This document shows positions 1 to 64,000 of a stretch of DNA of 64,000 nt, piece after piece. The translations under genes were made by a program, and so were the position numbers. The notes under the pieces were generated by a model. It saw nothing but the letters and a program-made list of their open reading frames with translations. It had not been told where the DNA came from and made no database searches. The first letter of the stretch is position 1. Each line of letters starts with the position of its first letter. The stretch is taken from positions 62,001 to 126,000 of the forward strand of contig NZ_JAAKEB010000007.1 in assembly GCF_011038965.1 (NCBI RefSeq). Reading direction: 5' to 3'. Source of the stretch: Adlercreutzia sp. ZJ141. GTDB lineage: Bacteria > Actinomycetota > Coriobacteriia > Coriobacteriales > Eggerthellaceae.

Positions 1-271
<271 letters not shown>

Positions 272-282
272 TTAGTTTGTTA

Positions 283-316
283 GACCGCTAGACTACCATC
301 TAGCGGTCCTTCTTTT
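283..316 (+). terminator. Rho-independent-type hairpin
   Basis: A perfect 10-bp stem (GACCGCTAGA at 283-292 and its complement at 299-308) with a CTACCA loop is followed by CTTCTTTT on the plus strand. No plus-strand gene is visible upstream inside the window, so the transcript it ends is unknown. It also insulates hpf from the divergent glmU promoter. Confidence 0.5.
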
Positions 317-443
317 CGGGCTCCCCCAGCGTCTTTACGAACCAATTCTACAAACCTGACACGGTATCAATGTTGCTTCCACACAAGCGCGCCTAGATGC
401 GCTATGCTGTATATATTGTCGGATGCAGAGAAAGGGTTGCATC

Positions 444-1013
444 ATGAGCATTATTGTTACTGGACGCAAGATGACCATCACCAACGCACTGCGTGCCTAC
501 GCCGAAGAGAAGATCGGCAACTCCATGAAGGTCATGGATATCGATCCACTCGACGCCGAAGTTGTGTTGCTTTCAGAGAAGAATCCTGCCAACCCCCGCC
601 CCGCCGTATGCGAGGTTACCCTGCGCACTAAGGGTCATTTGATTCGCGTGCAGGAAAATGAAGAGGACATGTACGCCGCTATCGACGTTGCTGCTGCAAA
701 AGTGCTCCGTCAGCTGCGCAAGTTCAAGACGCGTGTTATCGATCGTCGCACGCGTGCCGCCGCCGATGCGCCCGAAGTGAACGCTAACGGCGCCGAGCTC
801 GACCTGGATGCTCTGATGGAAGAGCTTGCGCCTGCCGATGAGGTGGTACGCGTGAAGGAAATGGAGTTCGAGCCTCTTACCGAAGATGAGGCCCTGGTGA
901 AGATTGAGCTTCTGGGCCACGATTTCTTCGCGTACACCGATCGCGATACCAACTTGGTAAACGTGTTGTACCGTCGCAACGACGGCGGCTACGGCCTGCT
1001 GAAGCAGAAATAA
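444..1013 (+). CDS. hpf: Long-form ribosome hibernation promoting factor
   Basis: 189 residues. The N-terminal half (MSIIVTGRKMTITNALRAYA, then a basic VAAAKVLRQLRKFKTRVID helix) is the RaiA/HPF fold that binds the 30S decoding site. The C-terminal about 60 residues (VKEMEFEPLTEDEALVKIEL to GYGLLKQK) form the dimerisation domain of long HPF, which joins two 70S ribosomes into 100S particles in stationary phase. I start at 444 because AAAGGG lies eight bases upstream; an in-frame ATG at 423 lacks a ribosome binding site. It is monocistronic, ended by the hairpin at 1028-1064. Confidence 0.92.
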   Translation: MSIIVTGRKMTITNALRAYAEEKIGNSMKVMDIDPLDAEVVLLSEKNPANPRPAVCEVTLRTKGHLIRVQENEEDMYAAIDVAAAKVLRQLRKFKTRVIDRRTRAAADAPEVNANGAELDLDALMEELAPADEVVRVKEMEFEPLTEDEALVKIELLGHDFFAYTDRDTNLVNVLYRRNDGGYGLLKQK

Positions 1014-1027
1014 CGCGCTGCTAATAT

Positions 1028-1064
1028 GCGAGGGAGACCAGAAAAGGCCTCCCTCGCTGTCTTT
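1028..1064 (+). terminator. Terminator after hpf
   Basis: A nine-bp perfect stem (GCGAGGGAG at 1028-1036, CTCCCTCGC at 1049-1057) is followed by TGTCTTTT, 14 bases after the hpf stop. Confidence 0.75.
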
Positions 1065-1143
1065 TGCTTTCGTGGCACAAGCCGTAAAGTCGCCACGTAA
1101 GCTCACCTGAACCTTTCAATCTTCGCGAAAAAGGAGCGACAGC

Positions 1144-1362
1144 ATGACAACCATCGAGCAGATTAAGGAGCTGCTGCAGGAGAACCTGAATATCGACCCC
1201 GAGCACGTGAGCGACGACTCCACGTTCGATTCCTTAGGCATCGACTCGCTTGACATGGTTGAGCTCATCTGCGAGCTGGAAGACCGCATGGACGTCGACT
1301 TCGGCGAGCCCGACGGCCTAGAAACCGTCGCTGACTTGGTTGCTTACGTCGACTCCCTGTAA
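1144..1362 (+). CDS. acpP: Acyl carrier protein
   Basis: 72 residues, acidic, four-helix ACP. The phosphopantetheine attachment motif GIDSLDMVEL puts the modified serine at residue 35. It carries growing acyl chains for type II fatty acid synthesis in the cytosol. AAGGAG lies about eight bases before the ATG. No other fatty acid synthesis gene is adjacent, so it appears to be a stand-alone housekeeping ACP, although a dedicated role cannot be excluded from sequence alone. Confidence 0.92.
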   Translation: MTTIEQIKELLQENLNIDPEHVSDDSTFDSLGIDSLDMVELICELEDRMDVDFGEPDGLETVADLVAYVDSL

Positions 1363-1379
1363 AACGAAGCTGCGGGCTC

Positions 1380-2012
1380 GTGCACGCGCACCGTTTGCCA
1401 ACGTGCCCGACTTGCCCTTCATGCCCCATGCACCAGATTCCTGAAATACACGAAACATCAGGCCGCTGGTCGTGGCGCAATGCGTGGCGTCATTTCTCTA
1501 CCATCACGCGGCATCGGACACTCGTCATGCGGCACTGTTTCAAGGCGGGTCTCTACTGGCAAGGTCTCACGCACGATCTGTCAAAATACAGCCCCACCGA
1601 GTTCAAAATAGGTGTGCGGTATTATCAGGGAGACAAAAGTCCAAACGCCGCCGAGCGACACGACAAGGGCTACTCCGAAGCGTGGATGCATCACAAGGGG
1701 CGAAACAAGCATCATTTCGAGTACTGGATCGACCTACCCTGTAAGCGCGGCGCGGCACTGGAGGGCAAGCGAATGCCGCCGCGCTATTTGGTTGAGATGG
1801 TGTGCGATCGCATCGCCGCGAGCAAGGTGTACCAGGGCGACGCCTACACCGATCGCGCATCGCTTGACTACTTCACCATGGAGAAAACAAGCGCCGCATT
1901 CCTTATGCATCCCGAAACCAAGCGCGAGCTGGAGTTTTTGCTAACCATGGTAGCCAACGAAGGAGAAGACGCCGCCTTCCGCTACATGAAACACCACGTA
2001 CTGGGAAAGTAG
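1380..2012 (+). CDS. DUF5662 family protein
   Basis: Up to 210 residues from a GTG at 1380. An in-frame ATG at 1428 (MHQIPEIHET) is a plausible alternative start, giving 194 residues; neither has a clear ribosome binding site. Typical DUF5662 features are visible: a histidine-rich N-terminal helix region, the HDLSKYSPTEF motif, then GYSEAWMHHKGRNKHHFEYW, and a C-terminal helical part. The many conserved His and Asp residues suggest a metal-binding helical bundle, but the biochemical role is unknown to me. It lies 17 bases after acpP; functional linkage is not established. Confidence 0.72.
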   Translation: MHAHRLPTCPTCPSCPMHQIPEIHETSGRWSWRNAWRHFSTITRHRTLVMRHCFKAGLYWQGLTHDLSKYSPTEFKIGVRYYQGDKSPNAAERHDKGYSEAWMHHKGRNKHHFEYWIDLPCKRGAALEGKRMPPRYLVEMVCDRIAASKVYQGDAYTDRASLDYFTMEKTSAAFLMHPETKRELEFLLTMVANEGEDAAFRYMKHHVLGK

Positions 2013-2035
2013 TACGTACTCCCAGCTGCTAAGCA

Positions 2036-2311
2036 TTACGCTAAGGCTATCAGTTCGTGATCGATAGCTTGGCGAACAAACTCAGACCTCGACATTCCCG
2101 TTTCCTGCTACATTCGCTTCATTGCCACAGTGCGCGAGCGTGGGACTTTTACCGTTATCGAATCGAGTGGCTTATCTGAAATTTTGGGCCTTCCGTTGAT
2201 GACCTCACCGAAGCGCATATGTGACCAATCAGCGCTCTCGTACTCATCAGCCCATGTATCCAATTGCTCTGCCGTCACACCAAATCTGTCGTATAGCTCT
2301 TTATTACTCAT
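2036..2311 (-). pseudogene. Ribbon-helix-helix antitoxin-like gene interrupted by an in-frame TAG
   Basis: The open part (2108-2311) encodes 67 residues, MSNKELYDRFGVTAEQLDTW through GRPKISDKP to SRTVAMKRM. The frame then meets TAG at 2110-2108. Directly after the stop the same frame continues for 23 sense codons, QETGMSRSEFVRQAIDHELI followed by three residues and TAA. MSRSEFVRQAI is the second half of a ribbon-helix-helix DNA-binding fold, so the stop cuts the DNA-binding domain in two. Architecture matches small actinobacterial RHH antitoxins (N-terminal helical segment, GRP linker, C-terminal RHH). No partner toxin is adjacent. The product is probably inactive unless the stop is suppressed or is a sequencing error. 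Confidence 0.6.
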
Positions 2312-2450
2312 CTTCTGTCACCCCTTTCAGTGAACCCAAACCAACCAAAACTAACAATAGAAAGTGCTTAGCGGCTTCACAAGCATACAGCTAGATATCG
2401 ATGGTATACTATAAACACGAAATCTGTTTGTAGTATATAAGGAGAGGAAT

Positions 2451-3644
2451 ATGAGGCTACTTTGGTTCTCATTCAACCATCTGAGAATGTTCGAAGAAGG
2501 TGTTTTTGAAGTTGACCTCTATGCGCAAGACAAAGTGTTTGATGGCGATGAAACCGTAACTGTTCTCAAGAAGCCAGTATACACAAGCAATGTTATCGCT
2601 TTCGCCGGCATCAATGCTTCGGGTAAATCAGTTGCCCTGCGTCTTTTCGACATGGCGCTATCCCTTACAGAAGGCCGATCAACAAACGAGTCACCTTACG
2701 TTCCCAAACTCTTGAGCGCGTTTGACTCGGCTCCTCGCATGCAAGCACTTCTGTGGGGAAAAGAGGGGCTGTTCGCCTTAGAAACGGAATTCCGTTTTGA
2801 TGAAGCTTCTTCTTCCGACGGAGCCCCCATGCGTTTTGTCATAACCGAAGAAGCACTGATCAGAGTATCAGAGCTCCATGTGAAAAAAAGTGTTCTGTCA
2901 TTGCCTTTCGACAAGCTTGTCTCCATGGGTAAAGAGGTCATGCGGCGCAGCACCCTTGATAGGCATCAGGCCCGCTTCCTAAAGGACGACGTTAGCATCA
3001 TCTCGGCTTGGGAAGACGGCACCTCACGTCATACAGTACTTGGCGCATCGGGTTTCTCCCTTTCCCTTTACGAGGGATTCGACGGGCTCGATGAGGTTTT
3101 ACGCACATTCGACTCCAGCATCGAACACCTCGAAGTGGAGGACGAGGGACGAGCCTTCAGCCTAAAGACAAGCATGATGAGCGAACCCAAAATACTGTCG
3201 AGAGAAGGGCTCACATCCGTTCTGTCATCAGGTACCGTAAAGGGCTTAATAGTCGTACAGCGCGCCATTGGCATCCTTAGAACGGGTGGCTTTTTATTGA
3301 TTGACGAGATTGAAAATCACCTCAACCGACAACTTGTGAACGTTATCATCGACCTCTTCGCATCAGCAGAAACAAACCCACACGGTGCGACTATCGTGTT
3401 CACAACCCACTACCCCGAAGTGCTTGACCATGTGAGACGCAAGGACAACGTGTATTTTCTCACGCGATCTCGCGGGAGTCGCAGCGCGGTAGTGAAATAC
3501 TCGAGTCGAGTCAAACGCATCGAGAACAAGAAGAGCGAAGTATTCGTCTCCAACTTTGTGACAGGTACCGCACCTCGATACGCCGAAGTGGCCGCACTGC
3601 GAGCGTATGCCATAAGATCGGTAGGCAAACAACATGGCAAGTAG
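2451..3644 (+). CDS. AAA/OLD-type ATPase, AbiLi/RloA-like, first gene of a two-gene module
   Basis: 397 residues. Walker A is GINASGKS at 53-60. Walker B is FLLIDEIE at 281-288, preceded by a degenerate signature LSSGTVKGL and followed by a TTHYPEVLD His-loop. This order is that of ABC/SMC-like AAA_15/AAA_21 ATPases, which in phage-defence operons partner with a small nuclease-like protein. AAGGAGAGG lies just upstream, and TATACT/TATATA elements at 2406-2440 could form the promoter. The stop overlaps the next gene by 11 bases (ATGGCAAGTAG), implying translational coupling. The gene is visibly more AT-rich than its neighbours, which fits horizontal transfer. The AbiL/Rlo assignment is inferred from architecture, not from a search. 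Confidence 0.65.
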   Translation: MRLLWFSFNHLRMFEEGVFEVDLYAQDKVFDGDETVTVLKKPVYTSNVIAFAGINASGKSVALRLFDMALSLTEGRSTNESPYVPKLLSAFDSAPRMQALLWGKEGLFALETEFRFDEASSSDGAPMRFVITEEALIRVSELHVKKSVLSLPFDKLVSMGKEVMRRSTLDRHQARFLKDDVSIISAWEDGTSRHTVLGASGFSLSLYEGFDGLDEVLRTFDSSIEHLEVEDEGRAFSLKTSMMSEPKILSREGLTSVLSSGTVKGLIVVQRAIGILRTGGFLLIDEIENHLNRQLVNVIIDLFASAETNPHGATIVFTTHYPEVLDHVRRKDNVYFLTRSRGSRSAVVKYSSRVKRIENKKSEVFVSNFVTGTAPRYAEVAALRAYAIRSVGKQHGK

Positions 3645-4173
3645 ATCGGTCTTCGACGAGAACTCTCATGTTGTTTTTGTTTGCGAGGGAACGTTTGAGG
3701 AAGTAGCTGTCAGAATCCTCGAGGATTCCGGAGCATTCGTTTTTCCCTCGGAGAACATCGTCGGCATCACAAGGTCACGGAAGGCAAAGGACGTAACAGC
3801 CGAGTTTTTGAATATGGATTACGACTGGCCTATAACAATTGTGAGAGTTCTTGACTCGAGGAAAGAGAGCTTCGAACTCGGTAAGCTCTACAGAGATAGA
3901 TTTCCCGTCGTCAATGTACTAACACACCCTGAGATAGAAATGCTTATCGTTGCAAGAGAGGGTAAGTTTGCCGACTTCTCGAAGAGAAAGATGCGACCAA
4001 GCGACTATTGTAAGCAGGTTCTCGGTTTCAGCGGCGTCAAGAGCAGGAAGTTCCTGGAGCGCTATTGGAATTCTGATTCGCTTGCAGCTGCAGCTCGCGA
4101 ATACAAACGTACAGCAAAGATCTCCAAAGACGAAGTATTCTTAGCCGATCTAATTAAGAACACTATTGGATAG
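3634..4173 (+). CDS. RloB/AbiLii-like putative TOPRIM-type protein
   Basis: 179 residues. It begins with a beta strand and acidic turn, HVVFVCEGTFEEVAVRIL, resembling the first TOPRIM motif (E-G-x-x-E). A second strand with acidic residues, ITIVRVLDSRKESFELGKLY, follows. The C-terminal half is helical and basic (KSRKFLERYW, AAREYKRTAKISKDEVF). RloB-type proteins of this size always follow an ATPase like the one at 2451, and the pair is thought to sense phage and cleave nucleic acid. The nuclease function here is inferred. The start overlaps the ATPase stop by 11 bases. It converges with sipW, about 50 bases apart. Confidence 0.5.
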   Translation: MASRSVFDENSHVVFVCEGTFEEVAVRILEDSGAFVFPSENIVGITRSRKAKDVTAEFLNMDYDWPITIVRVLDSRKESFELGKLYRDRFPVVNVLTHPEIEMLIVAREGKFADFSKRKMRPSDYCKQVLGFSGVKSRKFLERYWNSDSLAAAAREYKRTAKISKDEVFLADLIKNTIG

Positions 4174-4224
4174 GTGAGCACGCTCGCCGTACGACATAGG
4201 ACTCTTTGACAAACTTTGTCACAC

Positions 4225-4875
4225 CTACAGCGCCTGGGCTTGTGCGCGAAGGCGGGTGGCTAGGATGTTGAAAAGTACGCCACAGATGGCGAAGGCGAGT
4301 AGGTACACTTTGCCTACGGTTGTGGTAAGAATGGCCAGGAAATCGCCCATGAAAGGCACGGTGAGCACCACGTTTCCGTGGTAGTTGGCGTACGGCACGC
4401 GATCGAGGTCTTCGTTGGCATTGGCGTCGCCTTTGGTGGTGATTGCGCCTTCTACCACGTTGTTAGCGGTTGCGCGATGCACCACCTGGGTGTCCTCGCG
4501 CGCAAACGCAATGATGTCGCCGGCAACCACATCGGCAGCGTCTCCTGGCGCCACAAACACGGCGCTGCCCACCGGAATGGCCGGCTCCATAGAACCTGAC
4601 TCAATGCGCAGAACTTGCATGCCAGCCACATTCGGCAAAACAGCGGGAAGAAGCAGCCCTATCACGCTTATGAGAATGAGTATGCCCGCGCAGTTACACA
4701 CGGTGGCCGCAATGCGCTTACGACGCCGTCGCCTCTTCGACGCCGCAGATCGCCCAGTGCGGCTCTGTGGTGCTGTAGCACGCTCACTGCGGCCATCAGA
4801 TGCCACAGCACGCCCATTACGGCCGCCAGACGCCGCAGCTTGGCTTCGGCGTCTTTTCGATGCTGCCAGTTTCAC
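4225..4875 (-). CDS. sipW: SipW-type (ER/archaeal-like) signal peptidase I
   Basis: About 217 residues from a GTG at 4875, one base after the stop of the upstream gene, with GAGAAG upstream. A longer frame reaches 4953 but overlaps the upstream gene. The N-terminus is a basic, Ala/Arg/Ser-rich cytoplasmic stretch of about 55 residues. A membrane segment (AGILILISVIGLLLPAVLP) follows, then the catalytic serine in IESGSMEPA (Ser95) and a histidine in TQVVHRA (His133) in place of lysine. Ser/His is the hallmark of SipW-type peptidases. A second membrane segment ends the protein. It sits at the end of the cluster holding three SipW-substrate-like proteins, so it probably processes TasA-like fibre subunits. 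Confidence 0.85.
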   Translation of the reverse strand: MKLAASKRRRSQAAASGGRNGRAVASDGRSERATAPQSRTGRSAASKRRRRRKRIAATVCNCAGILILISVIGLLLPAVLPNVAGMQVLRIESGSMEPAIPVGSAVFVAPGDAADVVAGDIIAFAREDTQVVHRATANNVVEGAITTKGDANANEDLDRVPYANYHGNVVLTVPFMGDFLAILTTTVGKVYLLAFAICGVLFNILATRLRAQAQAL

Positions 4876-4876
4876 G

Positions 4877-6013
4877 CTATTCTTCTCGGATCGCACTCTG
4901 AGACCGCCTGCGAACAACAATGAAATACCACACGGCAGCGCCCACAGCCACAAGTGCTAAACAGATAGCGATTATGCCAACCGGCGATGTTAGCCCCTGA
5001 AGCACTTGCGACTTTCCTTGATCTTCGACGCGGGAAGCAAGCGGAACGTCGTTGTCGTCAATGGAATCAAGCTCACGGGGAGCACCGGCTAGTGGCACGC
5101 CGTCCGAAGAGATGTCGGCTGTAGGCGCCGGATTCTGCTCGACAGCACCCTCTTGGGCGTCCTGGGCATCTTGATCGGCCTGGTCAGCAGCAGCGTCTTG
5201 GCCTGCCCCGCCGGCCGCACCCGCAGCGCCACCAGCTGCCCCACCGGCAGCACCGCCAGCACCTGCGCCAGACTCAACCGGCGAATACACGAACACGAAC
5301 GCGTTACTGGATTCATCCTCAGTAAGGGTGCCTGTCAGATTGTACGCCTGGGGCCTGTATCCTTCGATGTAGCGGTACGCCACCACCGGGCGGTCTCCAA
5401 CGTTGCCCTCAAAGGTTTGCGAGGGAGCAAGCTCGCGCCCGCTTTCGTCCACATAGCTTACCGTGTAGTGCGTAACCGAACCCTTCATACCATAGACGAC
5501 CACTAAGTCGATGTCTTGGTTAACCACAAACGACGAGGTATTCACCACGGCTTGCGCCGTGTCGTTTTGACGTCCGGCGATCTTGATACCCTTTACGTAG
5601 TATTTGCTGCTGTCAGCAACGTTTACAACGTACTCCTTGCCACCATAAGGCCAACGCTCTCCCGCGGGTATACCCTGCCACACCTCACATTCCTTGCCGT
5701 TAACCGTACCCTGATTACCGGCGAATAGGCGCACCGTGTAGGTGTAGTTCTCGTTTTTGCTATTGGTAGTGTCATCGGCAGCATAAGCAGTACCGGGGCA
5801 CAGCACCACACATAACGCCAACGTTGCAAATAGTGATGCAACCGCCGCCATAAAAACAGCCGTCATGGTGTTTGAACGAACGCGACCAGAATCGGCGGTT
5901 ATGCATGCATTGGCCACCTGCGTGCCAACGCTGCGAATGCCAACGGTGTCTTGTGCGCCTGTAGCCACCTGAACGCCAACAGTGTTCGCGCTTGTAACCC
6001 TAACGCCTTGCAT
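4877..6013 (-). CDS. MucBP-domain surface protein with C-terminal membrane anchor
   Basis: 378 residues from ATG 6013 (GGAAAGGA upstream); this start overlaps the previous gene by 14 bases. A hydrophobic signal segment near residues 50-80 ends in GTAYAADD. A middle domain (YTVRLFAGNQGTVNGKECEV) is followed by a MucBP-like repeat, YTVSYVDESGRELAPSQTFE to FVFVYSP. A low-complexity Gly/Ala then Asp/Gln linker comes next, and a C-terminal transmembrane helix with RRR tail. There is no LPXTG, so it is membrane-anchored. MucBP domains bind mucin-like glycans in other Gram-positives; adhesion here is inferred. It is immediately followed by sipW. Confidence 0.72.
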   Translation of the reverse strand: MQGVRVTSANTVGVQVATGAQDTVGIRSVGTQVANACITADSGRVRSNTMTAVFMAAVASLFATLALCVVLCPGTAYAADDTTNSKNENYTYTVRLFAGNQGTVNGKECEVWQGIPAGERWPYGGKEYVVNVADSSKYYVKGIKIAGRQNDTAQAVVNTSSFVVNQDIDLVVVYGMKGSVTHYTVSYVDESGRELAPSQTFEGNVGDRPVVAYRYIEGYRPQAYNLTGTLTEDESSNAFVFVYSPVESGAGAGGAAGGAAGGAAGAAGGAGQDAAADQADQDAQDAQEGAVEQNPAPTADISSDGVPLAGAPRELDSIDDNDVPLASRVEDQGKSQVLQGLTSPVGIIAICLALVAVGAAVWYFIVVRRRSQSAIREE

Positions 6014-6899
6014 GCTTGCCGTCCTTTCCCGCTGCTCGTCCGGCAACTCCCCTCGCTGCCTTACCCGCAGGTACCCCAGTGACATCCCCCGCTGCCTCTT
6101 GCTCGCGCCTCAAACGTCGCCCGAGCAGCGCCAACAGCAGTAACACCGCGCCACCTGCGGCCACTAGGGCAAACAACAGCAGCTTGCCCAATTGATCGCC
6201 CGTTTGCGGAAGCGATGAACCAATTGGACCACCCGGAGCCGGTGATCCCGGCGACTCGGGCGTGAGCTCTACCGCGAAGTTCATCTTGATGTCGGCCAGC
6301 GTGTCTTGGTAGGCATTGTTGTTCGTTTCGCCATCAAGGGAAACCTGCAGCGTAACCAGGCCCTGCTCGCCCGACTTCAGTGTGTCTAGGTACAGAAAGT
6401 CTTCAAGCGAGCTAGTGGCTTCATTTAAGCCCTCGCCCGACGAACCATATTCGTCGCCACCAACTTCATCGCTGTTGAACAGAGTTTTCTCCTGACCGGA
6501 CGGCCCCTTATACGTAAGCACGTAGCCATAGCCAGAGCTATGTGCCACTTTTACCGATTCTTCGAGCGAGCGTATTACCTCGTTGGTCATGTACCAATCG
6601 GTGGTGGCGGCATGCTCGTTTTTGATGGTCACAGCCACAGTGCTCACGTCACCCGGCTGCATGTCGGACACCGCATCGGTGAAGTTCATGTTCTCAGGTG
6701 AATGCACCATCTGCTTATCGGGCGTAAAGGTTACCATCCAGTCGGTGCGACCTTGGTATTCATCGGCACATGCCGCGCCCGGCACCAAAACAACCGCCAT
6801 ACAAACCGCGCAAAAGGCCAACACTGCCGCCAGAAGACCCGTCACCGCACTCGCACGCCCACGAACACCCCGCGCGCCCATTGCTTCTGTGTATCCCAT
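6000..6899 (-). CDS. LPQTG sortase-anchored surface protein of the TasA-like cluster
   Basis: 299 residues from ATG 6899, eight bases after AGGAGG; a GTG at 6905 is too close to that ribosome binding site. There is a signal peptide (VTGLLAAVLAFCAVCMAVVL ... GAACADEY). The exported domain has a VTIKNEHAATTDWYMTNEVI strand pattern like SipW-substrate/TasA proteins. A Pro/Gly linker leads to LPQTG, then a hydrophobic helix and an unusually long (about 45 residues) basic cytoplasmic tail. Sortase would join it to the cell wall or pilus. It is the only protein of the TasA-like group here with a sorting signal. Confidence 0.78.
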   Translation of the reverse strand: MGYTEAMGARGVRGRASAVTGLLAAVLAFCAVCMAVVLVPGAACADEYQGRTDWMVTFTPDKQMVHSPENMNFTDAVSDMQPGDVSTVAVTIKNEHAATTDWYMTNEVIRSLEESVKVAHSSGYGYVLTYKGPSGQEKTLFNSDEVGGDEYGSSGEGLNEATSSLEDFLYLDTLKSGEQGLVTLQVSLDGETNNNAYQDTLADIKMNFAVELTPESPGSPAPGGPIGSSLPQTGDQLGKLLLFALVAAGGAVLLLLALLGRRLRREQEAAGDVTGVPAGKAARGVAGRAAGKDGKHARR

Positions 6900-6912
6900 A
6901 GTCACAGCCTCC

Positions 6913-7761
6913 TTACGCCAGGCTTAAGCGATCGCCGGACACTACCACGTTTGCGCCCCACGCGCTTTTTGCGGCGTCTTCGGCGTTGTGGTCTTGCACC
7001 GCCTCTACGCAGGCTTCCACGCAGAAGGTTAGGCCGTCGTAATCGTAGGTAGTGGTGATAACGGTGCCATCGCCAGTTGTGCTTTCGGTTTGAGTGACAC
7101 GGTTACTCACCGCTTTGTTTATGGTTAGCGTATCGGCGAACTCGGACGTTACTCGCGCAGGTTCAAGCAGGTGTGAGTAGTACAGCACCGTGCGCTCAGG
7201 AGTGGAAGCTTCCTCGTCCAAAAGCCAGTCGCCACCAATGTTCTTAAGGTTCAAATCGATCAAGCTAGGGGAAACGTCGGTGCGCTTATTGCCTTGTTCA
7301 TCCACCCAGTACTTTGTAACGGTCACACGCACGAACTGGTTGATAGTACCTGTGTTTTGCACTGTAAGACGCTCGTCGTAGGAAACGCCAGGTTTCAGGC
7401 GTTCGTCAGAGTCAAGCATGTGCTCAAGCAGGCGGCCTTCGGCACCGCGATACACATACACGTAGTCGCTCTCGGATTCCTCGTTACCCGGCTGAACAAA
7501 CGGCACTTCATCGGGCAGCTGCGTGTTTGTTTCGTCCCAATTGTTTTCGGAAATGTAGTCGCGCCAAGCCACGCGCGTGCCATTTTCAAGCAGCGTAACG
7601 CCGATGTTTTGCATCTCGACATGGGTTACGTAGTCCTCAGAGAAATACGTAAGCGCCGCCTGAGCCGAACCTACCCCGCCTATGCAGAGCAGCACCACCG
7701 CCGTTGCGAACAGCGCTAAGGTAACCTTCTGCTTGGCGAGAACGAATTTTGCGCGCTCCAT
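6913..7761 (-). CDS. TasA/CalY-like SipW-dependent surface protein
   Basis: 282 residues. The N-terminal membrane/signal segment (LALFATAVVLLCIGGVGSAQAALTYFSEDY) is followed directly by a beta-rich domain. Phrases such as LTVQNTGTINQFVRVTVTKYW are typical of camelysin/TasA-type proteins, which form biofilm fibres after SipW processing. There is no LPXTG or C-terminal anchor. Its ATG overlaps the stop of the upstream gene as TAATG, and the next gene follows closely, so the three TasA-like genes are translated as a unit. Fibre formation is inferred from family and from sipW in the same cluster. Confidence 0.72.
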   Translation of the reverse strand: MERAKFVLAKQKVTLALFATAVVLLCIGGVGSAQAALTYFSEDYVTHVEMQNIGVTLLENGTRVAWRDYISENNWDETNTQLPDEVPFVQPGNEESESDYVYVYRGAEGRLLEHMLDSDERLKPGVSYDERLTVQNTGTINQFVRVTVTKYWVDEQGNKRTDVSPSLIDLNLKNIGGDWLLDEEASTPERTVLYYSHLLEPARVTSEFADTLTINKAVSNRVTQTESTTGDGTVITTTYDYDGLTFCVEACVEAVQDHNAEDAAKSAWGANVVVSGDRLSLA

Positions 7762-8387
7762 TAGCGATCGCCTCCCTCAGACACATCATCCGCATTGCCG
7801 CTCTCAAGCTTTACGGACCAGTCGGCAGCCTCAGGCTCCACCACCGCTGTGCCGTCAGCCTGATACTGCACGGGTGTTGTCTCGTAAACCACCACCACGT
7901 TGAATGCGTCACCCAGCTGCGGTGCCTCCCCCGTAGTTGAATCAGACACAGGAACATCGCGAATTATCAAGTCGAGCGGCGGCGTGGTTGCGCCGGGGTC
8001 TAACACGCCTTTGTTGCCTTTGTAGTAGTAATACCCATCGCCAGCTTGACTCCAGTTGGTTGCACCGCCGGGCTCGCTGTATTCGATTGCGTAGTCGCTG
8101 GGGCCATAGGCCGCCACACGCACGTATACCGGCTCGCTGGATGCGGCATCACTTTTTATGGTGACCGTCTTTGTCCAATTCGCGAATGTCTCTTCCACCG
8201 TGGTGTCGTCACCCAGTTCCAACGTGTAGCCACCCTTTGCCTGGCAGTACGTGGTGAAGTACGCACTCGCCGCACCAATGCCCGCAACCGCAATGCATAC
8301 CACGGCCAGCGCGAACAGCGCCGACGCCCAGGTGTTGTGTGCCTTGCTGCGAACTTGCTCGCCTGCTTGTTCATACGATAACGCCAT
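7761..8387 (-). CDS. SipW-substrate-like exported protein
   Basis: 208 residues from ATG 8387 (AGGGGGAG six bases upstream; GTG 8390 is an adjacent alternative). The N-terminus has a charged stretch, a hydrophobic segment (WASALFALAVVCIAVAGIGAASAYFT) and then a beta-rich domain with PVYVRVAAYGPSDYAI and NVVVVYETTPVQYQAD. The signal segment followed by AYFT resembles SipW-processed precursors. It lacks a C-terminal anchor. It is the first of three consecutive TasA-like genes. Confidence 0.65.
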   Translation of the reverse strand: MALSYEQAGEQVRSKAHNTWASALFALAVVCIAVAGIGAASAYFTTYCQAKGGYTLELGDDTTVEETFANWTKTVTIKSDAASSEPVYVRVAAYGPSDYAIEYSEPGGATNWSQAGDGYYYYKGNKGVLDPGATTPPLDLIIRDVPVSDSTTGEAPQLGDAFNVVVVYETTPVQYQADGTAVVEPEAADWSVKLESGNADDVSEGGDR

Positions 8388-8405
8388 CACAACTCCCCCT
8401 TCCCG

Positions 8406-9602
8406 CTAGTTCCCCGATGATTCAGCGCCATGGCTGTAGGTGGGAGCAAGCACCCAACCGTTGGTGCCGCTTGCGTCTTTGTCGTAGGTAAAGCTGTTGG
8501 TTACCGACCCACCGTGAACCTTGGTGTTGCCAGTAGTGTTTTCGAAGCTGACATGCGCCACCGCGTCGGCCTCAATGACTGCCGTTTTCTCAGAAGCGCC
8601 CACCACCGTGTACGACGCACCCGAATACACCTCGCGCACCACTACGTTGGCGCCTACCGGTATCTTGTTTTCAATGAGCACGCTTTTGCTGCCCGGCTGG
8701 TTGAACACGATGGAAACCACGTCGTCGTACACCTTGTTACCGCTTGCGTCGGTAGCCTGCACGCTAAACACGAACGTGGCAGCATTATCAACGGCGGTAC
8801 CGTCGGTTTCGAAACGGTCGAGCGTCTTTGTTATTTCAAGCGAACCCATGCGCGGTTTCACCTGCGGCTTCAACAGCGTATCGGCGTCGTAGAGCCAATC
8901 GGTTCCACTAGCTGTGGTAAGGGGCTGACCTGCGGCCGCTTCGTGCGTGGGAAGCGACATAAGCACCGGTTCGAACGCGCATTCCTTAAGCTGCGAATAC
9001 GCCACCGTGGCCGTTCTGCCGTCCTCGAGCGTTGTTGTGTAGTCAGCTGCAGAAAGATTGGCTCCGTGCGCTACCAGCAAGTACAAGCCACTGGCAAGCT
9101 GCGGGAAGTTGGCCTCACACGTTGCATTTTCGCCCCCTGCCGCATTCATGGTGGCGTGGGGCGCGTCTTCGAGCGTGGGGTTAGACGAACCCAGGTCGGC
9201 AAGCACAGCAGACAAGGCCGCTTGCGCAAAATCCTGTGATGCCCGCGTGGCCGCAGCGCTGTCGCCCGAGGCCATGGCGTCGTTCAGTGCCGCAACGTCA
9301 AGGCTTGCGAAAGGCCCTTCTTCCACCGACTCATAGGTGTAAGTGTCATAACCTGGCGTTTGCACCGCGTGTGCCACCAGGTAGGCGTCCACCTGAATGC
9401 CACCGTCGTTGCTGGCAAAGGATTCGGCATCTTCCAAGGCGGCTTCCACCTTCAGGTTGCTGTTCTTGGACAGGTCCAAGCTGGGCTGCGCTGCAGACGC
9501 TAAGCCCGCCGCAGCAAGCAAGCACAGCACTAACAAAGCCGCGGCCGCTAAAAACGCAAGCCACCTGCCTTTCCGTGTGGCAGCAGAAACGTTACCGTTC
9601 AT
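8406..9602 (-). CDS. Minor/ancillary pilin (prealbumin-like, DUF5979/FctA-type fold)
   Basis: 398 residues from ATG 9602, with AAGGAGG eight bases upstream. The start overlaps the sortase stop by 11 bases. Signal peptide: GRWLAFLAAAALLVLCLLAAAGLASAAQ. An N-terminal Ala-rich helical region and a YLLVAHGANLSAADY segment resemble pilin N-domains. The C-terminal MGSLEITKTLDRFETDGTAV ... FVFSVQATDASGNKVYD ... VVREVYSGASYTVVG is a Spy0128/DUF5979-type beta sandwich. No LPXTG motif or C-terminal membrane helix is visible, which is unusual for a pilin. It may be a basal or tip subunit assembled otherwise, or may have lost its sorting signal. Confidence 0.65.
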   Translation of the reverse strand: MNGNVSAATRKGRWLAFLAAAALLVLCLLAAAGLASAAQPSLDLSKNSNLKVEAALEDAESFASNDGGIQVDAYLVAHAVQTPGYDTYTYESVEEGPFASLDVAALNDAMASGDSAAATRASQDFAQAALSAVLADLGSSNPTLEDAPHATMNAAGGENATCEANFPQLASGLYLLVAHGANLSAADYTTTLEDGRTATVAYSQLKECAFEPVLMSLPTHEAAAGQPLTTASGTDWLYDADTLLKPQVKPRMGSLEITKTLDRFETDGTAVDNAATFVFSVQATDASGNKVYDDVVSIVFNQPGSKSVLIENKIPVGANVVVREVYSGASYTVVGASEKTAVIEADAVAHVSFENTTGNTKVHGGSVTNSFTYDKDASGTNGWVLAPTYSHGAESSGN

Positions 9603-10824
9603 GGTGTTCCCTCCTTGCGTCGGGGTTATTAACGTCAGAATCGTCACCGTTAGAGTTGTTGGCGGGCGCAGTAGAAGCCGCTTCATGTGCGCGATGCACA
9701 TCAGTTGCCGTCAGTCCATCGGGCGCGATAGACACCGCGCGCTTGTCTTCTTCGGTCAGGCGCACAGGCTTGCGCCGACTTGCCACCAGAAGGCCAATAA
9801 GCGCCAGAAGCAAAATGGGCACAGCCACGGCGGGTGCCATGATATGGATAGGCACGCGTCGCGCGTCGCTTTCACCAATCAGGTCTTCAGGAATGCCATC
9901 CACCCTATGCCCGCGCACCAGCAGACGGTGCGAGTTCACGCCATAGGGCGTGCACGTTTGCAAGGTGGCGTACTCAATGCCGTCCTGGGCCATAAGGCCG
10001 TCAATTTGCGTGGGCTCCACAATAAGCACCTGGTCAACCTGGTAGGTCAGCTCGGTGTCCAAAACGGTAATGCTGAAGTAATCGCCTTCGTGGATCTCGT
10101 CCAAATAGGTGAACAGCACCGCCGAGGGAAGGCCGCGATGCGCCGACACCACCGGGTGCGTGCCCACATCACCCGTGGGAAGGTGCGATCCCTCCAAGTG
10201 CCCCGCCGATGTTTGCAATGTACCCTCTTCGGTGCCGTGGTAGATGGGCAAATGAACGTCAATCTTCTCGACGGTAACATAGCCAATAATCCCGTTGCCC
10301 GTTACGTTCAGAGCCTGTTCATACTCGTTGTGGATGCTGGGCGCTTCAATGAAGCGATCGGTGAACGTGTCCAGATGCGCATTGTATTCCCGCGCCTGTG
10401 CGAAGATGGCCGCGCGTTCCTCGTCGGTCATGGCAGCCACGGCTTCCTGATAGGCGGCGATGGCACGCGAGGCGTGCATCGAATTCCACCAATCGCTGAC
10501 TGCTGGATAACAAAAAATGCCAATGCCCGCAATAAGCATAAGCGCAATGATGACGCTGGAAAGCGACACGCGCCGCTTCTTCTTGGGAGGCGTGGCCTTA
10601 GGGTCAGAAGCGGATGCACCAGAAGCCGCGTCGTCGAAAACGGACGCATTTGGGTCCGCTTTGCCAGATGCGCGTGCAGCAGAACGTGCGCTTTTGCGAG
10701 CGCGCGCGGCGGGCGCAGCGGCAGGTGCCTTGGCAGCAGAAGCCGAGGCGTTCTGAGCATCAGGCGCAGAAACGGACGCAGGCGCGTCTGCGCTGTTTGA
10801 CGATATGTTCTTGCGCTTGAACAC
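9592..10824 (-). CDS. Class C (pilin-polymerising) sortase
   Basis: 410 residues. A long Ala/Ser/Lys-rich cytoplasmic N-terminus of about 85 residues precedes a membrane helix (VSLSSVIIALMLIAGIGIFC). The catalytic domain has His229 in VVSAHRGLP, Cys291 in TLQTCTPYG and Arg300 in NSHRLLVRG. A second membrane helix near residue 330 and a basic tail follow, the class C topology. It links pilin lysines to LPXTG threonines outside the membrane. It sits between the major pilin (upstream) and the ancillary pilin (overlapping by 11 bases), as in SpaA-type islands. The extended cytoplasmic tail is longer than usual. Confidence 0.9.
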   Translation of the reverse strand: MFKRKNISSNSADAPASVSAPDAQNASASAAKAPAAAPAARARKSARSAARASGKADPNASVFDDAASGASASDPKATPPKKKRRVSLSSVIIALMLIAGIGIFCYPAVSDWWNSMHASRAIAAYQEAVAAMTDEERAAIFAQAREYNAHLDTFTDRFIEAPSIHNEYEQALNVTGNGIIGYVTVEKIDVHLPIYHGTEEGTLQTSAGHLEGSHLPTGDVGTHPVVSAHRGLPSAVLFTYLDEIHEGDYFSITVLDTELTYQVDQVLIVEPTQIDGLMAQDGIEYATLQTCTPYGVNSHRLLVRGHRVDGIPEDLIGESDARRVPIHIMAPAVAVPILLLALIGLLVASRRKPVRLTEEDKRAVSIAPDGLTATDVHRAHEAASTAPANNSNGDDSDVNNPDARREHHER

Positions 10825-10950
10825 CGTGGCGGAAGCTGCTCCTTACAAACGAGGGTGGTCAGTTGCGTTGTTCTAGGTTGGTTGATTTAGCCGGGACGAC
10901 ATCCCGTTGCTCGCCGCGCGCCAACGCGAAGGCATCAACCAGCGCGGCAA

Positions 10951-10977
10951 GACGGGAGCGGGTATACCGCTCCCGTC
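10951..10977 (-). terminator. Intercistronic hairpin between major pilin and sortase
   Basis: A perfect 11-bp stem with a five-base loop (10951-10961 and 10967-10977). On the minus strand there is no U-run after it, so it may act as an attenuator or mRNA-stabilising hairpin that makes more pilin than sortase, rather than as a full terminator. Confidence 0.55.
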
Positions 10978-11011
10978 CGTAGCTTGCGAATGATCGCAAA
11001 AGAGGGAGAAA

Positions 11012-12559
11012 CTATGCCGTGTGCTTCTTAGAGCGACGCTTGATGATGAAGGCAGCCAGAGCGCCCACAATCAGAATGCCGCCACCCACATAGAAGATGG
11101 TCGTGCCGATACCACCAGTGGAGGGAAGCGTAGAGCCAGCTTTGTTGACAACTACAACAACATCAGCAGCAATGTTGTTGTTCTGGTATGTAACAACTTT
11201 CGTTGTTTCTTGATTGGTAATCTCGCCATTCTCATTAAGATATGTGGTGAAGTTTGTTTGCGTCTCCGTTAACTTACTAGGAGTCACCTTGACAGGTGAA
11301 GTCAAACGATTATACCCATTCGGCGCAGCAGTCTCGGTGATAGACACCTCGGCACCCGACTGAAGACCCTTAATGGTGATTTCACCGGTATCAGGGGTTG
11401 TTATAGAATTTGTATAGTCTTCGGTATTGGAACCTTCCGGAAGTGTCTCAAACGCATAAATGTAAGCGCCATTAGCGTCTGTGGCTTTTTTGACATAGAA
11501 CGGGAGTTCAAACGTTGCGCCAGTCAGGCTCTTGCCAGCATCATCAACCTTCTTCAGGGCAATTGCGTAAGTTTTAATCGTCTCTTCATCGCTGTAGTTA
11601 GTGCCACCGCCGCCAGTGGTGTTATCATCTTTTGCCCAGGTCAATGTGACTGTGTTCGTGTTACCTGTTCCCGCGATTGCAGCAGTATCTGTCACGGTAG
11701 CTTCGTAAGTAATAACGACCGTCGCACCATTTTTGTAAAGACTTTCACCAGTAGTAGTGTTAGTCCACGGAATGACAATCTTCTTTTCGTCATCGAACTG
11801 CGTCACTGTCAATGTAGTCTGATCATTAGTCGTAGTGGTGGTGTCTCCATCATTATCAACCAGGATAGACTTAACAATAACATTGCTCAAAAACGTAGGC
11901 AAAGTGTCCTCAATCGTATACGAAGTGATTTTCTTTGCAGTCGCACCTTCACCTTCATAGTTGGAAGTGGAGAAAGAAACCGTATACGTTACTGTCTGAC
12001 CGATATAAACATCTGCGTCATCTACTTTTTTCACAGGCTTTCCTGGTGCCTTTCCATTCTTATCATAAATGGTCACATCAGGATTAGTGGAGTCTACCGA
12101 AATAGCTGTGCCCTGAGTCGTTGTCACAACATAATACCCATACTGAAGATTTGTGAACTCAAGTGCAGTGCCATCGCTCGTCGCGGAAACAGCAAGCTCG
12201 CCTTTAGCTTTAACATAATTCGTTATCGCAGTGATAGCTGCCGGGCTCAGTGGTTTTTCTTTCGCGGTGATATAACCGTTATCATCTTCCGCAAAATAAG
12301 CACTCAGTTCAGTCGGAACCGTGCCAGTGTAAACAATAGAATCGGACGTTTCCTCGCTATTCTTAGCAACCTGAGCATCAAATAGCTTATACACGGAATA
12401 CGTTTCGCCCTTTGCTGCATTCTGAATAGTAATCTTTGCATTATCAGAATGAGGTGTTGTAGCAGGTACCGACTGCGCCAATGCGGCGGCGGGGACCAGC
12501 AGCGCTGTCATGAGCACAGCCACTGCTACGCTCGTTAGTTTTCGTAATGCGGATTTCAT
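11012..12559 (-). CDS. SpaA-type major pilin with LPSTG sorting signal
   Basis: 515 residues from ATG 12559 (GAAGGGAAAG upstream; a longer frame to 12625 lacks support). Signal peptide ends LLVPAAALAQ. The N-domain contains YSVYKLFDAQ and YYVVTTTQGT, then a pilin-like lysine context NPDVTIYDKNG. An isopeptide-forming D2-like domain (TVTYTVSFSTSNYEGEG, YTIEDTLP) and a CnaB-like domain with the E-box VSITETAAPNGYN follow. The C-terminus is LPSTGG, a hydrophobic helix and KRRSKKH. It forms the pilus shaft after polymerisation by the sortase downstream. Ser/Thr-rich and visibly lower in GC than flanking genes. Confidence 0.92.
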   Translation of the reverse strand: MKSALRKLTSVAVAVLMTALLVPAAALAQSVPATTPHSDNAKITIQNAAKGETYSVYKLFDAQVAKNSEETSDSIVYTGTVPTELSAYFAEDDNGYITAKEKPLSPAAITAITNYVKAKGELAVSATSDGTALEFTNLQYGYYVVTTTQGTAISVDSTNPDVTIYDKNGKAPGKPVKKVDDADVYIGQTVTYTVSFSTSNYEGEGATAKKITSYTIEDTLPTFLSNVIVKSILVDNDGDTTTTTNDQTTLTVTQFDDEKKIVIPWTNTTTGESLYKNGATVVITYEATVTDTAAIAGTGNTNTVTLTWAKDDNTTGGGGTNYSDEETIKTYAIALKKVDDAGKSLTGATFELPFYVKKATDANGAYIYAFETLPEGSNTEDYTNSITTPDTGEITIKGLQSGAEVSITETAAPNGYNRLTSPVKVTPSKLTETQTNFTTYLNENGEITNQETTKVVTYQNNNIAADVVVVVNKAGSTLPSTGGIGTTIFYVGGGILIVGALAAFIIKRRSKKHTA

Positions 12560-12799
12560 CTCTTTCCCTTCAATCGTAGTTCGGCGCCGTGGCGCCCCTC
12601 TTGCCGCGTGCGCGGCCTGCCTCACCTTAGGGAGGTGCCCCCTTCCTCTCGCTCTCTATAATTCCTCCTTCCACGCTCATTTCTTATTCTGTGTCTCTAT
12701 CTCACCAAGGCTTTTCACCTGGTCAATTGTCAACTACTCACGTGCGACCTGCGTGGTGAACGCTTTTGCTCTTGCGCGTTGCACTTACAGTAACTCGCG

Positions 12800-13420
12800 C
12801 TAGCTCACCGGGCCGAAGCGGTTTAGCGGCCACACGCGGAGTGCCAGCCTGCCTACCATGTCGTCGGGCGACACGCACCCCACCTGCGAGCTGCGGCTGT
12901 CCACGCTTGTTTCGCGATGGTCGCCCAGCACGAAGTACTTGCCATCAGGCACCTGGTAGGGCAACTTAATGTCGCACGTTCCCAGCGCCTTGTCGGTTAC
13001 GTAGGGCTCGTCGAGCTCTTGCCCGTTCACCGACACGTTGCCGTCTTTGTCAATGTCCACCCAATCGCCAGGCTTTGCCATCACGCGCTTCACCAGCACG
13101 TTGTTGTTGTGGTAAAACGCCACCACGTCGCCCTGCTCTAGCTCACTCGTGCCGAGGGCCACCACCACGTCGCCGTCTTCCAGCGTGTCGGTCATAGACG
13201 AGCCGCTGATTACCAGCGTTGGCAGCATCAGCACTGCTGCGAGCACGGCCACCGCCGCTACTACCACCAAGCCCAGAAGCGTGCTGCTTACGATGCGGCG
13301 CTTCGACTGCCTGCCTTGTTCGCGCGTAAGCTCGGCTTGCACCGATTCTGAGTTCACGAACACCGCCTGGCACGTGATTGCAGCCGGGGTTACCTCCTGT
13401 TCCTGTTCTCCAGCGCTCAC
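12800..13420 (-). CDS. lepB: Signal peptidase I (LepB type)
   Basis: 206 residues, one membrane helix (STLLGLVVVAAVAVLAAVLM). Catalytic Ser75 is in ISGSSMTDTL and Lys111 in VLVKRVMAKPGD, with the GDHRETSVDSR box near the C-terminus. This is the bacterial Ser/Lys type, distinct from the Ser/His sipW gene at the other end of the cluster. Its ATG overlaps the upstream gene by four bases (ATGA). A dedicated LepB within pilus islands is common and is thought to process pilin precursors. Confidence 0.9.
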   Translation of the reverse strand: MSAGEQEQEVTPAAITCQAVFVNSESVQAELTREQGRQSKRRIVSSTLLGLVVVAAVAVLAAVLMLPTLVISGSSMTDTLEDGDVVVALGTSELEQGDVVAFYHNNNVLVKRVMAKPGDWVDIDKDGNVSVNGQELDEPYVTDKALGTCDIKLPYQVPDGKYFVLGDHRETSVDSRSSQVGCVSPDDMVGRLALRVWPLNRFGPVS

Positions 13421-14244
13421 TCATCGGCCGCCTTTGCGTTGTTGCCCGGCGGTGCGGGCGGAGTTGCGGGAGCGGACTTGTTGTCCATTTCCCCGCACAC
13501 TTCCTGCAAGCTGGCGATATACCAATCAGCCGTAACGTTAAACGCCTCCAACGCGCCGCGCACGCCCTCGGCGGCATTCACGATGATTCGCGCGTGCTTT
13601 CGTTCTTCTTCCTTTGACACCTCCAGCTCGTCGAGTCGCGCTTGCATGCGCGCGATGCGTTTGTCTTTATCGTCTAGCCGCCCTTTTAGGCGCTCGATTT
13701 GCTCGTCCTTGACGTCTAGCTTCTCGCGCAGCCGCTCGTTCAGGCTGGTGCAGCGCTCAAATTCATCCGCAACGTCACGCAGGTAGTCTTGCAGGCGCTC
13801 GGCGTCTTTGCTTTGCGTCAGCAGCAACTGCAGCAGGTCTTCGCGACTGAGTCGCGAAAGGTCGCGCGACTTTGTGACGATGACGTGCTCAAGCGAAGGC
13901 GCGCTTATGGCCGGCTCTTTTGCCAGCTGACCGGAAGATGATGGCTCAACGGGTGCAGACCACTCTGCCGCAGGTTTCGAGTCGGGTGCGTTCGATTCGT
14001 CCGGTCGAGACGCATGCACGCCAGTTTCAGCAGCAGCTTCAGCCGATTGCGGCTCAGCTACTTGCGAATTGGTTGCTTTTGCCACAGTTGGCTGTGCGGC
14101 CGCAGCATTAGCTTCCGGCGACTGCGCTTCAGCTACTTGCGAATTGGACTCTTGCGACTCGGATGCTTGAGCACAAGCATCCTGCGACTCAACCGACAAC
14201 GCACCGTCTGTTTTCTTCTTCCTGTCAAACAAACCCATGAGCAT
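13417..14244 (-). CDS. Coiled-coil protein of the pilus cluster
   Basis: 275 residues; ATG 14238 (MGLFDRKKK) is an equally good start after GGAGG. The first 110 residues are low-complexity and Ala/Ser/Glu/Gln-rich, with SNSQVAEAQSPEA and TNSQVAEPQSAEA repeats. Residues about 125-235 are a heptad-rich coiled coil (LSREDLLQLLLTQSKDAERL, LREKLDVKDEQIERLKGRLD). No signal peptide or membrane helix is seen, so it is probably cytoplasmic. It sits between the giant adhesin and lepB with a four-base overlap to lepB, suggesting a role in assembly or localisation. I do not recognise a named family. Confidence 0.6.
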   Translation of the reverse strand: MLMGLFDRKKKTDGALSVESQDACAQASESQESNSQVAEAQSPEANAAAAQPTVAKATNSQVAEPQSAEAAAETGVHASRPDESNAPDSKPAAEWSAPVEPSSSGQLAKEPAISAPSLEHVIVTKSRDLSRLSREDLLQLLLTQSKDAERLQDYLRDVADEFERCTSLNERLREKLDVKDEQIERLKGRLDDKDKRIARMQARLDELEVSKEEERKHARIIVNAAEGVRGALEAFNVTADWYIASLQEVCGEMDNKSAPATPPAPPGNNAKAADE

Positions 14245-14394
14245 TTCACCTCCGTCCCTGTTTCAGCACTTTTGCCTGCATATTTGCCGTAATTGGCTCC
14301 TTTACTACTGACCTTGACATGGCTAGCGCCGCCGCTCGAGTTTCGAGCGCGCATTTTCGCCTGCTATGTAATGGAATAATCGCCTAGTTACGCA

Positions 14395-17300
14395 CTAGAC
14401 GCGCAGTTTTCGTCGTCGCTTTGCCGCGATTCCCACGCCCGCGCACGCCATCAACATTGCGTCGACGCCAAGCAGGGTGCCTACGCCCCCGCCGCCCGTT
14501 TCAGGCAACTCAAATCCCGCCTTGTTTACAACCTTAACTATGGGAACTTCCTTGCTTGCACCATTCGCACCTGTAATAGTGGCCTTTTCAGCCGCAAGCG
14601 TTCCAACTTGTTGAGGCTTGCCCGCTGCGTCCGTATATGTTTCACTGGTGCCCGGAACTACCTGTTTGTTGCCTACAATCACACCATTTTCGGTGCCATG
14701 CGTAAGTTCGAGGGTAATAGGTTCCGTGAGCGGCGCATGCCCAAGCGGTGCCTTGGTTTCGACCAAGTAGTATTTCTCACCAAGCACATCAGTGGGAACC
14801 AGGTTTTCAAATGCGATCTGGCCTTCGATCCCCCCATCAGCTGCGGAAGCCGTAACTCCCTCATCCACCTTGACGTACATGCCTGCAGGCAACCCGTTCA
14901 CCGCTTTGCCTGTCTCGCCTTCCAGAGCCTTTCGATAAAGCTTGAACTCAGCACCCGCAAGACCATCCGCGCTCACATTATCGCTCGCTTTATCGCTCGT
15001 CTTCTTTAGGACGAAATCACAGCTCACCGCCTGTACGACGGGATTAGGGTAGGTCACGGTCTGGGTTTCGTCATTCTTTTTGTACGTTAAAGTTGCGGTC
15101 TTATTCGAATGGAAGCCTGGCTGCCCAGAGCTGGTTACATGCGCGGTGTCGTAATCCGTATTCTTATCGCCCTCAACAGGACTTCCACTAGCGCCGCCAT
15201 CCAGGTAATTTCCTTCCGCTGCGACATAGTCTCGATAGGCCTTGCCGGTGGTCTTCACGTTGAATGACAGAGTGACCTTAGTGCCAGGTTCTGGTATGTA
15301 GTCTGGCTCAAACGTGGCAGTGATCTTCTTTGTATCTTTGTCGTATGTGACAGAGTGCAGGATTCCCTGACCCTGGTATACGTTTTCGGGTTTAAATCCA
15401 TTGTCTGGCTGTTTTATCTCCGTGACATTCCCGTTCTCGTCTGTTATGACCTCAGGATTCTTATAGAGAACTACTTCAGTGCCATCAGCCTTATGGAGAG
15501 TTACTTTGAAGTCTGGTGTACTCGCAAGGTCGACATAGTCACTCAAGGTGTCCGTAATAGTAAGATCAGAGTACACCGCACCGTACATGAGCTTTTTGAG
15601 ATCCCGCCTTAGCTGGATTGTATTGTTTGCAAGATAGAAATTCCCTCCATTGCGCTTCATGTTTTCCAAGATCGTATTATCGCCAGTATTGGCATTGGAG
15701 GCTACAGAAACTGTATTGACAATGAGATTAGGGTTAGCGTCCATAAGTTCTTCAAAATAACTCTCAGTCGCCGTCTTGACAACCCCTTGAATACCGTTCA
15801 CTTCATAACCGAGGCCACCCTTATTCCAATGCACACGTCCCGTCAGGCCGGTATAAGACGAGAGATAATAAGTTGGAATGCCGTCGGACAGAAACAGCAT
15901 AACCTTTTTATGCCCATTCCCTGCTATTTTCGGATCTGTTAGCAAGCTCTTTGCCTCAAGAAGGCCTGCACTATAATTCGTTCCATTATTCGCTTGTCCA
16001 GCCACATTAGAAGCTTTTGGCGTTTTTGTCCACGGTACAAGAACCGTAGCGTCCTCGTTATAGTTATAACTGTCCATTAGTCCAGGGCTCTTTCCCTGGA
16101 AACCCACTACAGCCAAATAGTTGTCTTTGTTCGCCTTTAGAAACTGGTAGATCAACCCTTCTGTTTTCTTAGCTTCATAGTCATCGCCGTAAGTGCCATC
16201 TAGTATCAGCCGCACAGCCTCGTCGCGAAAGATTGCTGTAGGGGGAGTTACACGGTCATCCTGCATATCCTTGTACAAGTCTTCATCTGTATCATAGTCC
16301 ATATGCATGCTGCCGGACTGGTCGACGACAATCAGAAGGTCAAGGGGCTCGACTTGTGAGGCCAATTCGGCTGTCAGATTCAAGCGATAGAGGTCAGTCT
16401 TGTCAATGGGTTTGCCTTGGGTGTCGGTCGCGTTATCGAGAATTGTATCAGTGTTTTCCACGCCGTCGCGGAATGCGTCGATGGTTTTGTTCCACGTAAG
16501 CGTTCCATCAGTGTTGGTAGTCGGGGCGTCAGGAGTAACAAGTTTATCTCCTTCTGCCTGGATGACAGGATGTTCGTATGGAACTGGTGTTTGTTCTGTT
16601 CCTCCCGATGTAAAGCTGACGGTAGCCTTATTATTCGAGTGAAAACCCGGCTTGTTAGAGCTGGTCTCGTTGCCAGAATAGTCGGTCTCAGCATCACCCG
16701 TGACGCTGCCGTATGTCCTATCGAGCGCATAGTCTTCATAAGCTTTTTTCGTAGCCACTACGTTAAAGGAAAGAGTATATGTGCATCCGGATTCAACCTC
16801 ATAATCCTGCTTAAACTGAGCTACCACTTTCCTTGTATTGGGGTAGTATGCCACGCTCTCCAGCTTGTCCTGGCCGGCTGTCGTAATGCCAATATTGCCA
16901 TTCTCGTCGCGACCATAGAGCAGCGTTTCGTGACCCTCAGCATCTTTCATGACAACCTTAAGGTCAGGTTGGCCTTTATAGTAGTCAACATACTCACTCA
17001 GGTTGTCTTCGATTTTCAGGTTGGTGGCATAGGAACCCATGGCGGCCTTTTGCAAGTCTTTTTCTAACTCATCCTTATTGGTAGCGGGAAGATATCGCCC
17101 ACCGCTCACATCCGCCATGTTCTTTAGCGTCGCGTCTTCACCAGGCAATGCTAAACCTCTACCAGTAAAAATACCGACAGTGTAGACATCAACGGTATTA
17201 TTATTTGGCCAGAATACTTTATTAAAGTATTCTTTGGTTTTGTCTTTGCTGGGTTCTGTCACACCGGGATTTGTGTATCCGTACCCGCCGCCTTCTTTTT

Positions 17301-19668
17301 CTCCGTTTTCGACGTCGCCAGTTGGGTAATAAATCGTCGGAACACCATCAGAAATGAAGATCAACACTTTTTTGCTATTATTTGTCGGTTGCTTGAATAA
17401 ATCCTCTGCTTTCTTCAAACCGGCTATATAGTTGGTGTAATGATTTCCTGTTGGTCTCGAAAAACCCGGCGTTCCAGTCCACCTAATTTCTTTTGCTTGC
17501 ACGTTTACTGGATAACATGTGCCAGATACCCAACCTCCATCGGTGTTATCTTTATTTTTACTCAACGGCTCTACATCTGTTTGATATCCAGTCGTATCCG
17601 CATCTCCAAAGAAACCCACAACTGCAACTCTGTTTTTTTCGCTCATGCCCAAAAAGCCGTTGATAAGCCCTTTATCAGAGCCTGTATCGTTCAGAATTTC
17701 TTCAACCGCGTCGTCCCTTCTTTTTCTATCTCCCATGTCGGTGTCGCTCATACTCGATGACTCGTCGACCACGATCACAAGGTCAATGCCTTGCTCTTCG
17801 GTCGTGAGGGTAGCGTCCAGGTAGAGACGATAAAGGTCTTTTTTTTGTTCTTCGGTAGTATCGTTGTCCAAATTCGTGTCAGGATTGTCGCTACTTGCGT
17901 CGTTGTTATCGCGGAATGCATCGATGGTCTTGTGCCACGAAGTCAATTCCGGGCCGCCAGCTGAACCAGCTCTACCGTTCATACCAGCCGCCCCGCCTGC
18001 ATTCAGTACCTGCGGCACCGCGAACAATTCGGAGAAACTATCCAGCGTGAAGCTGATGTCTTGGCCATTGTTATTGTTAGTGGTTTCTGCCTGCACCGTT
18101 TCCAGCTCGTCGCCAAAATGGACAATCTCATAGGTTATATCCTGCTGCTGCCCTGCGCAGCTAATGGTTACCGTAACCGGCGCAGCGGGCTCCACTTCCG
18201 TATCACCCACATAAAAGCCCACATCAAACAGGCGAATACCATCAGCGGGTTCGGCTTCCCAACCGTATTGCGCGGCTACCTCGGCGTAGCGCTGCTGGTA
18301 GTGCTCTGAATCCCTCGCGTATTCGATAGCCCGCAGCTCGGCACCCTCGGGCAGCTGAGCTTCGGGGCTATAGGTTGCCTTTACGGTGTAGCCTTCGCCT
18401 TCGAAGGTTTGGGTGATTTGGTTATCGCTTTGCGCTTGGGGCTCTCCAGCGGCCTGACGGGCGTCCATGATCTTTTGCAGCGCTTCTGCATTTTCCGGGA
18501 CTTCTGCATAGCCCAGGATGCGCGCGTCAGCGCGATCGGCGCTGCGCTCGTAGTCGATGCGCAGCGCCTTGTGGGTGTGGCTTATCGCATCTTCTGCGTC
18601 ACCTTGTATTACACGGATACGATCGGGGTTGTGTTGATCGGCGGGCAGCAGTCCTTCCACAATACCCACGTGGTCTGCCAAGGCTGCAACTTCTACATAG
18701 GCGGATGCAACCTGGTCTTGCGCAACAATTTCTGCATTCTGCGCATCTTGTGCTGCAGTTTCCACACCTTGCGTTGCAGCGGCTTCAGCCTGTGCCTTGG
18801 TCAAGTTCTCCGCTGCCTTCGTGCGCGCGGTTGCCACCTTTTCCGCGTCTTCAGCCTTCGCGAAGAATACCGCGTCGCCCGGTTTCGGCTCATAGCCGCT
18901 TTCCACAGGGTGATACAGCCCATATTCCGGGTTCTGCAGCGCTTGCGTCCATTCGGCACACGTGAGCGCAACCGGGTAATCGTTCGCACCGGCGTAGTGC
19001 AGGCAGAAAGTTGCGAAGGGTACACTCCAATCAGCATAGGGGCTACCAGCCCACGCGCCGTAACGGGTGTAGCCTTTCTGTTGGCCTTTATCGTTCGTGG
19101 TAATGTTCTTCTGGCTTTCGGTGTAATCAAGCTGCGACTGCGCGACGGCCACCACGTCTTTGGTCCAAGTGCCACTTAGATTGGTGGGCAGGGTTGCCTC
19201 CCACTGTTCCGGTGTTTCTGTGCTGGAGTTGGCGTCGCCATAGCAGCTTTCGGTGTGAGTGTGCTCAGGCATGGTGCAAGTGAGGGTTTTCTGGTAGCAC
19301 GCTTGCGCGTGGGTATGACCTGGGGTTTCTGGAGTGGTGCAGGTGAGGGTTTGGTCGCTTGCGGCTTGCGCGGTTGCGGAGGTTGCGTCGCCGGCCGCTT
19401 GCTGCTGTGTCGCCGCGTAGCAACCGTTTGCTACCGAGTGCTGGTGAGCTTGTATTTCTTCCTGCCCACACGCCAGCGTTTGCGTGTAGCAGGCGTCATT
19501 ATGAGTATGCTCGGCAAAGCCGCATGTTGGGTCCCCCGTCATGGCAATGCCGGTGTTCTTCAACGCCCAGAACACGCCAAACACGACAAAGACCGCAGCA
19601 AACACCGCCGCGGTAAACGCGATCCTCTGCAGTTTTCTATTCCTGCGAGCAGCCTCCAGATAAGCCCG
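14395..19668 (-). CDS. Giant LPETG-anchored adhesin with Cys/His repeats, degenerate CHAP-like domain and two VWA domains
   Basis: 1757 residues from ATG 19668, which has GAAGGTGG upstream and starts just before the membrane segment; the frame opens as far as 19821 without a ribosome binding site. Order: N-terminal membrane helix; four His-x-His...Cys-Tyr repeats (HTHNDACY, HQHSVANGCY, HTHAQACY, HTHTESCY); a CHAP/NlpC-like domain (GYTRYGAWAGSPYADW then SVPFATFCLHYAG, and HVGIVEGL); VWA 1 with MIDAS DESSS near residue 635; VWA 2 with DQSGS near 1116; a SpaA/CnaB domain with E-box YYLVETKAPLG; LPETGG near 1720, membrane helix, RRRKLRV. Both VWA units share KTIDAFRD...DLYRL lead-ins, so about 480 residues are duplicated. 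It is probably the pilus-tip adhesin. Confidence 0.88.
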   Translation of the reverse strand, partial: RAYLEAARRNRKLQRIAFTAAVFAAVFVVFGVFWALKNTGIAMTGDPTCGFAEHTHNDACYTQTLACGQEEIQAHQHSVANGCYAATQQQAAGDATSATAQAASDQTLTCTTPETPGHTHAQACYQKTLTCTMPEHTHTESCYGDANSSTETPEQWEATLPTNLSGTWTKDVVAVAQSQLDYTESQKNITTNDKGQQKGYTRYGAWAGSPYADWSVPFATFCLHYAGANDYPVALTCAEWTQALQNPEYGLYHPVESGYEPKPGDAVFFAKAEDAEKVATARTKAAENLTKAQAEAAATQGVETAAQDAQNAEIVAQDQVASAYVEVAALADHVGIVEGLLPADQHNPDRIRVIQGDAEDAISHTHKALRIDYERSADRADARILGYAEVPENAEALQKIMDARQAAGEPQAQSDNQITQTFEGEGYTVKATYSPEAQLPEGAELRAIEYARDSEHYQQRYAEVAAQYGWEAEPADGIRLFDVGFYVGDTEVEPAAPVTVTISCAGQQQDITYEIVHFGDELETVQAETTNNNNGQDISFTLDSFSELFAVPQVLNAGGAAGMNGRAGSAGGPELTSWHKTIDAFRDNNDASSDNPDTNLDNDTTEEQKKDLYRLYLDATLTTEEQGIDLVIVVDESSSMSDTDMGDRKRRDDAVEEILNDTGSDKGLINGFLGMSEKNRVAVVGFFGDADTTGYQTDVEPLSKNKDNTDGGWVSGTCYPVNVQAKEIRWTGTPGFSRPTGNHYTNYIAGLKKAEDLFKQPTNNSKKVLIFISDGVPTIYYPTGDVENGEKEGGGYGYTNPGVTEPSKDKTKEYFNKVFWPNNNTVDVYTVGIFTGRGLALPGEDATLKNMADVSGGRYLPATNKDELEKDLQKAAMGSYATNLKIEDNLSEYVDYYKGQPDLKVVMKDAEGHETLLYGRDENGNIGITTAGQDKLESVAYYPNTRKVVAQFKQDYEVESGCTYTLSFNVVATKKAYEDYALDRTYGSVTGDAETDYSGNETSSNKPGFHSNNKATVSFTSGGTEQTPVPYEHPVIQAEGDKLVTPDAPTTNTDGTLTWNKTIDAFRDGVENTDTILDNATDTQGKPIDKTDLYRLNLTAELASQVEPLDLLIVVDQSGSMHMDYDTDEDLYKDMQDDRVTPPTAIFRDEAVRLILDGTYGDDYEAKKTEGLIYQFLKANKDNYLAVVGFQGKSPGLMDSYNYNEDATVLVPWTKTPKASNVAGQANNGTNYSAGLLEAKSLLTDPKIAGNGHKKVMLFLSDGIPTYYLSSYTGLTGRVHWNKGGLGYEVNGIQGVVKTATESYFEELMDANPNLIVNTVSVASNANTGDNTILENMKRNGGNFYLANNTIQLRRDLKKLMYGAVYSDLTITDTLSDYVDLASTPDFKVTLHKADGTEVVLYKNPEVITDENGNVTEIKQPDNGFKPENVYQGQGILHSVTYDKDTKKITATFEPDYIPEPGTKVTLSFNVKTTGKAYRDYVAAEGNYLDGGASGSPVEGDKNTDYDTAHVTSSGQPGFHSNKTATLTYKKNDETQTVTYPNPVVQAVSCDFVLKKTSDKASDNVSADGLAGAEFKLYRKALEGETGKAVNGLPAGMYVKVDEGVTASAADGGIEGQIAFENLVPTDVLGEKYYLVETKAPLGHAPLTEPITLELTHGTENGVIVGNKQVVPGTSETYTDAAGKPQQVGTLAAEKATITGANGASKEVPIVKVVNKAGFELPETGGGGVGTLLGVDAMLMACAGVGIAAKRRRKLRV

Positions 19669-20022
19669 CATAGTACTCGCCACCTTCGTTTCCCATGCTA
19701 GCGCACCTGCTACCAGGGGTTCCGGGTGCGCTTGCCTGCTGTTTCGCACGTGCTTTGCGGCCAGCTTCGCCGCGTTGCGCTTACGCACGTTGCGACAATT
19801 TGCTGCGGGGTACCGTTGCACGGGGCGGCTTTTGGCCGTGAAGCGCTGCTACTCCAGCATGTTCCAGCGTTTTCAGTACGCTTGATTTTAACGCCACAGT
19901 TGCGGTTCGTCCACAGGTGGGGTATGAATGTCCCCCCTCCCCATTTGTGGAGATTTTTTCGAACGCTTTGGGGTGGTGTGAATTTGGGGGGATTTGGGGT
20001 TGCGAGGTTTTTCTTTTATCGA
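19669..20022. other. Intergenic region upstream of the adhesin
   Basis: No gene is seen. It contains an imperfect 14-bp inverted repeat, GTCCACAGGTGGGG at 19909-19922 against CCCCATTTGTGGAG at 19939-19952. This could be an operator or the stem of a leader structure for the minus-strand surface cluster, whose promoter must lie here. G-rich runs follow at 19970-20000. Confidence 0.4.
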
Positions 20023-20051
20023 CTGACAGACATCGTCGAGTATGTTAAACT
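20023..20051 (+). promoter_or_regulatory. Promoter of antisense RNA 1
   Basis: CTGACA at 20023-20028, a 17-base spacer, then TAAACT at 20046-20051. The equivalent position in the second copy (20698-20726) keeps the same spacing, which supports it being a real promoter. Confidence 0.6.
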
Positions 20052-20057
20052 TCGTGG

Positions 20058-20141
20058 CAGAAGGTGCCCCGAGGCTCCGGGCGACTCCTTCGTTTTGAGT
20101 TTACCCCGCGTGCACTGCAAAAGCTAGCGGGGTTTTTCTTT
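20058..20141 (+). ncRNA. Antisense RNA 1 (putative type I antitoxin)
   Basis: A transcript of about 80 nt is predicted from the promoter at 20023-20051 to a Rho-independent terminator (CCCCGC at 20104-20109, GCGGGG at 20127-20132, then TTTTTCTTT). It runs head-on into the 3' end of the small toxin ORF on the minus strand, so the toxin mRNA would carry its complement. Its 5' stem-loop contains GCTCCGGGCGACTCCTT (20074-20090), which nearly repeats a stretch of the toxin mRNA leader. No direct expression evidence is available from sequence. Confidence 0.6.
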
Positions 20142-20157
20142 ACTCAAGAGTCGTTCG

Positions 20158-20244
20158 TCACCCCTTCCTTGAAGACACTAAACCGATAATACCAATCACA
20201 ACGAGCAAAAGCTCGCACGTTGCTATTACTGTTTGTGGATCCAT
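20158..20244 (-). CDS. Small hydrophobic peptide, putative type I toxin (intact copy)
   Basis: 28 residues. It begins MDPQTVIATCELLLVVIGII and ends with a basic SSRKG tail: one membrane helix followed by a positive C-terminus, the usual form of type I toxins such as Fst, BsrG or Ldr. GGAGG lies five bases upstream of the ATG. CTCC/GGAG complementarity in the leader could hide the ribosome binding site. A predicted leader stretch (20260-20277) is complementary to the mRNA's own 3' region (20074-20090), with 16 pairs, one bulge and one mismatch. A paralogous copy sits at 20828-20918. I know no named family for this exact peptide; toxicity is inferred. Confidence 0.6.
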   Translation of the reverse strand: MDPQTVIATCELLLVVIGIIGLVSSRKG

Positions 20245-20422
20245 CGGCACCTCCAATCTAAGGAGACGCCCGGAAGCGACGAAGCACCGCCGGCGATGTT
20301 ACCACAACGATGCGGCGCACGGCACCCCCGCTCCCCCCACGCTGTTTGCGTTAGAGGGTCGGAGGATTAGACGATTCACCGTGCACAAGGTTGGAAGTTA
20401 TTCATGAGTGATAGAATGCTGA

Positions 20423-20437
20423 CGCCGGTAAAGTCCG
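20423..20437 (+). promoter_or_regulatory. 5' arm of predicted long-distance interaction in Fst-like toxin mRNA
   Basis: CGCCGGTAAAGTCCG at the predicted mRNA 5' end can pair over all 15 positions, including three G-U pairs, with CGGGCTTTGCCGGTG at 20655-20669 near the mRNA 3' end. A TAGAAT -10 element lies at 20412-20417, with TTGGAA upstream at a short 15-base spacing. Confidence 0.5.
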
Positions 20438-20475
20438 ACGCGGGCGGCGCTTCTATTTGAAAGGAGTGATCGCCA

Positions 20476-20598
20476 ATGTTTGAGAAAATTCTTTTCATTG
20501 CGGCCGCAATTGCGACCGTTGCGGGGTTTATGCTCGAAGCATGGAGGGAATGGAAATCGCGAGCGGATAACGGAGGTGGAAAGAGGGGACGGCAGTAG
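20476..20598 (+). CDS. Fst-like small membrane peptide, putative type I toxin
   Basis: 40 residues. MFEKILFIAAAIATVAGFML is a membrane helix, followed by EAWREWKSRADNGGG and a basic KRGRQ end. The pattern of a short helix, a conserved-looking Gly, then Trp and Arg residues and a charged tail is that of the Fst/Ldr toxin group. AAAGGAG lies eight bases before the ATG. A minus-strand promoter at 20675-20704 should make an antisense RNA covering its 3' end. The stop codon lies inside the hairpin that ends that RNA. It has no sequence similarity to the flanking MDPQ-type peptides. Confidence 0.6.
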   Translation: MFEKILFIAAAIATVAGFMLEAWREWKSRADNGGGKRGRQ

Positions 20599-20668
20599 CA
20601 GCTACCATCCCCACACAATCTAACCTGCGCTGCCCGTAACAGGCTTACAACCAACGGGCTTTGCCGGT
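20577..20668 (-). ncRNA. Antisense RNA 2 (putative antitoxin of the Fst-like module)
   Basis: Predicted start near 20668 from a strong-looking promoter (CTGACA, 18-base spacer, TACAAT). It ends at an 11-bp stem (20602-20612 with 20585-20595, two G-U pairs) followed by TCTTTCC. It overlaps the end of the plus-strand toxin gene and the whole 3' untranslated region. Its 5' end contains GCCCGTTGG...ACGGGC, able to form its own stem. Expression is unproven. Confidence 0.6.
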
Positions 20669-20674
20669 GCTTGC

Positions 20675-20726
20675 ATTGTAGCACACTAAAACTCGCCGTG
20701 TCAGACACCTTCGGATGTGCTACACT
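20675..20726. promoter_or_regulatory. Back-to-back antisense promoters sharing a palindrome
   Basis: The minus-strand promoter has -35 CTGACA (20704-20699) and -10 TACAAT (20680-20675). The plus-strand promoter has -35 GTGTCA (20698-20703), a 17-base spacer and -10 TACACT (20721-20726). The two -35 hexamers lie on the same palindrome, GTGTCAGACAC (20698-20708), so one polymerase would exclude the other. Confidence 0.55.
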
Positions 20727-20732
20727 TCGTAG

Positions 20733-20814
20733 CAGAAGGTGCCCCGAGGCTCCGGGCGACTCCTTCGTTTAGGTTTACCCCGCGTGCTCTGCAAATGCTA
20801 GCGGGGTTTTCTTT
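20733..20814 (+). ncRNA. Antisense RNA 3 (putative antitoxin, second copy)
   Basis: Same arrangement as antisense RNA 1: promoter at 20698-20726, terminator stem CCCCGC at 20778-20783 with GCGGGG at 20801-20806 and TTTTCTTT. Differences from copy 1 avoid the stem arms, which argues that the RNA structure is under selection. Confidence 0.6.
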
Positions 20815-20827
20815 ACTTAGAAGTCGT

Positions 20828-20918
20828 TCATCGCTCCTTCCTGGAAGTCACTAAACCGATAATACCAATCACAACGAGCAAAAGCTCGCAAGTTGCTATT
20901 ACTGTTTGTGCATCCATA
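20828..20918 (-). pseudogene. Frameshifted second copy of the small hydrophobic toxin
   Basis: Starts MDAQTVIATCEL like its sister at 20158. It has five adenines on the plus strand (20880-20884) where the sister has four. The frame therefore leaves the hydrophobic helix after residue 12 and runs into a polar sequence ending at a later stop. Skipping the extra base restores LLVVIGIIGLVTSRKER and a TGA. The ribosome binding site GGAGG and leader are kept. It is probably non-toxic, unless the base is a sequencing error or the homopolymer allows slippage. Confidence 0.6.
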
Positions 20919-21167
20919 AGCACCTCCAATCTAAGGAGACGCCCGGAAGCGACGAAGCACCGCCGGCGATGTTACCACAACGATGCGACGTACGGCACCC
21001 CCTCCCCCCCACGCTGTTTGCGTTAGGGGGTCGGAGGGTTAGACGGCACTATCGTGAGCTTTTCAACCTCTTATTGTCCGTAAAAATGGACTTGTTTGCG
21101 GCCTCAGGCGCGTATGCTGCAGTTACTCCGTGAAAACAAACCGAACATGCAGCAAAGGAGCCCCGCC

Positions 21168-21986
21168 ATGACCACCACAGCCGCCCTCGCGCACAACATA
21201 ACCACCATCCCCGTGAACAGCGCTCTCACGCGCCCGATAACCGCACTCCCTACAACCGCTCATCTCATCGACTTCCCCACCGTCAGTGAAACAATCGCTC
21301 ACACCGCTGGTAGGATGGCCGCCCCTGCACGCCCGTTGCCCGTCGGGACGGCGCGCACAGCTGGCATCGCACGTCCATTTGCTACACCTGTCTTACGCAA
21401 CGAGCCTTCCAGTGATGCAAACAACAACAGCCTGGCTGATGATAACAACGAGCTGGTGCTTGCCAGCGGTGACACGTATCTGACCTGCATATATGACAGC
21501 TCGGCCACGCAAACGATGTCGTCGTGGCAACGAATGACCGACTTAGCCTACAGTCTGCGCGACAAGCAGATCATGGATATCATGCGCGGATGGGACTTAG
21601 AAGATGGCGCATGGTTACAGGACAGCCCCCTGGTGCTGCGCTTCGAGCTACAAGACGTTGTGCTGGAGCCAGCTGAGAATGGTGAGCTTCGCATCTGGCA
21701 AGGCGTACTCGACGACGAAAGTGACTGCATGCTACGCGCCAACTGGCTACCAGACGGCGCGCATCTCACCGGTGCTGACCGCGCGCGCCTGCAGCGCGAA
21801 CGGTGTCGCCGCAACACTGGCATAGCGCAGGCTTGCTGGCTTGCCTACCAACCATTGCTGCAGCTTGTAGGCAAGCGCACCACCATGATTGATTGGTTGG
21901 CGCTCGGCTGGCGCATCGCACGGCGCAACCACGCGCTGGCCGACTGCCTGTTCATGTTCTCCCACGCGCTGCAACAGGCCTGTTAA
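21168..21986 (+). CDS. Hypothetical protein
   Basis: 272 residues from ATG 21168, with AAAGGAG seven bases upstream; an earlier in-frame ATG at 21096 has no ribosome binding site. The first 90 residues are Ala/Thr/Pro-rich and probably disordered. The remainder looks globular with conserved-looking W and L positions (SSWQRMTDLAYSLRDKQIMD, LVLRFELQDVVLEPAENGEL, IDWLALGWRIARRNHALADC). No signal peptide or membrane helix is evident. I do not recognise the family. It lies between the type I locus and the 22002 inverted-repeat element. Confidence 0.6.
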   Translation: MTTTAALAHNITTIPVNSALTRPITALPTTAHLIDFPTVSETIAHTAGRMAAPARPLPVGTARTAGIARPFATPVLRNEPSSDANNNSLADDNNELVLASGDTYLTCIYDSSATQTMSSWQRMTDLAYSLRDKQIMDIMRGWDLEDGAWLQDSPLVLRFELQDVVLEPAENGELRIWQGVLDDESDCMLRANWLPDGAHLTGADRARLQRERCRRNTGIAQACWLAYQPLLQLVGKRTTMIDWLALGWRIARRNHALADCLFMFSHALQQAC

Positions 21987-22001
21987 CCGTAACAAGATCG
22001 G

Positions 22002-22172
22002 CAGGGACAACGGACAAGAAGGACAACGGGGACGTAGGCTATTGTCCCGTTTTTCTTGCAGCGTATTTCAGAACAAGTGGCAACATCCCCGTTGTTTGTA
22101 CGTTCCCATGGTCTTGAAGAAAAACGGGACAATAGCCTACGTCCCCGTTGTCCTTCTTGTCCGTTGTCCCTG
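22002..22172. repeat. 171-bp element with perfect 56-bp inverted arms (MITE/REP-like)
   Basis: Left arm 22002-22057 and right arm 22117-22172 are exact reverse complements over 56 bases, around a 59-base centre. The arms contain GGACAACGG-type sub-repeats and a GGGACGTAGGCTATTGTCCC hairpin core. It lies between two convergent genes. The perfect arms suggest recent insertion of a non-autonomous mobile element or a REP-like palindrome mobilised by a RAYT-type transposase elsewhere. In RNA it would fold into a very stable hairpin that could end transcription from both sides. Confidence 0.8.
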
Positions 22173-22187
22173 TAGCCGAAGCCTCTC

Positions 22188-22823
22188 TTAGTGCTCGCCA
22201 GCGCGGCGGGCGCGGGCTTCGCGCACCAGCTCTTCGAGATCGAGCTGGTCACGCAGTGCCGGGAACGGCACAATGGGGGGCTGCTCTGCCAAATGGGGTG
22301 CGATGTGCTTTTCCATCCAGCACATGTCGTACCACCGGCCAAACTTGTGGCCACACTTCGTAAACCGGCCTAAGTAAGAAAATCCCATTCGCTCGTGGAA
22401 GTTAAAGCTATTGCGCGTAAGATATTCGTCCTCTTCCAGCGGATAGGCAACTGCGGCGTTCATGTTGGTGAACCCCTGCTTGCGAAGCACCGCCTCTAAC
22501 GTTTCGTATAGCAGACGGCCAACGCCTCGGCCGCGCTCACCCTGCCGCACATAGATGGACGTTTCTACCGCCCAGTCGTACGCCGAGCGCTGCTTGAAGG
22601 GTCCTGCATACGTGAAGCCAACCACTTCGTCGTCATGCTCGCAATCGATGGCGGCTAAATATGGGTAACGAGCCAAGTACGTGCCCATTCGTTTGGAGAA
22701 TTCCTCCAACGTAGGTGGCGTATCCTCGAACGTAACCGCAGTGTTCAACACGTACGGAGAATAGATGGCCAGTAGAGCTTCGGCATCTTTCAACGTGGCG
22801 ATCCTAATTTTGATGTCAGTCAT
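22188..22823 (-). CDS. GNAT family N-acetyltransferase, phosphinothricin acetyltransferase-like
   Basis: 211 residues from ATG 22823 (GAGG seven bases upstream); ATGs at 22835 and 22841 are less likely. The opening DIKIRIATLKDAEALLAIYS and VLNTAVTFEDTPPTLEEF match the PAT/YncA subgroup. The acetyl-CoA loop is ERGRGVGRLLYETLEAVL. It acetylates an amino group of a small substrate, by family perhaps methionine sulfone/sulfoximine-like compounds; the substrate here is unknown. A C-terminal extension of about 30 charged residues after KHIAPHLAEQPP is unusual. No operon partner. Confidence 0.82.
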   Translation of the reverse strand: MTDIKIRIATLKDAEALLAIYSPYVLNTAVTFEDTPPTLEEFSKRMGTYLARYPYLAAIDCEHDDEVVGFTYAGPFKQRSAYDWAVETSIYVRQGERGRGVGRLLYETLEAVLRKQGFTNMNAAVAYPLEEDEYLTRNSFNFHERMGFSYLGRFTKCGHKFGRWYDMCWMEKHIAPHLAEQPPIVPFPALRDQLDLEELVREARARRAGEH

Positions 22824-22904
22824 GGGGTACCTCATGCTCATTCGTGCGAAAAAACATTCTTCGTATTATACGGGCACAATACCGCGCGCAATGCCTGACC
22901 AGAT

Positions 22905-23984
22905 CTATTTTACCGATATCGTACCTGAACCTTCGTATAGGCTCGCCGCATCGCGCAGCCATTGTGCGTATTCGCGCCGCACCGATGCGGGCTTCTCAAC
23001 GCGAATTTGGCATCCAAACTGCGCAAGCCATCCGAACAGCACCGGACTCACCATAACAGGAGCAACCACAATCGCGGCAGGTTCACTGGTTTCTTGCGAG
23101 GGCAGGCTACGACCTGCCGCCGGAAACACCTGCATAGCATCGCCGAAACGATCGGCAACCGCACTCATAGCGGGCTCGGCCACCAACAGCGTCACAGTTG
23201 CCATGCGGCCTGCGTACATGCCGAAGGCGCAGCACCCCATGCTCGCAGGATCGTAGGAGCGCACTGTGTCGTTGGCGCATGCAGCGCAGTCGAGCACGAG
23301 CAGCTTGCGCATACGGTCGATGCGATAGTTCGCGAAATCGTCGTGCGACTCGTGGTAGGCAACCAGGTAGTAGTTTCCATCGGAATACACCACGTCAACA
23401 GGCGTAACCACGTATGGCCTACCTTCGCGCTGTTCGACCGGCTGAGCAGCCGCGTTCAACTTGCAGTAGCAGAAGCGCACCTGCCGCTTCTCCGCAATGG
23501 CTCGCTGAATCACATCCACGTTGACAAGGTCGCTATGCGCCTGCGTTGCCGGGCGCCCCTGCACGTGCACGCGCTTGTCGAGCAGCGCGCTTTGGCGCTT
23601 CCCCACCAACTGCTTCACGGCGGTAACCAGCTCGTCGGCCTTCTGTTCCGATATGAACCGGCTACTCTGAATCGCATCGATGATCAGGTTTGCCTCGGGT
23701 ACGTGTAAGCTGCGGCTCGCCAAGGCGTAGCGCGCAGGCGTGCGCCCCACCATGCGCACGTCCATGCCAAACTGGCGCAGCACATTGATGTCGTCATAGA
23801 CGCTCTTCCGTTCGGCCGCGACACCTTGCTCTTCAAGCCGCTCGATAATCTGCGCCATGGTAAGCCCGCATTCGGCATCGGTTTCTTCGTACAGCATCCG
23901 CATGAGTAGCAGCAGCTTCAGCTTTTTCTTCCCTTTGTCGTTGCTTTTGTTGTTTCCCTTATTGTTTCCCTTGTCGAGCGGCAT
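22905..23984 (-). CDS. HTH-WYL domain transcriptional regulator
   Basis: 359 residues from ATG 23984, six bases after GGAAG; the frame extends to 24161 without support. A Lys/Asn-rich linker of GNNK repeats opens the protein. Then comes a winged helix (LKLLLLMRMLYEETDAECGL, ERKSVYDDINVLRQFGMDV) and a WYL domain with VTPVDVVYSDGNYYLVAYH and FANYRIDRMRKLLVLD. A WCX-type C-terminal part follows. WYL regulators sense ligands such as single-stranded DNA or nucleotides, and control DNA-damage, defence or metabolic genes. The target is unknown; the gene is isolated. Confidence 0.85.
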   Translation of the reverse strand: MPLDKGNNKGNNKSNDKGKKKLKLLLLMRMLYEETDAECGLTMAQIIERLEEQGVAAERKSVYDDINVLRQFGMDVRMVGRTPARYALASRSLHVPEANLIIDAIQSSRFISEQKADELVTAVKQLVGKRQSALLDKRVHVQGRPATQAHSDLVNVDVIQRAIAEKRQVRFCYCKLNAAAQPVEQREGRPYVVTPVDVVYSDGNYYLVAYHESHDDFANYRIDRMRKLLVLDCAACANDTVRSYDPASMGCCAFGMYAGRMATVTLLVAEPAMSAVADRFGDAMQVFPAAGRSLPSQETSEPAAIVVAPVMVSPVLFGWLAQFGCQIRVEKPASVRREYAQWLRDAASLYEGSGTISVK

Positions 23985-24120
23985 CGCGCGCTTCCTTTCC
24001 CTTTTCACGCGCAAGCCATGCGCGGCTGTAAAGCGTAACCTTCGCATGCCATTTCGCGAACGAACCGTGACAATCACACAATCATAGCGCGTTCGTGCAA
24101 AGACGCGATAGAATACGGGC

Positions 24121-24240
24121 ATGATGAAGCCGACAAGCACATATGCCGCTTTTGTAGCCATTCACCACGCCGCACAGACAGGCCTTGAGAAGGGCTGCGT
24201 CGAACGGATAGAACACTCGCGCAACGAGGTGATGTGCTAA
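24121..24240 (+). CDS. Small leader ORF coupled to trkH
   Basis: 39 codons (MMKPTSTYAAFVAIHHAAQT to NEVMC). Its TAA overlaps the trkH ATG as TAATG, the usual sign of translational coupling. No Shine-Dalgarno precedes it, but a TAGAAT -10-like element at 24109-24114 would place the transcription start exactly on its ATG, so the mRNA may be leaderless. The peptide matches nothing I recognise. It may be a leader peptide or a chance frame. Confidence 0.4.
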   Translation: MMKPTSTYAAFVAIHHAAQTGLEKGCVERIEHSRNEVMC

Positions 24241-25754
24241 TGTGGATTCGCATGACATGGAACGACGTGCGCATCGTTTGCCACTACCTTGGAGTGCTCG
24301 TTCTCTTCTCGTCGGTGCTCATGTTAATCCCTTTCGCCACCGCCATTGTCTGCGGTGAATGGAATGTGGCGCCGCGTTACCTGCTGGGAATGGGCGTGTC
24401 GCTGACCGTTGGCGCGCTGCTGCGGCTCATGCGCATAGCGCCGGGGCAGCTGAACCGTCAAAACGCCCTGATTGTTACCGGCTTGGCATGGATTGTGCTG
24501 TCGCTGGTGGCAACCGTGCCGCTGAGCATGTCGGGTCATTTCGACACCTGGTCAGACACGTTCTTTGAATGCGTGTCGGGCTACACCACCACCGGCGCAA
24601 GCGTGGCATCTAACCTCAACCACATGTCGCATGCCGACAACATGTTCCGGTTTATGATGCACATGGTGGGCGGCTTGGGCGTTATCGTGATTGCGCTGTC
24701 GCTTGGCCTGCTGAGTAAGGGCGCCTCGAACCTGTACACCAGCGAAGCGCGCACCGACCACATTGTTCCCAACGTTGTGCAGACCACACGCTTCATCGTG
24801 CGGTTGTCGGCGGTGGTTATCACGGTTGTGTTCTTGGTGCTAACCGTGTGCTGCCTTATTGCTGGCATGCCGCCATTGCGTGCGGGGTTACATTCGCTGT
24901 GGCTGGCCATATCGGGCTTTTTAACAGGCGGATTTACCCCGTCGTCGTTAAGCATTCAGTATTACCATTCCACCGTACTCGAAATAACGCTGATGCTGAC
25001 CATGATACTGGGTTCGATCAGCTTCGTTGTGTACTCCGAGGTGCAGCGCGGCAGGTTGCGAGCATTCTTTGAAGACCTCGAGCTGCACACCATGTTCCTC
25101 TGGCTTATCGTGATGACCTGCGTTATGGCCGCGACGCTGAGCACGACCGTCACGTTTTCCGACTTGCCTGCCATGCTGCGGCGCGGGCTGTTCATGATCG
25201 TGGCAGCATTCACCACCACGGGTTTTCAGAACATCACCAGCAACCAGATGATCACGGCGTTCTCGTCGGGCGCGTTTCTGGTACTGGCTATTCTCATGGC
25301 CGTGGGCGGGTCGACCGGCGGCACCTCGGGCGGCATCAAGTTCCTGCGCCTAGGCATCATCTTAAAGTCGGTGCTGCGATCCATCAAGGAAACCATTGCG
25401 CCTGACAGCGCGCGCGTGGTGGTTACGTACAACCACATGGGGCGCCGCGTGCTCACGCCAAGCGTAGCAAGCGAAGCCATGACGATCTTTGTGCTGTACG
25501 TGATCACGTATGCAGCGGGCGCGCTGGTAGGCGTGGCGTACGGATACGACGCTACGCAGGCAATGTTCGAGTCGATAGCCATGACATCAAACGGCGGGTT
25601 GTCCGCCGGACTCGCCGCGCCGGGAATGCCGCTTGGTCTGGAACTTTTCTACATTCTGCAAATGTGGGCGGGCCGTCTGGAATTCCTCACACTGCTGGCA
25701 CTGATCGTGAAGATAGCGTCATCAGTGATCCCGCGCCGCACGAGCACGAAGTAA
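24240..25754 (+). CDS. trkH: TrkH/KtrB family potassium uptake protein
   Basis: 504 residues from ATG 24240 (GAGGTG eight bases upstream); a GTG at 24234 is less likely. About ten membrane helices and four pore-loop motifs are visible: SGYTTTGASV, ISGFLTGGFTPS, FTTTGFQNIT and MTSNGGLSAGL, the last two lining the selectivity filter. Glycines that coordinate K+ are present in each. It imports potassium across the cytoplasmic membrane together with a TrkA/KtrA-type NAD-binding subunit, which is not in this window. No terminator is obvious after it. Confidence 0.9.
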   Translation: MWIRMTWNDVRIVCHYLGVLVLFSSVLMLIPFATAIVCGEWNVAPRYLLGMGVSLTVGALLRLMRIAPGQLNRQNALIVTGLAWIVLSLVATVPLSMSGHFDTWSDTFFECVSGYTTTGASVASNLNHMSHADNMFRFMMHMVGGLGVIVIALSLGLLSKGASNLYTSEARTDHIVPNVVQTTRFIVRLSAVVITVVFLVLTVCCLIAGMPPLRAGLHSLWLAISGFLTGGFTPSSLSIQYYHSTVLEITLMLTMILGSISFVVYSEVQRGRLRAFFEDLELHTMFLWLIVMTCVMAATLSTTVTFSDLPAMLRRGLFMIVAAFTTTGFQNITSNQMITAFSSGAFLVLAILMAVGGSTGGTSGGIKFLRLGIILKSVLRSIKETIAPDSARVVVTYNHMGRRVLTPSVASEAMTIFVLYVITYAAGALVGVAYGYDATQAMFESIAMTSNGGLSAGLAAPGMPLGLELFYILQMWAGRLEFLTLLALIVKIASSVIPRRTSTK

Positions 25755-25858
25755 CACGCACGAAGACACTATATGCATGAAGAAACGTGCGCACGCGAAA
25801 GAGCGCATGCGCACGAAAGAACCACGGAAACTGAAAGCGGCAGTATGAGCCTGACGCC

Positions 25859-26278
25859 CTACACCAACACGCCGTTGCAGTGGTCGATGCCGTGTTGGAT
25901 GATTTCGGCTGTCCAATCGGCGAACTTGCGCTGACGCGGCACCAGCTGACCATCTTTCAGGACCTCGTAGGTGATAATAGCGCGCTTGAAGCGGCGCACT
26001 TCGGAATCGACCGGCAAGCTGAAGCAGCCTTCGCGCGTTTTGTAAGGAATAAACCCCTGCTTAATAGCGGGGTTGAAAATGGCGTAGAGCTGGCCATTCT
26101 CTTCGTAGGCCACAATGGCCTTGCGCTCGCCGATCTGATTGGCTGCCAAACAGGCGCACTGCCCATCCATCGACTGCATGGTGTCGAACAAATCTTGCGC
26201 CACCGACGCGTCGTCGGCGGTGGCAGCCTCGCAGGGTTGCTGCAAGAACTCGATGTCGGTGACTATTTCTTTTATCAT
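25859..26278 (-). CDS. Peptide deformylase-like protein lacking the catalytic glutamate
   Basis: 139 residues, shorter than usual Def proteins. Metal ligands are all present: Cys85 in REGCFSLP, and His129 and His133 in IIQHGIDHCNG. In active deformylases the last motif is HExDH; here the glutamate is glycine (codon GGC). The first motif GxGLAAxQ is CACLAANQ, so both glycines are changed. It may bind a metal but should not deformylate by the known mechanism. It could be a paralogue with another role; the true def would lie elsewhere. It is convergent with trkH. Confidence 0.75.
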   Translation of the reverse strand: MIKEIVTDIEFLQQPCEAATADDASVAQDLFDTMQSMDGQCACLAANQIGERKAIVAYEENGQLYAIFNPAIKQGFIPYKTREGCFSLPVDSEVRRFKRAIITYEVLKDGQLVPRQRKFADWTAEIIQHGIDHCNGVLV

Positions 26279-26358
26279 CGGTAACGCTCGCTTTCAGATT
26301 CTTCTTAGTGACTTTACTAGGTTTCACGCACGGTTGCTAGGTTTCGCACGCGCTCGCT

Positions 26359-28002
26359 TTACGCTTTGTTCTCAAGCTCGACAAGTTTTTCCGCCCCATA
26401 TAGACGGCGCAGCGCTGGCTTCTCGATTTTACCCGTGGCGTTGCGCGGCACATCGGCGAAAATGATACGGCGCGGACGCTTGTAGCGCGGCAACTGCTCG
26501 CAGAACTCGTTAATGTCGGCTTCGGTGGTGGATTCGGCTGCTTCGGGTTTCAGCTCGATGACAGCTGTGGCTATCTCGCCCAATCGCTCGTCGGGTAGTC
26601 CGATAACGGCCACATCCTTCACCGCCGGGTGCGCCGACAAGAAATCCTCGATCTGCACCGGGTAGATGTTTTCGCCACCGGTAATAACCACGTCTTTCTT
26701 GCGGTCGACCAGCCAGTAAAAACCCTCTTCGTCTTGCATGGCCATGTCGCCGGTGAGCAACCACCCATCCGGCGTGATGGTTTCCGCCGTAGCCTCGGGG
26801 TTGTTGTAGTAACAGTCCATAACACCAGGTCCGCGCACGCACAGCTCGCCCACTTCCCCTGGCTGAACGTCGTTGCCATCAGCAGCGGCAATCTTCACTT
26901 CCCAACCGTAACCCGCCACGCCAATAGCACCCACATGCTCGATATTTTCCACACCCAAATGCACACAGCCGGGGCCAATGGATTCGGACAGGCCGTAGTT
27001 GGTGTCGTACTGATGCGCGGGGAAAATGCTCTTCCATTTACTGATAAGGCTCTTTGGCACTGGCTGAGCGCCAATATGCATGAGACGCCACTGGTCAAGC
27101 TTGTAGTCGGCAGGATGAATGCGGCCTTCTTCGATGGCTAGCAAGATGTCTTGCGCCCACGGCACCAGCAGCCACACGATGGTGCACCCTTCTTCGCTTA
27201 CAGCGTCGAAGATGGTCTTTGGGCTAACGCCGCGCAGCAGCACCGCCTTCGAACCGCTGATCAGGCTACCAAACCAGTGCATTTTCGCACCGGTATGGTA
27301 CAGCGGCGGAATGCAGAGGAACACATCGTCATGCGTTTGCTCGTGATGATGCTGCTCAACCTGCGCGGAATGCGACAGGCTGCGGTGCTTGTGCAGGATA
27401 GCCTTCGGGAAACCCGTAGTGCCGCTGCTGAAGTAGATGGCACCGTAGTCATCGTCTGAAATGGGGATCATCGGGTCGGCGCTCGAGCAGTTCGCGGTAA
27501 GCTCATGGTAGTCCTCGGCAAAGCTCGGGCAGTCACCGCCCACATAGAACAGCAACCGATTGCGTTGGATGGACGGCACAATAGCCTCGATGCGCCCGAT
27601 GAATTCCGGGCCAAACACCAAAATGTCGACGTCCGCCAAGTTCACGCAGTACTCGATTTCGTCACTGGCGTAGCGAAAGTTCAACGGCACAGCAATAGCG
27701 CCTGTTTTCAGGATGCCAAAGTAAATAGGTAGCCATTCCAAGCAGTTCATGAGCAGGATGGCAACCTTGTCGCCAGCTTTTACGCCACGATTGATAAGCA
27801 GGTTCGCGAAACGGTTCGCCTTTTCATCAAACACTTTCCACGTGATTTCGCGGCGATACGCCTGCGTTTCGGTATTCTGTACCAAATCGTAGTCGCGCCA
27901 CGTGATGCGCCGCGGTTCCTGAATCTCGGGATTGACCTCAACCAACGCGACTTCGTCGCCGTACTTCCCCGCATTGTACCGAAGATAGTCGATAATCGGC
28001 AT
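26359..28002 (-). CDS. Class I adenylate-forming enzyme, acyl-CoA synthetase
   Basis: 547 residues from ATG 28002. The adenylation core has the P-loop IYFSSGTTGFPKAILHKH, the DTNYGLSE region, GWLLTGDMAMQDEEGFYWLV with DRKKDVVITGGENIYP, and the C-terminal catalytic lysine in NATGKIEKPALRR. The enzyme activates a carboxylic acid with ATP and passes it to CoA. The overall shape is that of fatty-acyl or short aryl/alkyl acid CoA ligases; the substrate cannot be told from sequence. No beta-oxidation gene is adjacent. Confidence 0.87.
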   Translation of the reverse strand: MPIIDYLRYNAGKYGDEVALVEVNPEIQEPRRITWRDYDLVQNTETQAYRREITWKVFDEKANRFANLLINRGVKAGDKVAILLMNCLEWLPIYFGILKTGAIAVPLNFRYASDEIEYCVNLADVDILVFGPEFIGRIEAIVPSIQRNRLLFYVGGDCPSFAEDYHELTANCSSADPMIPISDDDYGAIYFSSGTTGFPKAILHKHRSLSHSAQVEQHHHEQTHDDVFLCIPPLYHTGAKMHWFGSLISGSKAVLLRGVSPKTIFDAVSEEGCTIVWLLVPWAQDILLAIEEGRIHPADYKLDQWRLMHIGAQPVPKSLISKWKSIFPAHQYDTNYGLSESIGPGCVHLGVENIEHVGAIGVAGYGWEVKIAAADGNDVQPGEVGELCVRGPGVMDCYYNNPEATAETITPDGWLLTGDMAMQDEEGFYWLVDRKKDVVITGGENIYPVQIEDFLSAHPAVKDVAVIGLPDERLGEIATAVIELKPEAAESTTEADINEFCEQLPRYKRPRRIIFADVPRNATGKIEKPALRRLYGAEKLVELENKA

Positions 28003-28111
28003 TGCCTTGACCTTCCTGCGCCCACCGCGCATGCTTTCTCTCACACAATAAAGCTCGGATGAGATTCTAGCGCACTTCGCCGAAAGCGGGCGAACAAGAA
28101 CACAACGCCTG

Positions 28112-28162
28112 CCGAAAAATAAGAGAGGGCGGCTGATCGCACTTTTGGGAAGTCAGCCGCCC
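28112..28162 (-). terminator. Terminator after the universal stress gene
   Basis: A 10-bp perfect stem (GGGCGGCTGA/TCAGCCGCCC, 28127-28136 and 28153-28162) is followed on the minus strand by TCTCTTATTTTT. Confidence 0.85.
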
Positions 28163-28224
28163 TTGTATCACGTCACAGCAGAACGATACGCCAATCGAAA
28201 TGAGCCGATGGCACTACTTGATAA

Positions 28225-28677
28225 CTACTTAATGATGAGCACCGGAATGTCTGCATGCTGAAGAACGGCTTGGCTCACGCTGCCCAGCAGACCCTGGATA
28301 GCCCCCAAACCGCGGCTTCCCATGACGATGAGGTCGCATCCGTGGTCGTGCGCGTACTTCAGCACAAGACCCTGCGGAACCCCGTGCTGCACCACAATCT
28401 CGACCTCGGAAGCGAAGTCACCCAAAGCGGCATCAACGGCGTCCTTGACTTCAGCGAACAATTCTTCATCGGGCCTGGGATGCGTATCTTCAACCTCGAA
28501 GCCCGCCATGCGCGCCGTAACCGCAAACGTGGACTCGCCAATCTCGCGTGGATCGAATGCCGTCAGCGCAACAATCTTGTCAGCAAGTCCTACTTCAACA
28601 AACTCGCGTGCCGCAACAAGCGCCCTGTTCGCCTGCTCGGATTTGTCGTACGCAACAAGGATAGTTTTATAAGCCAT
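28225..28677 (-). CDS. Universal stress protein, UspA family
   Basis: 150 residues, one Usp domain. It starts AYKTILVAYDKSEQANRALV and holds the ATP-binding signature VMGSRGLGAIQGLLGSVSQA (G-x2-G-x9-GS form) near the C-terminus, so it is of the nucleotide-binding class. It is a cytoplasmic stress or survival protein of unknown molecular function. Single gene with a strong terminator. Confidence 0.92.
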   Translation of the reverse strand: MAYKTILVAYDKSEQANRALVAAREFVEVGLADKIVALTAFDPREIGESTFAVTARMAGFEVEDTHPRPDEELFAEVKDAVDAALGDFASEVEIVVQHGVPQGLVLKYAHDHGCDLIVMGSRGLGAIQGLLGSVSQAVLQHADIPVLIIK

Positions 28678-28736
28678 GGTTATCCCTTCCCTTACGAAAT
28701 TTGCTCTGTCACCATTATAGCGATGCGGGGCCGGTC

Positions 28737-29468
28737 TTAGAAGTCAAACACCTCGCCAACCTTCGCTGCGATGCACAGGTCGGCATGTTTGTCGGCGCTG
28801 GTGGGGCTTAAATTTACAATAGCAAGGCGATCACCTTGGAAGTACTGCAGCAACCCCGCTGCCGGATACACCACCAGCGACGTGCCGGCAACCACCAACA
28901 GCCGCGCGTTGGCAATGGCGCGGATGGCTCCTTCCACCACGTGGTCGTCGAGCGGTTCTTCGTAGAGCACCACGTCGGGCTTCACGGTGGCGCCGCACGA
29001 ACAGCGGGGAACACCGTCGTCGGCACGCTCGTGCAGCTCGATCATTTGGTGAACGTCGAAGGCGCGCCCGCACTTCATACAGAAGTTGCGGTGCACGCTG
29101 CCATGCAGCTCAAACACGCTCTTACTTCCCGCCATCTGATGCAACCCATCGATGTTTTGCGTGACCACCGCCGAACACACGCCTGCCACCTCGAGCTCGG
29201 CCAACTTGCGATGCGCGCGGTTCGGCTTCGCATCGAGGGCGATCATGCGGTCGAAGTAGAAGTCGAAGAACTCGCTCGGATGCACTTCGAAAAAGCTGCG
29301 CGACACCATAGTTTCAGGGGGATAGGCATACGTTTGCGAGTACAGACCGCCTGTGCTGCGGAAATCGGGAATGCCGCTTTCGGTGGACACGCCCGCGCCG
29401 CCGAAAAACACCATGCCGCCTTTCGGGCATTCGCGAATCCACGTTCGCAGCGTTTCAATGTCGGTCAT
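28737..29468 (-). CDS. cobB: Sirtuin, NAD-dependent protein deacylase
   Basis: 243 residues. The NAD-binding GAGVSTESGIPDFRS is at 24-38, TQNIDGLH at 103-110, catalytic His at 122, and the zinc site cysteines at 130, 133, 156 and 158. It removes acetyl or other acyl groups from protein lysines, releasing nicotinamide and O-acyl-ADP-ribose; in bacteria a main target is acetyl-CoA synthetase. An acyl-CoA synthetase lies just downstream at 26359, a plausible but unproven partner. It starts at ATG 29468 with AAGGAGC upstream. Confidence 0.92.
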   Translation of the reverse strand: MTDIETLRTWIRECPKGGMVFFGGAGVSTESGIPDFRSTGGLYSQTYAYPPETMVSRSFFEVHPSEFFDFYFDRMIALDAKPNRAHRKLAELEVAGVCSAVVTQNIDGLHQMAGSKSVFELHGSVHRNFCMKCGRAFDVHQMIELHERADDGVPRCSCGATVKPDVVLYEEPLDDHVVEGAIRAIANARLLVVAGTSLVVYPAAGLLQYFQGDRLAIVNLSPTSADKHADLCIAAKVGEVFDF

Positions 29469-29669
29469 AACGAAGGCTCCTTCCTACGGCGATTACCTGG
29501 CACACGGTGTGCAGCATTCGCCATGCGCCGCCTGCCTGCCCCGATTATATCGCTTGTACGCCATCGCGCGCGGCCTGTGTTATCCTTCGGCTCACACGAC
29601 AACGGCAGTTTGCGACGTGCCCGCGTCAAGCTAACCGCATGAGCCGCATTCAACGGAGAAAGGCATCTT

Positions 29670-30896
29670 ATGCGCATCCTTTCCATCACGGCACAAAAGC
29701 CTAGCAGCACCGGAAGCGGCGTATTCCTCACCGAAATGGTATCTTCGCTCGCCCGCGCCGGACATGAACAAGCAGTGGTGTTCGGTGCAATGCCCGATGA
29801 CCCGCCGGCATTTGATCTGGCAACAGATGGACCGCTCCACAGCGTGCATGCCTACCCGGTGCGCTTCAAAACGCAAACATTGCCTTTCGCCGTTGCAGGC
29901 ATGAGCGATGACATGCCCTACGAGGCAACCCGCTACCGCGACTTCACGCCCGACATGCTGCAGGCGTTCACGCAAGCGTTTTCCCATGTCATCGAACGTG
30001 CTCTGAGCGAATTTAAGCCCGACTTGATTATCTGCCACCATCTTTACATCGTCACAGCGGTAACAACGCAGCTTGACCCCACCTGCCCCGTGGTGGGCAT
30101 CTGTCATGGCACCGACATCCGCCAGATGGGTAAGCACGACCTATGCAACGACTTCGTGCGTGAAGGCATACGCCACTTGAATCGTGCTTTCGCACTGACC
30201 GCCGATCAGGCCGAACTCATTTGCGAATGCTACGGCATTGCGCCCGAGCGCGTAACGGTGCTGGGAACCGGCTACAACTCCTTAGATTTCAGACCGCTCG
30301 AGTGCAACGCCACCGAACGAGCAGATAAGCCCACCGCCAACTCGGTGCTGTTCGTTGGGAAGGTGTGCGGAAAGAAGGGCGTGCCGAGCCTCATTCGCGC
30401 CGCTAACCTGCTCGCCGCCGAAGGCGTGTGCGACCTTCACGTGCGCCTTATCGGTGGGTTCAGCGATGCGGAAGAGCACGCGCGCATCGAGGCACAGGCG
30501 CACTCGAGCACCGTGCCGATCGAACTTGCCGGCAAAGTGCCACAAGACGAGCTGATCAACTCCTATCAACGATCGCATGTGTTTGTGCTGCCATCGTTCT
30601 TCGAGGGCCTGCCGCTTGTGCTCATCGAAGCGATGGCCTGCGGATGCGTAGCCGTTGCGACCGATCTTCCCGGCGTGCGTCCGTGGCTTGCAAGCGTCGC
30701 CCCCGATGCGCCCATTCTGTTCGTGCAACCACCGCGCATGTGCAATGTTGACGAGCCGCTTGAAGAGGACCTGCCCCGTTTCGAGCGCGACATAGCGGAT
30801 GCCATCCGCACGGCGCTAACACGCGACGGCGCACCCGATACGGTAACGCACCTTTCCTGGGACGCCCTGGTCGCACGCCTGATGGAAGGGTGCTAA
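29670..30896 (+). CDS. Glycosyltransferase family 4
   Basis: 408 residues, GT-B fold. The N-terminal Rossmann half begins MRILSITAQKPSSTGSGVFL and includes GICHGTDIRQMGKHD. The C-terminal half has VLFVGKVCGKKGVPSLIRAA and the family EX7E signature EGLPLVLIEAMACG. It transfers a sugar from a nucleotide donor, presumably for a glycolipid, capsule or secondary glycoconjugate; the acceptor is unknown and there is no sugar operon around it. GGAGAAAGG precedes the ATG. Its stop overlaps the convergent MarR gene by four bases. Confidence 0.87.
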   Translation: MRILSITAQKPSSTGSGVFLTEMVSSLARAGHEQAVVFGAMPDDPPAFDLATDGPLHSVHAYPVRFKTQTLPFAVAGMSDDMPYEATRYRDFTPDMLQAFTQAFSHVIERALSEFKPDLIICHHLYIVTAVTTQLDPTCPVVGICHGTDIRQMGKHDLCNDFVREGIRHLNRAFALTADQAELICECYGIAPERVTVLGTGYNSLDFRPLECNATERADKPTANSVLFVGKVCGKKGVPSLIRAANLLAAEGVCDLHVRLIGGFSDAEEHARIEAQAHSSTVPIELAGKVPQDELINSYQRSHVFVLPSFFEGLPLVLIEAMACGCVAVATDLPGVRPWLASVAPDAPILFVQPPRMCNVDEPLEEDLPRFERDIADAIRTALTRDGAPDTVTHLSWDALVARLMEGC

Positions 30897-31372
30897 CTTT
30901 CGTCGAAATAGCGCTTCACCTTGGAAAGGGCAGTTGCCAGCACGCGTTCTTCCTGATCAGTTAAGCCAAGTAACGCGTCATCGACCATGTGCTGATGGAA
31001 CAAGCTGTGCACACGATGCACCTTGCGGCCTTCCGCAGTCAGCGACAGCAGCACTTTGCGGCGGTCGTCTTCGGCGCGCACACGCTGCACAAACCCTTCG
31101 CGCTCAAGCCTGTTCACCGCCGTGGTCAACGTGGCTAACGTCACGCCCAGTCGCGCAGCGACTACGCTCATGGGGTTTTCCTCATGTAGCCCAACAGCGG
31201 CAATAGTGTGCACGTCGGTAATGGAAAGACCCTGCGTGATGCGGTTATTCAACACGCGCTCTTCGATGCGCAAGATGGAGTTAAACGTTCCTGTGAGCAG
31301 GTCGTTCAGCTCGGCACGGCGCTGGTACGCCTCGCTTTCCTTCTTCGTTGCCACACTCGTCGTCTGTTCCAC
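30893..31372 (-). CDS. MarR family transcriptional regulator
   Basis: 159 residues from a GTG at 31372 with GGAAGGGG upstream; the frame reaches 31462. Typical MarR layout: N-terminal dimer helix, LSITDVHTIAAVGLHEENPM, recognition helix VTLATLTTAVNRLEREGFV, wing RVRAEDDRRKVLLSLTAEGR, C-terminal dimer helices. The sequence is close in feel to FabT-type regulators of lipid synthesis, but I cannot confirm this. Convergent with the glycosyltransferase; targets unknown. Confidence 0.82.
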   Translation of the reverse strand: MEQTTSVATKKESEAYQRRAELNDLLTGTFNSILRIEERVLNNRITQGLSITDVHTIAAVGLHEENPMSVVAARLGVTLATLTTAVNRLEREGFVQRVRAEDDRRKVLLSLTAEGRKVHRVHSLFHQHMVDDALLGLTDQEERVLATALSKVKRYFDES

Positions 31373-31611
31373 CGCACACCCCTTCCCTGCCCGCTTTCCG
31401 CACTTCCTGTCTGCCGCCTGCTCGACAACCCCGTTGCGATTAGCGTCGCGATCCGGTGTCATTGAGTTCAGCGTCGCCGCGTCAAGCGAACGAGCGCATT
31501 ATCCGCTCTGCCTCAAAAAAGTTGGTTATTTCGATGAGCCGTTTTCAGCTGCCTACTTAAGCGGCATATCGCCCCGATTCTAACTCCTTACCTCTCCACT
31601 CACTTCCGTCT

Positions 31612-32286
31612 CTAATCTCCTGTACTGCACTCCACTTTGTTCGCGTGTTGCACCAGATCGCAGATATGCGTGACGAATGCGTTTTTCATCAGGTCATCGT
31701 CTTCATGAAGCGCCGCTGCTGCGGGCGCAATGGCGCGTGAACCGGTGATAGGCCCACCCTCGCCAACATAGTACATCGTGGTGGTCAGCACCATACCAAC
31801 CAGCGCCACCGCCTCAAATGCCGGGTCAATTTCCGGCCGGAAAATTCCCTCACGCTGCCCGCGCACCAGCTGCTCTTCCAGTAAGTGGAGCAATCTCGCC
31901 TCATGCACTCGCATAGCATCCGACCATGCGCGGCCTTCACGCCAGAGTTCGGCCATCAGAAACCGACCGAACGCCTTGTTGCCAAATGCGCGACTTGCGA
32001 ACAGCTCGATCATTCCCATCAGTGCCTTGTCAGCCGCAGGTGCCTCGGCGCATATGCGTTCGAAGCCCTCAACAATCTGCCCAACGCCTTCCTCAAGGAT
32101 GCTTTCGGCTAAAGCTGCTTTGTTTTTGAAATGATAGTAAGCCACGCCTTTCGACACGCCAGCAACCTTGACGATCTGATCAACCGTCGCTGCAGAGTAC
32201 CCTTTTTCACCGATTACCTGAGCGGCGGCATCAAGTAGCTGCTTTCGCGTCGCATCGGCCTTCGCCCCACGAATCCGCTTCATCAT
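31612..32286 (-). CDS. TetR family regulator of the YhgE/Pip ABC operon
   Basis: 224 residues from ATG 32286 (GGGAGAGAG upstream). The N-terminal HTH is TRKQLLDAAAQVIGEKGYSA with VDQIVKVAGVSKGVAYYHFK, a canonical TetR motif. The ligand domain is mostly helical. The gene lies downstream of the ABC ATPase and YhgE/Pip genes on the same strand, and a perfect 14-bp palindrome (35770-35783) stands before the ATPase gene. Together these suggest autoregulation of the whole unit. Confidence 0.83.
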   Translation of the reverse strand: MMKRIRGAKADATRKQLLDAAAQVIGEKGYSAATVDQIVKVAGVSKGVAYYHFKNKAALAESILEEGVGQIVEGFERICAEAPAADKALMGMIELFASRAFGNKAFGRFLMAELWREGRAWSDAMRVHEARLLHLLEEQLVRGQREGIFRPEIDPAFEAVALVGMVLTTTMYYVGEGGPITGSRAIAPAAAALHEDDDLMKNAFVTHICDLVQHANKVECSTGD

Positions 32287-32541
32287 CAATCTCTCTCCCT
32301 CGTCCGCTCTCCGCCTAAATTCATAGTCCTCCCGATTCGAGGGAATGCAAAGACGCGCCACAAACCGCAAGAGCGCGTCTCCACCTTCGCAATCGCTTTC
32401 CCGTCCATCCCTGGCTTTGGTCTATTGTAGCTTAAGCACACGACTCACTCGCACAAGCAAGTTCCAGCTAGGTTCCTGAAGAGAAACCTGACAATACGTT
32501 CGGCAAGATCGGCAAAGCAAGACAGTCCTTGCCCGTTTCTC
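32287..32541. other. Spacer between yhgE-like gene and tetR with nested stems
   Basis: No gene. Near the yhgE stop, AAGAGAAAC (from about 32479) can pair with GTTTCTCTT (about 32532-32541), enclosing a GGCAAG/CTTGCC stem. This could weaken readthrough into tetR. Confidence 0.35.
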
Positions 32542-34953
32542 TTATCCAAGCTGCAACACTGGATGCAGATCGTTCATGGTCACCGTGCGCTTCTTCCACG
32601 CCACCAGGCACGTGAGCACAAAACAGCTAACGCCGATGCATGCTAGCACCACACAATCGAATCCGGCCAATCCGTAGTCGAAGCCTGTCATGATCTGGCG
32701 CATGCCCTCAACCACATAAGTCATAGGCATGAACGGATTGATGATCTGGAAAAAGTCAGGCGTAGTTTGAATGGGGAACGTACCGGCACATGCTGTCAGC
32801 TGCAGCATAAGCAAAATGATAGCAATGAACTTACCCGGAAATCCGAATGCTGCCATGAGCACCTGCATAATAGCGGCGAACACGAGCGCCGTCAGATACC
32901 CCATTGCGTAGAACGCCGCAACGTTGTCGATCTGCAGCTGCAGGCCGAACTGCAGCACCACCATGAGCAGCGTAGCCTGGATAAGCGAGAAAAACGCCAC
33001 CGGTAGATAATTCGCAAAGGCAACCGTAATGGGATTGCTTCCTGACAGGATGAGACGGTTGTTGAGCGGCTTGAACACAAAGCCTGCAACCAAACCACCA
33101 ACCCACAGACCCAGCGCCATGAAATACGGTGCAAAACCAGTGCCATAGTTTTTCACGTTAGTGTAGTACTCATTTGCGAGCTCGACCGGGTTGCTCATTG
33201 CGTACGCCTTGCCGTCGATGTTGGTCGTTTGATCAGAAGCAGTACGGGCGCCATCTGCCAAACCGTCCTGCAGTTCACCCGATCCGTCCACAGCACTTGC
33301 AAGGCCATCCGTAAGCGTTGCGCTGCCCTCTTCAAGCTGGGTCGCACCGTTTGCAATGCGCAAAGATCCGTCCTTGGCACTAAGGGTGCCATCTGTCAAC
33401 TGACTTACGCCAACGTTAAGCTGTCCCACGCCTTCAGACAGTGTGGTGGCGCCATTTGCCGCACTTTGAGCACCAACAGTAAGTTCAGTCGCACCACTGC
33501 TTACCTGCATCGCACCAGTGGCAACTTGCGACGCGCCGGTTACGAGCGCTGCCATGTTGCCATCCACCTCTTTCGCACCAGCATCAATTTGCTCGATGAC
33601 AACCCGCAATGCGGGAGCCTGTTGTATAAGCGGCATGAGCTGACCCGATAGATTCGCATACCCGACAGATAAATTATTGAGTCCGCCATAGAGTGTTTGG
33701 GGTGATGTGTCAGTCGCTGCCCCGATGCCTGCTTGAAGTTGAACGGCTCCTGTCTTAAGCGAACTCGCTCCAGCCGAAATACCACCCAGAGCACCGTGCG
33801 CCTGCTGAAGGTAAGCTTGCGCAGTCGCAACGTCACCGTTCTCCAACGCCGCTTCGGCCGCTGTAAGCAGCAAACTCACGCCATTAGCCCCGGCTTCCAA
33901 AGTTCCGGCACCTTCAACAAGGCTGCCCGCACCTGCATTTAAGCTGTCCGCAGCCCCCTGCAGGTTCTGTATTCCCGATGTGATAGATTCGGAGCCTGCT
34001 ACGGCCGCCGCAGCCTGGTCAGGCCCAGGAAGAGAGCTTGTTGCTTCAGTCAGCTGCCTCACTCCTTGTGCCAATACACTTGTCCCTTCAGCTTGGAGCG
34101 TACTCACACCCGATGCTACATCATTCGCACCACCTACAACTTGAGCAGAGCCCGCGCTCAGCTTCTCTGTGCCAGTAGCGAGCGCCGCATTGCCTACACG
34201 CAACTGATCAGCACCAGCAGTAAGTGATGACGTTCCTCTCTGCAGCGTAGCGGCGCCCCTCACCAGCACTCCAAGCCCCACATCAAGCTCGTCAGCACCA
34301 CGCGACAACGTACCCAGATTCGCGGTGATGGTGGTGCTGCCGTCTTGCGCTGTCACCAAACCATCACGTAGTTCACCCGCACCATCGGCGGCAATCTGGA
34401 TGTCTTTACCTGAGTCGGCCACACGGCTCAGCACCGTAATCCAGTATTCCTCAGCAATGGTGTCGCTCACACGCATGCGAACTTCTTTCCACACCGTTTC
34501 GCCAATCTGTGATGCCAGCATGTTTTCGCTTTCGTTGTACTTCACCTTCAACTGCGCACGGCGGGGTGCCTCGCCATCGACTGAAGCAACACTTTCCGAA
34601 AAATCGGCGGGAATGGTGCACGTCATAAAGTAGTCGCCGTTTTCCAGCCCCTTACTCGCCTCTTCAGCCGACACGAAGTTCCACTGCAGGCCGTCGTCGT
34701 TGTTCTTCAGTTCATCAATGACATCTTCACCCAGATTACGATGCTCAGCGGCGATAACCGCACCTTTATCTTCGTTCACCACCGCAACCGGAACCGTATT
34801 CAGGCGAGCGTATGGATCTTGGAAGGCTGCCAGATACAGCGCGCCGTACAACAATGGCATGATTGCAATTGCCCCGATGACAACCCACATCACCTTCGCA
34901 GCCGTAATGTTCTTCCATTCGATCGTTGCGAAGCGAAGCCCTCTAAAACTCAT
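32542..34953 (-). CDS. YhgE/Pip family ABC-2-type membrane protein
   Basis: 803 residues. It has one N-terminal membrane helix (VIGAIAIMPLLYGALYLAAF), then a long extracellular region, then about five membrane helices at the C-terminus. From residue about 200 to 580 the outer region is built of glycine-spaced 7- to 11-residue repeats such as GATTLSEGVGQLNVGVSQLT, predicted to form a long coiled stalk. In Gram-positives this family includes the phage infection protein (Pip) and efflux or secretion-related permeases (ESX-like YueB). Paired with the ATPase just upstream (stop and start three bases apart). Confidence 0.85.
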   Translation of the reverse strand: MSFRGLRFATIEWKNITAAKVMWVVIGAIAIMPLLYGALYLAAFQDPYARLNTVPVAVVNEDKGAVIAAEHRNLGEDVIDELKNNDDGLQWNFVSAEEASKGLENGDYFMTCTIPADFSESVASVDGEAPRRAQLKVKYNESENMLASQIGETVWKEVRMRVSDTIAEEYWITVLSRVADSGKDIQIAADGAGELRDGLVTAQDGSTTITANLGTLSRGADELDVGLGVLVRGAATLQRGTSSLTAGADQLRVGNAALATGTEKLSAGSAQVVGGANDVASGVSTLQAEGTSVLAQGVRQLTEATSSLPGPDQAAAAVAGSESITSGIQNLQGAADSLNAGAGSLVEGAGTLEAGANGVSLLLTAAEAALENGDVATAQAYLQQAHGALGGISAGASSLKTGAVQLQAGIGAATDTSPQTLYGGLNNLSVGYANLSGQLMPLIQQAPALRVVIEQIDAGAKEVDGNMAALVTGASQVATGAMQVSSGATELTVGAQSAANGATTLSEGVGQLNVGVSQLTDGTLSAKDGSLRIANGATQLEEGSATLTDGLASAVDGSGELQDGLADGARTASDQTTNIDGKAYAMSNPVELANEYYTNVKNYGTGFAPYFMALGLWVGGLVAGFVFKPLNNRLILSGSNPITVAFANYLPVAFFSLIQATLLMVVLQFGLQLQIDNVAAFYAMGYLTALVFAAIMQVLMAAFGFPGKFIAIILLMLQLTACAGTFPIQTTPDFFQIINPFMPMTYVVEGMRQIMTGFDYGLAGFDCVVLACIGVSCFVLTCLVAWKKRTVTMNDLHPVLQLG

Positions 34954-34956
34954 AGT

Positions 34957-35748
34957 CTACTCCCCTTCCTTCGACAGATACACACACGTGTCGGCCATGA
35001 TGGCCAATTCGCGTTCCGTGATGCCGACGATGATCCCAACATTGCGTTCGCGTGCCAGATCACGCAAAAGCAGCATAAGTCTTTTCGACTGCTCAAGAGT
35101 CAACTGCGCCTCGATGTCATCAACCACCACGATGCTGGGATGTCGTACGAACGCCAGCGAGATCCCCAAAACGGTCAGTTGTTCACTATTCAGGTCTTTG
35201 ACTCGTTGATCGGCCACACTGTCAAGATGCCAGCGCCTCAGCGAAGCCATAACGTCATCGCGGCGAGGCTTGCGTCCATACAACTCGAATTCGGCACTGG
35301 TGGCATAAGCGACCGTCAGACTATCTTGTAAATCGTTCAGTCCTTCAAAGAGCGCCATGCCTACCTGCTGCGCCGCCTTTGCATGCTGACGCGGCAAGAT
35401 ATATCCGCCTATAGTGAGAGAGCCGCCTGTGTGTTTCATGCGACCCGCCAGCGCTAGCAAAAGCGACGTCTTGCCGCTGCCGTTGCGACCGCGCACGGCC
35501 ACCAGTTCGCCTTTATGCACGCTCACGCTCACGTTGCGGAACACATAACCAACGAGTGTTTTCATTTCCAGATCACGTGCAATGATGAAAGATTCACTAC
35601 CATAATCGCACTGCTCGTTTTGAAACGTGCCTGATCGCGGATCACATAGCACTTGCGACTTGGACAATTCCTGCGTCCCTTGCAGCTCACCCTTCCGCGC
35701 ATGCTGAGTAAGGACAGCCTTACTATTTCCTATTTGAATTTCGTTCAT
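34957..35748 (-). CDS. ABC transporter ATP-binding protein with degenerate signature, partner of YhgE/Pip
   Basis: 263 residues, with about 65 extra N-terminal residues before the ATPase core. Walker A is GRNGSGKTSLLL. The ABC signature is LNSEQL instead of LSGGQ. Walker B is SIVVVDDIEAQL, with aspartate where the catalytic glutamate should be. The His-loop position reads VGITERELAI with no histidine. It can bind ATP, but hydrolysis is probably slow or absent. It is co-transcribed with the YhgE/Pip gene and preceded by a TetR-type operator. Confidence 0.75.
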   Translation of the reverse strand: MNEIQIGNSKAVLTQHARKGELQGTQELSKSQVLCDPRSGTFQNEQCDYGSESFIIARDLEMKTLVGYVFRNVSVSVHKGELVAVRGRNGSGKTSLLLALAGRMKHTGGSLTIGGYILPRQHAKAAQQVGMALFEGLNDLQDSLTVAYATSAEFELYGRKPRRDDVMASLRRWHLDSVADQRVKDLNSEQLTVLGISLAFVRHPSIVVVDDIEAQLTLEQSKRLMLLLRDLARERNVGIIVGITERELAIMADTCVYLSKEGE

Positions 35749-35767
35749 GCTCTAGACCTCTCCAATT

Positions 35768-35796
35768 TGACTGACTAGTCAGTTTTGAAGGTATAG
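35768..35796 (-). promoter_or_regulatory. TetR-type operator and -10 of the ABC/YhgE operon
   Basis: The perfect 14-bp palindrome ACTGACTAGTCAGT (35770-35783) lies between a TATACC -10-like element (35796-35791) and the ribosome binding site of the ATPase gene. It would cover the expected transcription start, so a bound TetR would block initiation. Confidence 0.6.
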
Positions 35797-35879
35797 CTCC
35801 CGAACTACCCACGCAACGAACATTTCAGTTAGTTTGTAACGTATTTGTTAAGTCGCCTTCACGCAACCGAAACGCCATC

Positions 35880-35941
35880 GGGAAATACTGATTAAAGCTG
35901 TCTTGTCCCGCGCGGGCGGGCGGAATTAATCAGCGTTTCCC
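35880..35941. repeat. Inverted-repeat element downstream of the torD-like gene
   Basis: GGGAAATACTGATTAA (35880-35895) and TTAATCAGCGTTTCCC (35926-35941) pair except for two central bases, enclosing a GC-rich 30-base centre. A related sequence occurs at 38827-38856. It may end the minus-strand torD operon or be a dispersed repeat. Confidence 0.5.
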
Positions 35942-35953
35942 TCAGCCCTACCA

Positions 35954-36718
35954 TTATACGGCACAACGGATAACCGCTTGCTGCAGTAGCTGCGACCACC
36001 ATACCAGGTGGGCGCACGGATTATGCCGGGAAACACCCGAAGCGACAGCCTTGGCGAGCGGGTCGAGATGCGCCACAACAAACGATGTGCGTCGGCGCTT
36101 CCACAACAGTGCTTGGGCGCCCTTGCCCTCGTTGCGGAAACGCGCTTCCCGACGCAGTAAGTACGCAACGTAATCGAGCTCTACCGGCAACGCATCGGCT
36201 CGCATGGTACAACCTTCGCGAAGCGACAACCCGCTTTCGCGATAGCAGCGCATCACGCTGGCCGCTTCCCCTGTAGCAGCTTGCGATCCGGTTGGATTGC
36301 GGCGTATCCAGCGGCTTCCTTCGAGCGGAACAGGAGCGTTTGGCGCAAAGAGCAACTGTGTTTCGTCGATGCGCAGCCGCTGCGCACAGCGATGTTCGTC
36401 CTGATCGACAACGGGTCGCAAGGCGTTTTCAGCCGCAATACCATCTGCTCCCGCATCGTGCATTAAAAGGTCCAGATAGTCGGCTGATTCTTCATTGGTA
36501 AACATAACCGCCTGATCATACGTGGGATACGTGAACAACCGCGCCAATGCGGAACACAACAGAGCAAGCGCTTCAAGCTCTTCGAGTCCCTTAGGAGCAA
36601 GCACGTCTGACGCACCTTGCGTATCCACTCCGTTTGCACCCGTAGTAGTTGATGCGAGCACAACCGCTACGCGCTCACCCACCGCGTCTGTCGCATCCCC
36701 ACTTTCCCACACGTCCAT
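35954..36718 (-). CDS. TorD/DmsD family chaperone-like protein
   Basis: 254 residues, all helical. After a 45-residue polar N-terminus come LALLCSALARLFTYPTYDQA, LDYVAYLLRREARFRNEGKG and FVVAHLDPLAKAVASG, the pattern of TorD-type chaperones. These bind the Tat signal of molybdoenzymes and help cofactor insertion before export. It lies in the same strand and block as the polyferredoxin, MarR-like and DmsAB genes; a second TorD-type gene is at 38914. Sequence is divergent, so function is inferred. Confidence 0.68.
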   Translation of the reverse strand: MDVWESGDATDAVGERVAVVLASTTTGANGVDTQGASDVLAPKGLEELEALALLCSALARLFTYPTYDQAVMFTNEESADYLDLLMHDAGADGIAAENALRPVVDQDEHRCAQRLRIDETQLLFAPNAPVPLEGSRWIRRNPTGSQAATGEAASVMRCYRESGLSLREGCTMRADALPVELDYVAYLLRREARFRNEGKGAQALLWKRRRTSFVVAHLDPLAKAVASGVSRHNPCAHLVWWSQLLQQAVIRCAV

Positions 36719-36728
36719 GCTTTATCCC

Positions 36729-37565
36729 CTACCACGCGAACAGGTAGAGAACATACTGCAGCAACTCAATCAACGCAGCAAACTCTTGAGGCGAGGCGTC
36801 TTCAACCTGCGGCGCCAAAAGCGTCAGCAAGCGATGCATGAACGCAGTCATGCGCTGCTTACCAGCTTCGGTCAGCCGAAGCTCATCGTCTTCCACCAGC
36901 CCACGCTCTTGCAGAAAAGCAGCCTGAGCGTCAAATGCTACTTCTACGCCATTTTCCCGCATTGTGTGCCAGGCAAACGACTGCTCGGAAGCAACCGAGC
37001 GCCAATCGGACATCATCGCAAGCAACGAAACGTTCGCGGATGTCATGCCGAAACGGGCAGCGGCAACCATAACTGCCTGCCGATACGCCGCCAATGCCCG
37101 TAAAACCGCCGAGGGAAACAGGCAGCCGTCAACAGGGTGGTCGCCACACGCTTCCGCATACCCGTAGAACAAATCGACCAGCTTATCGACACTTTCCTCA
37201 GTGAGTCCTGAGTTTGCCGACACCAACCGCTGACCCATCAAATGGTCGGCCAACGCAAGGCGTTCCGTCCCTTTCGACGTTGCCACGTACGCAAGCGCCC
37301 GTCGATCGTGTGCGTAACGCACCAGTGACACGAGTTCGCGCTCACGCAGCACATGCTCAAAATGCGAAATATCACCCGTTGCTCGATGGCGACGCTGCGC
37401 GTTCTTCACGGCAAGGCCGTCGCTATGTTCGGCAATATCCGCCAGCACAGCGCAGCTTTCCAATCCGATATCACATGCGCTGCGACACAGAGAATCGAGC
37501 TGTGCATGCGTGCGGCACAGTACCAGTACGAGCCCTTTGTTGGCAAGCGGCGTCCGCGATATCAT
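36729..37565 (-). CDS. MarR-like winged-helix protein of the oxidoreductase region
   Basis: 278 residues. The N-terminal part looks like one wHTH domain, ending in a wing of the form HVLRERELVSLVRYAHDRRA ... TERLALADHLM. A second helical domain (FGMTSANVSLLAMMSDWRSV, GLVEDDELRLTEAGKQRMTA) follows. This two-domain layout resembles the regulator at 42923. The ATG overlaps the polyferredoxin stop by four bases (ATGA), so they are co-translated. Probably a regulator of the respiratory genes, by position only. Confidence 0.55.
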   Translation of the reverse strand: MISRTPLANKGLVLVLCRTHAQLDSLCRSACDIGLESCAVLADIAEHSDGLAVKNAQRRHRATGDISHFEHVLRERELVSLVRYAHDRRALAYVATSKGTERLALADHLMGQRLVSANSGLTEESVDKLVDLFYGYAEACGDHPVDGCLFPSAVLRALAAYRQAVMVAAARFGMTSANVSLLAMMSDWRSVASEQSFAWHTMRENGVEVAFDAQAAFLQERGLVEDDELRLTEAGKQRMTAFMHRLLTLLAPQVEDASPQEFAALIELLQYVLYLFAW

Positions 37566-38791
37566 CGCGCACCACCATCTGCGGCATCGGCATCAACGGC
37601 AACGGCATCAACACCCGCTGCCAGCTTGGCAGCATCACCTGGTGACACAACACCCAGTTGCGCTCGGATACGCGATGTGAGACTCTCGCGACTCATCTCC
37701 GCAGAACAGACGGGGCATAGCGTCTCGCCTTGCCCCTGTAGCACTGGCATGCCGCAGCGCTCACACGTGCCCGCCGCCCGCCGATAGCGATCAACCTGTC
37801 GAAACGGATGAGGAAACGCACGATAGTCGCGCGAAAGCGCATGCTCGGGACACACCGCAAGACACAGTCCGCAATCGACGCAGGTTCCCGGAACAAACGA
37901 ATAGGAGAATTCGCCTTCATCAAGCGAATGGCAAATAGTCCCCGTTGGGCACATTTGCATACACACGCCACAAGCACGGCACCGCTCCTGGTTAACAACA
38001 AGCTCTGGCCACGCGTAATTGCATGTGCTCGAAACACCGCGCACCTGCTGGCCCCACACGTCTTGCAAGCGCTTTCGCCATGCGGGAACGTGCTTCCCTT
38101 TCTGGCGCAGCACCAGCGCCGACGTGCGCGACAGCTTCCCCACCGCACGACGCGAGCCATGGAACAACGCACGGATACTCGGCCGCGCGCCACGTACTTC
38201 CAACGGCTTCCGATCAGCTTGATTACAGGATACCTGCGGCAGAAAGAGCGGTGTGCTTTCGTGCAGGTTCGACGCTTTGTGAGTCCCTTGCAGCATGCGG
38301 AAAGCGCAGGTTACGTTGCTTTCAAACGTTGGAGCAAGCCGCGTGAACAGCCGGCACGTAGCACAATGGTCGGTAAACAGTTCGCACGCACGCGACAGCG
38401 CCAACTCGAACAATACACCCGGACTAAGCGCCGCCAAACAGGTGCCCAGCTGATAGCTTCGATCTTCTTGAGAAAGCGATTCCAACTGTCCATACGGCAG
38501 AAAGCAGCGAATGCGCACATATTCCTGACGTTCGATGCGGTTCACCAGCTGACGCTCGGTGAAACTGGATGATTCGAATACCTCAAGCGGGCAAGCCGTT
38601 AAGCATTGCCCGCACTGCATGCATCGCAAAGCATTGAGCTGGGGAGCACGTTGACTAAGGTCGATTGTAATAGCGCCGCCAGGGCATGAGTCGCTACACA
38701 GCGAGCAGCTTCCCCAGACGCTGCGCGCATGAAGGCACCGCTCCGCATGGAGCTCAATGGCAATCTTGTTCGTGCGATCGCCCGATGCCAT
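37562..38791 (-). CDS. 4Fe-4S polyferredoxin-like protein
   Basis: 409 residues from ATG 38791, after AGGAGGGGGA. N-terminal cluster motifs: CSLCSDSCPGGA and CMQCGQCLTACP. C-terminal motifs: CRACGVCMQMCPTG and CVDCGLCLAVCP, four 4Fe-4S sites in all. A zinc-ribbon-like CERCGMPVLQGQGETLCPVC follows. The middle 170 residues lack clusters but hold several cysteines (CATCRLF, CAFRML). No Tat signal or membrane helix is seen, so it should act in the cytoplasm as an electron carrier. It heads the polyferredoxin-MarR-TorD block. Confidence 0.8.
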   Translation of the reverse strand: MASGDRTNKIAIELHAERCLHARSVWGSCSLCSDSCPGGAITIDLSQRAPQLNALRCMQCGQCLTACPLEVFESSSFTERQLVNRIERQEYVRIRCFLPYGQLESLSQEDRSYQLGTCLAALSPGVLFELALSRACELFTDHCATCRLFTRLAPTFESNVTCAFRMLQGTHKASNLHESTPLFLPQVSCNQADRKPLEVRGARPSIRALFHGSRRAVGKLSRTSALVLRQKGKHVPAWRKRLQDVWGQQVRGVSSTCNYAWPELVVNQERCRACGVCMQMCPTGTICHSLDEGEFSYSFVPGTCVDCGLCLAVCPEHALSRDYRAFPHPFRQVDRYRRAAGTCERCGMPVLQGQGETLCPVCSAEMSRESLTSRIRAQLGVVSPGDAAKLAAGVDAVAVDADAADGGAR

Positions 38792-38826
38792 TCCCCCTCC
38801 TTGTTTTCGCAAGCGCCGCTTACGCA

Positions 38827-38856
38827 GGGCAAGACGGCTCTAATCAGCGTTCCCCT
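38827..38856 (+). repeat. Related copy of the 35880 element upstream of the polyferredoxin gene
   Basis: GGGCAAGACGGCTCTAATCAG followed by CGTTCCCC resembles, in reverse orientation, the left arm region at 35880-35909. The two therefore flank the three-gene block 35954-38791 as inverted repeats. Confidence 0.4.
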
Positions 38857-38913
38857 AACCGCAAGCTTACCCGCACCTTCGCCCTCAACCAAAACCGACA
38901 AAGAGTCTCCGTC

Positions 38914-39537
38914 TTACAGCGCTTCGACGAGCTTTTTTTGCAGTGCAGCGAATGCCCGGTAGTACGCGCAACGTGTCTCGCGCGCAACATCGTCGCTAAA
39001 CCCAGGAACCCACACTCGCACATGCTCATCGATGAACTGAGCCAACTTCTCTTCGGCACTCATGCCCTTCTCGGCAAGGTATGCGGGATCGGTAGCCAGC
39101 ATGCTGCAGAACTGCCATTCGTTGTCGATCAAATCAACGCTGTCATTGTACCCCTTCGGACGCACCACTCCGCAGAAGCGCATGAAGTCCTGAACGCCCG
39201 TGGAGATGTCGTTGATCATGTAGAACACCGTTTCTTGCCCTTGTGCCTTCTTGCGCCACGCACCTTCGGTGTTTTCCACCAAATGATCGATCAGGAACAG
39301 GCGCGTGTATTCCTGGCGAATCTCGTGCAAAACGTCCTGCTCGTCACGCCCGCGGTATTCCTCAAGCTCATCGAGAAAAGCGCTCAACGGTTCTTCGGGC
39401 AAGTCGAGCGCACGCCACGTACGTGCCACGTCGCTTGCCAGCGTGCCTTCGGCAACCAAACGTGCCCGCTCCACCGTAGGAGCAGCAAACGCCACCGACA
39501 GCAGCGAGAACATGTTTGACAGATTCGTCACCGGCAT
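38914..39537 (-). CDS. TorD family chaperone of the DmsAB operon
   Basis: 207 residues, helical. YTRLFLIDHLVENTEGAWRK, YNDSVDLIDNEWQFCSMLAT and the C-terminal RCAYYRAFAALQKKL match TorD/NarJ-like chaperones. AAGGAGACTACTC precedes the ATG. It follows dmsB at about 120 bases on the same strand and probably chaperones the Tat-exported DmsA. Confidence 0.82.
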   Translation of the reverse strand: MPVTNLSNMFSLLSVAFAAPTVERARLVAEGTLASDVARTWRALDLPEEPLSAFLDELEEYRGRDEQDVLHEIRQEYTRLFLIDHLVENTEGAWRKKAQGQETVFYMINDISTGVQDFMRFCGVVRPKGYNDSVDLIDNEWQFCSMLATDPAYLAEKGMSAEEKLAQFIDEHVRVWVPGFSDDVARETRCAYYRAFAALQKKLVEAL

Positions 39538-39661
39538 GAGTAGTCTCCTTCACGAGTGAAACGGATAGAACGGCCGAAAAGCGTACGGCCGAAAAGCGGC
39601 CGAGCCGCCAGCGCTCGCGAAACCCTTCGCGGCGACAGGCGGCTCGGCAACCGACATTCTC

Positions 39662-40285
39662 TTACGACAGGTAATAGATGTTGGGGCCGGTACCCTCTTC
39701 GGGCAGCAGCGTGAAGTTCTCGCGCTCAGCAAGCAGCTTCGACACGTCGGACTCAGGATCGTCCAAGTCGCCGAAGAAGCGGGCGTGGGCAGGGCAACCC
39801 TCCACACACGCCGGCACCTTACCGTCGGCCACGCGGAAGTAGCACAAGTTGCACTTCTCCACCGTGCCGCCCGGATGCTCGGGAGCCAACTGGTTGCCAA
39901 CCGGGAAGTCAACAAACCACTGCGGTTCATCAGCGAGCAGCGTGCGAACGCCCTCGTACGGGCACGACTCGATGCAGGTCTTGCAGCCGATGCACTCTTC
40001 GCCGTTCTGCATGACGATGCCGGTTTCTTCGTCCTTGTACGTGGCACCCGTAGGGCACGCAGCAACGCAAGCAGGATTGTCGCAGTGGTTGCACTGCACC
40101 GGCGTGAAGGACATCTGACAATTGCCGTACTCGCCCGACGGGGTGTTCGGCTGATCGCCACCCACGGTGAGCGTGCGGTTCCAGAACACGTCATTGGGAA
40201 TGTTGTTCTCAAGCTTGCAAGCCACGCCGCACGACCAGCAGCCGATGCAGCGCTTCGTGTCAACAGCGATAGCGTAATGTGCCAT
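39662..40285 (-). CDS. dmsB: DmsB-like four-cluster iron-sulfur subunit
   Basis: 207 residues. Four ferredoxin-type groups are visible: CIGCWSCGVACKLEN; CNHCDNPACVAACP; CIGCKTCIESCPYEG; and CNLCYF ... CVEGCPAHARFFGDLDDPES. This is the DmsB/NrfC/PhsB electron-transfer subunit, bringing electrons from the quinone-oxidising membrane partner to the molybdopterin subunit. The ATG is three bases from the dmsA stop. No DmsC or NrfD membrane anchor follows; the next gene is a TorD chaperone. Confidence 0.9.
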   Translation of the reverse strand: MAHYAIAVDTKRCIGCWSCGVACKLENNIPNDVFWNRTLTVGGDQPNTPSGEYGNCQMSFTPVQCNHCDNPACVAACPTGATYKDEETGIVMQNGEECIGCKTCIESCPYEGVRTLLADEPQWFVDFPVGNQLAPEHPGGTVEKCNLCYFRVADGKVPACVEGCPAHARFFGDLDDPESDVSKLLAERENFTLLPEEGTGPNIYYLS

Positions 40286-40288
40286 GAT

Positions 40289-42778
40289 TTACTCCTCCAC
40301 CTTCTCGTCCCAAGGCTCGATGGCAACACGGTTGTCGAAGAACGAGCAGTTCACTGCATAGGGATCAACGTAGTCAGTGGTGATCTCGCCCATGGAGCCC
40401 GACTTGCTTTCGTTTTCCGCATAGCCCTTGAAGTAGCAGGTCATGCCAGGACGCATGCCCACATGGTACGCGGCCTTCATCACGCAGTGACCCAACCAGT
40501 TGTGCACCTTGATGTAGGCTCCGTCTTCCACACCGTACTTCTTGGCGTCGTCGGGGTTGACGAACAGTACCGGCTCGGGTGCCACTTCCCTGGCCCACGT
40601 GCCCATGAACTGCGTCATATGCACACGGGTGGGGTTGCGCCACGAGATGCACAGCAACGGGTAGTCGGCAGCGTACTCGGAGTTTTCGCCAGCAATCTTG
40701 TTCTCGAAGTAGGTGGGCATCTTCTCGCGATCGAAGATGGATTCCACGTCGAAGTTTGAAGGCGTGCGGGGCACGGGCGTGTCAACGTAGAAGTACAAAC
40801 GACCCGTAGTGGTGATGAAGTTCTTCAGATCCTTGTTACCAATGTAGGGCTGTTCCTTCACGTAGCGCATTTCCTTGTTCTCGCGCAGAGTATCAAGGGT
40901 GATGCCACACTCCACAGCGGCGGCTACGTCATCGAAGGTGCCCTTCCACCAGTCTTCGTCGGTCACGTCGCACACAGCGTCTTCCACACCCAAATACGGT
41001 GCGAGGAAGCGGGCGATTTCAGAGTCAGGCTTGGCCTCGTACATAGGATCGATGCACTTCTCGGAAATACGCACGTTGTGCTCGTGAGACAGCGGCACCA
41101 CGTCTTCGAACTCGTACATATCGCAGGCGGGCAGTACGATGTCGGCCATCTTGGCGGTGTCGGTCATCCATGGGTCGATAACCACTACCTGCTCCAGCTT
41201 GCGCAGGAACTCGTCTTTCACGCGGTTGGAATTCACCGAGCCACCGATCATGCCACCGTGGGACACGATGAGGTCCTTCACCGGATAATCCTTGCCCATG
41301 AGCTGACCAGAATTCATAACGTCGCACGCAGCAAGGAACGTCACCGAGGATACCATCTTGCCGTTGGAAGGTGCACAAAGCGCATGGCCGAAGAAGTTGC
41401 CATACATGGCGTCAAAGCCACCGACGGAACGACCGGGCTCACCAAAATTACCCGTCATAGCGATAAGCGCCGACATGGCGTAGGCCTGATGCAGGCCGTT
41501 CTCGTAGGCACCACCACCGAAGTTGATATAGTGCGCAATCTTGTTTTCAGGCTGCAGCATATCGTAGAGGAAGTTGAAGTCGTCCTCTGAGATGCCGGTC
41601 ACGTTCATCACGTAGTCCAGCGTGTAGGACTGCACATGCTCTTTGAACAGATCCCATGCGGTAACGTAGTTCTCTTCGCCGGTGTAGCTCCACGCGGGAT
41701 TCTTGCAGTCCTGATACGACATGATCTCGCCCGAATCGGCGTCTTGCACCATGTTCGGCTTGATCATCTGCGGCTCGCCCGTTACCCAGAACGGCGCACC
41801 TTCGACTTCTTCCTCACCCACTACGTACATACCATCAGCCTTGTTCACCAAGAACGGCGCGCAGGTGTAGTTCAACACGAAATCGGCCTTGTATGTTTCT
41901 TCGTCCATGAACTTCTTAACAAGACCCAAGAACAGCGCCGGGTCGGTACCGGGCTTTACAGGAATCCATTTGTCGGCCTTTGCCACGGTGGGGCTAAACA
42001 GCGGGTCGATGCACACGATTTTCGCACCAGCCTCCTGAGCATTGGCCAGGTGCTGCCACATCTGAATCTGAGCGCCAACCGGATTCGCACCGGCCATCAG
42101 AATGTAATCGGAGTTCACGAAGTCCTGCGGCTCATTCTGATCGAACCACTGGACGCCCGCACGGGTTAAGCCCGTGTTGGTGGCATTATCGAACGAATAG
42201 TCCCACTTCGTGCAGGCAGTGGCGTTAAACAGGCGCATGATAAGACCTGCGTTGCCGTTGAGCGACCCTTGCGCGCCGCCGCCACCCTGATAGTAGGTGT
42301 TGGCCAGAGGCCCGAACTGCTCTTCAGTGCGCTTCCACTGCTCGCCGATCAGTTCGCCAGCCTCTTCCCAGGTGATGCGCTCCCATTCGTCCTTGCCGCG
42401 CATCTCGCCGTTGGGATTGTCGAGCGAATACCCCACGCGCTTCATGGGGTACTGCACGCGAGCAGGCGAATACGCGCGCAGGATGCGCGAGCGGCCCTTC
42501 AAGCACGTACGGTAAGCGTAGTCGGGCTTGGGCAGCATGTGGCTCACGTTGCCGTTGCGCGTGTAGATGTTGTACTGGCAGAACGAGCAGCTCCACGAGC
42601 AGGTGCAGAAGAATTCCTGCTCTTCGGCGAGCTCGACGCCAGCAGCGTTCTCGTCTTCAACGAGATTTGAGTTCTTGGTGTCCTGCGAGCAGGATCCCAG
42701 AGTGGCCGCCGCAGCGACGCTGGCAGTAACGGCACCTGCGCCTTTGAGGAAATTGCGACGGGTTAAGCTTTCTCCCAT
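40289..42778 (-). CDS. dmsA: Tat-exported molybdopterin oxidoreductase, DmsA family
   Basis: 829 residues from ATG 42778, after AAGGGGGAACA; the frame extends to 42868. Twin-arginine signal: LTRRNFLKGAGAVTAS, with a lipobox-like LGSCSQ at its end. The N-terminal Fe-S site is CTCSWSCSFCQYN. Molybdopterin-binding stretches include YYQGGGGAQGSLNGNAGLIM and DYILMAGANPVGAQIQMWQH; the C-terminal dinucleotide domain is FVNPDDAKKYGVEDGAYIKV. It reduces (or oxidises) an unknown small substrate outside the membrane. DMSO-type enzymes in this bacterial class are greatly expanded and often act on diet- or host-derived compounds. Confidence 0.88.
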   Translation of the reverse strand: MGESLTRRNFLKGAGAVTASVAAAATLGSCSQDTKNSNLVEDENAAGVELAEEQEFFCTCSWSCSFCQYNIYTRNGNVSHMLPKPDYAYRTCLKGRSRILRAYSPARVQYPMKRVGYSLDNPNGEMRGKDEWERITWEEAGELIGEQWKRTEEQFGPLANTYYQGGGGAQGSLNGNAGLIMRLFNATACTKWDYSFDNATNTGLTRAGVQWFDQNEPQDFVNSDYILMAGANPVGAQIQMWQHLANAQEAGAKIVCIDPLFSPTVAKADKWIPVKPGTDPALFLGLVKKFMDEETYKADFVLNYTCAPFLVNKADGMYVVGEEEVEGAPFWVTGEPQMIKPNMVQDADSGEIMSYQDCKNPAWSYTGEENYVTAWDLFKEHVQSYTLDYVMNVTGISEDDFNFLYDMLQPENKIAHYINFGGGAYENGLHQAYAMSALIAMTGNFGEPGRSVGGFDAMYGNFFGHALCAPSNGKMVSSVTFLAACDVMNSGQLMGKDYPVKDLIVSHGGMIGGSVNSNRVKDEFLRKLEQVVVIDPWMTDTAKMADIVLPACDMYEFEDVVPLSHEHNVRISEKCIDPMYEAKPDSEIARFLAPYLGVEDAVCDVTDEDWWKGTFDDVAAAVECGITLDTLRENKEMRYVKEQPYIGNKDLKNFITTTGRLYFYVDTPVPRTPSNFDVESIFDREKMPTYFENKIAGENSEYAADYPLLCISWRNPTRVHMTQFMGTWAREVAPEPVLFVNPDDAKKYGVEDGAYIKVHNWLGHCVMKAAYHVGMRPGMTCYFKGYAENESKSGSMGEITTDYVDPYAVNCSFFDNRVAIEPWDEKVEE

Positions 42779-42843
42779 TGTTCCCCCTTCATGGTTGTGC
42801 CCGCAATGCGCGGGCCCTTCGATTGTCTGGCTCCGGAATACCA

Positions 42844-42897
42844 TGGGGAAAGTATAGAGTCTCCACACGGAGTAAGATTATCCGAGATGGAGATAAT
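42844..42897 (-). promoter_or_regulatory. Promoter and operator-like repeat of dmsA
   Basis: A TATACT -10-like element lies at 42856-42851 on the minus strand. An inverted repeat ATTATC-N9-GATAAT at 42877-42897 stands in the -35 region, positioned for the MarR protein encoded just upstream. Confidence 0.5.
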
Positions 42898-42922
42898 TTT
42901 TTCATTTTCATTTTTGATGTAA

Positions 42923-43672
42923 TTACGGTTCGATCGCGCGTTTCACCACATCAAATGCTTGTTTTCCCACAGATGAGAGCGCATACAACCGTTGCCTTGC
43001 GTCACATTTTTGGCCCGCTTGCCGGCTGAGCGGCACCGCTCGCGCAAGGCGCGCCGCGCACAGCTGCCGAAGTGCCATCGACACACTCGATTGCCCCAAA
43101 CCGGCAACAGCACATACGTCACCTACCGTACATGTTTGTGTGCACCCAAGCGCAAGCAGCACACGGCAGGCACCCATCGACAGGTGCGCCGGCAAACAGC
43201 CGCCCGAAGGCATCGAGAGAGGCGAAGATGCGGCCAACAGGGAAAATGTGGCCGGTTTGCAAGATGCCGAAGATGCGGCCGTTTCCTTGTTCTGCGATTT
43301 CTCGTGCTGTATCACGCAGCAGACGCAGGCGTACCCGCCGATCACAACGTCAAGATCAACATTTGCTGTGCGTTTGAGTTCGAACAGCACCGACCGGGCA
43401 CGTGCTTCCAGTCGAAATAGGTTTCGTCGCAAGTCACGATCATCAAGCGAAGCGCGCACCATACGAAGCGCCGCAAGCTTCGACATGCACCGACTTACCG
43501 TAGGTGCAGACAAGCCAGCACGATCGGCGATTTCCTTGTTCGAGAGCGGCTCGTTGTCTTGCAGAACGCGCATGATGCTCACGTGGTTGAGTGCCAGACC
43601 GCTCCCCGCAAGCGCGCACTCTACGCGAGAAATCCCCTGTAGGAAGACAACCACACTGTCAGTTTCTGTCAC
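42923..43672 (-). CDS. Double-domain MarR-like regulator upstream of dmsA
   Basis: About 250 residues from a GTG near 43672; the frame reaches 43711 but enters the tRNA-Gln gene. It has two winged-helix domains in one chain. The first: LNHVSIMRVLQDNEPLSNKE then RAGLSAPTVSRCMSKLAALR. The second: LGCTQTCTVGDVCAVAGLGQ then SSVSMALRQLCAARLARAV. Most MarR proteins dimerise; a fused pair is unusual and could bind the single ATTATC-N9-GATAAT repeat as a monomer. It is probably the local regulator of dmsAB. Confidence 0.68.
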   Translation of the reverse strand: MTETDSVVVFLQGISRVECALAGSGLALNHVSIMRVLQDNEPLSNKEIADRAGLSAPTVSRCMSKLAALRMVRASLDDRDLRRNLFRLEARARSVLFELKRTANVDLDVVIGGYACVCCVIQHEKSQNKETAASSASCKPATFSLLAASSPLSMPSGGCLPAHLSMGACRVLLALGCTQTCTVGDVCAVAGLGQSSVSMALRQLCAARLARAVPLSRQAGQKCDARQRLYALSSVGKQAFDVVKRAIEP

Positions 43673-43697
43673 TTTTGCTGCCCGATCTGAGAAGAAG

Positions 43698-43771
43698 TGG
43701 CTGGGCCGCAAGGATTCGAACCTTGATAGCTGGTACCAAAAACCAGAGTCCTGCCGTTGGACGACGGCCCA
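43698..43771 (-). tRNA. tRNA-Gln(TTG), CCA encoded
   Basis: Acceptor TGGGCCG/CGGCCCA, anticodon stem CTGGT/ACCAG with loop TTTTGGT (anticodon TTG), T-arm GGTTCGAATCC, discriminator G and encoded CCA at 43700-43698. Confidence 0.93.
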
Positions 43772-43840
43772 ATAACCAAGAGGAACCGCCTACGAATGAA
43801 ACATGGCAGTTCGGAGGATGTTCATTCGAGTCTCTTATGG

Positions 43841-43916
43841 TGGTGGGCCGTCGGGGACTCGAACCCCGGACCTTGGGATTAAAAGTCCCCTGCTCTACCA
43901 ACTGAGCTAACGGCCC
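43841..43916 (-). tRNA. tRNA-Lys(TTT), CCA encoded
   Basis: Acceptor GGGCCGT/ACGGCCC, D-arm AGCTCAGTTGGTAGAGC, anticodon loop CTTTTAA (TTT), T-arm GGGGTTCGAGTCCCC, encoded CCA. It lies about 70 bases from tRNA-Gln on the same strand, probably one transcript. Confidence 0.95.
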
Positions 43917-43972
43917 ATCAAAACTCGCAACCTGGTATTCTAGCGGTTGCAGACGGTTTGGTCAATGGTTTG

Positions 43973-44965
43973 TCAGATACCGAGCACGTTTACTGCAAGG
44001 CCCCAAAACACGCCTGTTGCATACAAGCCAGCTACGATGGCTGCATTTTGTGCCGGGCGGCGGTTCGCCCGAACAAGCACCAATAAGCCAACGCCTGCAC
44101 CAACCAGCAATCCTGCGAGCATGGCACCTGCACTTAGCACGCCTTCTATATACAGCTGAGCCACCACTACACTCGCTGCACAATTGGGAATAAGCCCCAC
44201 AAGCGCCGCACCGAACACCGCCAACGTTGGGTTCGCGCTGAGAAACGACGCGAGCGCCTCTTCCCCCACGAAAGCGAGCACTGCGTTCAACACCAGCGAC
44301 ACAACAAACACGAACAACGTCACCTGCAACGTATGCGCAAGCGCGCTGCGCACGATACTCCCATGGTCGTGATCATGCTCGTGGTTATGCTCGTGATGAG
44401 AATGGTCACACCCATGCGAGCAGTCATCGCGATGTCCGTATGCCAGCTCGGGGTTCGCCGCACACGTAGCGCATTGACTGGCGCACCCGCAATGATCGTG
44501 CTCGCAGAGCTCATGGATGCGAAGCTTCTGGTTATCGCGCCGCGCCAAGCGCAAGGCTGCATCAATCAGAAAGCCCATGAGCATGCCGATGACCACCTTC
44601 GTGCCCAGCACCTTCGCGATGACCACCGGATCAACCTGTTCAGCCAAAAAGATCGGCAGCATTTCATCGGAGGTGGACAAAAAAACCGCAAACAGCGTGC
44701 CAAGCGTAACCACACGGCCCGCATACAACGTAGCTGCCGCCGCCGAGAACCCGCACTGCGGAAATGCGCCCACCAACGCGCCAACCGCCGGCCCCGCAGC
44801 ACCCGCATGCTTGATAGCCGCTTGAGCCTTGCCCCCCGCCTTGTGCTCGAGCCATTCCATGGCAAGGTAAGTGACCAGCAAAAATGGTATGAGATACACC
44901 GTATCCAGCAGCGAATCGACCACAACGTCGAAAAACGTTTCATATGTTGTATGCGCATGTTCCAT
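43973..44965 (-). CDS. Heavy-metal permease with His-rich loop (ArsP_2-type 10-TM exporter)
   Basis: 330 residues from ATG 44965. About ten membrane helices in two similar halves, each with a proline-cysteine motif: GAFPQCGFSAAAATLYAGRV and GLIPNCAASVVVAQLYIEGV. Between them is a cytoplasmic loop of about 60 residues rich in His, Cys and Asp (CEHDHCGCASQCATC, then DHSHHEHNHEHDHDHG), a likely metal-binding sensor. Relatives are annotated as putative manganese or arsenic efflux proteins; the metal is unknown. A TACAAT -10 element ends seven bases before the ATG and no ribosome binding site is seen, so the mRNA may be leaderless. Divergent from bacterioferritin. Confidence 0.77.
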   Translation of the reverse strand: MEHAHTTYETFFDVVVDSLLDTVYLIPFLLVTYLAMEWLEHKAGGKAQAAIKHAGAAGPAVGALVGAFPQCGFSAAAATLYAGRVVTLGTLFAVFLSTSDEMLPIFLAEQVDPVVIAKVLGTKVVIGMLMGFLIDAALRLARRDNQKLRIHELCEHDHCGCASQCATCAANPELAYGHRDDCSHGCDHSHHEHNHEHDHDHGSIVRSALAHTLQVTLFVFVVSLVLNAVLAFVGEEALASFLSANPTLAVFGAALVGLIPNCAASVVVAQLYIEGVLSAGAMLAGLLVGAGVGLLVLVRANRRPAQNAAIVAGLYATGVFWGLAVNVLGI

Positions 44966-45342
44966 GAAAGCGATTGTAACGAAACCAGGCAACGGGGAAA
45001 CGTCACGCAACACTCCGTTTCCCCTTCTCCATAGTGTCATCACGAGAAAGCAGCTGCTTTGCAACGAACAAGAAGACAAAGGGGGCAACAGGGTGGTTCC
45101 ACCTGCATGACACGCCGCTGACAAAGGGGACACGTGCCCTATGAGCAGCTGAAACGTTTGTAACAATCGTGACAACGGACGCGCGTGCGGCGAGCGCGTT
45201 TCGCCACGCAGCCATGAGTAGCTTTGCCCCGGCACAGCAAGCGACGTCTTTGGTTGCGGCGCGTTAGCCGCACGGGTTGCCAACACTTCAACTGCCGGCT
45301 TGCACGCTGGCCTGCCGAAAACCAACCGGGAAGGAGCTGCCC
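44966..45342. promoter_or_regulatory. Divergent intergenic region between permease and bacterioferritin
   Basis: No gene. It contains a perfect 9-bp inverted repeat, GGGGAAACG (44994-45002) and CGTTTCCCC (45016-45024), placed just upstream of the permease -10. It is a candidate metal-regulator site. A GGGGACACGTGCCC-like palindrome lies near 45127-45140. Confidence 0.45.
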
Positions 45343-45807
45343 ATGAAAGGCAACCAGAAACTCATCGACAAATTGAATTCGCTTCTGGCCGACGAGCTGA
45401 CGTCAATCAACCAGTACATGGTTCATGCCGAAATGTGTGAGGATTGGGGCTACGGCAAACTGAGCGAAAACGTGAAGCGCCATGCTATCGACGAGATGAA
45501 GCATGCCGAGCGCCTGATCGAGCGCATCTTATTCCTTGAAGGAGCACCCATCGTGTCTAAGCTGCACGCCATGCACATTGGCGCCGACGTGCCGGCACAA
45601 GTGGAAAACGACCTTGAGCTTGAGATACACGCCGTTGAAGAATACAACGACGCCATCGTGCTTGCCGCCGAGGCTATGGATCATGCAACACGCGATCTGC
45701 TGATTGGCATCCTGGCCGATGAAGACAAGCATGTCGACTACTTGGAAGAGCTTCAGGATCAGATCGACCAGATGGGCCTGCCGGTATTCTTGTCAACGCA
45801 GGCGTAG
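45343..45807 (+). CDS. bfr: Bacterioferritin
   Basis: 154 residues from ATG 45343 (AAGGAG six bases upstream). All di-iron ferroxidase ligands are in place: Glu18, Glu51, His54 in DEMKHAE, then EIHAVEEYNDAI and EDKHVDYLEEL. Met52 is the usual haem ligand. It stores iron as ferric oxide in a 24-mer and detoxifies iron and peroxide. The divergent metal permease suggests a joint metal-homeostasis role. Confidence 0.93.
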   Translation: MKGNQKLIDKLNSLLADELTSINQYMVHAEMCEDWGYGKLSENVKRHAIDEMKHAERLIERILFLEGAPIVSKLHAMHIGADVPAQVENDLELEIHAVEEYNDAIVLAAEAMDHATRDLLIGILADEDKHVDYLEELQDQIDQMGLPVFLSTQA

Positions 45808-45843
45808 GGCATGCTCGCGGTACTGCGCAGAGAAGGGCGCAAA

Positions 45844-45885
45844 GAAGGGTGCCGCAAACCCCCGCAGCACCCTTCCTGTTCGTTT
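45844..45885 (+). terminator. Terminator between bfr and groEL2
   Basis: AAGGGTGC and GCACCCTT form an 8-bp stem around 45844-45873, followed by CCTGTTCGTTT; it serves two convergent genes. Confidence 0.5.
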
Positions 45886-45908
45886 CGCCTTGCAAGCTAA
45901 AAGCGCGC

Positions 45909-47561
45909 TTAGAACATTCCTTCCAGACCCATACCGGTGCCCTTCGAGAACTCTTTTGCCGCCTCGGCCTTCTTCTGCGCGGCGTCTTCCTTCAGCTCGT
46001 TGATGCTGGCCTCACCAATAAGGATCAGGCTGGCCACGGAAAGCGCCGATTGCAGCGCCACGCGGGTAACCTTCACCGGGTCGATGACGCCCATGTCGAT
46101 CATGTTGCCGTACTCGCCGTTGGCGCAGTTTAAGCCTTCGCCCGTAGGCAAGCCCTGCACGCGATCCACCACGACATCGGGCTTGAAACCCGAATTCTCG
46201 GCAATGGCGCGCAGTGGCTCTTCCATCGCCGCACGAACGATGTCAACGCCAATGCGCTCGGTGTCGTCAGCGACTTCCAGCTCATCAAGACACAGCGCCG
46301 CTTCGGCCAGTGCAACGCCACCACCAGAGACGATGCCTTCTTCCACGGCAGCACGAGTTGCTTGCAGTGCGTCCTCGATGCGGCTCTTCTTCTCGGTTGC
46401 CTCGGACTCGGTAACAGCACCCACCTTCAGCACCGCAACACCGCTGGCCAGCTTGGCCAAGCGCTCTTTATACTTCTCGCGGTCGAAGTCGTCTTCGGCG
46501 CGACCGAAATCGGCGCGGGCCTCGGCAATGCGCTTCTCGATGGCGGCAGGATCGCCCTGTCCGCCCACAATAAGCGTGAACTTGCGGTCGATCTTCACCG
46601 TGCGGGCACTGCCCAGCATGCTCAAGCGCGCGTCAGACAGGAACAAGCCGTTGTGCTTACTCACAACGTCGGCACCCGTAACGACGGCGATGTCTTCCAA
46701 GATGCTCTCGCGACGATCGCCCCAGCCTGGTGCACGAATGGCACCCATTTTCAGCGTGCCGCGCTCGTTGTTCATGAGCAGGGTCGCCAGCGCTTCGCCC
46801 TTGAGCTGCTCGCATACAATGAACAGCGGTCGTCCCGTTTTCGCGACTTCCTCCAGCAACGGCAGGATATCCTGCACGTTGGTAATGGTGTAGTCGGTCA
46901 GCAGGATGTAGGGGTCCTCAAGCAGGCAAACATCGCCATCGTTGGCCATGGCGGGCGACAGGTAGCTGCGCTCGTACTGCATGCCTTCGATGATTTCCAT
47001 TTCCATCTCGAAGGTCTTGCCGTCTTCAACCAAAATGGCGCCATCTTGCCCAACGGCATCCATGGCTTCGGCGATGATGTTGCCGATTTCCACATCCCCA
47101 GCAGAAATGGTACCGATGTTGGCGATCTGCTCTTTGCCGGTAACCGGAGTGGCAGCATTGCGCACTGCTTCGACCACAGCGTCGCACGCCTTCTGCATGC
47201 CACGGCGGATTCCCAGCGGCTCGGAGCCAGCCACGATGTTCTTCAGACCCTCGCGCACCAGCACGTCAGCCAAAATAGTCGCCGTCGTGGTGCCGTCGCC
47301 CGCGATCTCGTTCGTTTTGATGGCGGCTTCGCGCACCAGCATGGCACCCATCTGCTGAGTGGGATCAGGCAGGTCGATTTCTTTGGCAACGGTCACGCCG
47401 TCATTGGTGATAATGGGCATGCCCTCGCCAAAGCGCTGACCCTGCAAACATACGTAGCGTCCTTTTGGCCCGAGCGTCAGGCGAACCACAGCGGCAAGCT
47501 TGCTAACGCCTGCAGCCAGATCGGCGCGTGCTTCACCGGCGTACTCGATATTTTTGGACAT
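45909..47561 (-). CDS. groEL2: Second GroEL-like chaperonin
   Basis: 550 residues from ATG 47561 (AAAGGA upstream). It contains the ATP site residues [20 protein letters not shown] and DGVTVAKEIDLPDPTQQMGA, and the usual equatorial, intermediate and apical domains. The apical substrate-binding helices are diverged from the first copy. Its C-terminus ends KGTGMGLEGMF and lacks the Gly-Gly-Met repeat tail that lines the cage of housekeeping GroEL. It may fold a narrower client set or work without GroES. It lies 107 bases after groEL1 with a strong hairpin between. Confidence 0.9.
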   Translation of the reverse strand: MSKNIEYAGEARADLAAGVSKLAAVVRLTLGPKGRYVCLQGQRFGEGMPIITNDGVTVAKEIDLPDPTQQMGAMLVREAAIKTNEIAGDGTTTATILADVLVREGLKNIVAGSEPLGIRRGMQKACDAVVEAVRNAATPVTGKEQIANIGTISAGDVEIGNIIAEAMDAVGQDGAILVEDGKTFEMEMEIIEGMQYERSYLSPAMANDGDVCLLEDPYILLTDYTITNVQDILPLLEEVAKTGRPLFIVCEQLKGEALATLLMNNERGTLKMGAIRAPGWGDRRESILEDIAVVTGADVVSKHNGLFLSDARLSMLGSARTVKIDRKFTLIVGGQGDPAAIEKRIAEARADFGRAEDDFDREKYKERLAKLASGVAVLKVGAVTESEATEKKSRIEDALQATRAAVEEGIVSGGGVALAEAALCLDELEVADDTERIGVDIVRAAMEEPLRAIAENSGFKPDVVVDRVQGLPTGEGLNCANGEYGNMIDMGVIDPVKVTRVALQSALSVASLILIGEASINELKEDAAQKKAEAAKEFSKGTGMGLEGMF

Positions 47562-47620
47562 TCTGTCATTCCTTTCGCCCTTGCCTTCCGCATCCTTTGC
47601 GAATGCGACGTGGGGCAAGG

Positions 47621-47641
47621 GGGGCGGCGCGCAGCCGCCCC
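47621..47641 (-). terminator. Attenuator-like hairpin between groEL1 and groEL2
   Basis: GGGGCGGC (47621-47628) and GCCGCCCC (47634-47641) form a perfect 8-bp GC stem with a five-base loop. No U-run follows on the minus strand, so it more likely reduces than stops readthrough. Confidence 0.55.
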
Positions 47642-47668
47642 TCAATCAGATCAGCTAACCTGCACGGA

Positions 47669-49315
47669 CTACATCATGCCCATGCCGCCACCCTGGGAAG
47701 CGGTGGCAGCTGCCATAGCGGCAGCCTGCTTCTGGGCGGCGTCTTCCGGAATCTCGGTGACGGTGGCCTCGGTGATAAGAATCAGGCTGGCCACGGAAAC
47801 CGCCGACTGCAGCGCGGTACGGGTAACCTTCACCGGGTCGTTCACACCCATCTCGATCATATTGCCGTACTCGCCGTTGGCGCAGTTCAGACCCTCGCCC
47901 TTCGGCATGGAGCGAACCTTCTCGATAACGACGCTGCCCTCGTAACCGGAGTTCTGAGCAATAGCGCGAAGCGGAGCCTCGATAGCCTTGCGAACGGTGG
48001 CAATGCCAACCTCTTCGTCCTTGGTGTCGCCCTTCAGGTCGTCAAGCACGCTGATGACGTCTACGAGTGCAACGCCGCCACCAGCGATGATGCCCTCTTC
48101 GACAGCAGCGCGGGTTGCCTGCAGTGCGTCCTCGATGCGGCTCTTCTTCTCCTTCAGCTCCGACTCGGTAGCAGCGCCAACCTTCAGCACTGCAACGCCG
48201 CCGGACAGCTTCGCCAGGCGCTCCTGCAGCTTCTCGCGGTCGAAGTCGCTTTCGGCACGCTCGAGCTCGCCCTTCACGCGGTTGATGCGGTCGTCGATAG
48301 CCTGACGCTCGCCAGCACCGTCAACGAACAGCACGTGATCCTTCGTCACCTTGACGGTGCGGCAGTGGCCCATCATGTCGATGCGGGCGTCGGCCAAGGT
48401 CATGCCGAAGTCCTTGTCGATAACCTGAGCACCAGTAACAGCAGCAATGTCTTCCAGAATGCGCTTGCGGCGATCGCCAAAGCCGGGAGCCTTCACAGCG
48501 ACGCAGTTGAAGGTGCCGCGCAGCCTGTTCAGCAGGATGGTTGCCAGCGCTTCGCCCTCGACGTCTTCAGCCATGATGAGCAGCGGACGGCCGGACTTCA
48601 TGATTTCTTCCAGCAGCGGAACCATGTCGTTGATGCTGGTAATCTTCTGATCGGTGAGCAGGATGAAGGGGTCGGCCAGAACCGCTTCCATCTTCTCCAT
48701 GTCGGTAGCCATGTAGGGGCTGATGTAGCCGCGATCGTACTGCATGCCCTCCACGATCTCGACATCCATGCCGAAGGTCTGGCTCTCTTCAACGGAGATG
48801 GCACCGTCACGGCCGACAGCGTCCATAGCCTCGGCGATCTTGTTTCCAATTTCCTCGTCACCAGCGGAGATGGTACCAACGTTTGCAATCTGCTCCTTGG
48901 TGGAAACCGGGGTGGCGTCTTCCTTGATGGCCGCAACGATGGCGTCGGTGGCCTTCTGAATGCCGCGACGGATGCCCAGGGCGTCGGCACCAGCGGTAAT
49001 GTTGCGCAGGCCCTCGCGAACGATGACGTCGGCCAGCAGGGTGGCGGTGGTGGTGCCGTCACCAGCAACGTCGTTGGTCTTCACCGCAGCCTCGCGAACC
49101 AGCATGGCTCCCATCTGCTCAACCGGATCGGGCAGGTCGACCTCGCGCGCAACGGTAACGCCGTCGTTGGTGATGAGCGGCGCACCATAAGGCTTCTCGA
49201 GCGCGACGTAGCGGCCCTTGGGGCCAAGCGTGACACTAACGGCGGCAGCGAGCTTGCTTACGCCGGAAGCGAGGGCGGCGCGGGCATCGCCCTCAAACTT
49301 GATGTTCTTTGCCAT
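47669..49315 (-). CDS. groEL: Chaperonin GroEL (housekeeping copy)
   Basis: 548 residues with the standard sequence: [40 protein letters not shown] (ATP binding), and a C-terminal GGGMGMM tail. It forms the double-ring folding chamber with GroES in the cytosol. It lies downstream of groES under the same CIRCE element. Confidence 0.96.
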
Positions 49316-49442
49316 TTCTTACATCCTTTCTTACGATTCGCCGGCCCCAAAACCCCTTCACAGGAAGGCGGGCGAACCACTTGTTACCTTAGATTGCGCT
49401 TGAATGCGCTTAGATGCGCCTGAATGCGCTGAAGCACCCGGT

Positions 49443-49727
49443 TTATTCGTAAACGGCGAGCAGCTCGTCAGAGCGAAGAATGACTACTTCGTCGCCGTCC
49501 ATCTTGATGGACGTGCCGTTGTACTTGCCGTACACCACGTGGTCGCCAACCTTCACCGGAACGGGAACCATGTTGCCGTTTTTGTCCATCTTGCCTTCGC
49601 CGACAGACAGCACAATGCCGCTGGAGGGCTTTTCCTTGTTCTCAGAAGCGATGAGCAGGCCAGAAGCGGTAGTCTCTTCGGCCTCGTCTTGCTTGACGAT
49701 TACGCGGTCGCCCAGGGGTTTCAACAT
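49443..49727 (-). CDS. groES: Co-chaperonin GroES
   Basis: 94 residues. MLKPLGDRVIVKQDEAEETT and the mobile loop ETTASGLLIASENKEKPSSG are diagnostic; the end is DEVVILRSDELLAVYE. It is the heptameric lid of GroEL. It heads the groES-groEL(-groEL2) operon, 75 bases from the CIRCE element. Confidence 0.96.
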   Translation of the reverse strand: MLKPLGDRVIVKQDEAEETTASGLLIASENKEKPSSGIVLSVGEGKMDKNGNMVPVPVKVGDHVVYGKYNGTSIKMDGDEVVILRSDELLAVYE

Positions 49728-49800
49728 AACAGTGCCTTCCTTTCAATTCTCACATGCGAGCTTTGTGCCCACGTGCTTAACCACTCGGTTAACGTGATTG

Positions 49801-49827
49801 CTAGCACTCTCAAGTTTCGAGTGCTAA
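49801..49827 (-). promoter_or_regulatory. CIRCE operator (HrcA site)
   Basis: TTAGCACTC-N9-GAGTGCTAG read on the minus strand, matching the CIRCE consensus at 17 of 18 arm positions. A TATAGT -10 preceded by TGG lies just upstream (49840-49845). HrcA should repress the operon except under heat or misfolding stress. Confidence 0.9.
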
Positions 49828-49916
49828 ACGCAGGTGCCACTATACCACAGGCACATGCAAGTTGACTGCCACCGTCACCAAATCGCGATAAGTAAGAGGA
49901 AGGAAGTATTCGCGAA

Positions 49917-49952
49917 GACGCGCGGTACGGAGTAGATCCGAACCGCGCGTCT
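49917..49952. terminator. GC-rich hairpin between glsB and the groES promoter
   Basis: GACGCGCGGT and ACCGCGCGTC pair over 10 bases around a 14-base loop. It lies about 80 bases past the glsB stop, with no U-run, so termination is uncertain. Confidence 0.45.
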
Positions 49953-50028
49953 TGCCTGAGTACGTCTTGCCTGATCGCGTGTTTCGTAAGCGCATCTTCC
50001 ATGATCAGCGCTCATCTACGGTGTCCGC

Positions 50029-50280
50029 CTATGCGGCGCGGCGCGTGAGGAAGTTCACGATGGCGATAAACACGATCGATCCCAGCAGCGCCACCACGAA
50101 CGACCACAGGTTAAACCCGGTGAAGCCCTGCGCACCAAACAGGCTCATGATGAATCCGCCCACCAGTGCGCCGATGATGCCAACGACAATGTTGCGGACC
50201 AAACCGCCTTCCTGCTTCATGATTGCGCCACCCGCCCAGCCGGCCAAGCCGCCGATAATGATCCAAACGATGATACTCAT
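50029..50280 (-). CDS. GlsB/YeaQ/YmgE family small membrane protein
   Basis: 83 residues with three membrane helices and glycine-rich motifs IIVWIIIGGLAGWAGGAIMK, VGIIGALVGGFIMSLF and a basic end LTRRAA. It belongs to the transglycosylase-associated/GlsB stress family, often induced by envelope or acid stress; no enzymatic activity is known. AAAGGAGT lies before the ATG. Confidence 0.88.
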   Translation of the reverse strand: MSIIVWIIIGGLAGWAGGAIMKQEGGLVRNIVVGIIGALVGGFIMSLFGAQGFTGFNLWSFVVALLGSIVFIAIVNFLTRRAA

Positions 50281-50560
50281 AGCAACTCCTTTCCACGTTG
50301 ACTGTGAATACAGCCTAGCGGACGGAGTGTATTGCCGAACTCCGCATACATCAGGCGTGAACCGGCTGTCAGCAAGCCGTTATCGCCCCTTCGCCACACA
50401 GCGCTGTGATCAAGCGAACAATCAAACACGCGATAATACACACAAGGGTGATTATGGGAGTTCTCAACAATTAACGTACGCGTGCCCAAGAATGAGCGTC
50501 ATGCTGCTCAGTATTTTGCGGAACAGCGCTCAGGAATTGGTGTAGGAATCACCCCGTCGA

Positions 50561-52045
50561 TCACAGGTCGTTGAGGATTGCGTCAACTGAGTGCTTTGCG
50601 TCATCGAGCAGCATGAGCGTGTTGTCGTTGTAGAACAGCGGGTTCTGCACACCTGCGTAGCCGGCGTTGCCCATCGAGCGCTTGAGCACCACCACGTGGC
50701 GCGCCTCCCACACGCGCAGCACAGGCATGCCAGCGATAGGCGAGTCGGGTTCATCGATGGCGGACGGATTCACGGTGTCGTTGGCTCCGATGATCAGCAC
50801 CACGTCGACGTCATTCATCTCATCGTTCACTTCATCCATCTCGAACACGATGTCGTAGGGCACCTTGGCTTCAGCCAGCAGCACATTCATGTGCCCAGGC
50901 ATGCGACCCGCAACGGGATGAATGCCAAATTGCACGTTCGTACCTTTTGCAATGAGCCGTTTCGCCAGGTCGGCAACGGGGAATTGCGCCTGCGCAACCG
51001 CCATGCCGTAGCCGGGCACAATCATCACGCGCTTCGCTTCGCGCAGCAGCTTCGCCACGTTCGCATCCGACGTTTCGTGGTGCTGCCCCAGGTTTTTCGT
51101 CGGCGTCGTACTGCCTTTCGGCTCGGCACCTTCGCCAAACCCACCCAAGATAACAGAGACAAACGATCGGTTCATGCCTTGGCACATGATATAGGACAAG
51201 TACGCGCCAGAGGACCCCACCAATGCGCCGGTGATAATGAGCAAATCGTTGTTCAGTGTAAAGCCCGCCATGGCGGCCGCCCATCCCGAATAGGAGTTCA
51301 GCATAGACACCACCACGGGCATGTCGCCGCCGCCAATGGCCAAAACCAGGTGAGCGCCCAGTACCAGCGCGATGATGGTGAGAATGCCAAGTGGCAGCAG
51401 CCCCGCATCTATGCCGCGCGTTTGAATGAGCCACGCGATAAGCACCGCACACATCGCGAGTGCCGCTGCATTCAGCGCATTGCGGCCGGGCAGCATGAGG
51501 GGTTTTCCGGCCATCTTCCCCGACAGTTTAAGGTACGCGACAATAGACCCGGTAAACGTAACGGCTCCAATGAGCACCGCCAGCCCTACTTCCCCCAGAT
51601 GAAATGCGCTCGTTACACCCGCTTCACCCGGTGCTGACAGAAACGAGTTGTAGCCGACAAGTACCGCAGACGCGCCCACAAACGAATGCAGCAGCGCCAC
51701 CAGCTCGGGCATGGCGGTCATCTGCACGCTGCGCGCCTTCCACACGCCAATCGCCCCGCCAACTGCCATAGCCGTTGCTATTAGTGCAATTGCCAGCATG
51801 GCTCCATTTGTGCTATCCAGCATAGTTGCTGCAACAGTGGCAAGAAGCGCGGCTGCCATGCCGACGATTCCCAGCGTGTTGCCTCGCTGTGCGGTTTTCT
51901 GGTGCGACAGGTTAGCGAGCGCAAGAATGAACAACAGAGCGGCCAACAGATACGCCACTTGTTGTGCATGGCTTGCGAAACCGAGCAGACCAGCGTTTGC
52001 GCTGACCGTATCATTTGCGGCGAAGGTCATGTTCGAAACGCTCAT
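50561..52045 (-). CDS. pntB: NAD(P) transhydrogenase subunit beta
   Basis: 494 residues. About nine N-terminal membrane helices form the proton channel with PntA. They are followed by the soluble NADP(H)-binding domain III, with [40 protein letters not shown], and [15 protein letters not shown]. It couples proton entry to hydride transfer from NADH to NADP+. Its ATG overlaps the pntA stop (TAATG), so both are co-translated. Confidence 0.95.
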
Positions 52046-53700
52046 TATTCTTCAGAACTCCTTTGAAACATGCCTAGCATGCGTCGGGTAACCAAGAACC
52101 CGCCGAAGATGTTGATAGATGCCAAAAGCGCCGCCACGAAGGCGATGCCCGCCACAACAGGGTTGCTCGATCCGATTTGCAGAAGCGCGCCAATGACGAT
52201 GATGCCGGAAATCGCATTGGTTACCGACATGAGTGGCGTGTGTAGCGCGTGCGTAACGTTCGTGATTACGTAGAAGCCCGCAACGCACGCGAGCTCGAAC
52301 ACGAAGAAATGCCCGGCCAGCTCTTCGGGCGCGGCGAACACGAGCGCAAGACCGGCAACGCTCAGTGCAATCTTCCACCACCAGCGCTTGAATGCGGAAG
52401 CGGGTGTACTCGCATGACTGTCGGCGGCATTTTTCTTGGGAGATTCCGAGCGCGCGCTTGCGGCGTCTGTTTGTGCGGCGTGTGCGGCGTTGGCAGATTT
52501 CGCGTCGGCGTTCGCTTCGCTTGTCTTGCGCACTTCTGCCGAGCTCGCCGGACTCGCTGTGCTTGACGGGGCGGCGGACACCTTCACAGCTGGTGGCGGC
52601 CACATGACAGCACCGTCGAGTGCTACTGTGACGCCACGGATGACATCGTCGTTCTCGTCAAGGGTCAACTGCCCATTTTTCTCGGGCGTTGCCAGCTTGA
52701 AGAAGTTCATAATGTTTTGCCCATAGAGCTGGGACGATTGCCCAGGCAAGCGGCGTGCCAAGTCGGTGAAGCCGATAATTGTCACACCGTTTTCGGTGCG
52801 GAAACACTCGTCCGCGCGCGTAAGTTCGCAATTGCCGCCATTCGCGCCCGCGCTCATGTCTACGATCACTGAACCGGGTTTCATGGCGGCAACGGCGCTG
52901 GCAGTGAGCAGCACTGGTGGCTTCTTGCCGGGAATCTGCGCGGTGGTTATCACGATGTCGCTGTGTTTGGCCTGTTCGGCGTACACCTGCTGCGCCAGTT
53001 TTTCCTGATCGGAAGTCATTGCCTTGGCGTACCCGTCGTCGGATTGCTGTACGACGGGAATGGCCACGAACTCGGCATCGAGCGATCGCACCTGATCGGC
53101 TACATCGGCACGCACATCGGTGGCCGACACGATAGCTCCCATAGATTTCGCGGTACCAATGGCCGCCAAGCCAGCTACGCCTACACCGATGATGTACACC
53201 CGGGCCGGCGGCATTTTTCCAGCGGCTGTTACCTGGCCGGTGAACAGGCGACCGAAGGCGCTGGCGGCTTCGATGACCGCACGGTAGCCACCGACGTTTG
53301 CCATGGAAGACCGCACATCCATGGATTGCGCGCGAGAGATGCGGGGAATGACGTCGATGGCAAGCCCTGTGATGCCGCGCTCAGCGAGCAGCTGTACGAG
53401 TGCGGGGTTGGCGGCGGGGTTCATGCGCGCGATAAGCGTGGATCCTCGGCGCATCAACGCAATGTTTTCTGCACTGGGCGTATCGAGGCAGGTAACAATG
53501 TCACAGCTCCATATATCACCGCCGTCGACAACGCTCGCTCCGGCAGCGGTGTAGTCAGCGTCAGGAAAGCTTGCAGCTTCGCCTGCACCGGTTTCGACCG
53601 CCACGTCGTATCCCAGGCCAATGAGCTTTTTTACGGTATCGGGCGTGCCAGCGACGAGCGTCTGGCCCCCGTCTTGTTCCTTCGGTATTCCTATGCGCAT
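52045..53700 (-). CDS. pntA: NAD(P) transhydrogenase subunit alpha, fused AA + AB
   Basis: 551 residues from ATG 53700 (GGGGA upstream; a TTG at 53712 is an alternative). Residues 1-370 are the NAD(H)-binding domain I ([52 protein letters not shown]). An Ala/Ser-rich linker of about 70 residues (372-440) follows. Four membrane helices then form the PntAB part ([40 protein letters not shown]). Many bacteria encode AA and AB separately; here they are one chain. Confidence 0.94.
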
Positions 53701-53992
53701 AATATTCCCCAAAATGAATCCCCGATATGGATATGCGGGCTGATGGTAAGTGGCTATTGTAGCTGAACGCTTTCAGGCGCCTGGGGCAGATTCCACTTAT
53801 GCGAAGAGATTTAACGAAGTGTTTCGCAAGGTTTTTGCGAATGCTCTCTCAAGATGTACGCGCAGCTGTTTATGCGCAGCGGTTGCACCCTTTGCGGGCG
53901 GACGCGTTTTCCCGTACGATGATGGCGGAAGCATTGCAGCGACACGGCGGTGCGGTAACGCGAAGTGTGACAATCGTGGAAGGATGTGCGAT

Positions 53993-54694
53993 ATGTGTGA
54001 GATGAAACGCTGTTGGGAATACGAGGAAGGAATGCTGCTGCTAGACGTTGCCAATGTGGTGGCGCTCGAGCAACGTATCGCAGCAGATGGCACGCCGCTT
54101 CGCGAGCTGATGCAGCATGCCGGCGAAGCGCTGGCGGAAGCTGCGGCGGCACTTGCCCCGAGCGGCCACATCGTTGTGCTGGCGGGTAATGGCAACAACG
54201 GAGGCGATGGCTGGGTTGCTGCTTCGCTTATGGCGGGGGAAGGACGCGAGGTGACGCTCGTGAGTAAGATGGCACCTGCCGATCTTGTAGCCGAACCGGC
54301 TCGCACTGCTGCGATCGAAGCGGTTGCTAATGGCGGGTTCTCCATTGTGTTGTCGCCCAGCGGCACCGAGTTGCGCGAGCTTCTTTGCGGTGCGGCCCTG
54401 GTCATCGATGCCATTTTGGGCACGGGCTTCTCACACGACCATGTACGTGAGCCGTACGATGCTTGGATCGCTGCTGCCAACGAAGCGCGCCGAACCCACG
54501 GTGTGGCCGTGCTTGCAGCTGATGTCCCCAGCGGGCTGTCCGCCCAAACAGGCATGCGGGCGAGTACGTGTATTGCCGCAGACGCAACGGTCACCATGCT
54601 CGCAGCTAAGCCGGGGCTGTTGCACGCCGAAGCGAAGCCATATGTGGGTCGTCTCCTATTCGCCCCACTCGGCAACTTCGCCACGGTGCGCTAG
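53993..54694 (+). CDS. nnrE: NAD(P)H-hydrate epimerase (YjeF_N domain only)
   Basis: 233 residues from ATG 53993 (GGAAGG nine bases upstream); ATGs at 53984 and 54002 are close alternatives, and the frame opens back to 53750 without support. YjeF_N motifs: VVALEQRIAADGTPLRELMQ, HIVVLAGNGNNGGDGWVAAS, LVIDAILGTGF and AADVPSGLSAQTG. It epimerises damaged NADHX/NADPHX so that the dehydratase can repair it. The dehydratase (YjeF_C) domain that often follows in one chain is absent. It is divergent from pntAB, a fitting nicotinamide-cofactor neighbourhood. Confidence 0.87.
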   Translation: MCEMKRCWEYEEGMLLLDVANVVALEQRIAADGTPLRELMQHAGEALAEAAAALAPSGHIVVLAGNGNNGGDGWVAASLMAGEGREVTLVSKMAPADLVAEPARTAAIEAVANGGFSIVLSPSGTELRELLCGAALVIDAILGTGFSHDHVREPYDAWIAAANEARRTHGVAVLAADVPSGLSAQTGMRASTCIAADATVTMLAAKPGLLHAEAKPYVGRLLFAPLGNFATVR

Positions 54695-54767
54695 ATGTGT
54701 ATTGCGGATGCGTTAGGCGCGAAAAAGAGTCCTATGCCGCAGTTCGCACGTTATCCTGCCGATAAGC

Positions 54768-54983
54768 TTACATAGCATGAATGAGACTGCCCGTTTCCAG
54801 ATAGTGGTCGATTTCGTGCACCATGTGTTCAGGGGATTCTATGTGATAGAGAAAGTAGTTGTCGAGCACGATTTGGTAGATACCGTTTTTCTCAAAAAGA
54901 TCGGCAACTTGCGCACCGGTGAGACCTTTTTCGTGACGGTAGTATTCAATAGCGAAAACAAGATATCGCAATTCCTTTGTCAT
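54768..54983 (-). CDS. DUF3791-type small protein, third gene of a putative toxin-antitoxin module
   Basis: 71 residues from ATG 54983 (the frame reaches 55022). MTKELRYLVFAIEYYRHEKG then LTGAQVADLFEKNGIYQIV and HMVHEIDHYL match the small helical DUF3791 family, usually next to DUF3990 genes. The ATG overlaps the previous gene by four bases. Probably an antitoxin or accessory subunit; not tested by search. Confidence 0.6.
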   Translation of the reverse strand: MTKELRYLVFAIEYYRHEKGLTGAQVADLFEKNGIYQIVLDNYFLYHIESPEHMVHEIDHYLETGSLIHAM

Positions 54984-55228
54984 GATTGTTCCTCGGGTGT
55001 TTCGAATTGACCTGTCGTGCATTCGCTGCGATACATGTCAGCAAGAGTCACTGGGGAAAGGTGCCATAACCCCGTTTTATCTTGGCTGAGCATGTTGTAG
55101 AGTTTCGACTGATAGAATGCATGGATTTCATCCGGCTTCGTTATCCCACACTCCTTAAGGATCGACGGAACGACCGATAGGGCGAGAAGCGTTGACAGCC
55201 TACTCGATGTTAAGGGTGTTGCTGTCAT
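54980..55228 (-). CDS. Small helical protein of the DUF3990/DUF3791 module
   Basis: 82 residues. The central part ILKECGITKPDEIHAFYQSK and LYNMLSQDKTGLWHLSPVTL looks like a helical bundle, possibly a second DUF3791-like protein. It overlaps both neighbours by four bases (ATGA), so the three genes form one translated unit. A likely antitoxin component by position. Confidence 0.55.
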   Translation of the reverse strand: MTATPLTSSRLSTLLALSVVPSILKECGITKPDEIHAFYQSKLYNMLSQDKTGLWHLSPVTLADMYRSECTTGQFETPEEQS

Positions 55229-55725
55229 TTCGGTACCTCCAATGCATAGGAAGTAATAAAACGTATATAATCAAGCGCCTTGTCATCACAAAAGAGAATT
55301 TGATCAAATAGCGACTTTACTTTAAATCTCTTTATGGCAATATCTTTGTCAATCTGTCCGGACTCATAAAGTGCAATCGTCTCAAACACATCATCGTTAG
55401 CTACAGGCCCGATAATGACGTTGGCATTACATTCGTCACTGCGTCCGTGTCTGCGATTGTTTACGACAAAGTCGAGCCATAATTCGTCAGGACTCTTGAA
55501 TTCGAGAAACTCAAGGGAGTTCTGGGCTTTTTCAGTATCGAATTCGTAAACGTTAACAGTTGGTGTGCCAATGCGCCCACGACGAAAGTAGACTTTTCGG
55601 GCAAAGTCTTGAGCTTGATCCTCATTAGTTGTCGTGTAAAACCCTGTTCCGAAGTCAAGCGTTTTGAAGCGATTCATGATTAAGGGCTTTTCTATTGTGA
55701 GTGTAGAAGCATGAAAGACTATCAT
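55225..55725 (-). CDS. DUF3990 protein with ADP-ribosyltransferase-like fold, putative toxin
   Basis: 166 residues from ATG 55725 (AGGAGACACATC upstream). The start MIVFHASTLTIEKP and the following LDFGTGFYTTTNEDQAQDFA fit the H...Y motifs of the diphtheria-toxin-type ADP-ribosyl fold (YHGS...GFYLT). NANVIIGPVANDDVFETI follows. Family members of this size sit with DUF3791 partners. I infer an NAD-using toxin kept silent by the two small proteins encoded downstream; the enzymatic activity is not shown by sequence alone. Confidence 0.6.
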   Translation of the reverse strand: MIVFHASTLTIEKPLIMNRFKTLDFGTGFYTTTNEDQAQDFARKVYFRRGRIGTPTVNVYEFDTEKAQNSLEFLEFKSPDELWLDFVVNNRRHGRSDECNANVIIGPVANDDVFETIALYESGQIDKDIAIKRFKVKSLFDQILFCDDKALDYIRFITSYALEVPK

Positions 55726-56000
55726 GATGTGTCTCCTGAACTCAAATAAAGTGGACGCTCCATGCGAACTTACATTCATTGTATCTTAGCCGATTATGAT
55801 TAGAGAATCGGTTTGTGTTGAGACGACGTTGTAGTAAATGAGCTCAGTCGACGCGATCCTCAACGACCTGTAATCGACCGGGCACCAGAGTGCGGTAGTC
55901 AGAATACGACAGATCAGACACAATAGACAGAATACGAAAACCAGAACGGAACAAACAGGGCACGACAACTAGAACACGACAGACGGGGAACGCCTCATAG

Positions 56001-57095
56001 TTAGCTCAATCGTTCTTTCAGGTAGTCTTTGAACAGCGGGATCTCAATCCTCACTAAACCTTGTCCACGATCGGCAATAACGCCCTGTTCAATGAGACGA
56101 CGCTTGTATTCCGATGCATAATTGCTCTTCTTTCCCATGCGCCTTGCGATGTCGGCCAGTTCACTTGCACCCTCGTCTTCCAGCATGGCCGCCAGAAACC
56201 GCACGTCACCTTTCGAAAGCTCCTTGAAGGTCGTGTCGAATATCTTACGACGCATATCAATGCGGGCATGAGAAATACCGGTGTCGACATCAGCGATCGA
56301 AAGAAACGAACTGTCAGGTGACGCCTCCCAAGCTCGATAGCCTACAAGCTGCAGCATATAGGGAAAACCACCGATCGATGCCACTGCTCGTTTAAGTGCT
56401 TCTTCATCAATGGAGCGCCCTGCCCCCTCGATCGTTTTTGTCAACGCCTGCGCTACCTCGAAATCCTCTACCGTCCCAAGGTCGTGATAGTTGGCGCGGC
56501 GGAGAAACGAAACGGATTTGTTTTGCAAAAGAGCGCTTACATGAGTTGGCAAACCCGCCATGAACAGTGCGATGTTTCTCCGTTCGCGCAGAAAATGTTG
56601 CATGGCCGAAGCTACCTGAATCATCTCGTCGAGATCTTCCCTCACCTCGTCGATCGTGAGCAGCAAACCGGTGTCCGTCTTCGCGAGTTCGTCCAGCAAA
56701 TCCTCCATGCGGATTCGCCACGTTGCTGCCTCTTCGTTTTGCTCCTGAAACGTAACCTCGGCGATGTTTCCGAGATGAATACTTGAGATCCTAACAGCAC
56801 CATCGGATTCGATAAGATGCCCCGCGCGCTTTTTTGTCTGCTGGACTATTTCATCCAGCATGCCAGGCAGAGCGGAAACGTTGACAGCTATCCAGCCATG
56901 AGCAGCAGCTTCATCGGCTACATAAGAGAGAAGAGCGGTTTTACCTGTACCTCGGGCACCGGAGACGATAGTAACAAGGTTGGGATCACCTACGCCATTA
57001 TCAAGAGCTCGCAGCAGCTCGCCGATTACGTCTTCGCGACCCGCCATATGAGCAGGAACAATACCGAATGTCGGTGTAAAGGGATTTGTCGACAT
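56001..57095 (-). CDS. AAA ATPase (Orc/Cdc6-like P-loop protein with C-terminal winged helix)
   Basis: 364 residues from ATG 57095; an upstream extension to 57158 encodes LQKMQK repeats. Walker A GARGTGKT is at 46-53, Walker B in GLLLTIDEVREDLDEM, and a sensor-like NIALFMAGLP follows. The C-terminal 90 residues are helical with a wHTH character (GDVRFLAAMLEDEGASELAD, IARRMGKKSNYASEYKRRL). Such isolated STAND/Orc-like ATPases are common in accessory regions of actinobacteria and archaea; function is unknown. Next to the DUF3990 module but not overlapping it. Confidence 0.7.
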   Translation of the reverse strand: MSTNPFTPTFGIVPAHMAGREDVIGELLRALDNGVGDPNLVTIVSGARGTGKTALLSYVADEAAAHGWIAVNVSALPGMLDEIVQQTKKRAGHLIESDGAVRISSIHLGNIAEVTFQEQNEEAATWRIRMEDLLDELAKTDTGLLLTIDEVREDLDEMIQVASAMQHFLRERRNIALFMAGLPTHVSALLQNKSVSFLRRANYHDLGTVEDFEVAQALTKTIEGAGRSIDEEALKRAVASIGGFPYMLQLVGYRAWEASPDSSFLSIADVDTGISHARIDMRRKIFDTTFKELSKGDVRFLAAMLEDEGASELADIARRMGKKSNYASEYKRRLIEQGVIADRGQGLVRIEIPLFKDYLKERLS

Positions 57096-57158
57096 AGAGT
57101 CACCCGCTTCCTCGTTTTGCATCTTTTGCAATTTTTGCATCTTTTGCAATTTTTGCAA

Positions 57159-57657
57159 AGCCCTTGGGTGTGTTTCTACAACATACCTAATGGCTACGAT
57201 GAAGATCTCACTGTCGGCATCTTGTGCGCGCTCATCAACGAAGGATTAAAGCATTTAAAGCATTAAACGCATAGTCAGGCTAACGTTTTAAAAAAGTGGT
57301 AGTTTTTTAAAACGTTCGGAAGAAAATCGCCCGTTCTTGAAACTTTTTGAAACATCGAAGTATTCACAGGCGAAGACATCCCACTCCAGGGCGACAGGTG
57401 TTATCCAGAATTCTGGATATGTATACTACAGAGCTCGATACCAAGTTCTCATAGGGTCTTTTGCTTATGCAGTGTGAAATCGTATTCGATCAAACTTTGG
57501 GAGATATCGAAGTAGGACTCAAGGCAATTGACTGCCGGTACCAACTTCTGCTGATTGCTGGTGCCAAAACAGGCTACTAGCCAGGTGATGGAATCGGTTA
57601 CCCCAAAGCCTCCGAGTTCTTTGCCCCGCCGACGCGTAACCGACTTTCCAAACGCGC
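57159..57657. other. Non-coding region with two long palindromes
   Basis: No convincing gene. It holds a perfect 14-bp inverted repeat with 7-base loop (AACGTTTTAAAAAA at 57282-57295 and its complement at 57303-57316) and an 18-bp perfect palindrome TATCCAGAATTCTGGATA at 57402-57419. A TATACT element follows at 57422-57427. Both look like operator sites. Composition is more AT-rich than the surroundings. Confidence 0.5.
57467..57580 (+). CDS. Possible small ORF or gene remnant
   Basis: 37 codons, MQCEIVFDQTLGDIEVGLKA to AGAKTGY. Amino-acid composition looks protein-like, and the TATACT element after the 57402 palindrome could drive it, but there is no good ribosome binding site. It may be the surviving start of a lost gene. 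Confidence 0.25.
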   Translation: MQCEIVFDQTLGDIEVGLKAIDCRYQLLLIAGAKTGY

Positions 57658-57987
57658 TTAGTGAACGATGCGGTAGGAATTGCCGAGCTGAGCTCCGGTT
57701 TCACCATGGCGAGGAACTACCTCGATCATGCCTTTGGTGCGAAGGCGAACGATGGCTCGCTCGACCGTTTTCTCATCGCAACCCACCACCTGAGCAATCT
57801 CTTTCTTGGTGAGAGCAGCACCCGTACCGTCCGGCGCTTGCCTGCTGGCAATGTATCCCAAAACACCAAGCTGCATACGCGTCAAGCTCCGCTTGCGCGT
57901 TCTCGTAGCGGGGGCATCCGCCGCATCCGAAGCGTTCACCACGTCTAGAGTTTCGTCCGCACTCGACATGCTTTCGCCTGCGTTCAT
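57658..57987 (-). CDS. Small winged-helix DNA-binding protein
   Basis: 109 residues from ATG 57987 (GGAGG seven bases upstream). A disordered N-terminal 35 residues is followed by a winged helix: TRMQLGVLGYIASRQAPDGT, then LTKKEIAQVVGCDEKTVERA and a wing GMIEVVPRHGETGAQLGNSY. It is a DNA-binding regulator; no ligand domain. It may bind the nearby palindromes (57282, 57402) since no other target is evident. Confidence 0.65.
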   Translation of the reverse strand: MNAGESMSSADETLDVVNASDAADAPATRTRKRSLTRMQLGVLGYIASRQAPDGTGAALTKKEIAQVVGCDEKTVERAIVRLRTKGMIEVVPRHGETGAQLGNSYRIVH

Positions 57988-58583
57988 CGTTTTTCCTCCC
58001 AGCGCGCTTCATGCGACACAGTACAAACTCCAATACCGCCGCAATGACAGCCCCCGACATAACTACACGTAGAACAAAAGACTCACTGCTGCTCATAACA
58101 GCAAAAACGAAGGATTCAGATTACCTAAACAACAAGTTTGTATCAATCGTGCCAACCGTTAGGAGCACGCTGCTGCTAACGACGCGCACTCTCCAAACGC
58201 ATTGTAACATCGAAGAATGCCGCCACCCAACATACGGTTTCCCTAAACGGTAAGGTACACGCGGTAACAAAACAAGCGCTGTCACCCGTGAACTGACAGC
58301 TGCTTCCTTTTGATGCAAGTGCTTGATACAGCAACAGTGTTTCCTATATGTCGGTAAGACGAGTGATGCTTTTAGGTTTCTCCTGTCATAACGCTCCTTT
58401 CGTGTCAGGGCGTTATACAGGGAGTTTTAGGATTTGGCGCTATTCTTTTTTAGGATTTGGCGACGTTTTACTTTAGGATTTGGCGACGCTGACCCTTCGC
58501 GGTTTTTTCGTTGTCGAATTGCAACCTTTACCAGCTGCGCGCTGCGATATTATGATGTTTTACGGTCACGGAAGGGAACGCGC
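57988..58583. other. Intergenic region upstream of citrate synthase
   Basis: No gene is supported. Contents: a GCTGTCA/TGACAGC stem near 58278-58300, an ATAACGC/GCGTTAT repeat near 58388-58416, the three iteron-like repeats at 58426-58485, and a TATTAT -10-like element shortly before the gltA leader. Confidence 0.45.
58426..58485 (+). repeat. Three iteron-like direct repeats upstream of gltA
   Basis: TTTAGGATTTGGCG occurs exactly at 58426-58439, 58449-58462 and 58472-58485, a constant 23-bp period (about two helical turns). The regular phasing on one DNA face indicates cooperative binding of a regulator. Confidence 0.75.
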
Positions 58584-59930
58584 ATGACGACTGAACCGAA
58601 ACTCGAGCTGCTCGAGAACTTCTCGTCCATCAACGCCATCGATCCTACGCTCTACGATCGCTTCGACGTGAAGCGTGGGCTTCGCAACGCCGACGGGTCG
58701 GGCGTGATCGCGGGCATTACCAACATATCGAACGTACATGGCTACGTGATGTCCGACGGCGAAAAGGTAGCCGACGAAGGTCAGTTGCAGTTTCGCGGGT
58801 ATGACATCTACGACCTGCTGCGCGACACCAGCGCGGCCAAGCGCTTCCGCTACGAAGAGATTGCCTACCTGCTGCTCATGGGCGAGCTTCCCACGAAAGA
58901 TCAGCTGGAAGGCTTTATTGCTGCCATTGATGCCCAGCGTGAGCTTCCCGACGGCTTTACTGCGTCCATGATCATGAAGGACACCCCGCCCGACATTATG
59001 AACATGCTGTCGCGCACCATTCTGCTGCTGTACGCTTACGACACCGATGCGGAAAACCGTTCGCCCGAGCACGAGGTGCATACCGCCATCTCGCTCATTT
59101 CGCGCCTTCCACGCATCATGGTGCTCACGCATTACGCCATGAATGCGCGCTACCACAACGGTTCCATGATCATGCACCGCTTCATTCCAGGGCAATCAAC
59201 TGCGGAAACCATTCTGTCGATGCTGCGCCCCGACCGCCAATTCACGCCCGAGGAAGCGTGCATGCTCGACATCATGCTGTGCCTACACGCTGAACACGGC
59301 GGCGGCAACAATTCCACGTTCACCACGCGCGTGCTTTCGTCGTCTGACACCGATGCCTACTCTACGTATGCAGCAGCCATCGGATCGCTGAAAGGCAGCC
59401 GCCACGGCGGCGCGAACCGCCAAGTGTTGGCCATGCAAAGCGAGATCAAGCAGAACGTATCGAACTGGGAAGACGACGACGAGCTAGCCGCTTACCTTGC
59501 GAGAATCGTGAACAAGCAAGCATTCGACGGCACCGGGCTGATCTACGGCATGGGGCATGCGGTGTACACGAAATCCGACCCGCGCGCCGTCATTTGCAAG
59601 CGGTTCGCTGAGAAGCTGGCGTGTGGTACCGAATTTGAAGCTGAATTCCATCTACTGGAAAACATCGAGCGTCTTTCTCCCGAAGTTATCTTGCGCGAAA
59701 AGGGCACGCACAAAGACATGTGCGCAAACATCGACATGTACTCGGGATTTGTATACTCCATGATGGGAATCCCCCAAGAGCTCATTACGCCGCTGTTCGC
59801 CTGTGGGCGCATCGCCGGTTGGGCAGCCCATCGCTTCGAGGAAATTGTGTCGGGCAAGCGAATCATCCGCCCCGCTTACAAAAACTCGATGCGCGGCCTT
59901 CGTCCTTACACACCCATGAACGAACGGTAG
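58584..59930 (+). CDS. gltA: Citrate synthase
   Basis: 448 residues from ATG 58584 (GGAAGGGAA upstream). Catalytic histidines are in CLHAEHGGGNNSTFT and GLIYGMGHAVYTKSDPRAVI; the substrate loop region is GSRHGGANRQVLAMQ. It joins oxaloacetate and acetyl-CoA to citrate. In an organism like this it probably serves glutamate synthesis through a partial TCA cycle. It is about 20 residues longer than many bacterial forms. Preceded by the three iteron-like repeats. Confidence 0.93.
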   Translation: MTTEPKLELLENFSSINAIDPTLYDRFDVKRGLRNADGSGVIAGITNISNVHGYVMSDGEKVADEGQLQFRGYDIYDLLRDTSAAKRFRYEEIAYLLLMGELPTKDQLEGFIAAIDAQRELPDGFTASMIMKDTPPDIMNMLSRTILLLYAYDTDAENRSPEHEVHTAISLISRLPRIMVLTHYAMNARYHNGSMIMHRFIPGQSTAETILSMLRPDRQFTPEEACMLDIMLCLHAEHGGGNNSTFTTRVLSSSDTDAYSTYAAAIGSLKGSRHGGANRQVLAMQSEIKQNVSNWEDDDELAAYLARIVNKQAFDGTGLIYGMGHAVYTKSDPRAVICKRFAEKLACGTEFEAEFHLLENIERLSPEVILREKGTHKDMCANIDMYSGFVYSMMGIPQELITPLFACGRIAGWAAHRFEEIVSGKRIIRPAYKNSMRGLRPYTPMNER

Positions 59931-60100
59931 CAGCAAGCGCGCACGCTTCGCCCCGTGCGTCCGGCATCGGGCGTGGCGTGGTATGTCGCGTGTAGTTGCG
60001 CAGCGAAGCGAGCACTGTCTGAGCACGGCACACCACGCCACACCGGGTGCCGCCAGCGTCAGGCAAGCTCGCCGGCTGCGGGCGCTCAGGCGGAGGGCGC

Positions 60101-61498
60101 TTAGCCCATTCCTAGCAGGTTCATCACCATTAACGCCACGGTAAGCAACGTGACAATAGCAACTGTCACCCAAATAAGCACGCGGCTGACCGGGCCTACT
60201 GTCTTTCCGCGCATCACGTGCTTATCGCTGGCGATGATGGCCATGAGCACCAGCAGCACCGGCAGGATAACGCCGCAGACGAACTGGCTGAACAGCATCA
60301 TCGCCATCAGGTTAATGCCAGGGATAAGCACCACCACGGCCGACAGGAACGTCACGAACGTCAAAATACCCTTGAAAATGGGAGCTTCTTTCCATGTGAA
60401 GCTGACGCCGGCCTCCCAGCCAAACGCCTCACATATTACAAACGATGTGGTAAGTGGCAGCACGCACGCCGCCAAAAACGATGCGCCAATAAGCCCGATG
60501 GCAAACAGCATGCGCGCATACGGGCCAGCAAAGGGCTCAAGCGCCATGGCGGCGTCAGCTGCGGTTTCGATGCGAATACCTTCGGGGAACAGAACTGTTG
60601 CCGTGGTTACCACGATAAACCAGGCAATCACGCACGCTACCACCGTGCCGCTGATGGCATCGACCTTCATGGACAAGCTGTCGTCCATGGTCATGCCCTT
60701 TTCCACCAAGTTGCTTTGTAGGTAGAAAATCATCCACGGGGCGATGGTAGTACCCACCATCGCAATCATGAGCGACACGTATTCGGGATCGTTTACCACC
60801 TGCGGTACGAACGTGCTAGAAAGCGCCTGTTCCCAGTTAGGGCCGGCCATTATTGCCGCCACGATATAGGTTACAAACACCAGCGACAGCACCAAGAATA
60901 CCCGCTCGACACGCTTGTAATTGCCACCCACCACCAGCGCCCACACCGCCAACGCAGCAACGGGCACAGTGACGTACTTCGACACGCCGAACATCTCCAT
61001 GCCACTCGCAATACCCGCAAACTGCGAGATGATGGTAGCGATGTTACCAATGAGCAGGCACACCATAGCGATGGCGGTCAGACGTATACCGAAGCGCTCG
61101 CGGATAAGCGCTGCAAAACCCTTGCCCGTAACAGCACCCATGCGCCCGGCAGTAATCTGCACCACAATAAGTAACACGCACATGATGGGAAGCGCCCACA
61201 GAGTCTTGTAGCCAAACAAGGCTCCCACCTGGCTGTACGTAGCAATGCCGCCGGCGTCGTTTCCCGCCATAGCCGTGATAATGCCCGGACCCATAGCTGC
61301 CAACACCACCAGCAGCGTCGACTTCTTCACAGCAGGGGCACTCTCGTTCGCAGCACCGGATGCTGTCCCGTCTGCCACTAGCTCATTGCGAGCGGTGTTT
61401 GTAATACTCGCAGCGCTAGCAGAAGTCTTTGTGGAAGCGCCCATAGCACCGGTGCCTTTCGCCAGCTTGCGCAGCTTTCGATCTTTCAGCATTCCCAT
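60101..61498 (-). CDS. NRAMP-related divalent metal (probably Mg2+) transporter, NRMT-like
   Basis: 465 residues from ATG 61498, after AGGGGGCGCGCG. About eleven membrane helices follow an Ala/Ser-rich 60-residue N-terminus. In classical NRAMP (MntH) helix 1 holds the DPGN metal site; here the sequence is AGNDAGG (78-84). The helix 6 motif MPH is replaced by TTIAPWMIFY. These are the changes known in the NRMT clade, including the characterised Eggerthella lenta magnesium transporter. The upstream gene encodes a MgtE-N/CBS protein 10 bases away, which supports magnesium as substrate. Confidence 0.82.
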   Translation of the reverse strand: MGMLKDRKLRKLAKGTGAMGASTKTSASAASITNTARNELVADGTASGAANESAPAVKKSTLLVVLAAMGPGIITAMAGNDAGGIATYSQVGALFGYKTLWALPIMCVLLIVVQITAGRMGAVTGKGFAALIRERFGIRLTAIAMVCLLIGNIATIISQFAGIASGMEMFGVSKYVTVPVAALAVWALVVGGNYKRVERVFLVLSLVFVTYIVAAIMAGPNWEQALSSTFVPQVVNDPEYVSLMIAMVGTTIAPWMIFYLQSNLVEKGMTMDDSLSMKVDAISGTVVACVIAWFIVVTTATVLFPEGIRIETAADAAMALEPFAGPYARMLFAIGLIGASFLAACVLPLTTSFVICEAFGWEAGVSFTWKEAPIFKGILTFVTFLSAVVVLIPGINLMAMMLFSQFVCGVILPVLLVLMAIIASDKHVMRGKTVGPVSRVLIWVTVAIVTLLTVALMVMNLLGMG

Positions 61499-61508
61499 CG
61501 CGCGCCCC

Positions 61509-62858
61509 CTATGCCGAATAGCCTGTGAACTGGAACAGCGCCATCGTATAAGCAACCATGAACACCACGAAAGCGGCCATTCCGACAATCGCCTTCAGCG
61601 CCGTTATCTCGGGGCTCTCGCTGTTCACGTCTTCTTCGATGGCATCCCATGCGTCATCCACGGTAACGATACCCAGCAATATGCCGTCCTCGTCTACCAC
61701 GGGCATGGCGGGCAACTCGTATTTGAAGATGTCGGCCGCCACATCGTCTTCAGTTTCGTCGGGCGTGGCGAAGATAACATCATCGAACATGACGCTTCCC
61801 ACTTCGGCGTCGGCCGGCGTAAGCACCAGTGTGCGCAACGACAACAGACCCACGAACTTGTCGTAATCGTCCAGCACGTACACGTAGTGCACCGTGGGGA
61901 AATCTTCGGGCAGAGCGCGCAGAATCTCCACCGTTTCGGCAACGGTGGTATCGCTGTTCACAGCAACAAACTGCGTGGTCATCATACCGCCGGCGGTACC
62001 ATCCTTATACCCCAGCAGGCGACGAATTTCCGTAGCGTCTTCCAAGCCCATCAGGCGCAACAGCGTTTCGGCCTTCTCGTAGGACAAGTCGCGCACAATG
62101 TCGGCAGCATCGTCAGGATCCATGCTGCCCAACAGGTTAGCAGCGCGCGTGTCGTCAATGTCCTCGAAGAAGTCGGCTTGGTACTCGTCTTCCATTTCGG
62201 AAATGGCTTCGGTTGCCTGCGCGTCATCCAAATGAGCAAACACGGTGGCACGCTGACGCGGATCGAGCTGCTCTAGAATGTCGGCTACGTCAGCAGGATG
62301 CAGCTCGTCAAGGCGCTTATGCGTAACCGACAGCTGCACGCTCGACAGGTCGCGATCGAGCAGGTCCATGTAATTCCACGCGATGATCTGCTCGTCAATG
62401 CGCTTGCGAAACACCTTCGCAATGGCAACAGCGGCGCGCTCGATCCACGGCGCAAGCCCGCGCAAGATGCCGCGAAAACCAACTTCGGCACCCAGCAAAC
62501 GTAGATGGCTACCCGACACCGACAGCTTGAGGTCGTTTACGCGCACCACCTTCAAGCCCTGCGTATCGACAATCTGCTTATTCAACAAATCGCGCGCGAG
62601 CAGCACCTCTTCGGGCTGTAAGTAGCTGAAGCGAATGTCGTGAGACTGCACCTTCAGCGTGATGCCGTCCTCACCGAACTCGCCAACATATTTGCGCCAC
62701 GAGATCATGAAGGGTACATTGCCCGGCCCTTTAAACGCCAAGCTGGTGATGCGCGGAAACACCTCGTTGGTAGAGATAGCCAGATCGGACACTACGCCGA
62801 TCTTTTCTCCTGTGGAGTCGACAACCGGCTCGCCAAGAAGTTGTGAGAGATAGAGCAT
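61509..62858 (-). CDS. PRC-barrel, MgtE-N and CBS domain membrane protein, Mg2+ sensor-like partner
   Basis: 449 residues from ATG 62858 (AAGGGAG upstream). Two PRC-barrel segments at the N-terminus (MLYLSQLLGEPVVDSTGEKI; LLNKQIVDTQGLKVVRVNDL). A MgtE N-terminal domain follows with repeated HPADVADILEQLD and DPDDAADIVRDL helices. Then two CBS motifs, including TTQFVAVNSDTTVAETVEIL, and a single C-terminal membrane helix. It has the sensing half of MgtE but not its pore. With the NRMT-like gene 10 bases downstream it probably forms a sensor or regulator for that transporter. Confidence 0.83.
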   Translation of the reverse strand: MLYLSQLLGEPVVDSTGEKIGVVSDLAISTNEVFPRITSLAFKGPGNVPFMISWRKYVGEFGEDGITLKVQSHDIRFSYLQPEEVLLARDLLNKQIVDTQGLKVVRVNDLKLSVSGSHLRLLGAEVGFRGILRGLAPWIERAAVAIAKVFRKRIDEQIIAWNYMDLLDRDLSSVQLSVTHKRLDELHPADVADILEQLDPRQRATVFAHLDDAQATEAISEMEDEYQADFFEDIDDTRAANLLGSMDPDDAADIVRDLSYEKAETLLRLMGLEDATEIRRLLGYKDGTAGGMMTTQFVAVNSDTTVAETVEILRALPEDFPTVHYVYVLDDYDKFVGLLSLRTLVLTPADAEVGSVMFDDVIFATPDETEDDVAADIFKYELPAMPVVDEDGILLGIVTVDDAWDAIEEDVNSESPEITALKAIVGMAAFVVFMVAYTMALFQFTGYSA

Positions 62859-63095
62859 GATAAGCTCCCTTTCCATCGAGCCCGCTCGCAACGCAGCGAC
62901 GCCGCGCGTTTCCAGCATGACAGATGGTTTTCAAACGCTGAAACAGCGTACGAAAAGCATCTGTAAAGCTTCGTACGAGTAGATGGGCAGCTACCTTCAG
63001 CCGCCCGAAAGGGAAGCCGAAGGAACTACATACTGTGAGGTTTCGGTTTTCGAACCTTCACCTATGGTCCTTTCCTTCTATCAACATGAATCAAG

Positions 63096-63122
63096 CTGGT
63101 CAGAAAAATGATTTCTGACCAG
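63096..63122 (-). terminator. Hairpin after tRNA-Arg
   Basis: Perfect 11-bp stem (CTGGTCAGAAA at 63096-63106, complement at 63112-63122) with loop AATGA, ten bases after the tRNA CCA. No U-run beyond, so termination may need additional factors. Confidence 0.55.
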
Positions 63123-63131
63123 CGATTTCCC

Positions 63132-63207
63132 TGGTGCCCCCGATACGATTCGAACGTACGACACCCGCTTTAGGAGAGCGGTGCTCTATCCCCTGAGCTA
63201 CGGAGGC
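63132..63207 (-). tRNA. tRNA-Arg(CCT), CCA encoded
   Basis: Acceptor GCCTCCG/CGGGGGC (one G-U), D-arm AGCTCAGGGGATAGAGC, anticodon loop CTCCTAA (CCT), T-arm CGTTCGAATCG, encoded CCA. It reads rare AGG codons. Confidence 0.95.
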
Positions 63208-63270
63208 CTGCCATCAGTGCATCTTGCGCTGCTCACGTGAGCAACTCAAAGCGGCTGCTATTGTACACCA

Positions 63271-64000
63271 TCAATCCGACTGCGCGGCAGGATTTACATC
63301 GCCGCCCGTGCCGGTACCGCCGGTATCGCCACCGGTGTCACCGGAGCCGCCTGACCCTGAGCCGCCAGAACCACCGCTACCAGTATCGCCCGGGCTTGGC
63401 TCGGGTGTAGGAGCGGGTGTCGGTTCAGGTTTCGGCTCGGGGCCGTTGCTGATAACAATGGTCACCACGCTGCCGTTTTCAACCTTCTGCTTCGCCGACG
63501 GGTTCTGACTAATCACGCAACCAGCAGGAACCTTGTCACTGTACTCGTACTGCCATTCCACCTGGAAGCCCGCCGCACGCAGTTCGGAATCGGCTGAGTT
63601 CGCGTCATCGCCCACCACGTTAGGTACCGTAATGCTCTCGATACCCAGCGAAGGAACATACTCGACCACGCTTCCCTTCGCGGCCTTTTCACCAGCAACC
63701 GGTGACTGCCTGATCACGTGGTTTGCCTCAATGGTGTCGGAATATTCCGCCGTGCCCGAACGCGCCGACAGGCCAACTGCCGCAAGAGCATCCTGCGCCT
63801 GCTCGATGGTCATGTTCTCCAAATTGGGAACCGTAACCTCTTCAGTTCCCTGCGAAATCTTCAGGTTTACGCGCGAACCTTCCTTGGCCTTCGTACGTCC
63901 TTTCGGGTCTTGACTGATCACCTTGCCAGCCTCAACCGACTCGTCATACACCGAATCGGTGGTGCCCACCTCGAAGCCCGCCGCCTCAATGGCAACCGTT
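63271..64000 (-). CDS. PASTA-domain protein, probable Ser/Thr kinase C-terminus, cut by window edge
   Basis: The frame is open to the right edge. At least three PASTA repeats are visible: one cut by the edge (AAGFEVGTTDSVYDESVEAG), one starting EVTVPNLENMTIEQAQDALA, and one starting SITVPNVVGDDANSADSELR. The tail is a Pro/Gly linker (EPKPEPTPAPTPEPS, then GSGGSGSGG repeats). PASTA repeats bind muropeptides at the outer face and are usually the sensor of PknB/PrkC kinases; the kinase domain would lie beyond the window. A penicillin-binding protein tail is a less likely alternative. Confidence 0.75.
   Translation of the reverse strand, partial: TVAIEAAGFEVGTTDSVYDESVEAGKVISQDPKGRTKAKEGSRVNLKISQGTEEVTVPNLENMTIEQAQDALAAVGLSARSGTAEYSDTIEANHVIRQSPVAGEKAAKGSVVEYVPSLGIESITVPNVVGDDANSADSELRAAGFQVEWQYEYSDKVPAGCVISQNPSAKQKVENGSVVTIVISNGPEPKPEPTPAPTPEPSPGDTGSGGSGGSGSGGSGDTGGDTGGTGTGGDVNPAAQSD

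Follow-up and report, generated by a model that had tools for sequence, protein, structure and literature searches.

A sortase-pilus locus joined to a SipW-dependent TasA-like gene block as a candidate single system in Adlercreutzia and other gut bacteria

A minus-strand gene cluster of Adlercreutzia sp. ZJ141 brings together sortase-pilus genes and TasA/SipW-type genes, and the comparison of its sequences and gene order with those of relatives makes a solid case for one inherited system with two halves and a DUF5979 protein between them. The cluster covers 4225-19821 of the analyzed window (64,000 nucleotides; contig NZ_JAAKEB010000007.1, positions 62,001 to 126,000), and all of its genes are open frames (Table 1). 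Sortase pili and TasA-type fibres are regarded as separate routes to Gram-positive surface fibres. The conservation of a hybrid locus in common gut lineages offers a direct test of whether one fibre type seats the other, and it names candidate adhesion genes for gut Lachnospiraceae and Coriobacteriia. In the literature searched, we found no description of this combination of pilus and TasA block. The original prediction of one minus-strand cluster with two differing signal peptidases, a class C sortase and LPXTG pilins was borne out: each listed gene lies on the minus strand, the Ser/Lys and Ser/His enzymes both exceed the cut-offs of their models, the sortase scores 246 bits, and both the SpaA pilin and the VWA/SpaA adhesin carry the motif.

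Table 1. Features of the pilus/TasA-like cluster (positions within the window)
Feature	Position	Strand	Details
VWA/SpaA tip adhesin	14395..19821	-	DUF7604, VWA_2, SpaA, LPETG anchor; ATG 19668 likely start
Cytoplasmic coiled-coil protein	13417..14244	-	overlaps LepB-type peptidase gene by 4 nt
LepB-type signal peptidase I	12800..13420	-	TIGR02227, 120 bits, cut-off 47
SpaA/SpaH backbone pilin	11012..12559	-	NF033902, 104.8 bits, cut-off 95; LPSTGG
Hairpin	10946..10984	-	spaA-srtC gap; 12-bp stem, no U-tract; strong
Class C (pilus) sortase	9592..10824	-	NF033745, 245.8 bits, cut-off 160; TLQTC active-site motif
DUF5979 pilin-like protein	8406..9602	-	PF19407, 9e-8; start and Shine-Dalgarno at 9602
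TasA-like 1, SipW-type exported protein	7761..8387	-	AYFTTY after signal peptide
TasA-like 2 (TasB), SipW-type exported protein	6913..7761	-	signal ALTYFSE
Wall-anchor (LPQTG) protein	6000..6899	-	beta-sandwich, LPQTGD and membrane helix; ordinary Sec signal peptide
MucBP-domain protein	4877..6013	-	PF06458, 2.9e-6; NF033073 weak, below cut-off
SipW-type (Ser/His) signal peptidase	4225..4875	-	TIGR02228, 74.8 bits, cut-off 51.85

Judged by domains and motifs, the SpaA shaft pilin, the VWA tip adhesin and the class C sortase, which is the only one in the genome, make up a sortase pilus. The tip adhesin matches Pfam DUF7604 (5e-67), VWA_2 (7e-13) and SpaA (2e-8), contains two VWA-type stretches and has a GC3 of 0.55; its LPETG was read in the translation. 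The backbone pilin has an isopeptide domain, its TIGR04226 match also lies above the cut-off, and the lysine of its acceptor motif (VTIYDKN) is aligned in 24/25 sequences. The shaft pilin motif was matched as a pattern in only 2/25, although the alignment places the shaft lysine in 24/25. The spaA gene is AT-rich and hypervariable, with 46% identity between two Adlercreutzia, the adjoining genes being 81-98% alike. The gene of the coiled-coil protein adjoins that of the LepB-type peptidase in about 14 relatives too. As in the Streptococcus pyogenes FCT region (cpa-sipA-fctA-srtC-fctB; PMC4049620), a gene of the signal peptidase family stands in the pilus operon beside the major pilin; however, the LepB-type enzyme retains its serine and lysine (GSSM...VKRV), both of which SipA has lost, and TasA-like genes are not described in FCT (PMC4049620).

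By the same kind of evidence, the second block comprises a pair of TasA-like proteins, both bearing SipW-type signals, along with SipW itself, a beta-sandwich protein with a wall anchor and a membrane protein with a MucBP domain. The two TasA-like proteins are akin to each other (hhalign E 2.8e-5), and the BsaA family model TIGR04090 is matched at E<=0.01 by 19/37 relatives of TasA-like 1 and 31/35 relatives of TasA-like 2, the window's own best match falling under the model cut-off. Peptidase_M73 gave no match for the window's TasA-like proteins, the TasB family met only stray single matches in Pfam, profile searches of solved structures returned nothing meaningful for any of the three families, and a direct comparison of the families with other TasA-like proteins of the same genome gave no match. 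Structure predictions covered monomers. In the AF2 model of TasA-like 2 (pLDDT 79), residues 1-14 score below 50, the mature N-terminus being conserved yet unstructured; its Foldseek matches include the TasA fibre 8aur (E 0.033), with TasA matches tied with unrelated folds. A third TasA-like protein had been proposed in addition to these two, namely the LPQTG protein (AF2 pLDDT 77). We rejected it on its AxA-type signal and an hhalign probability of 0.1-0.8% against both families; its match to TasA 5of1 (Z 5.8 over 142 residues) is tied with unrelated beta-sandwiches. The MucBP protein has a doubled I-D-x-x-VPLA motif and a C-terminal membrane helix, and SipW retains its catalytic motifs (SGSMEP...VVHR). 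The GTG start of sipW at 4875 comes right after the MucBP stop; an earlier frame ran from 4953.

Distances between genes from srtC to sipW are -11, +18, -1, +13, -14 and +1 nt, with Shine-Dalgarno-supported starts, so that these genes can be read as a single translationally coupled block. The joint expression originally predicted is therefore supported for srtC to sipW, but not for the whole of 4225-19668, which is interrupted by a 240-nt gap upstream of spaA and by the spaA-srtC hairpin. The 71-nt stretch around this hairpin (10930-11000) has a fold energy of -35.6 kcal/mol (z -4.1), and the element is possibly a partial terminator or an mRNA stabiliser. A promoter scan was uninformative, since its 13 sites compare with 9.1 (sd 2.9) in shuffled sequences.

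Next to this coupling, the linkage of both halves recurs elsewhere. The order SrtC-DUF5979-TasA-TasB-anchor-MucBP-SipW was found in 23/37 loci of other genomes, most of the rest ending at contig boundaries, and its carriers (Lachnospiraceae, Oscillospirales, Erysipelotrichaceae and Coriobacteriia) belong to two phyla, across which the seven-gene order is kept at about 40% protein identity. Among 138 genomes of the window's family, a class C sortase lies within about 10 kb on the same contig for ten of the eleven strong TasB matches, and the eleventh sits at a contig end; this link is specific, as 53 of the 138 genomes have such sortases. On the tree, the SrtCs of TasA-linked loci group together (5 label changes, whereas shuffles averaged 26.6 and 0/500 were as low), and SrtC protein distances are correlated with those of the genes in the TasA block (r 0.34-0.60). 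Among 72,556 plasmid records, TasB had no match. The recurrence of the order in two phyla and the clustering of the sortases make a joint function of the pilus and TasA halves well supported at the sequence level. A chance neighbourhood with no functional link is highly improbable: the two sets of genes are separable modules and one genome (G079) has a rearranged order, but the shared synteny at such low protein identity and the clustered sortases contradict it. The statement that SpaA pili and TasA fibres are normally encoded separately holds for other SipW/TasA loci of this genome (C53, C48), whereas in this locus family the join is the rule.

The recurrence of the joined cluster in two phyla suggests that the TasA-like part helps to hold the pilus on the cell, although conserved linkage does not prove physical contact; the candidate link is the DUF5979 protein. 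Its motif W-x5-[VIT]-x-[LM]-K has the lysine in 41/41 sequences (Lys 278 in a 431-aa frame) and the tryptophan at -9 in 37/41, the spacing being that of the pilin motif W-x3-V-x-V-Y-P-K; a CnaB-type triad (Lys 292/Glu 357/Asn 388) is present in 41/41. Basal pilins usually have a linking lysine and terminate pilus growth (PMC8244301). With its VWA tip, LPXTG shaft pilin with acceptor lysine and class C sortase, the pilus half resembles three-part SpaABC/SpaCBA pili, and the basal candidate likewise has an acceptor-type lysine. Unlike in those pili, no basal pilin with a wall-sorting signal of its own was found, the DUF5979 protein lacking LPXTG in the window and in every relative (37 loci) and ending in neither a sorting signal nor a membrane helix, and a SipW-dependent block comes after the sortase. 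On our reading, the protein, which has an acceptor-type lysine and no sorting signal, could only be a terminal base. A two-part pilus, which has no basal pilin, would need no basal sorting signal.

We tentatively propose, as a plausible reading that falls short of probable, that a SipW-dependent assembly anchored to the wall serves as the seat of the pilus, and that the DUF5979 protein connects the two. The LepB-type peptidase would mature the pilins and SipW both TasA-like proteins. SrtC would string SpaA subunits under the VWA tip by joining the LPSTG threonine to the shaft lysine, and growth would stop once the invariant Lys 278 of the DUF5979 protein accepts the final SpaA subunit. The TasA-like/anchor assembly may then grip the C-terminal DUF5979 domain and tail of this anchorless base, and the LPQTG protein would fix the assembly to the wall. 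Such seating would account for a base that has no sorting signal. That the DUF5979 protein is the base, docked on this platform, is itself a candidate assignment in which we place somewhat less than even confidence.

A possible though doubtful alternative is that the locus encodes two fibres, jointly controlled but separate: a VWA-tipped SpaA pilus and an independent matrix fibre of the TasA/BsaA-like kind, anchored to the wall. Their shared role in gut adhesion and biofilm would be the reason that they stay together. Most pilus sortases occur apart from the TasA block, and the block occurs without a pilus sortase (L060-L063). Furthermore, TasA-like proteins can form independent fibres, since BsaA of Clostridium perfringens makes SDS-resistant, stable high-molecular-weight polymers for which the neighbouring srtB is not needed (PMC7395162). 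That locus (sipW-bsaABCRSD and srtB) likewise combines SipW, BsaA-family substrates and an adjoining sortase gene; unlike here, it includes a two-component regulator, and a SpaA pilin, class C sortase and DUF5979 protein are not described there (PMC7395162). However, two fibres leave unexplained why the pilus half contains a base-like protein without a sorting signal, and why the sortase-less block adjoins an adhesin with the same DUF5979 end.

The latter arrangement, a five-gene TasA block without class C sortase, was found in four genomes beside an adhesin of 1244-1332 aa with no LPXTG, the C-terminus of which aligns with DUF5979. We restrict the absence of the pilus sortase to these four (G002, G003, G009, G058), because three further proteins are incomplete: those of L020 and L037 (>3,300 aa) extend beyond the sequence end, and that of L059 ends at a contig boundary. 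In these relatives, the TasA-like/anchor assembly would hold the large adhesin by its DUF5979 domain. It is conceivable, though we consider it rather doubtful, that the SipW-dependent TasA/BsaA-like assembly is a general wall-anchored foot that grips C-terminal DUF5979 domains of anchorless pilus bases or anchorless large adhesins. If true, this would be a new way in which Gram-positive cells hold pili and adhesins, the wall linkage being solely at the foot. Since surface proteins often contain DUF5979/CnaB-type domains, it could be a coincidence that small and large neighbours alike have them.

A true composite fibre, with TasA-like subunits within the SpaA shaft or decorating its length, appears quite unlikely. 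Conserved linkage and the translational coupling of srtC to sipW speak for it, but a sorting signal is absent from TasA-like 1 and 2 in the window and in every relative, so that a sortase could not insert them into a covalent shaft by known chemistry; the composite fibre of the original prediction is thus unsupported in the sense of TasA-like proteins being co-polymerised into the pilus by the sortase. Alternatively, the SipW-dependent proteins might be non-structural chaperones or assembly factors that work at the membrane on behalf of pilins and of large adhesins, like streptococcal SipA, which is peptidase-like and essential to pilus polymerisation (PMC4049620). The TasA block does accompany differing surface proteins, but SipW and the LepB-type enzyme retain catalytic residues, the anchor protein has a wall-sorting motif, and the conserved beta-sandwich subunits suggest a structural role, which makes this option improbable as well.

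Bacillus TasA/TapA/CalY fibres (5of1, 8aur; PMC9715654, PMC13082335) are among the closest known systems. The TasA-like block shares with them SipW-type signal peptides and, in the models, beta-sandwich subunits, and the conserved, flexible N-terminus predicted here is compatible with donor-strand assembly; by analogy with TasA, the TasA-like pair may link by N-terminal donor strands. The differences are that the sequence match runs via the BsaA model only, and that the block described here goes with a wall anchor and a pilus sortase; the system of Bacillus cereus reportedly works independently of sortases.

In many Bacillota, the locus also includes a class B sortase, and most relatives have V-x-K/R-TGD as their anchor motif; in many Bacillota, this sortase would fix the anchor via V-x-K/R-TG. 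In 16 loci, SrtB either comes after SipW or forms a fusion with it, and every one of these has a non-LPXTG anchor; in loci with an L-x-x-TG anchor, SrtB is found at sipW in 0/9. This correlation is only suggestive, since nine non-LPXTG loci have no adjacent SrtB and related genomes are non-independent. The SipW-class B sortase fusions link the export of TasA-like proteins with wall anchoring.

The genome containing the window measures 2.29 Mb, and its nearest named relatives at the locus, as found in a species-genome scan with TasA-like 1 (TasA) as query, are Adlercreutzia isolates. As the original prediction held, the cluster carries two different signal peptidases, one LepB-type with Ser and Lys and one Ser/His SipW. 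The three TasA-like proteins it had counted become two and an anchor protein. TasA-like 1 and TasA-like 2 (TasB) belong to related families, many relatives of which match the BsaA family model with low scores. The LPQTG protein was dropped as a third member because it has an ordinary signal peptide, showed no sequence kinship to these two families and is modelled as a beta-sandwich for which Bacillus subtilis TasA is one among many tied structural matches. In the predicted structure of TasB, mature residues 1-14 are unstructured (pLDDT below 50), and several of them are nearly invariant; a disordered yet conserved N-terminus looks as a donor strand would, which is no proof. That TasA-like subunits lie inside the pilus shaft appears quite improbable, and a role of the SipW-dependent proteins as assembly factors unlikely. 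The coiled-coil protein weakly resembles DivIVA; its gene overlaps that of the LepB-type peptidase, and the two are neighbours again in about 14 related loci.

Features of the window locus and SipW-sortase fusions of related loci
Feature	Position	Strand	Length	Remark
VWA/SpaA adhesin	19821 or 19668 to 14395	-		LPETG
Cytoplasmic coiled-coil protein	13417-14244	-		between adhesin and LepB-type peptidase genes
LepB-type signal peptidase		-		Ser and Lys present; between coiled-coil protein gene and spaA
SpaA backbone pilin	12559-11012	-		LPSTGG
Class C sortase	10824-9592	-		
DUF5979 protein	9602-8406	-		
TasA-like 1	8387-7761	-		SipW-type signal
TasA-like 2	7761-6913	-		SipW-type signal
LPQTG protein	6899-6000	-		
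MucBP membrane protein	6013-4877	-		
SipW peptidase	4875-4225	-		Ser/His
SipW-class B sortase fusion	L016:13068-14918		617 aa	one ORF; TIGR02228 and TIGR03064 match
SipW-class B sortase fusion	L035:3992-5365		458 aa	one ORF; TIGR02228 and TIGR03064 match
SipW-class B sortase fusion	L055:3169-4788		539 aa	one ORF

Joint expression, also predicted, is supported by gene spacing for part of the region. From the sortase to sipW, intergenic gaps of -11, +18, -1, +13, -14 and +1 nt and good Shine-Dalgarno sequences mark one coupled unit. However, spaA stands somewhat apart, 240 nt after the peptidase gene and with a strong hairpin 3' of it, so that a single transcript over the whole region is not borne out.

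The scan of 84,980 species genomes yielded 37 loci from Lachnospiraceae, Oscillospirales, Erysipelotrichaceae, Atopobiaceae, Slackia and Adlercreutzia. Sortase C, DUF5979 protein, TasA, TasB, anchor, MucBP and SipW genes occur in identical order and strand in 23/37; most of the remaining loci are interrupted by contig ends. Within the window's family, Eggerthellaceae, TasB is matched in 20/138 genomes. Ten of the 11 strong matches have a class C sortase within about 10 kb on the same contig, the other lying at a contig end, and such sortases occur in 53/138 genomes, mostly without the TasA block. Chance neighbourhood is a highly improbable explanation of the joined locus. In two Lachnospiraceae loci (L025, L027), the anchor and MucBP genes are apparently fused, the anchor frames being 638 and 631 aa long.

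The five-gene block from TasA to SipW is also found alone. Four searched Eggerthellaceae genomes with the block (G002, G003, G009, G058) yielded no class C sortase; upstream of the block they encode adhesins of 1244-1332 aa that lack LPXTG and have no membrane helix at the C-terminus, which aligns with the DUF5979 protein. In L020 and L037, both from Bacillota, proteins of >3,300 aa occupy this place, their upstream ends outside the sequence covered. Wherever readable, the gene directly before TasA thus has a DUF5979-type domain at its end instead of a sorting signal.

In pilus-sortase loci the product of this gene is small and includes a stretch resembling the pilin motif: Lys 278 (431-aa frame) is present in 41/41 sequences, Trp exactly nine residues upstream in 37/41, and V or I three residues before the lysine in most. 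A CnaB-type triad (Lys 292, Glu 357, Asn 388) is likewise found in 41/41, and PMC12617251 lists DUF5979 among intramolecular isopeptide domains. Basal pilins, which terminate pilus growth, normally combine LPXTG with a linking lysine (PMC8244301), whereas the DUF5979 protein has the lysine without LPXTG. We tentatively favour a pilus that the DUF5979 protein would close at its base, docking on a wall-anchored assembly matured by SipW. We hold this at somewhat under an even chance, mainly because BsaA of Clostridium perfringens, according to PMC7395162, polymerises without the neighbouring srtB. Two co-regulated but separate fibres are a possible, only slightly less probable arrangement.

Between two Adlercreutzia loci (L002, L003), identity is 46% for SpaA, compared with 98% for the LepB-type peptidase, 93% for TasB, 90% for the DUF5979 protein and 81% for SrtC. 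The spaA and tip adhesin genes are AT-rich, with a GC3 of about 0.5 versus up to 0.95. Judged from these sequences, variation is in the exposed parts and constancy in the foot. The hypervariable spaA amid nearly identical neighbours is reminiscent of gene exchange or diversifying selection.

TasA-linked SrtCs cluster in the sortase tree (5 label changes against a shuffled mean of 26.6). Lachnospiraceae enzymes adjoin those of Adlercreutzia (SH-aLRT 99%), pointing to a transfer between phyla. Coriobacteriia and Bacillota are likewise intermingled in the trees of TasB and the anchor, but the same partner is unsupported there. SrtC distances correlate with those of other locus genes, which shared ancestry alone could partly explain.

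A class B sortase lies directly 3' of SipW in 16 loci, fused to it in three, and all 16 have the anchor motif V-x-K/R/Q/N-TG or similar, not LPXTG. None adjoins SipW in the nine L-x-x-TG loci (window, L002, L003, L029, L058, L060-L063). Because the genomes are related, this association (Fisher p 0.001) is only a lead. Elsewhere, the window's genome encodes a class-B-like sortase and two other small sortases that could act on LPQTG. In the open-access literature searched, only reviews, the C. perfringens paper and one on B. cereus treat SipW/TasA jointly with sortase, and no description of the hybrid locus or the SipW-sortase B fusions was found; bioRxiv preprints and the majority of subscription papers lie outside this scope.

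The window's genome has two further, separate SipW loci. In one (L046:4092-5744, contig C48), a SipW-type peptidase is fused to an exported domain that appears TasA-like; a LAQTGD protein and additional exported proteins of the SipW type are encoded next to it. The second, a stand-alone SipW/TasA locus (L045:4401-8792, contig C53), shows a match to Peptidase_M73 and encodes an LSQTGD-type protein.
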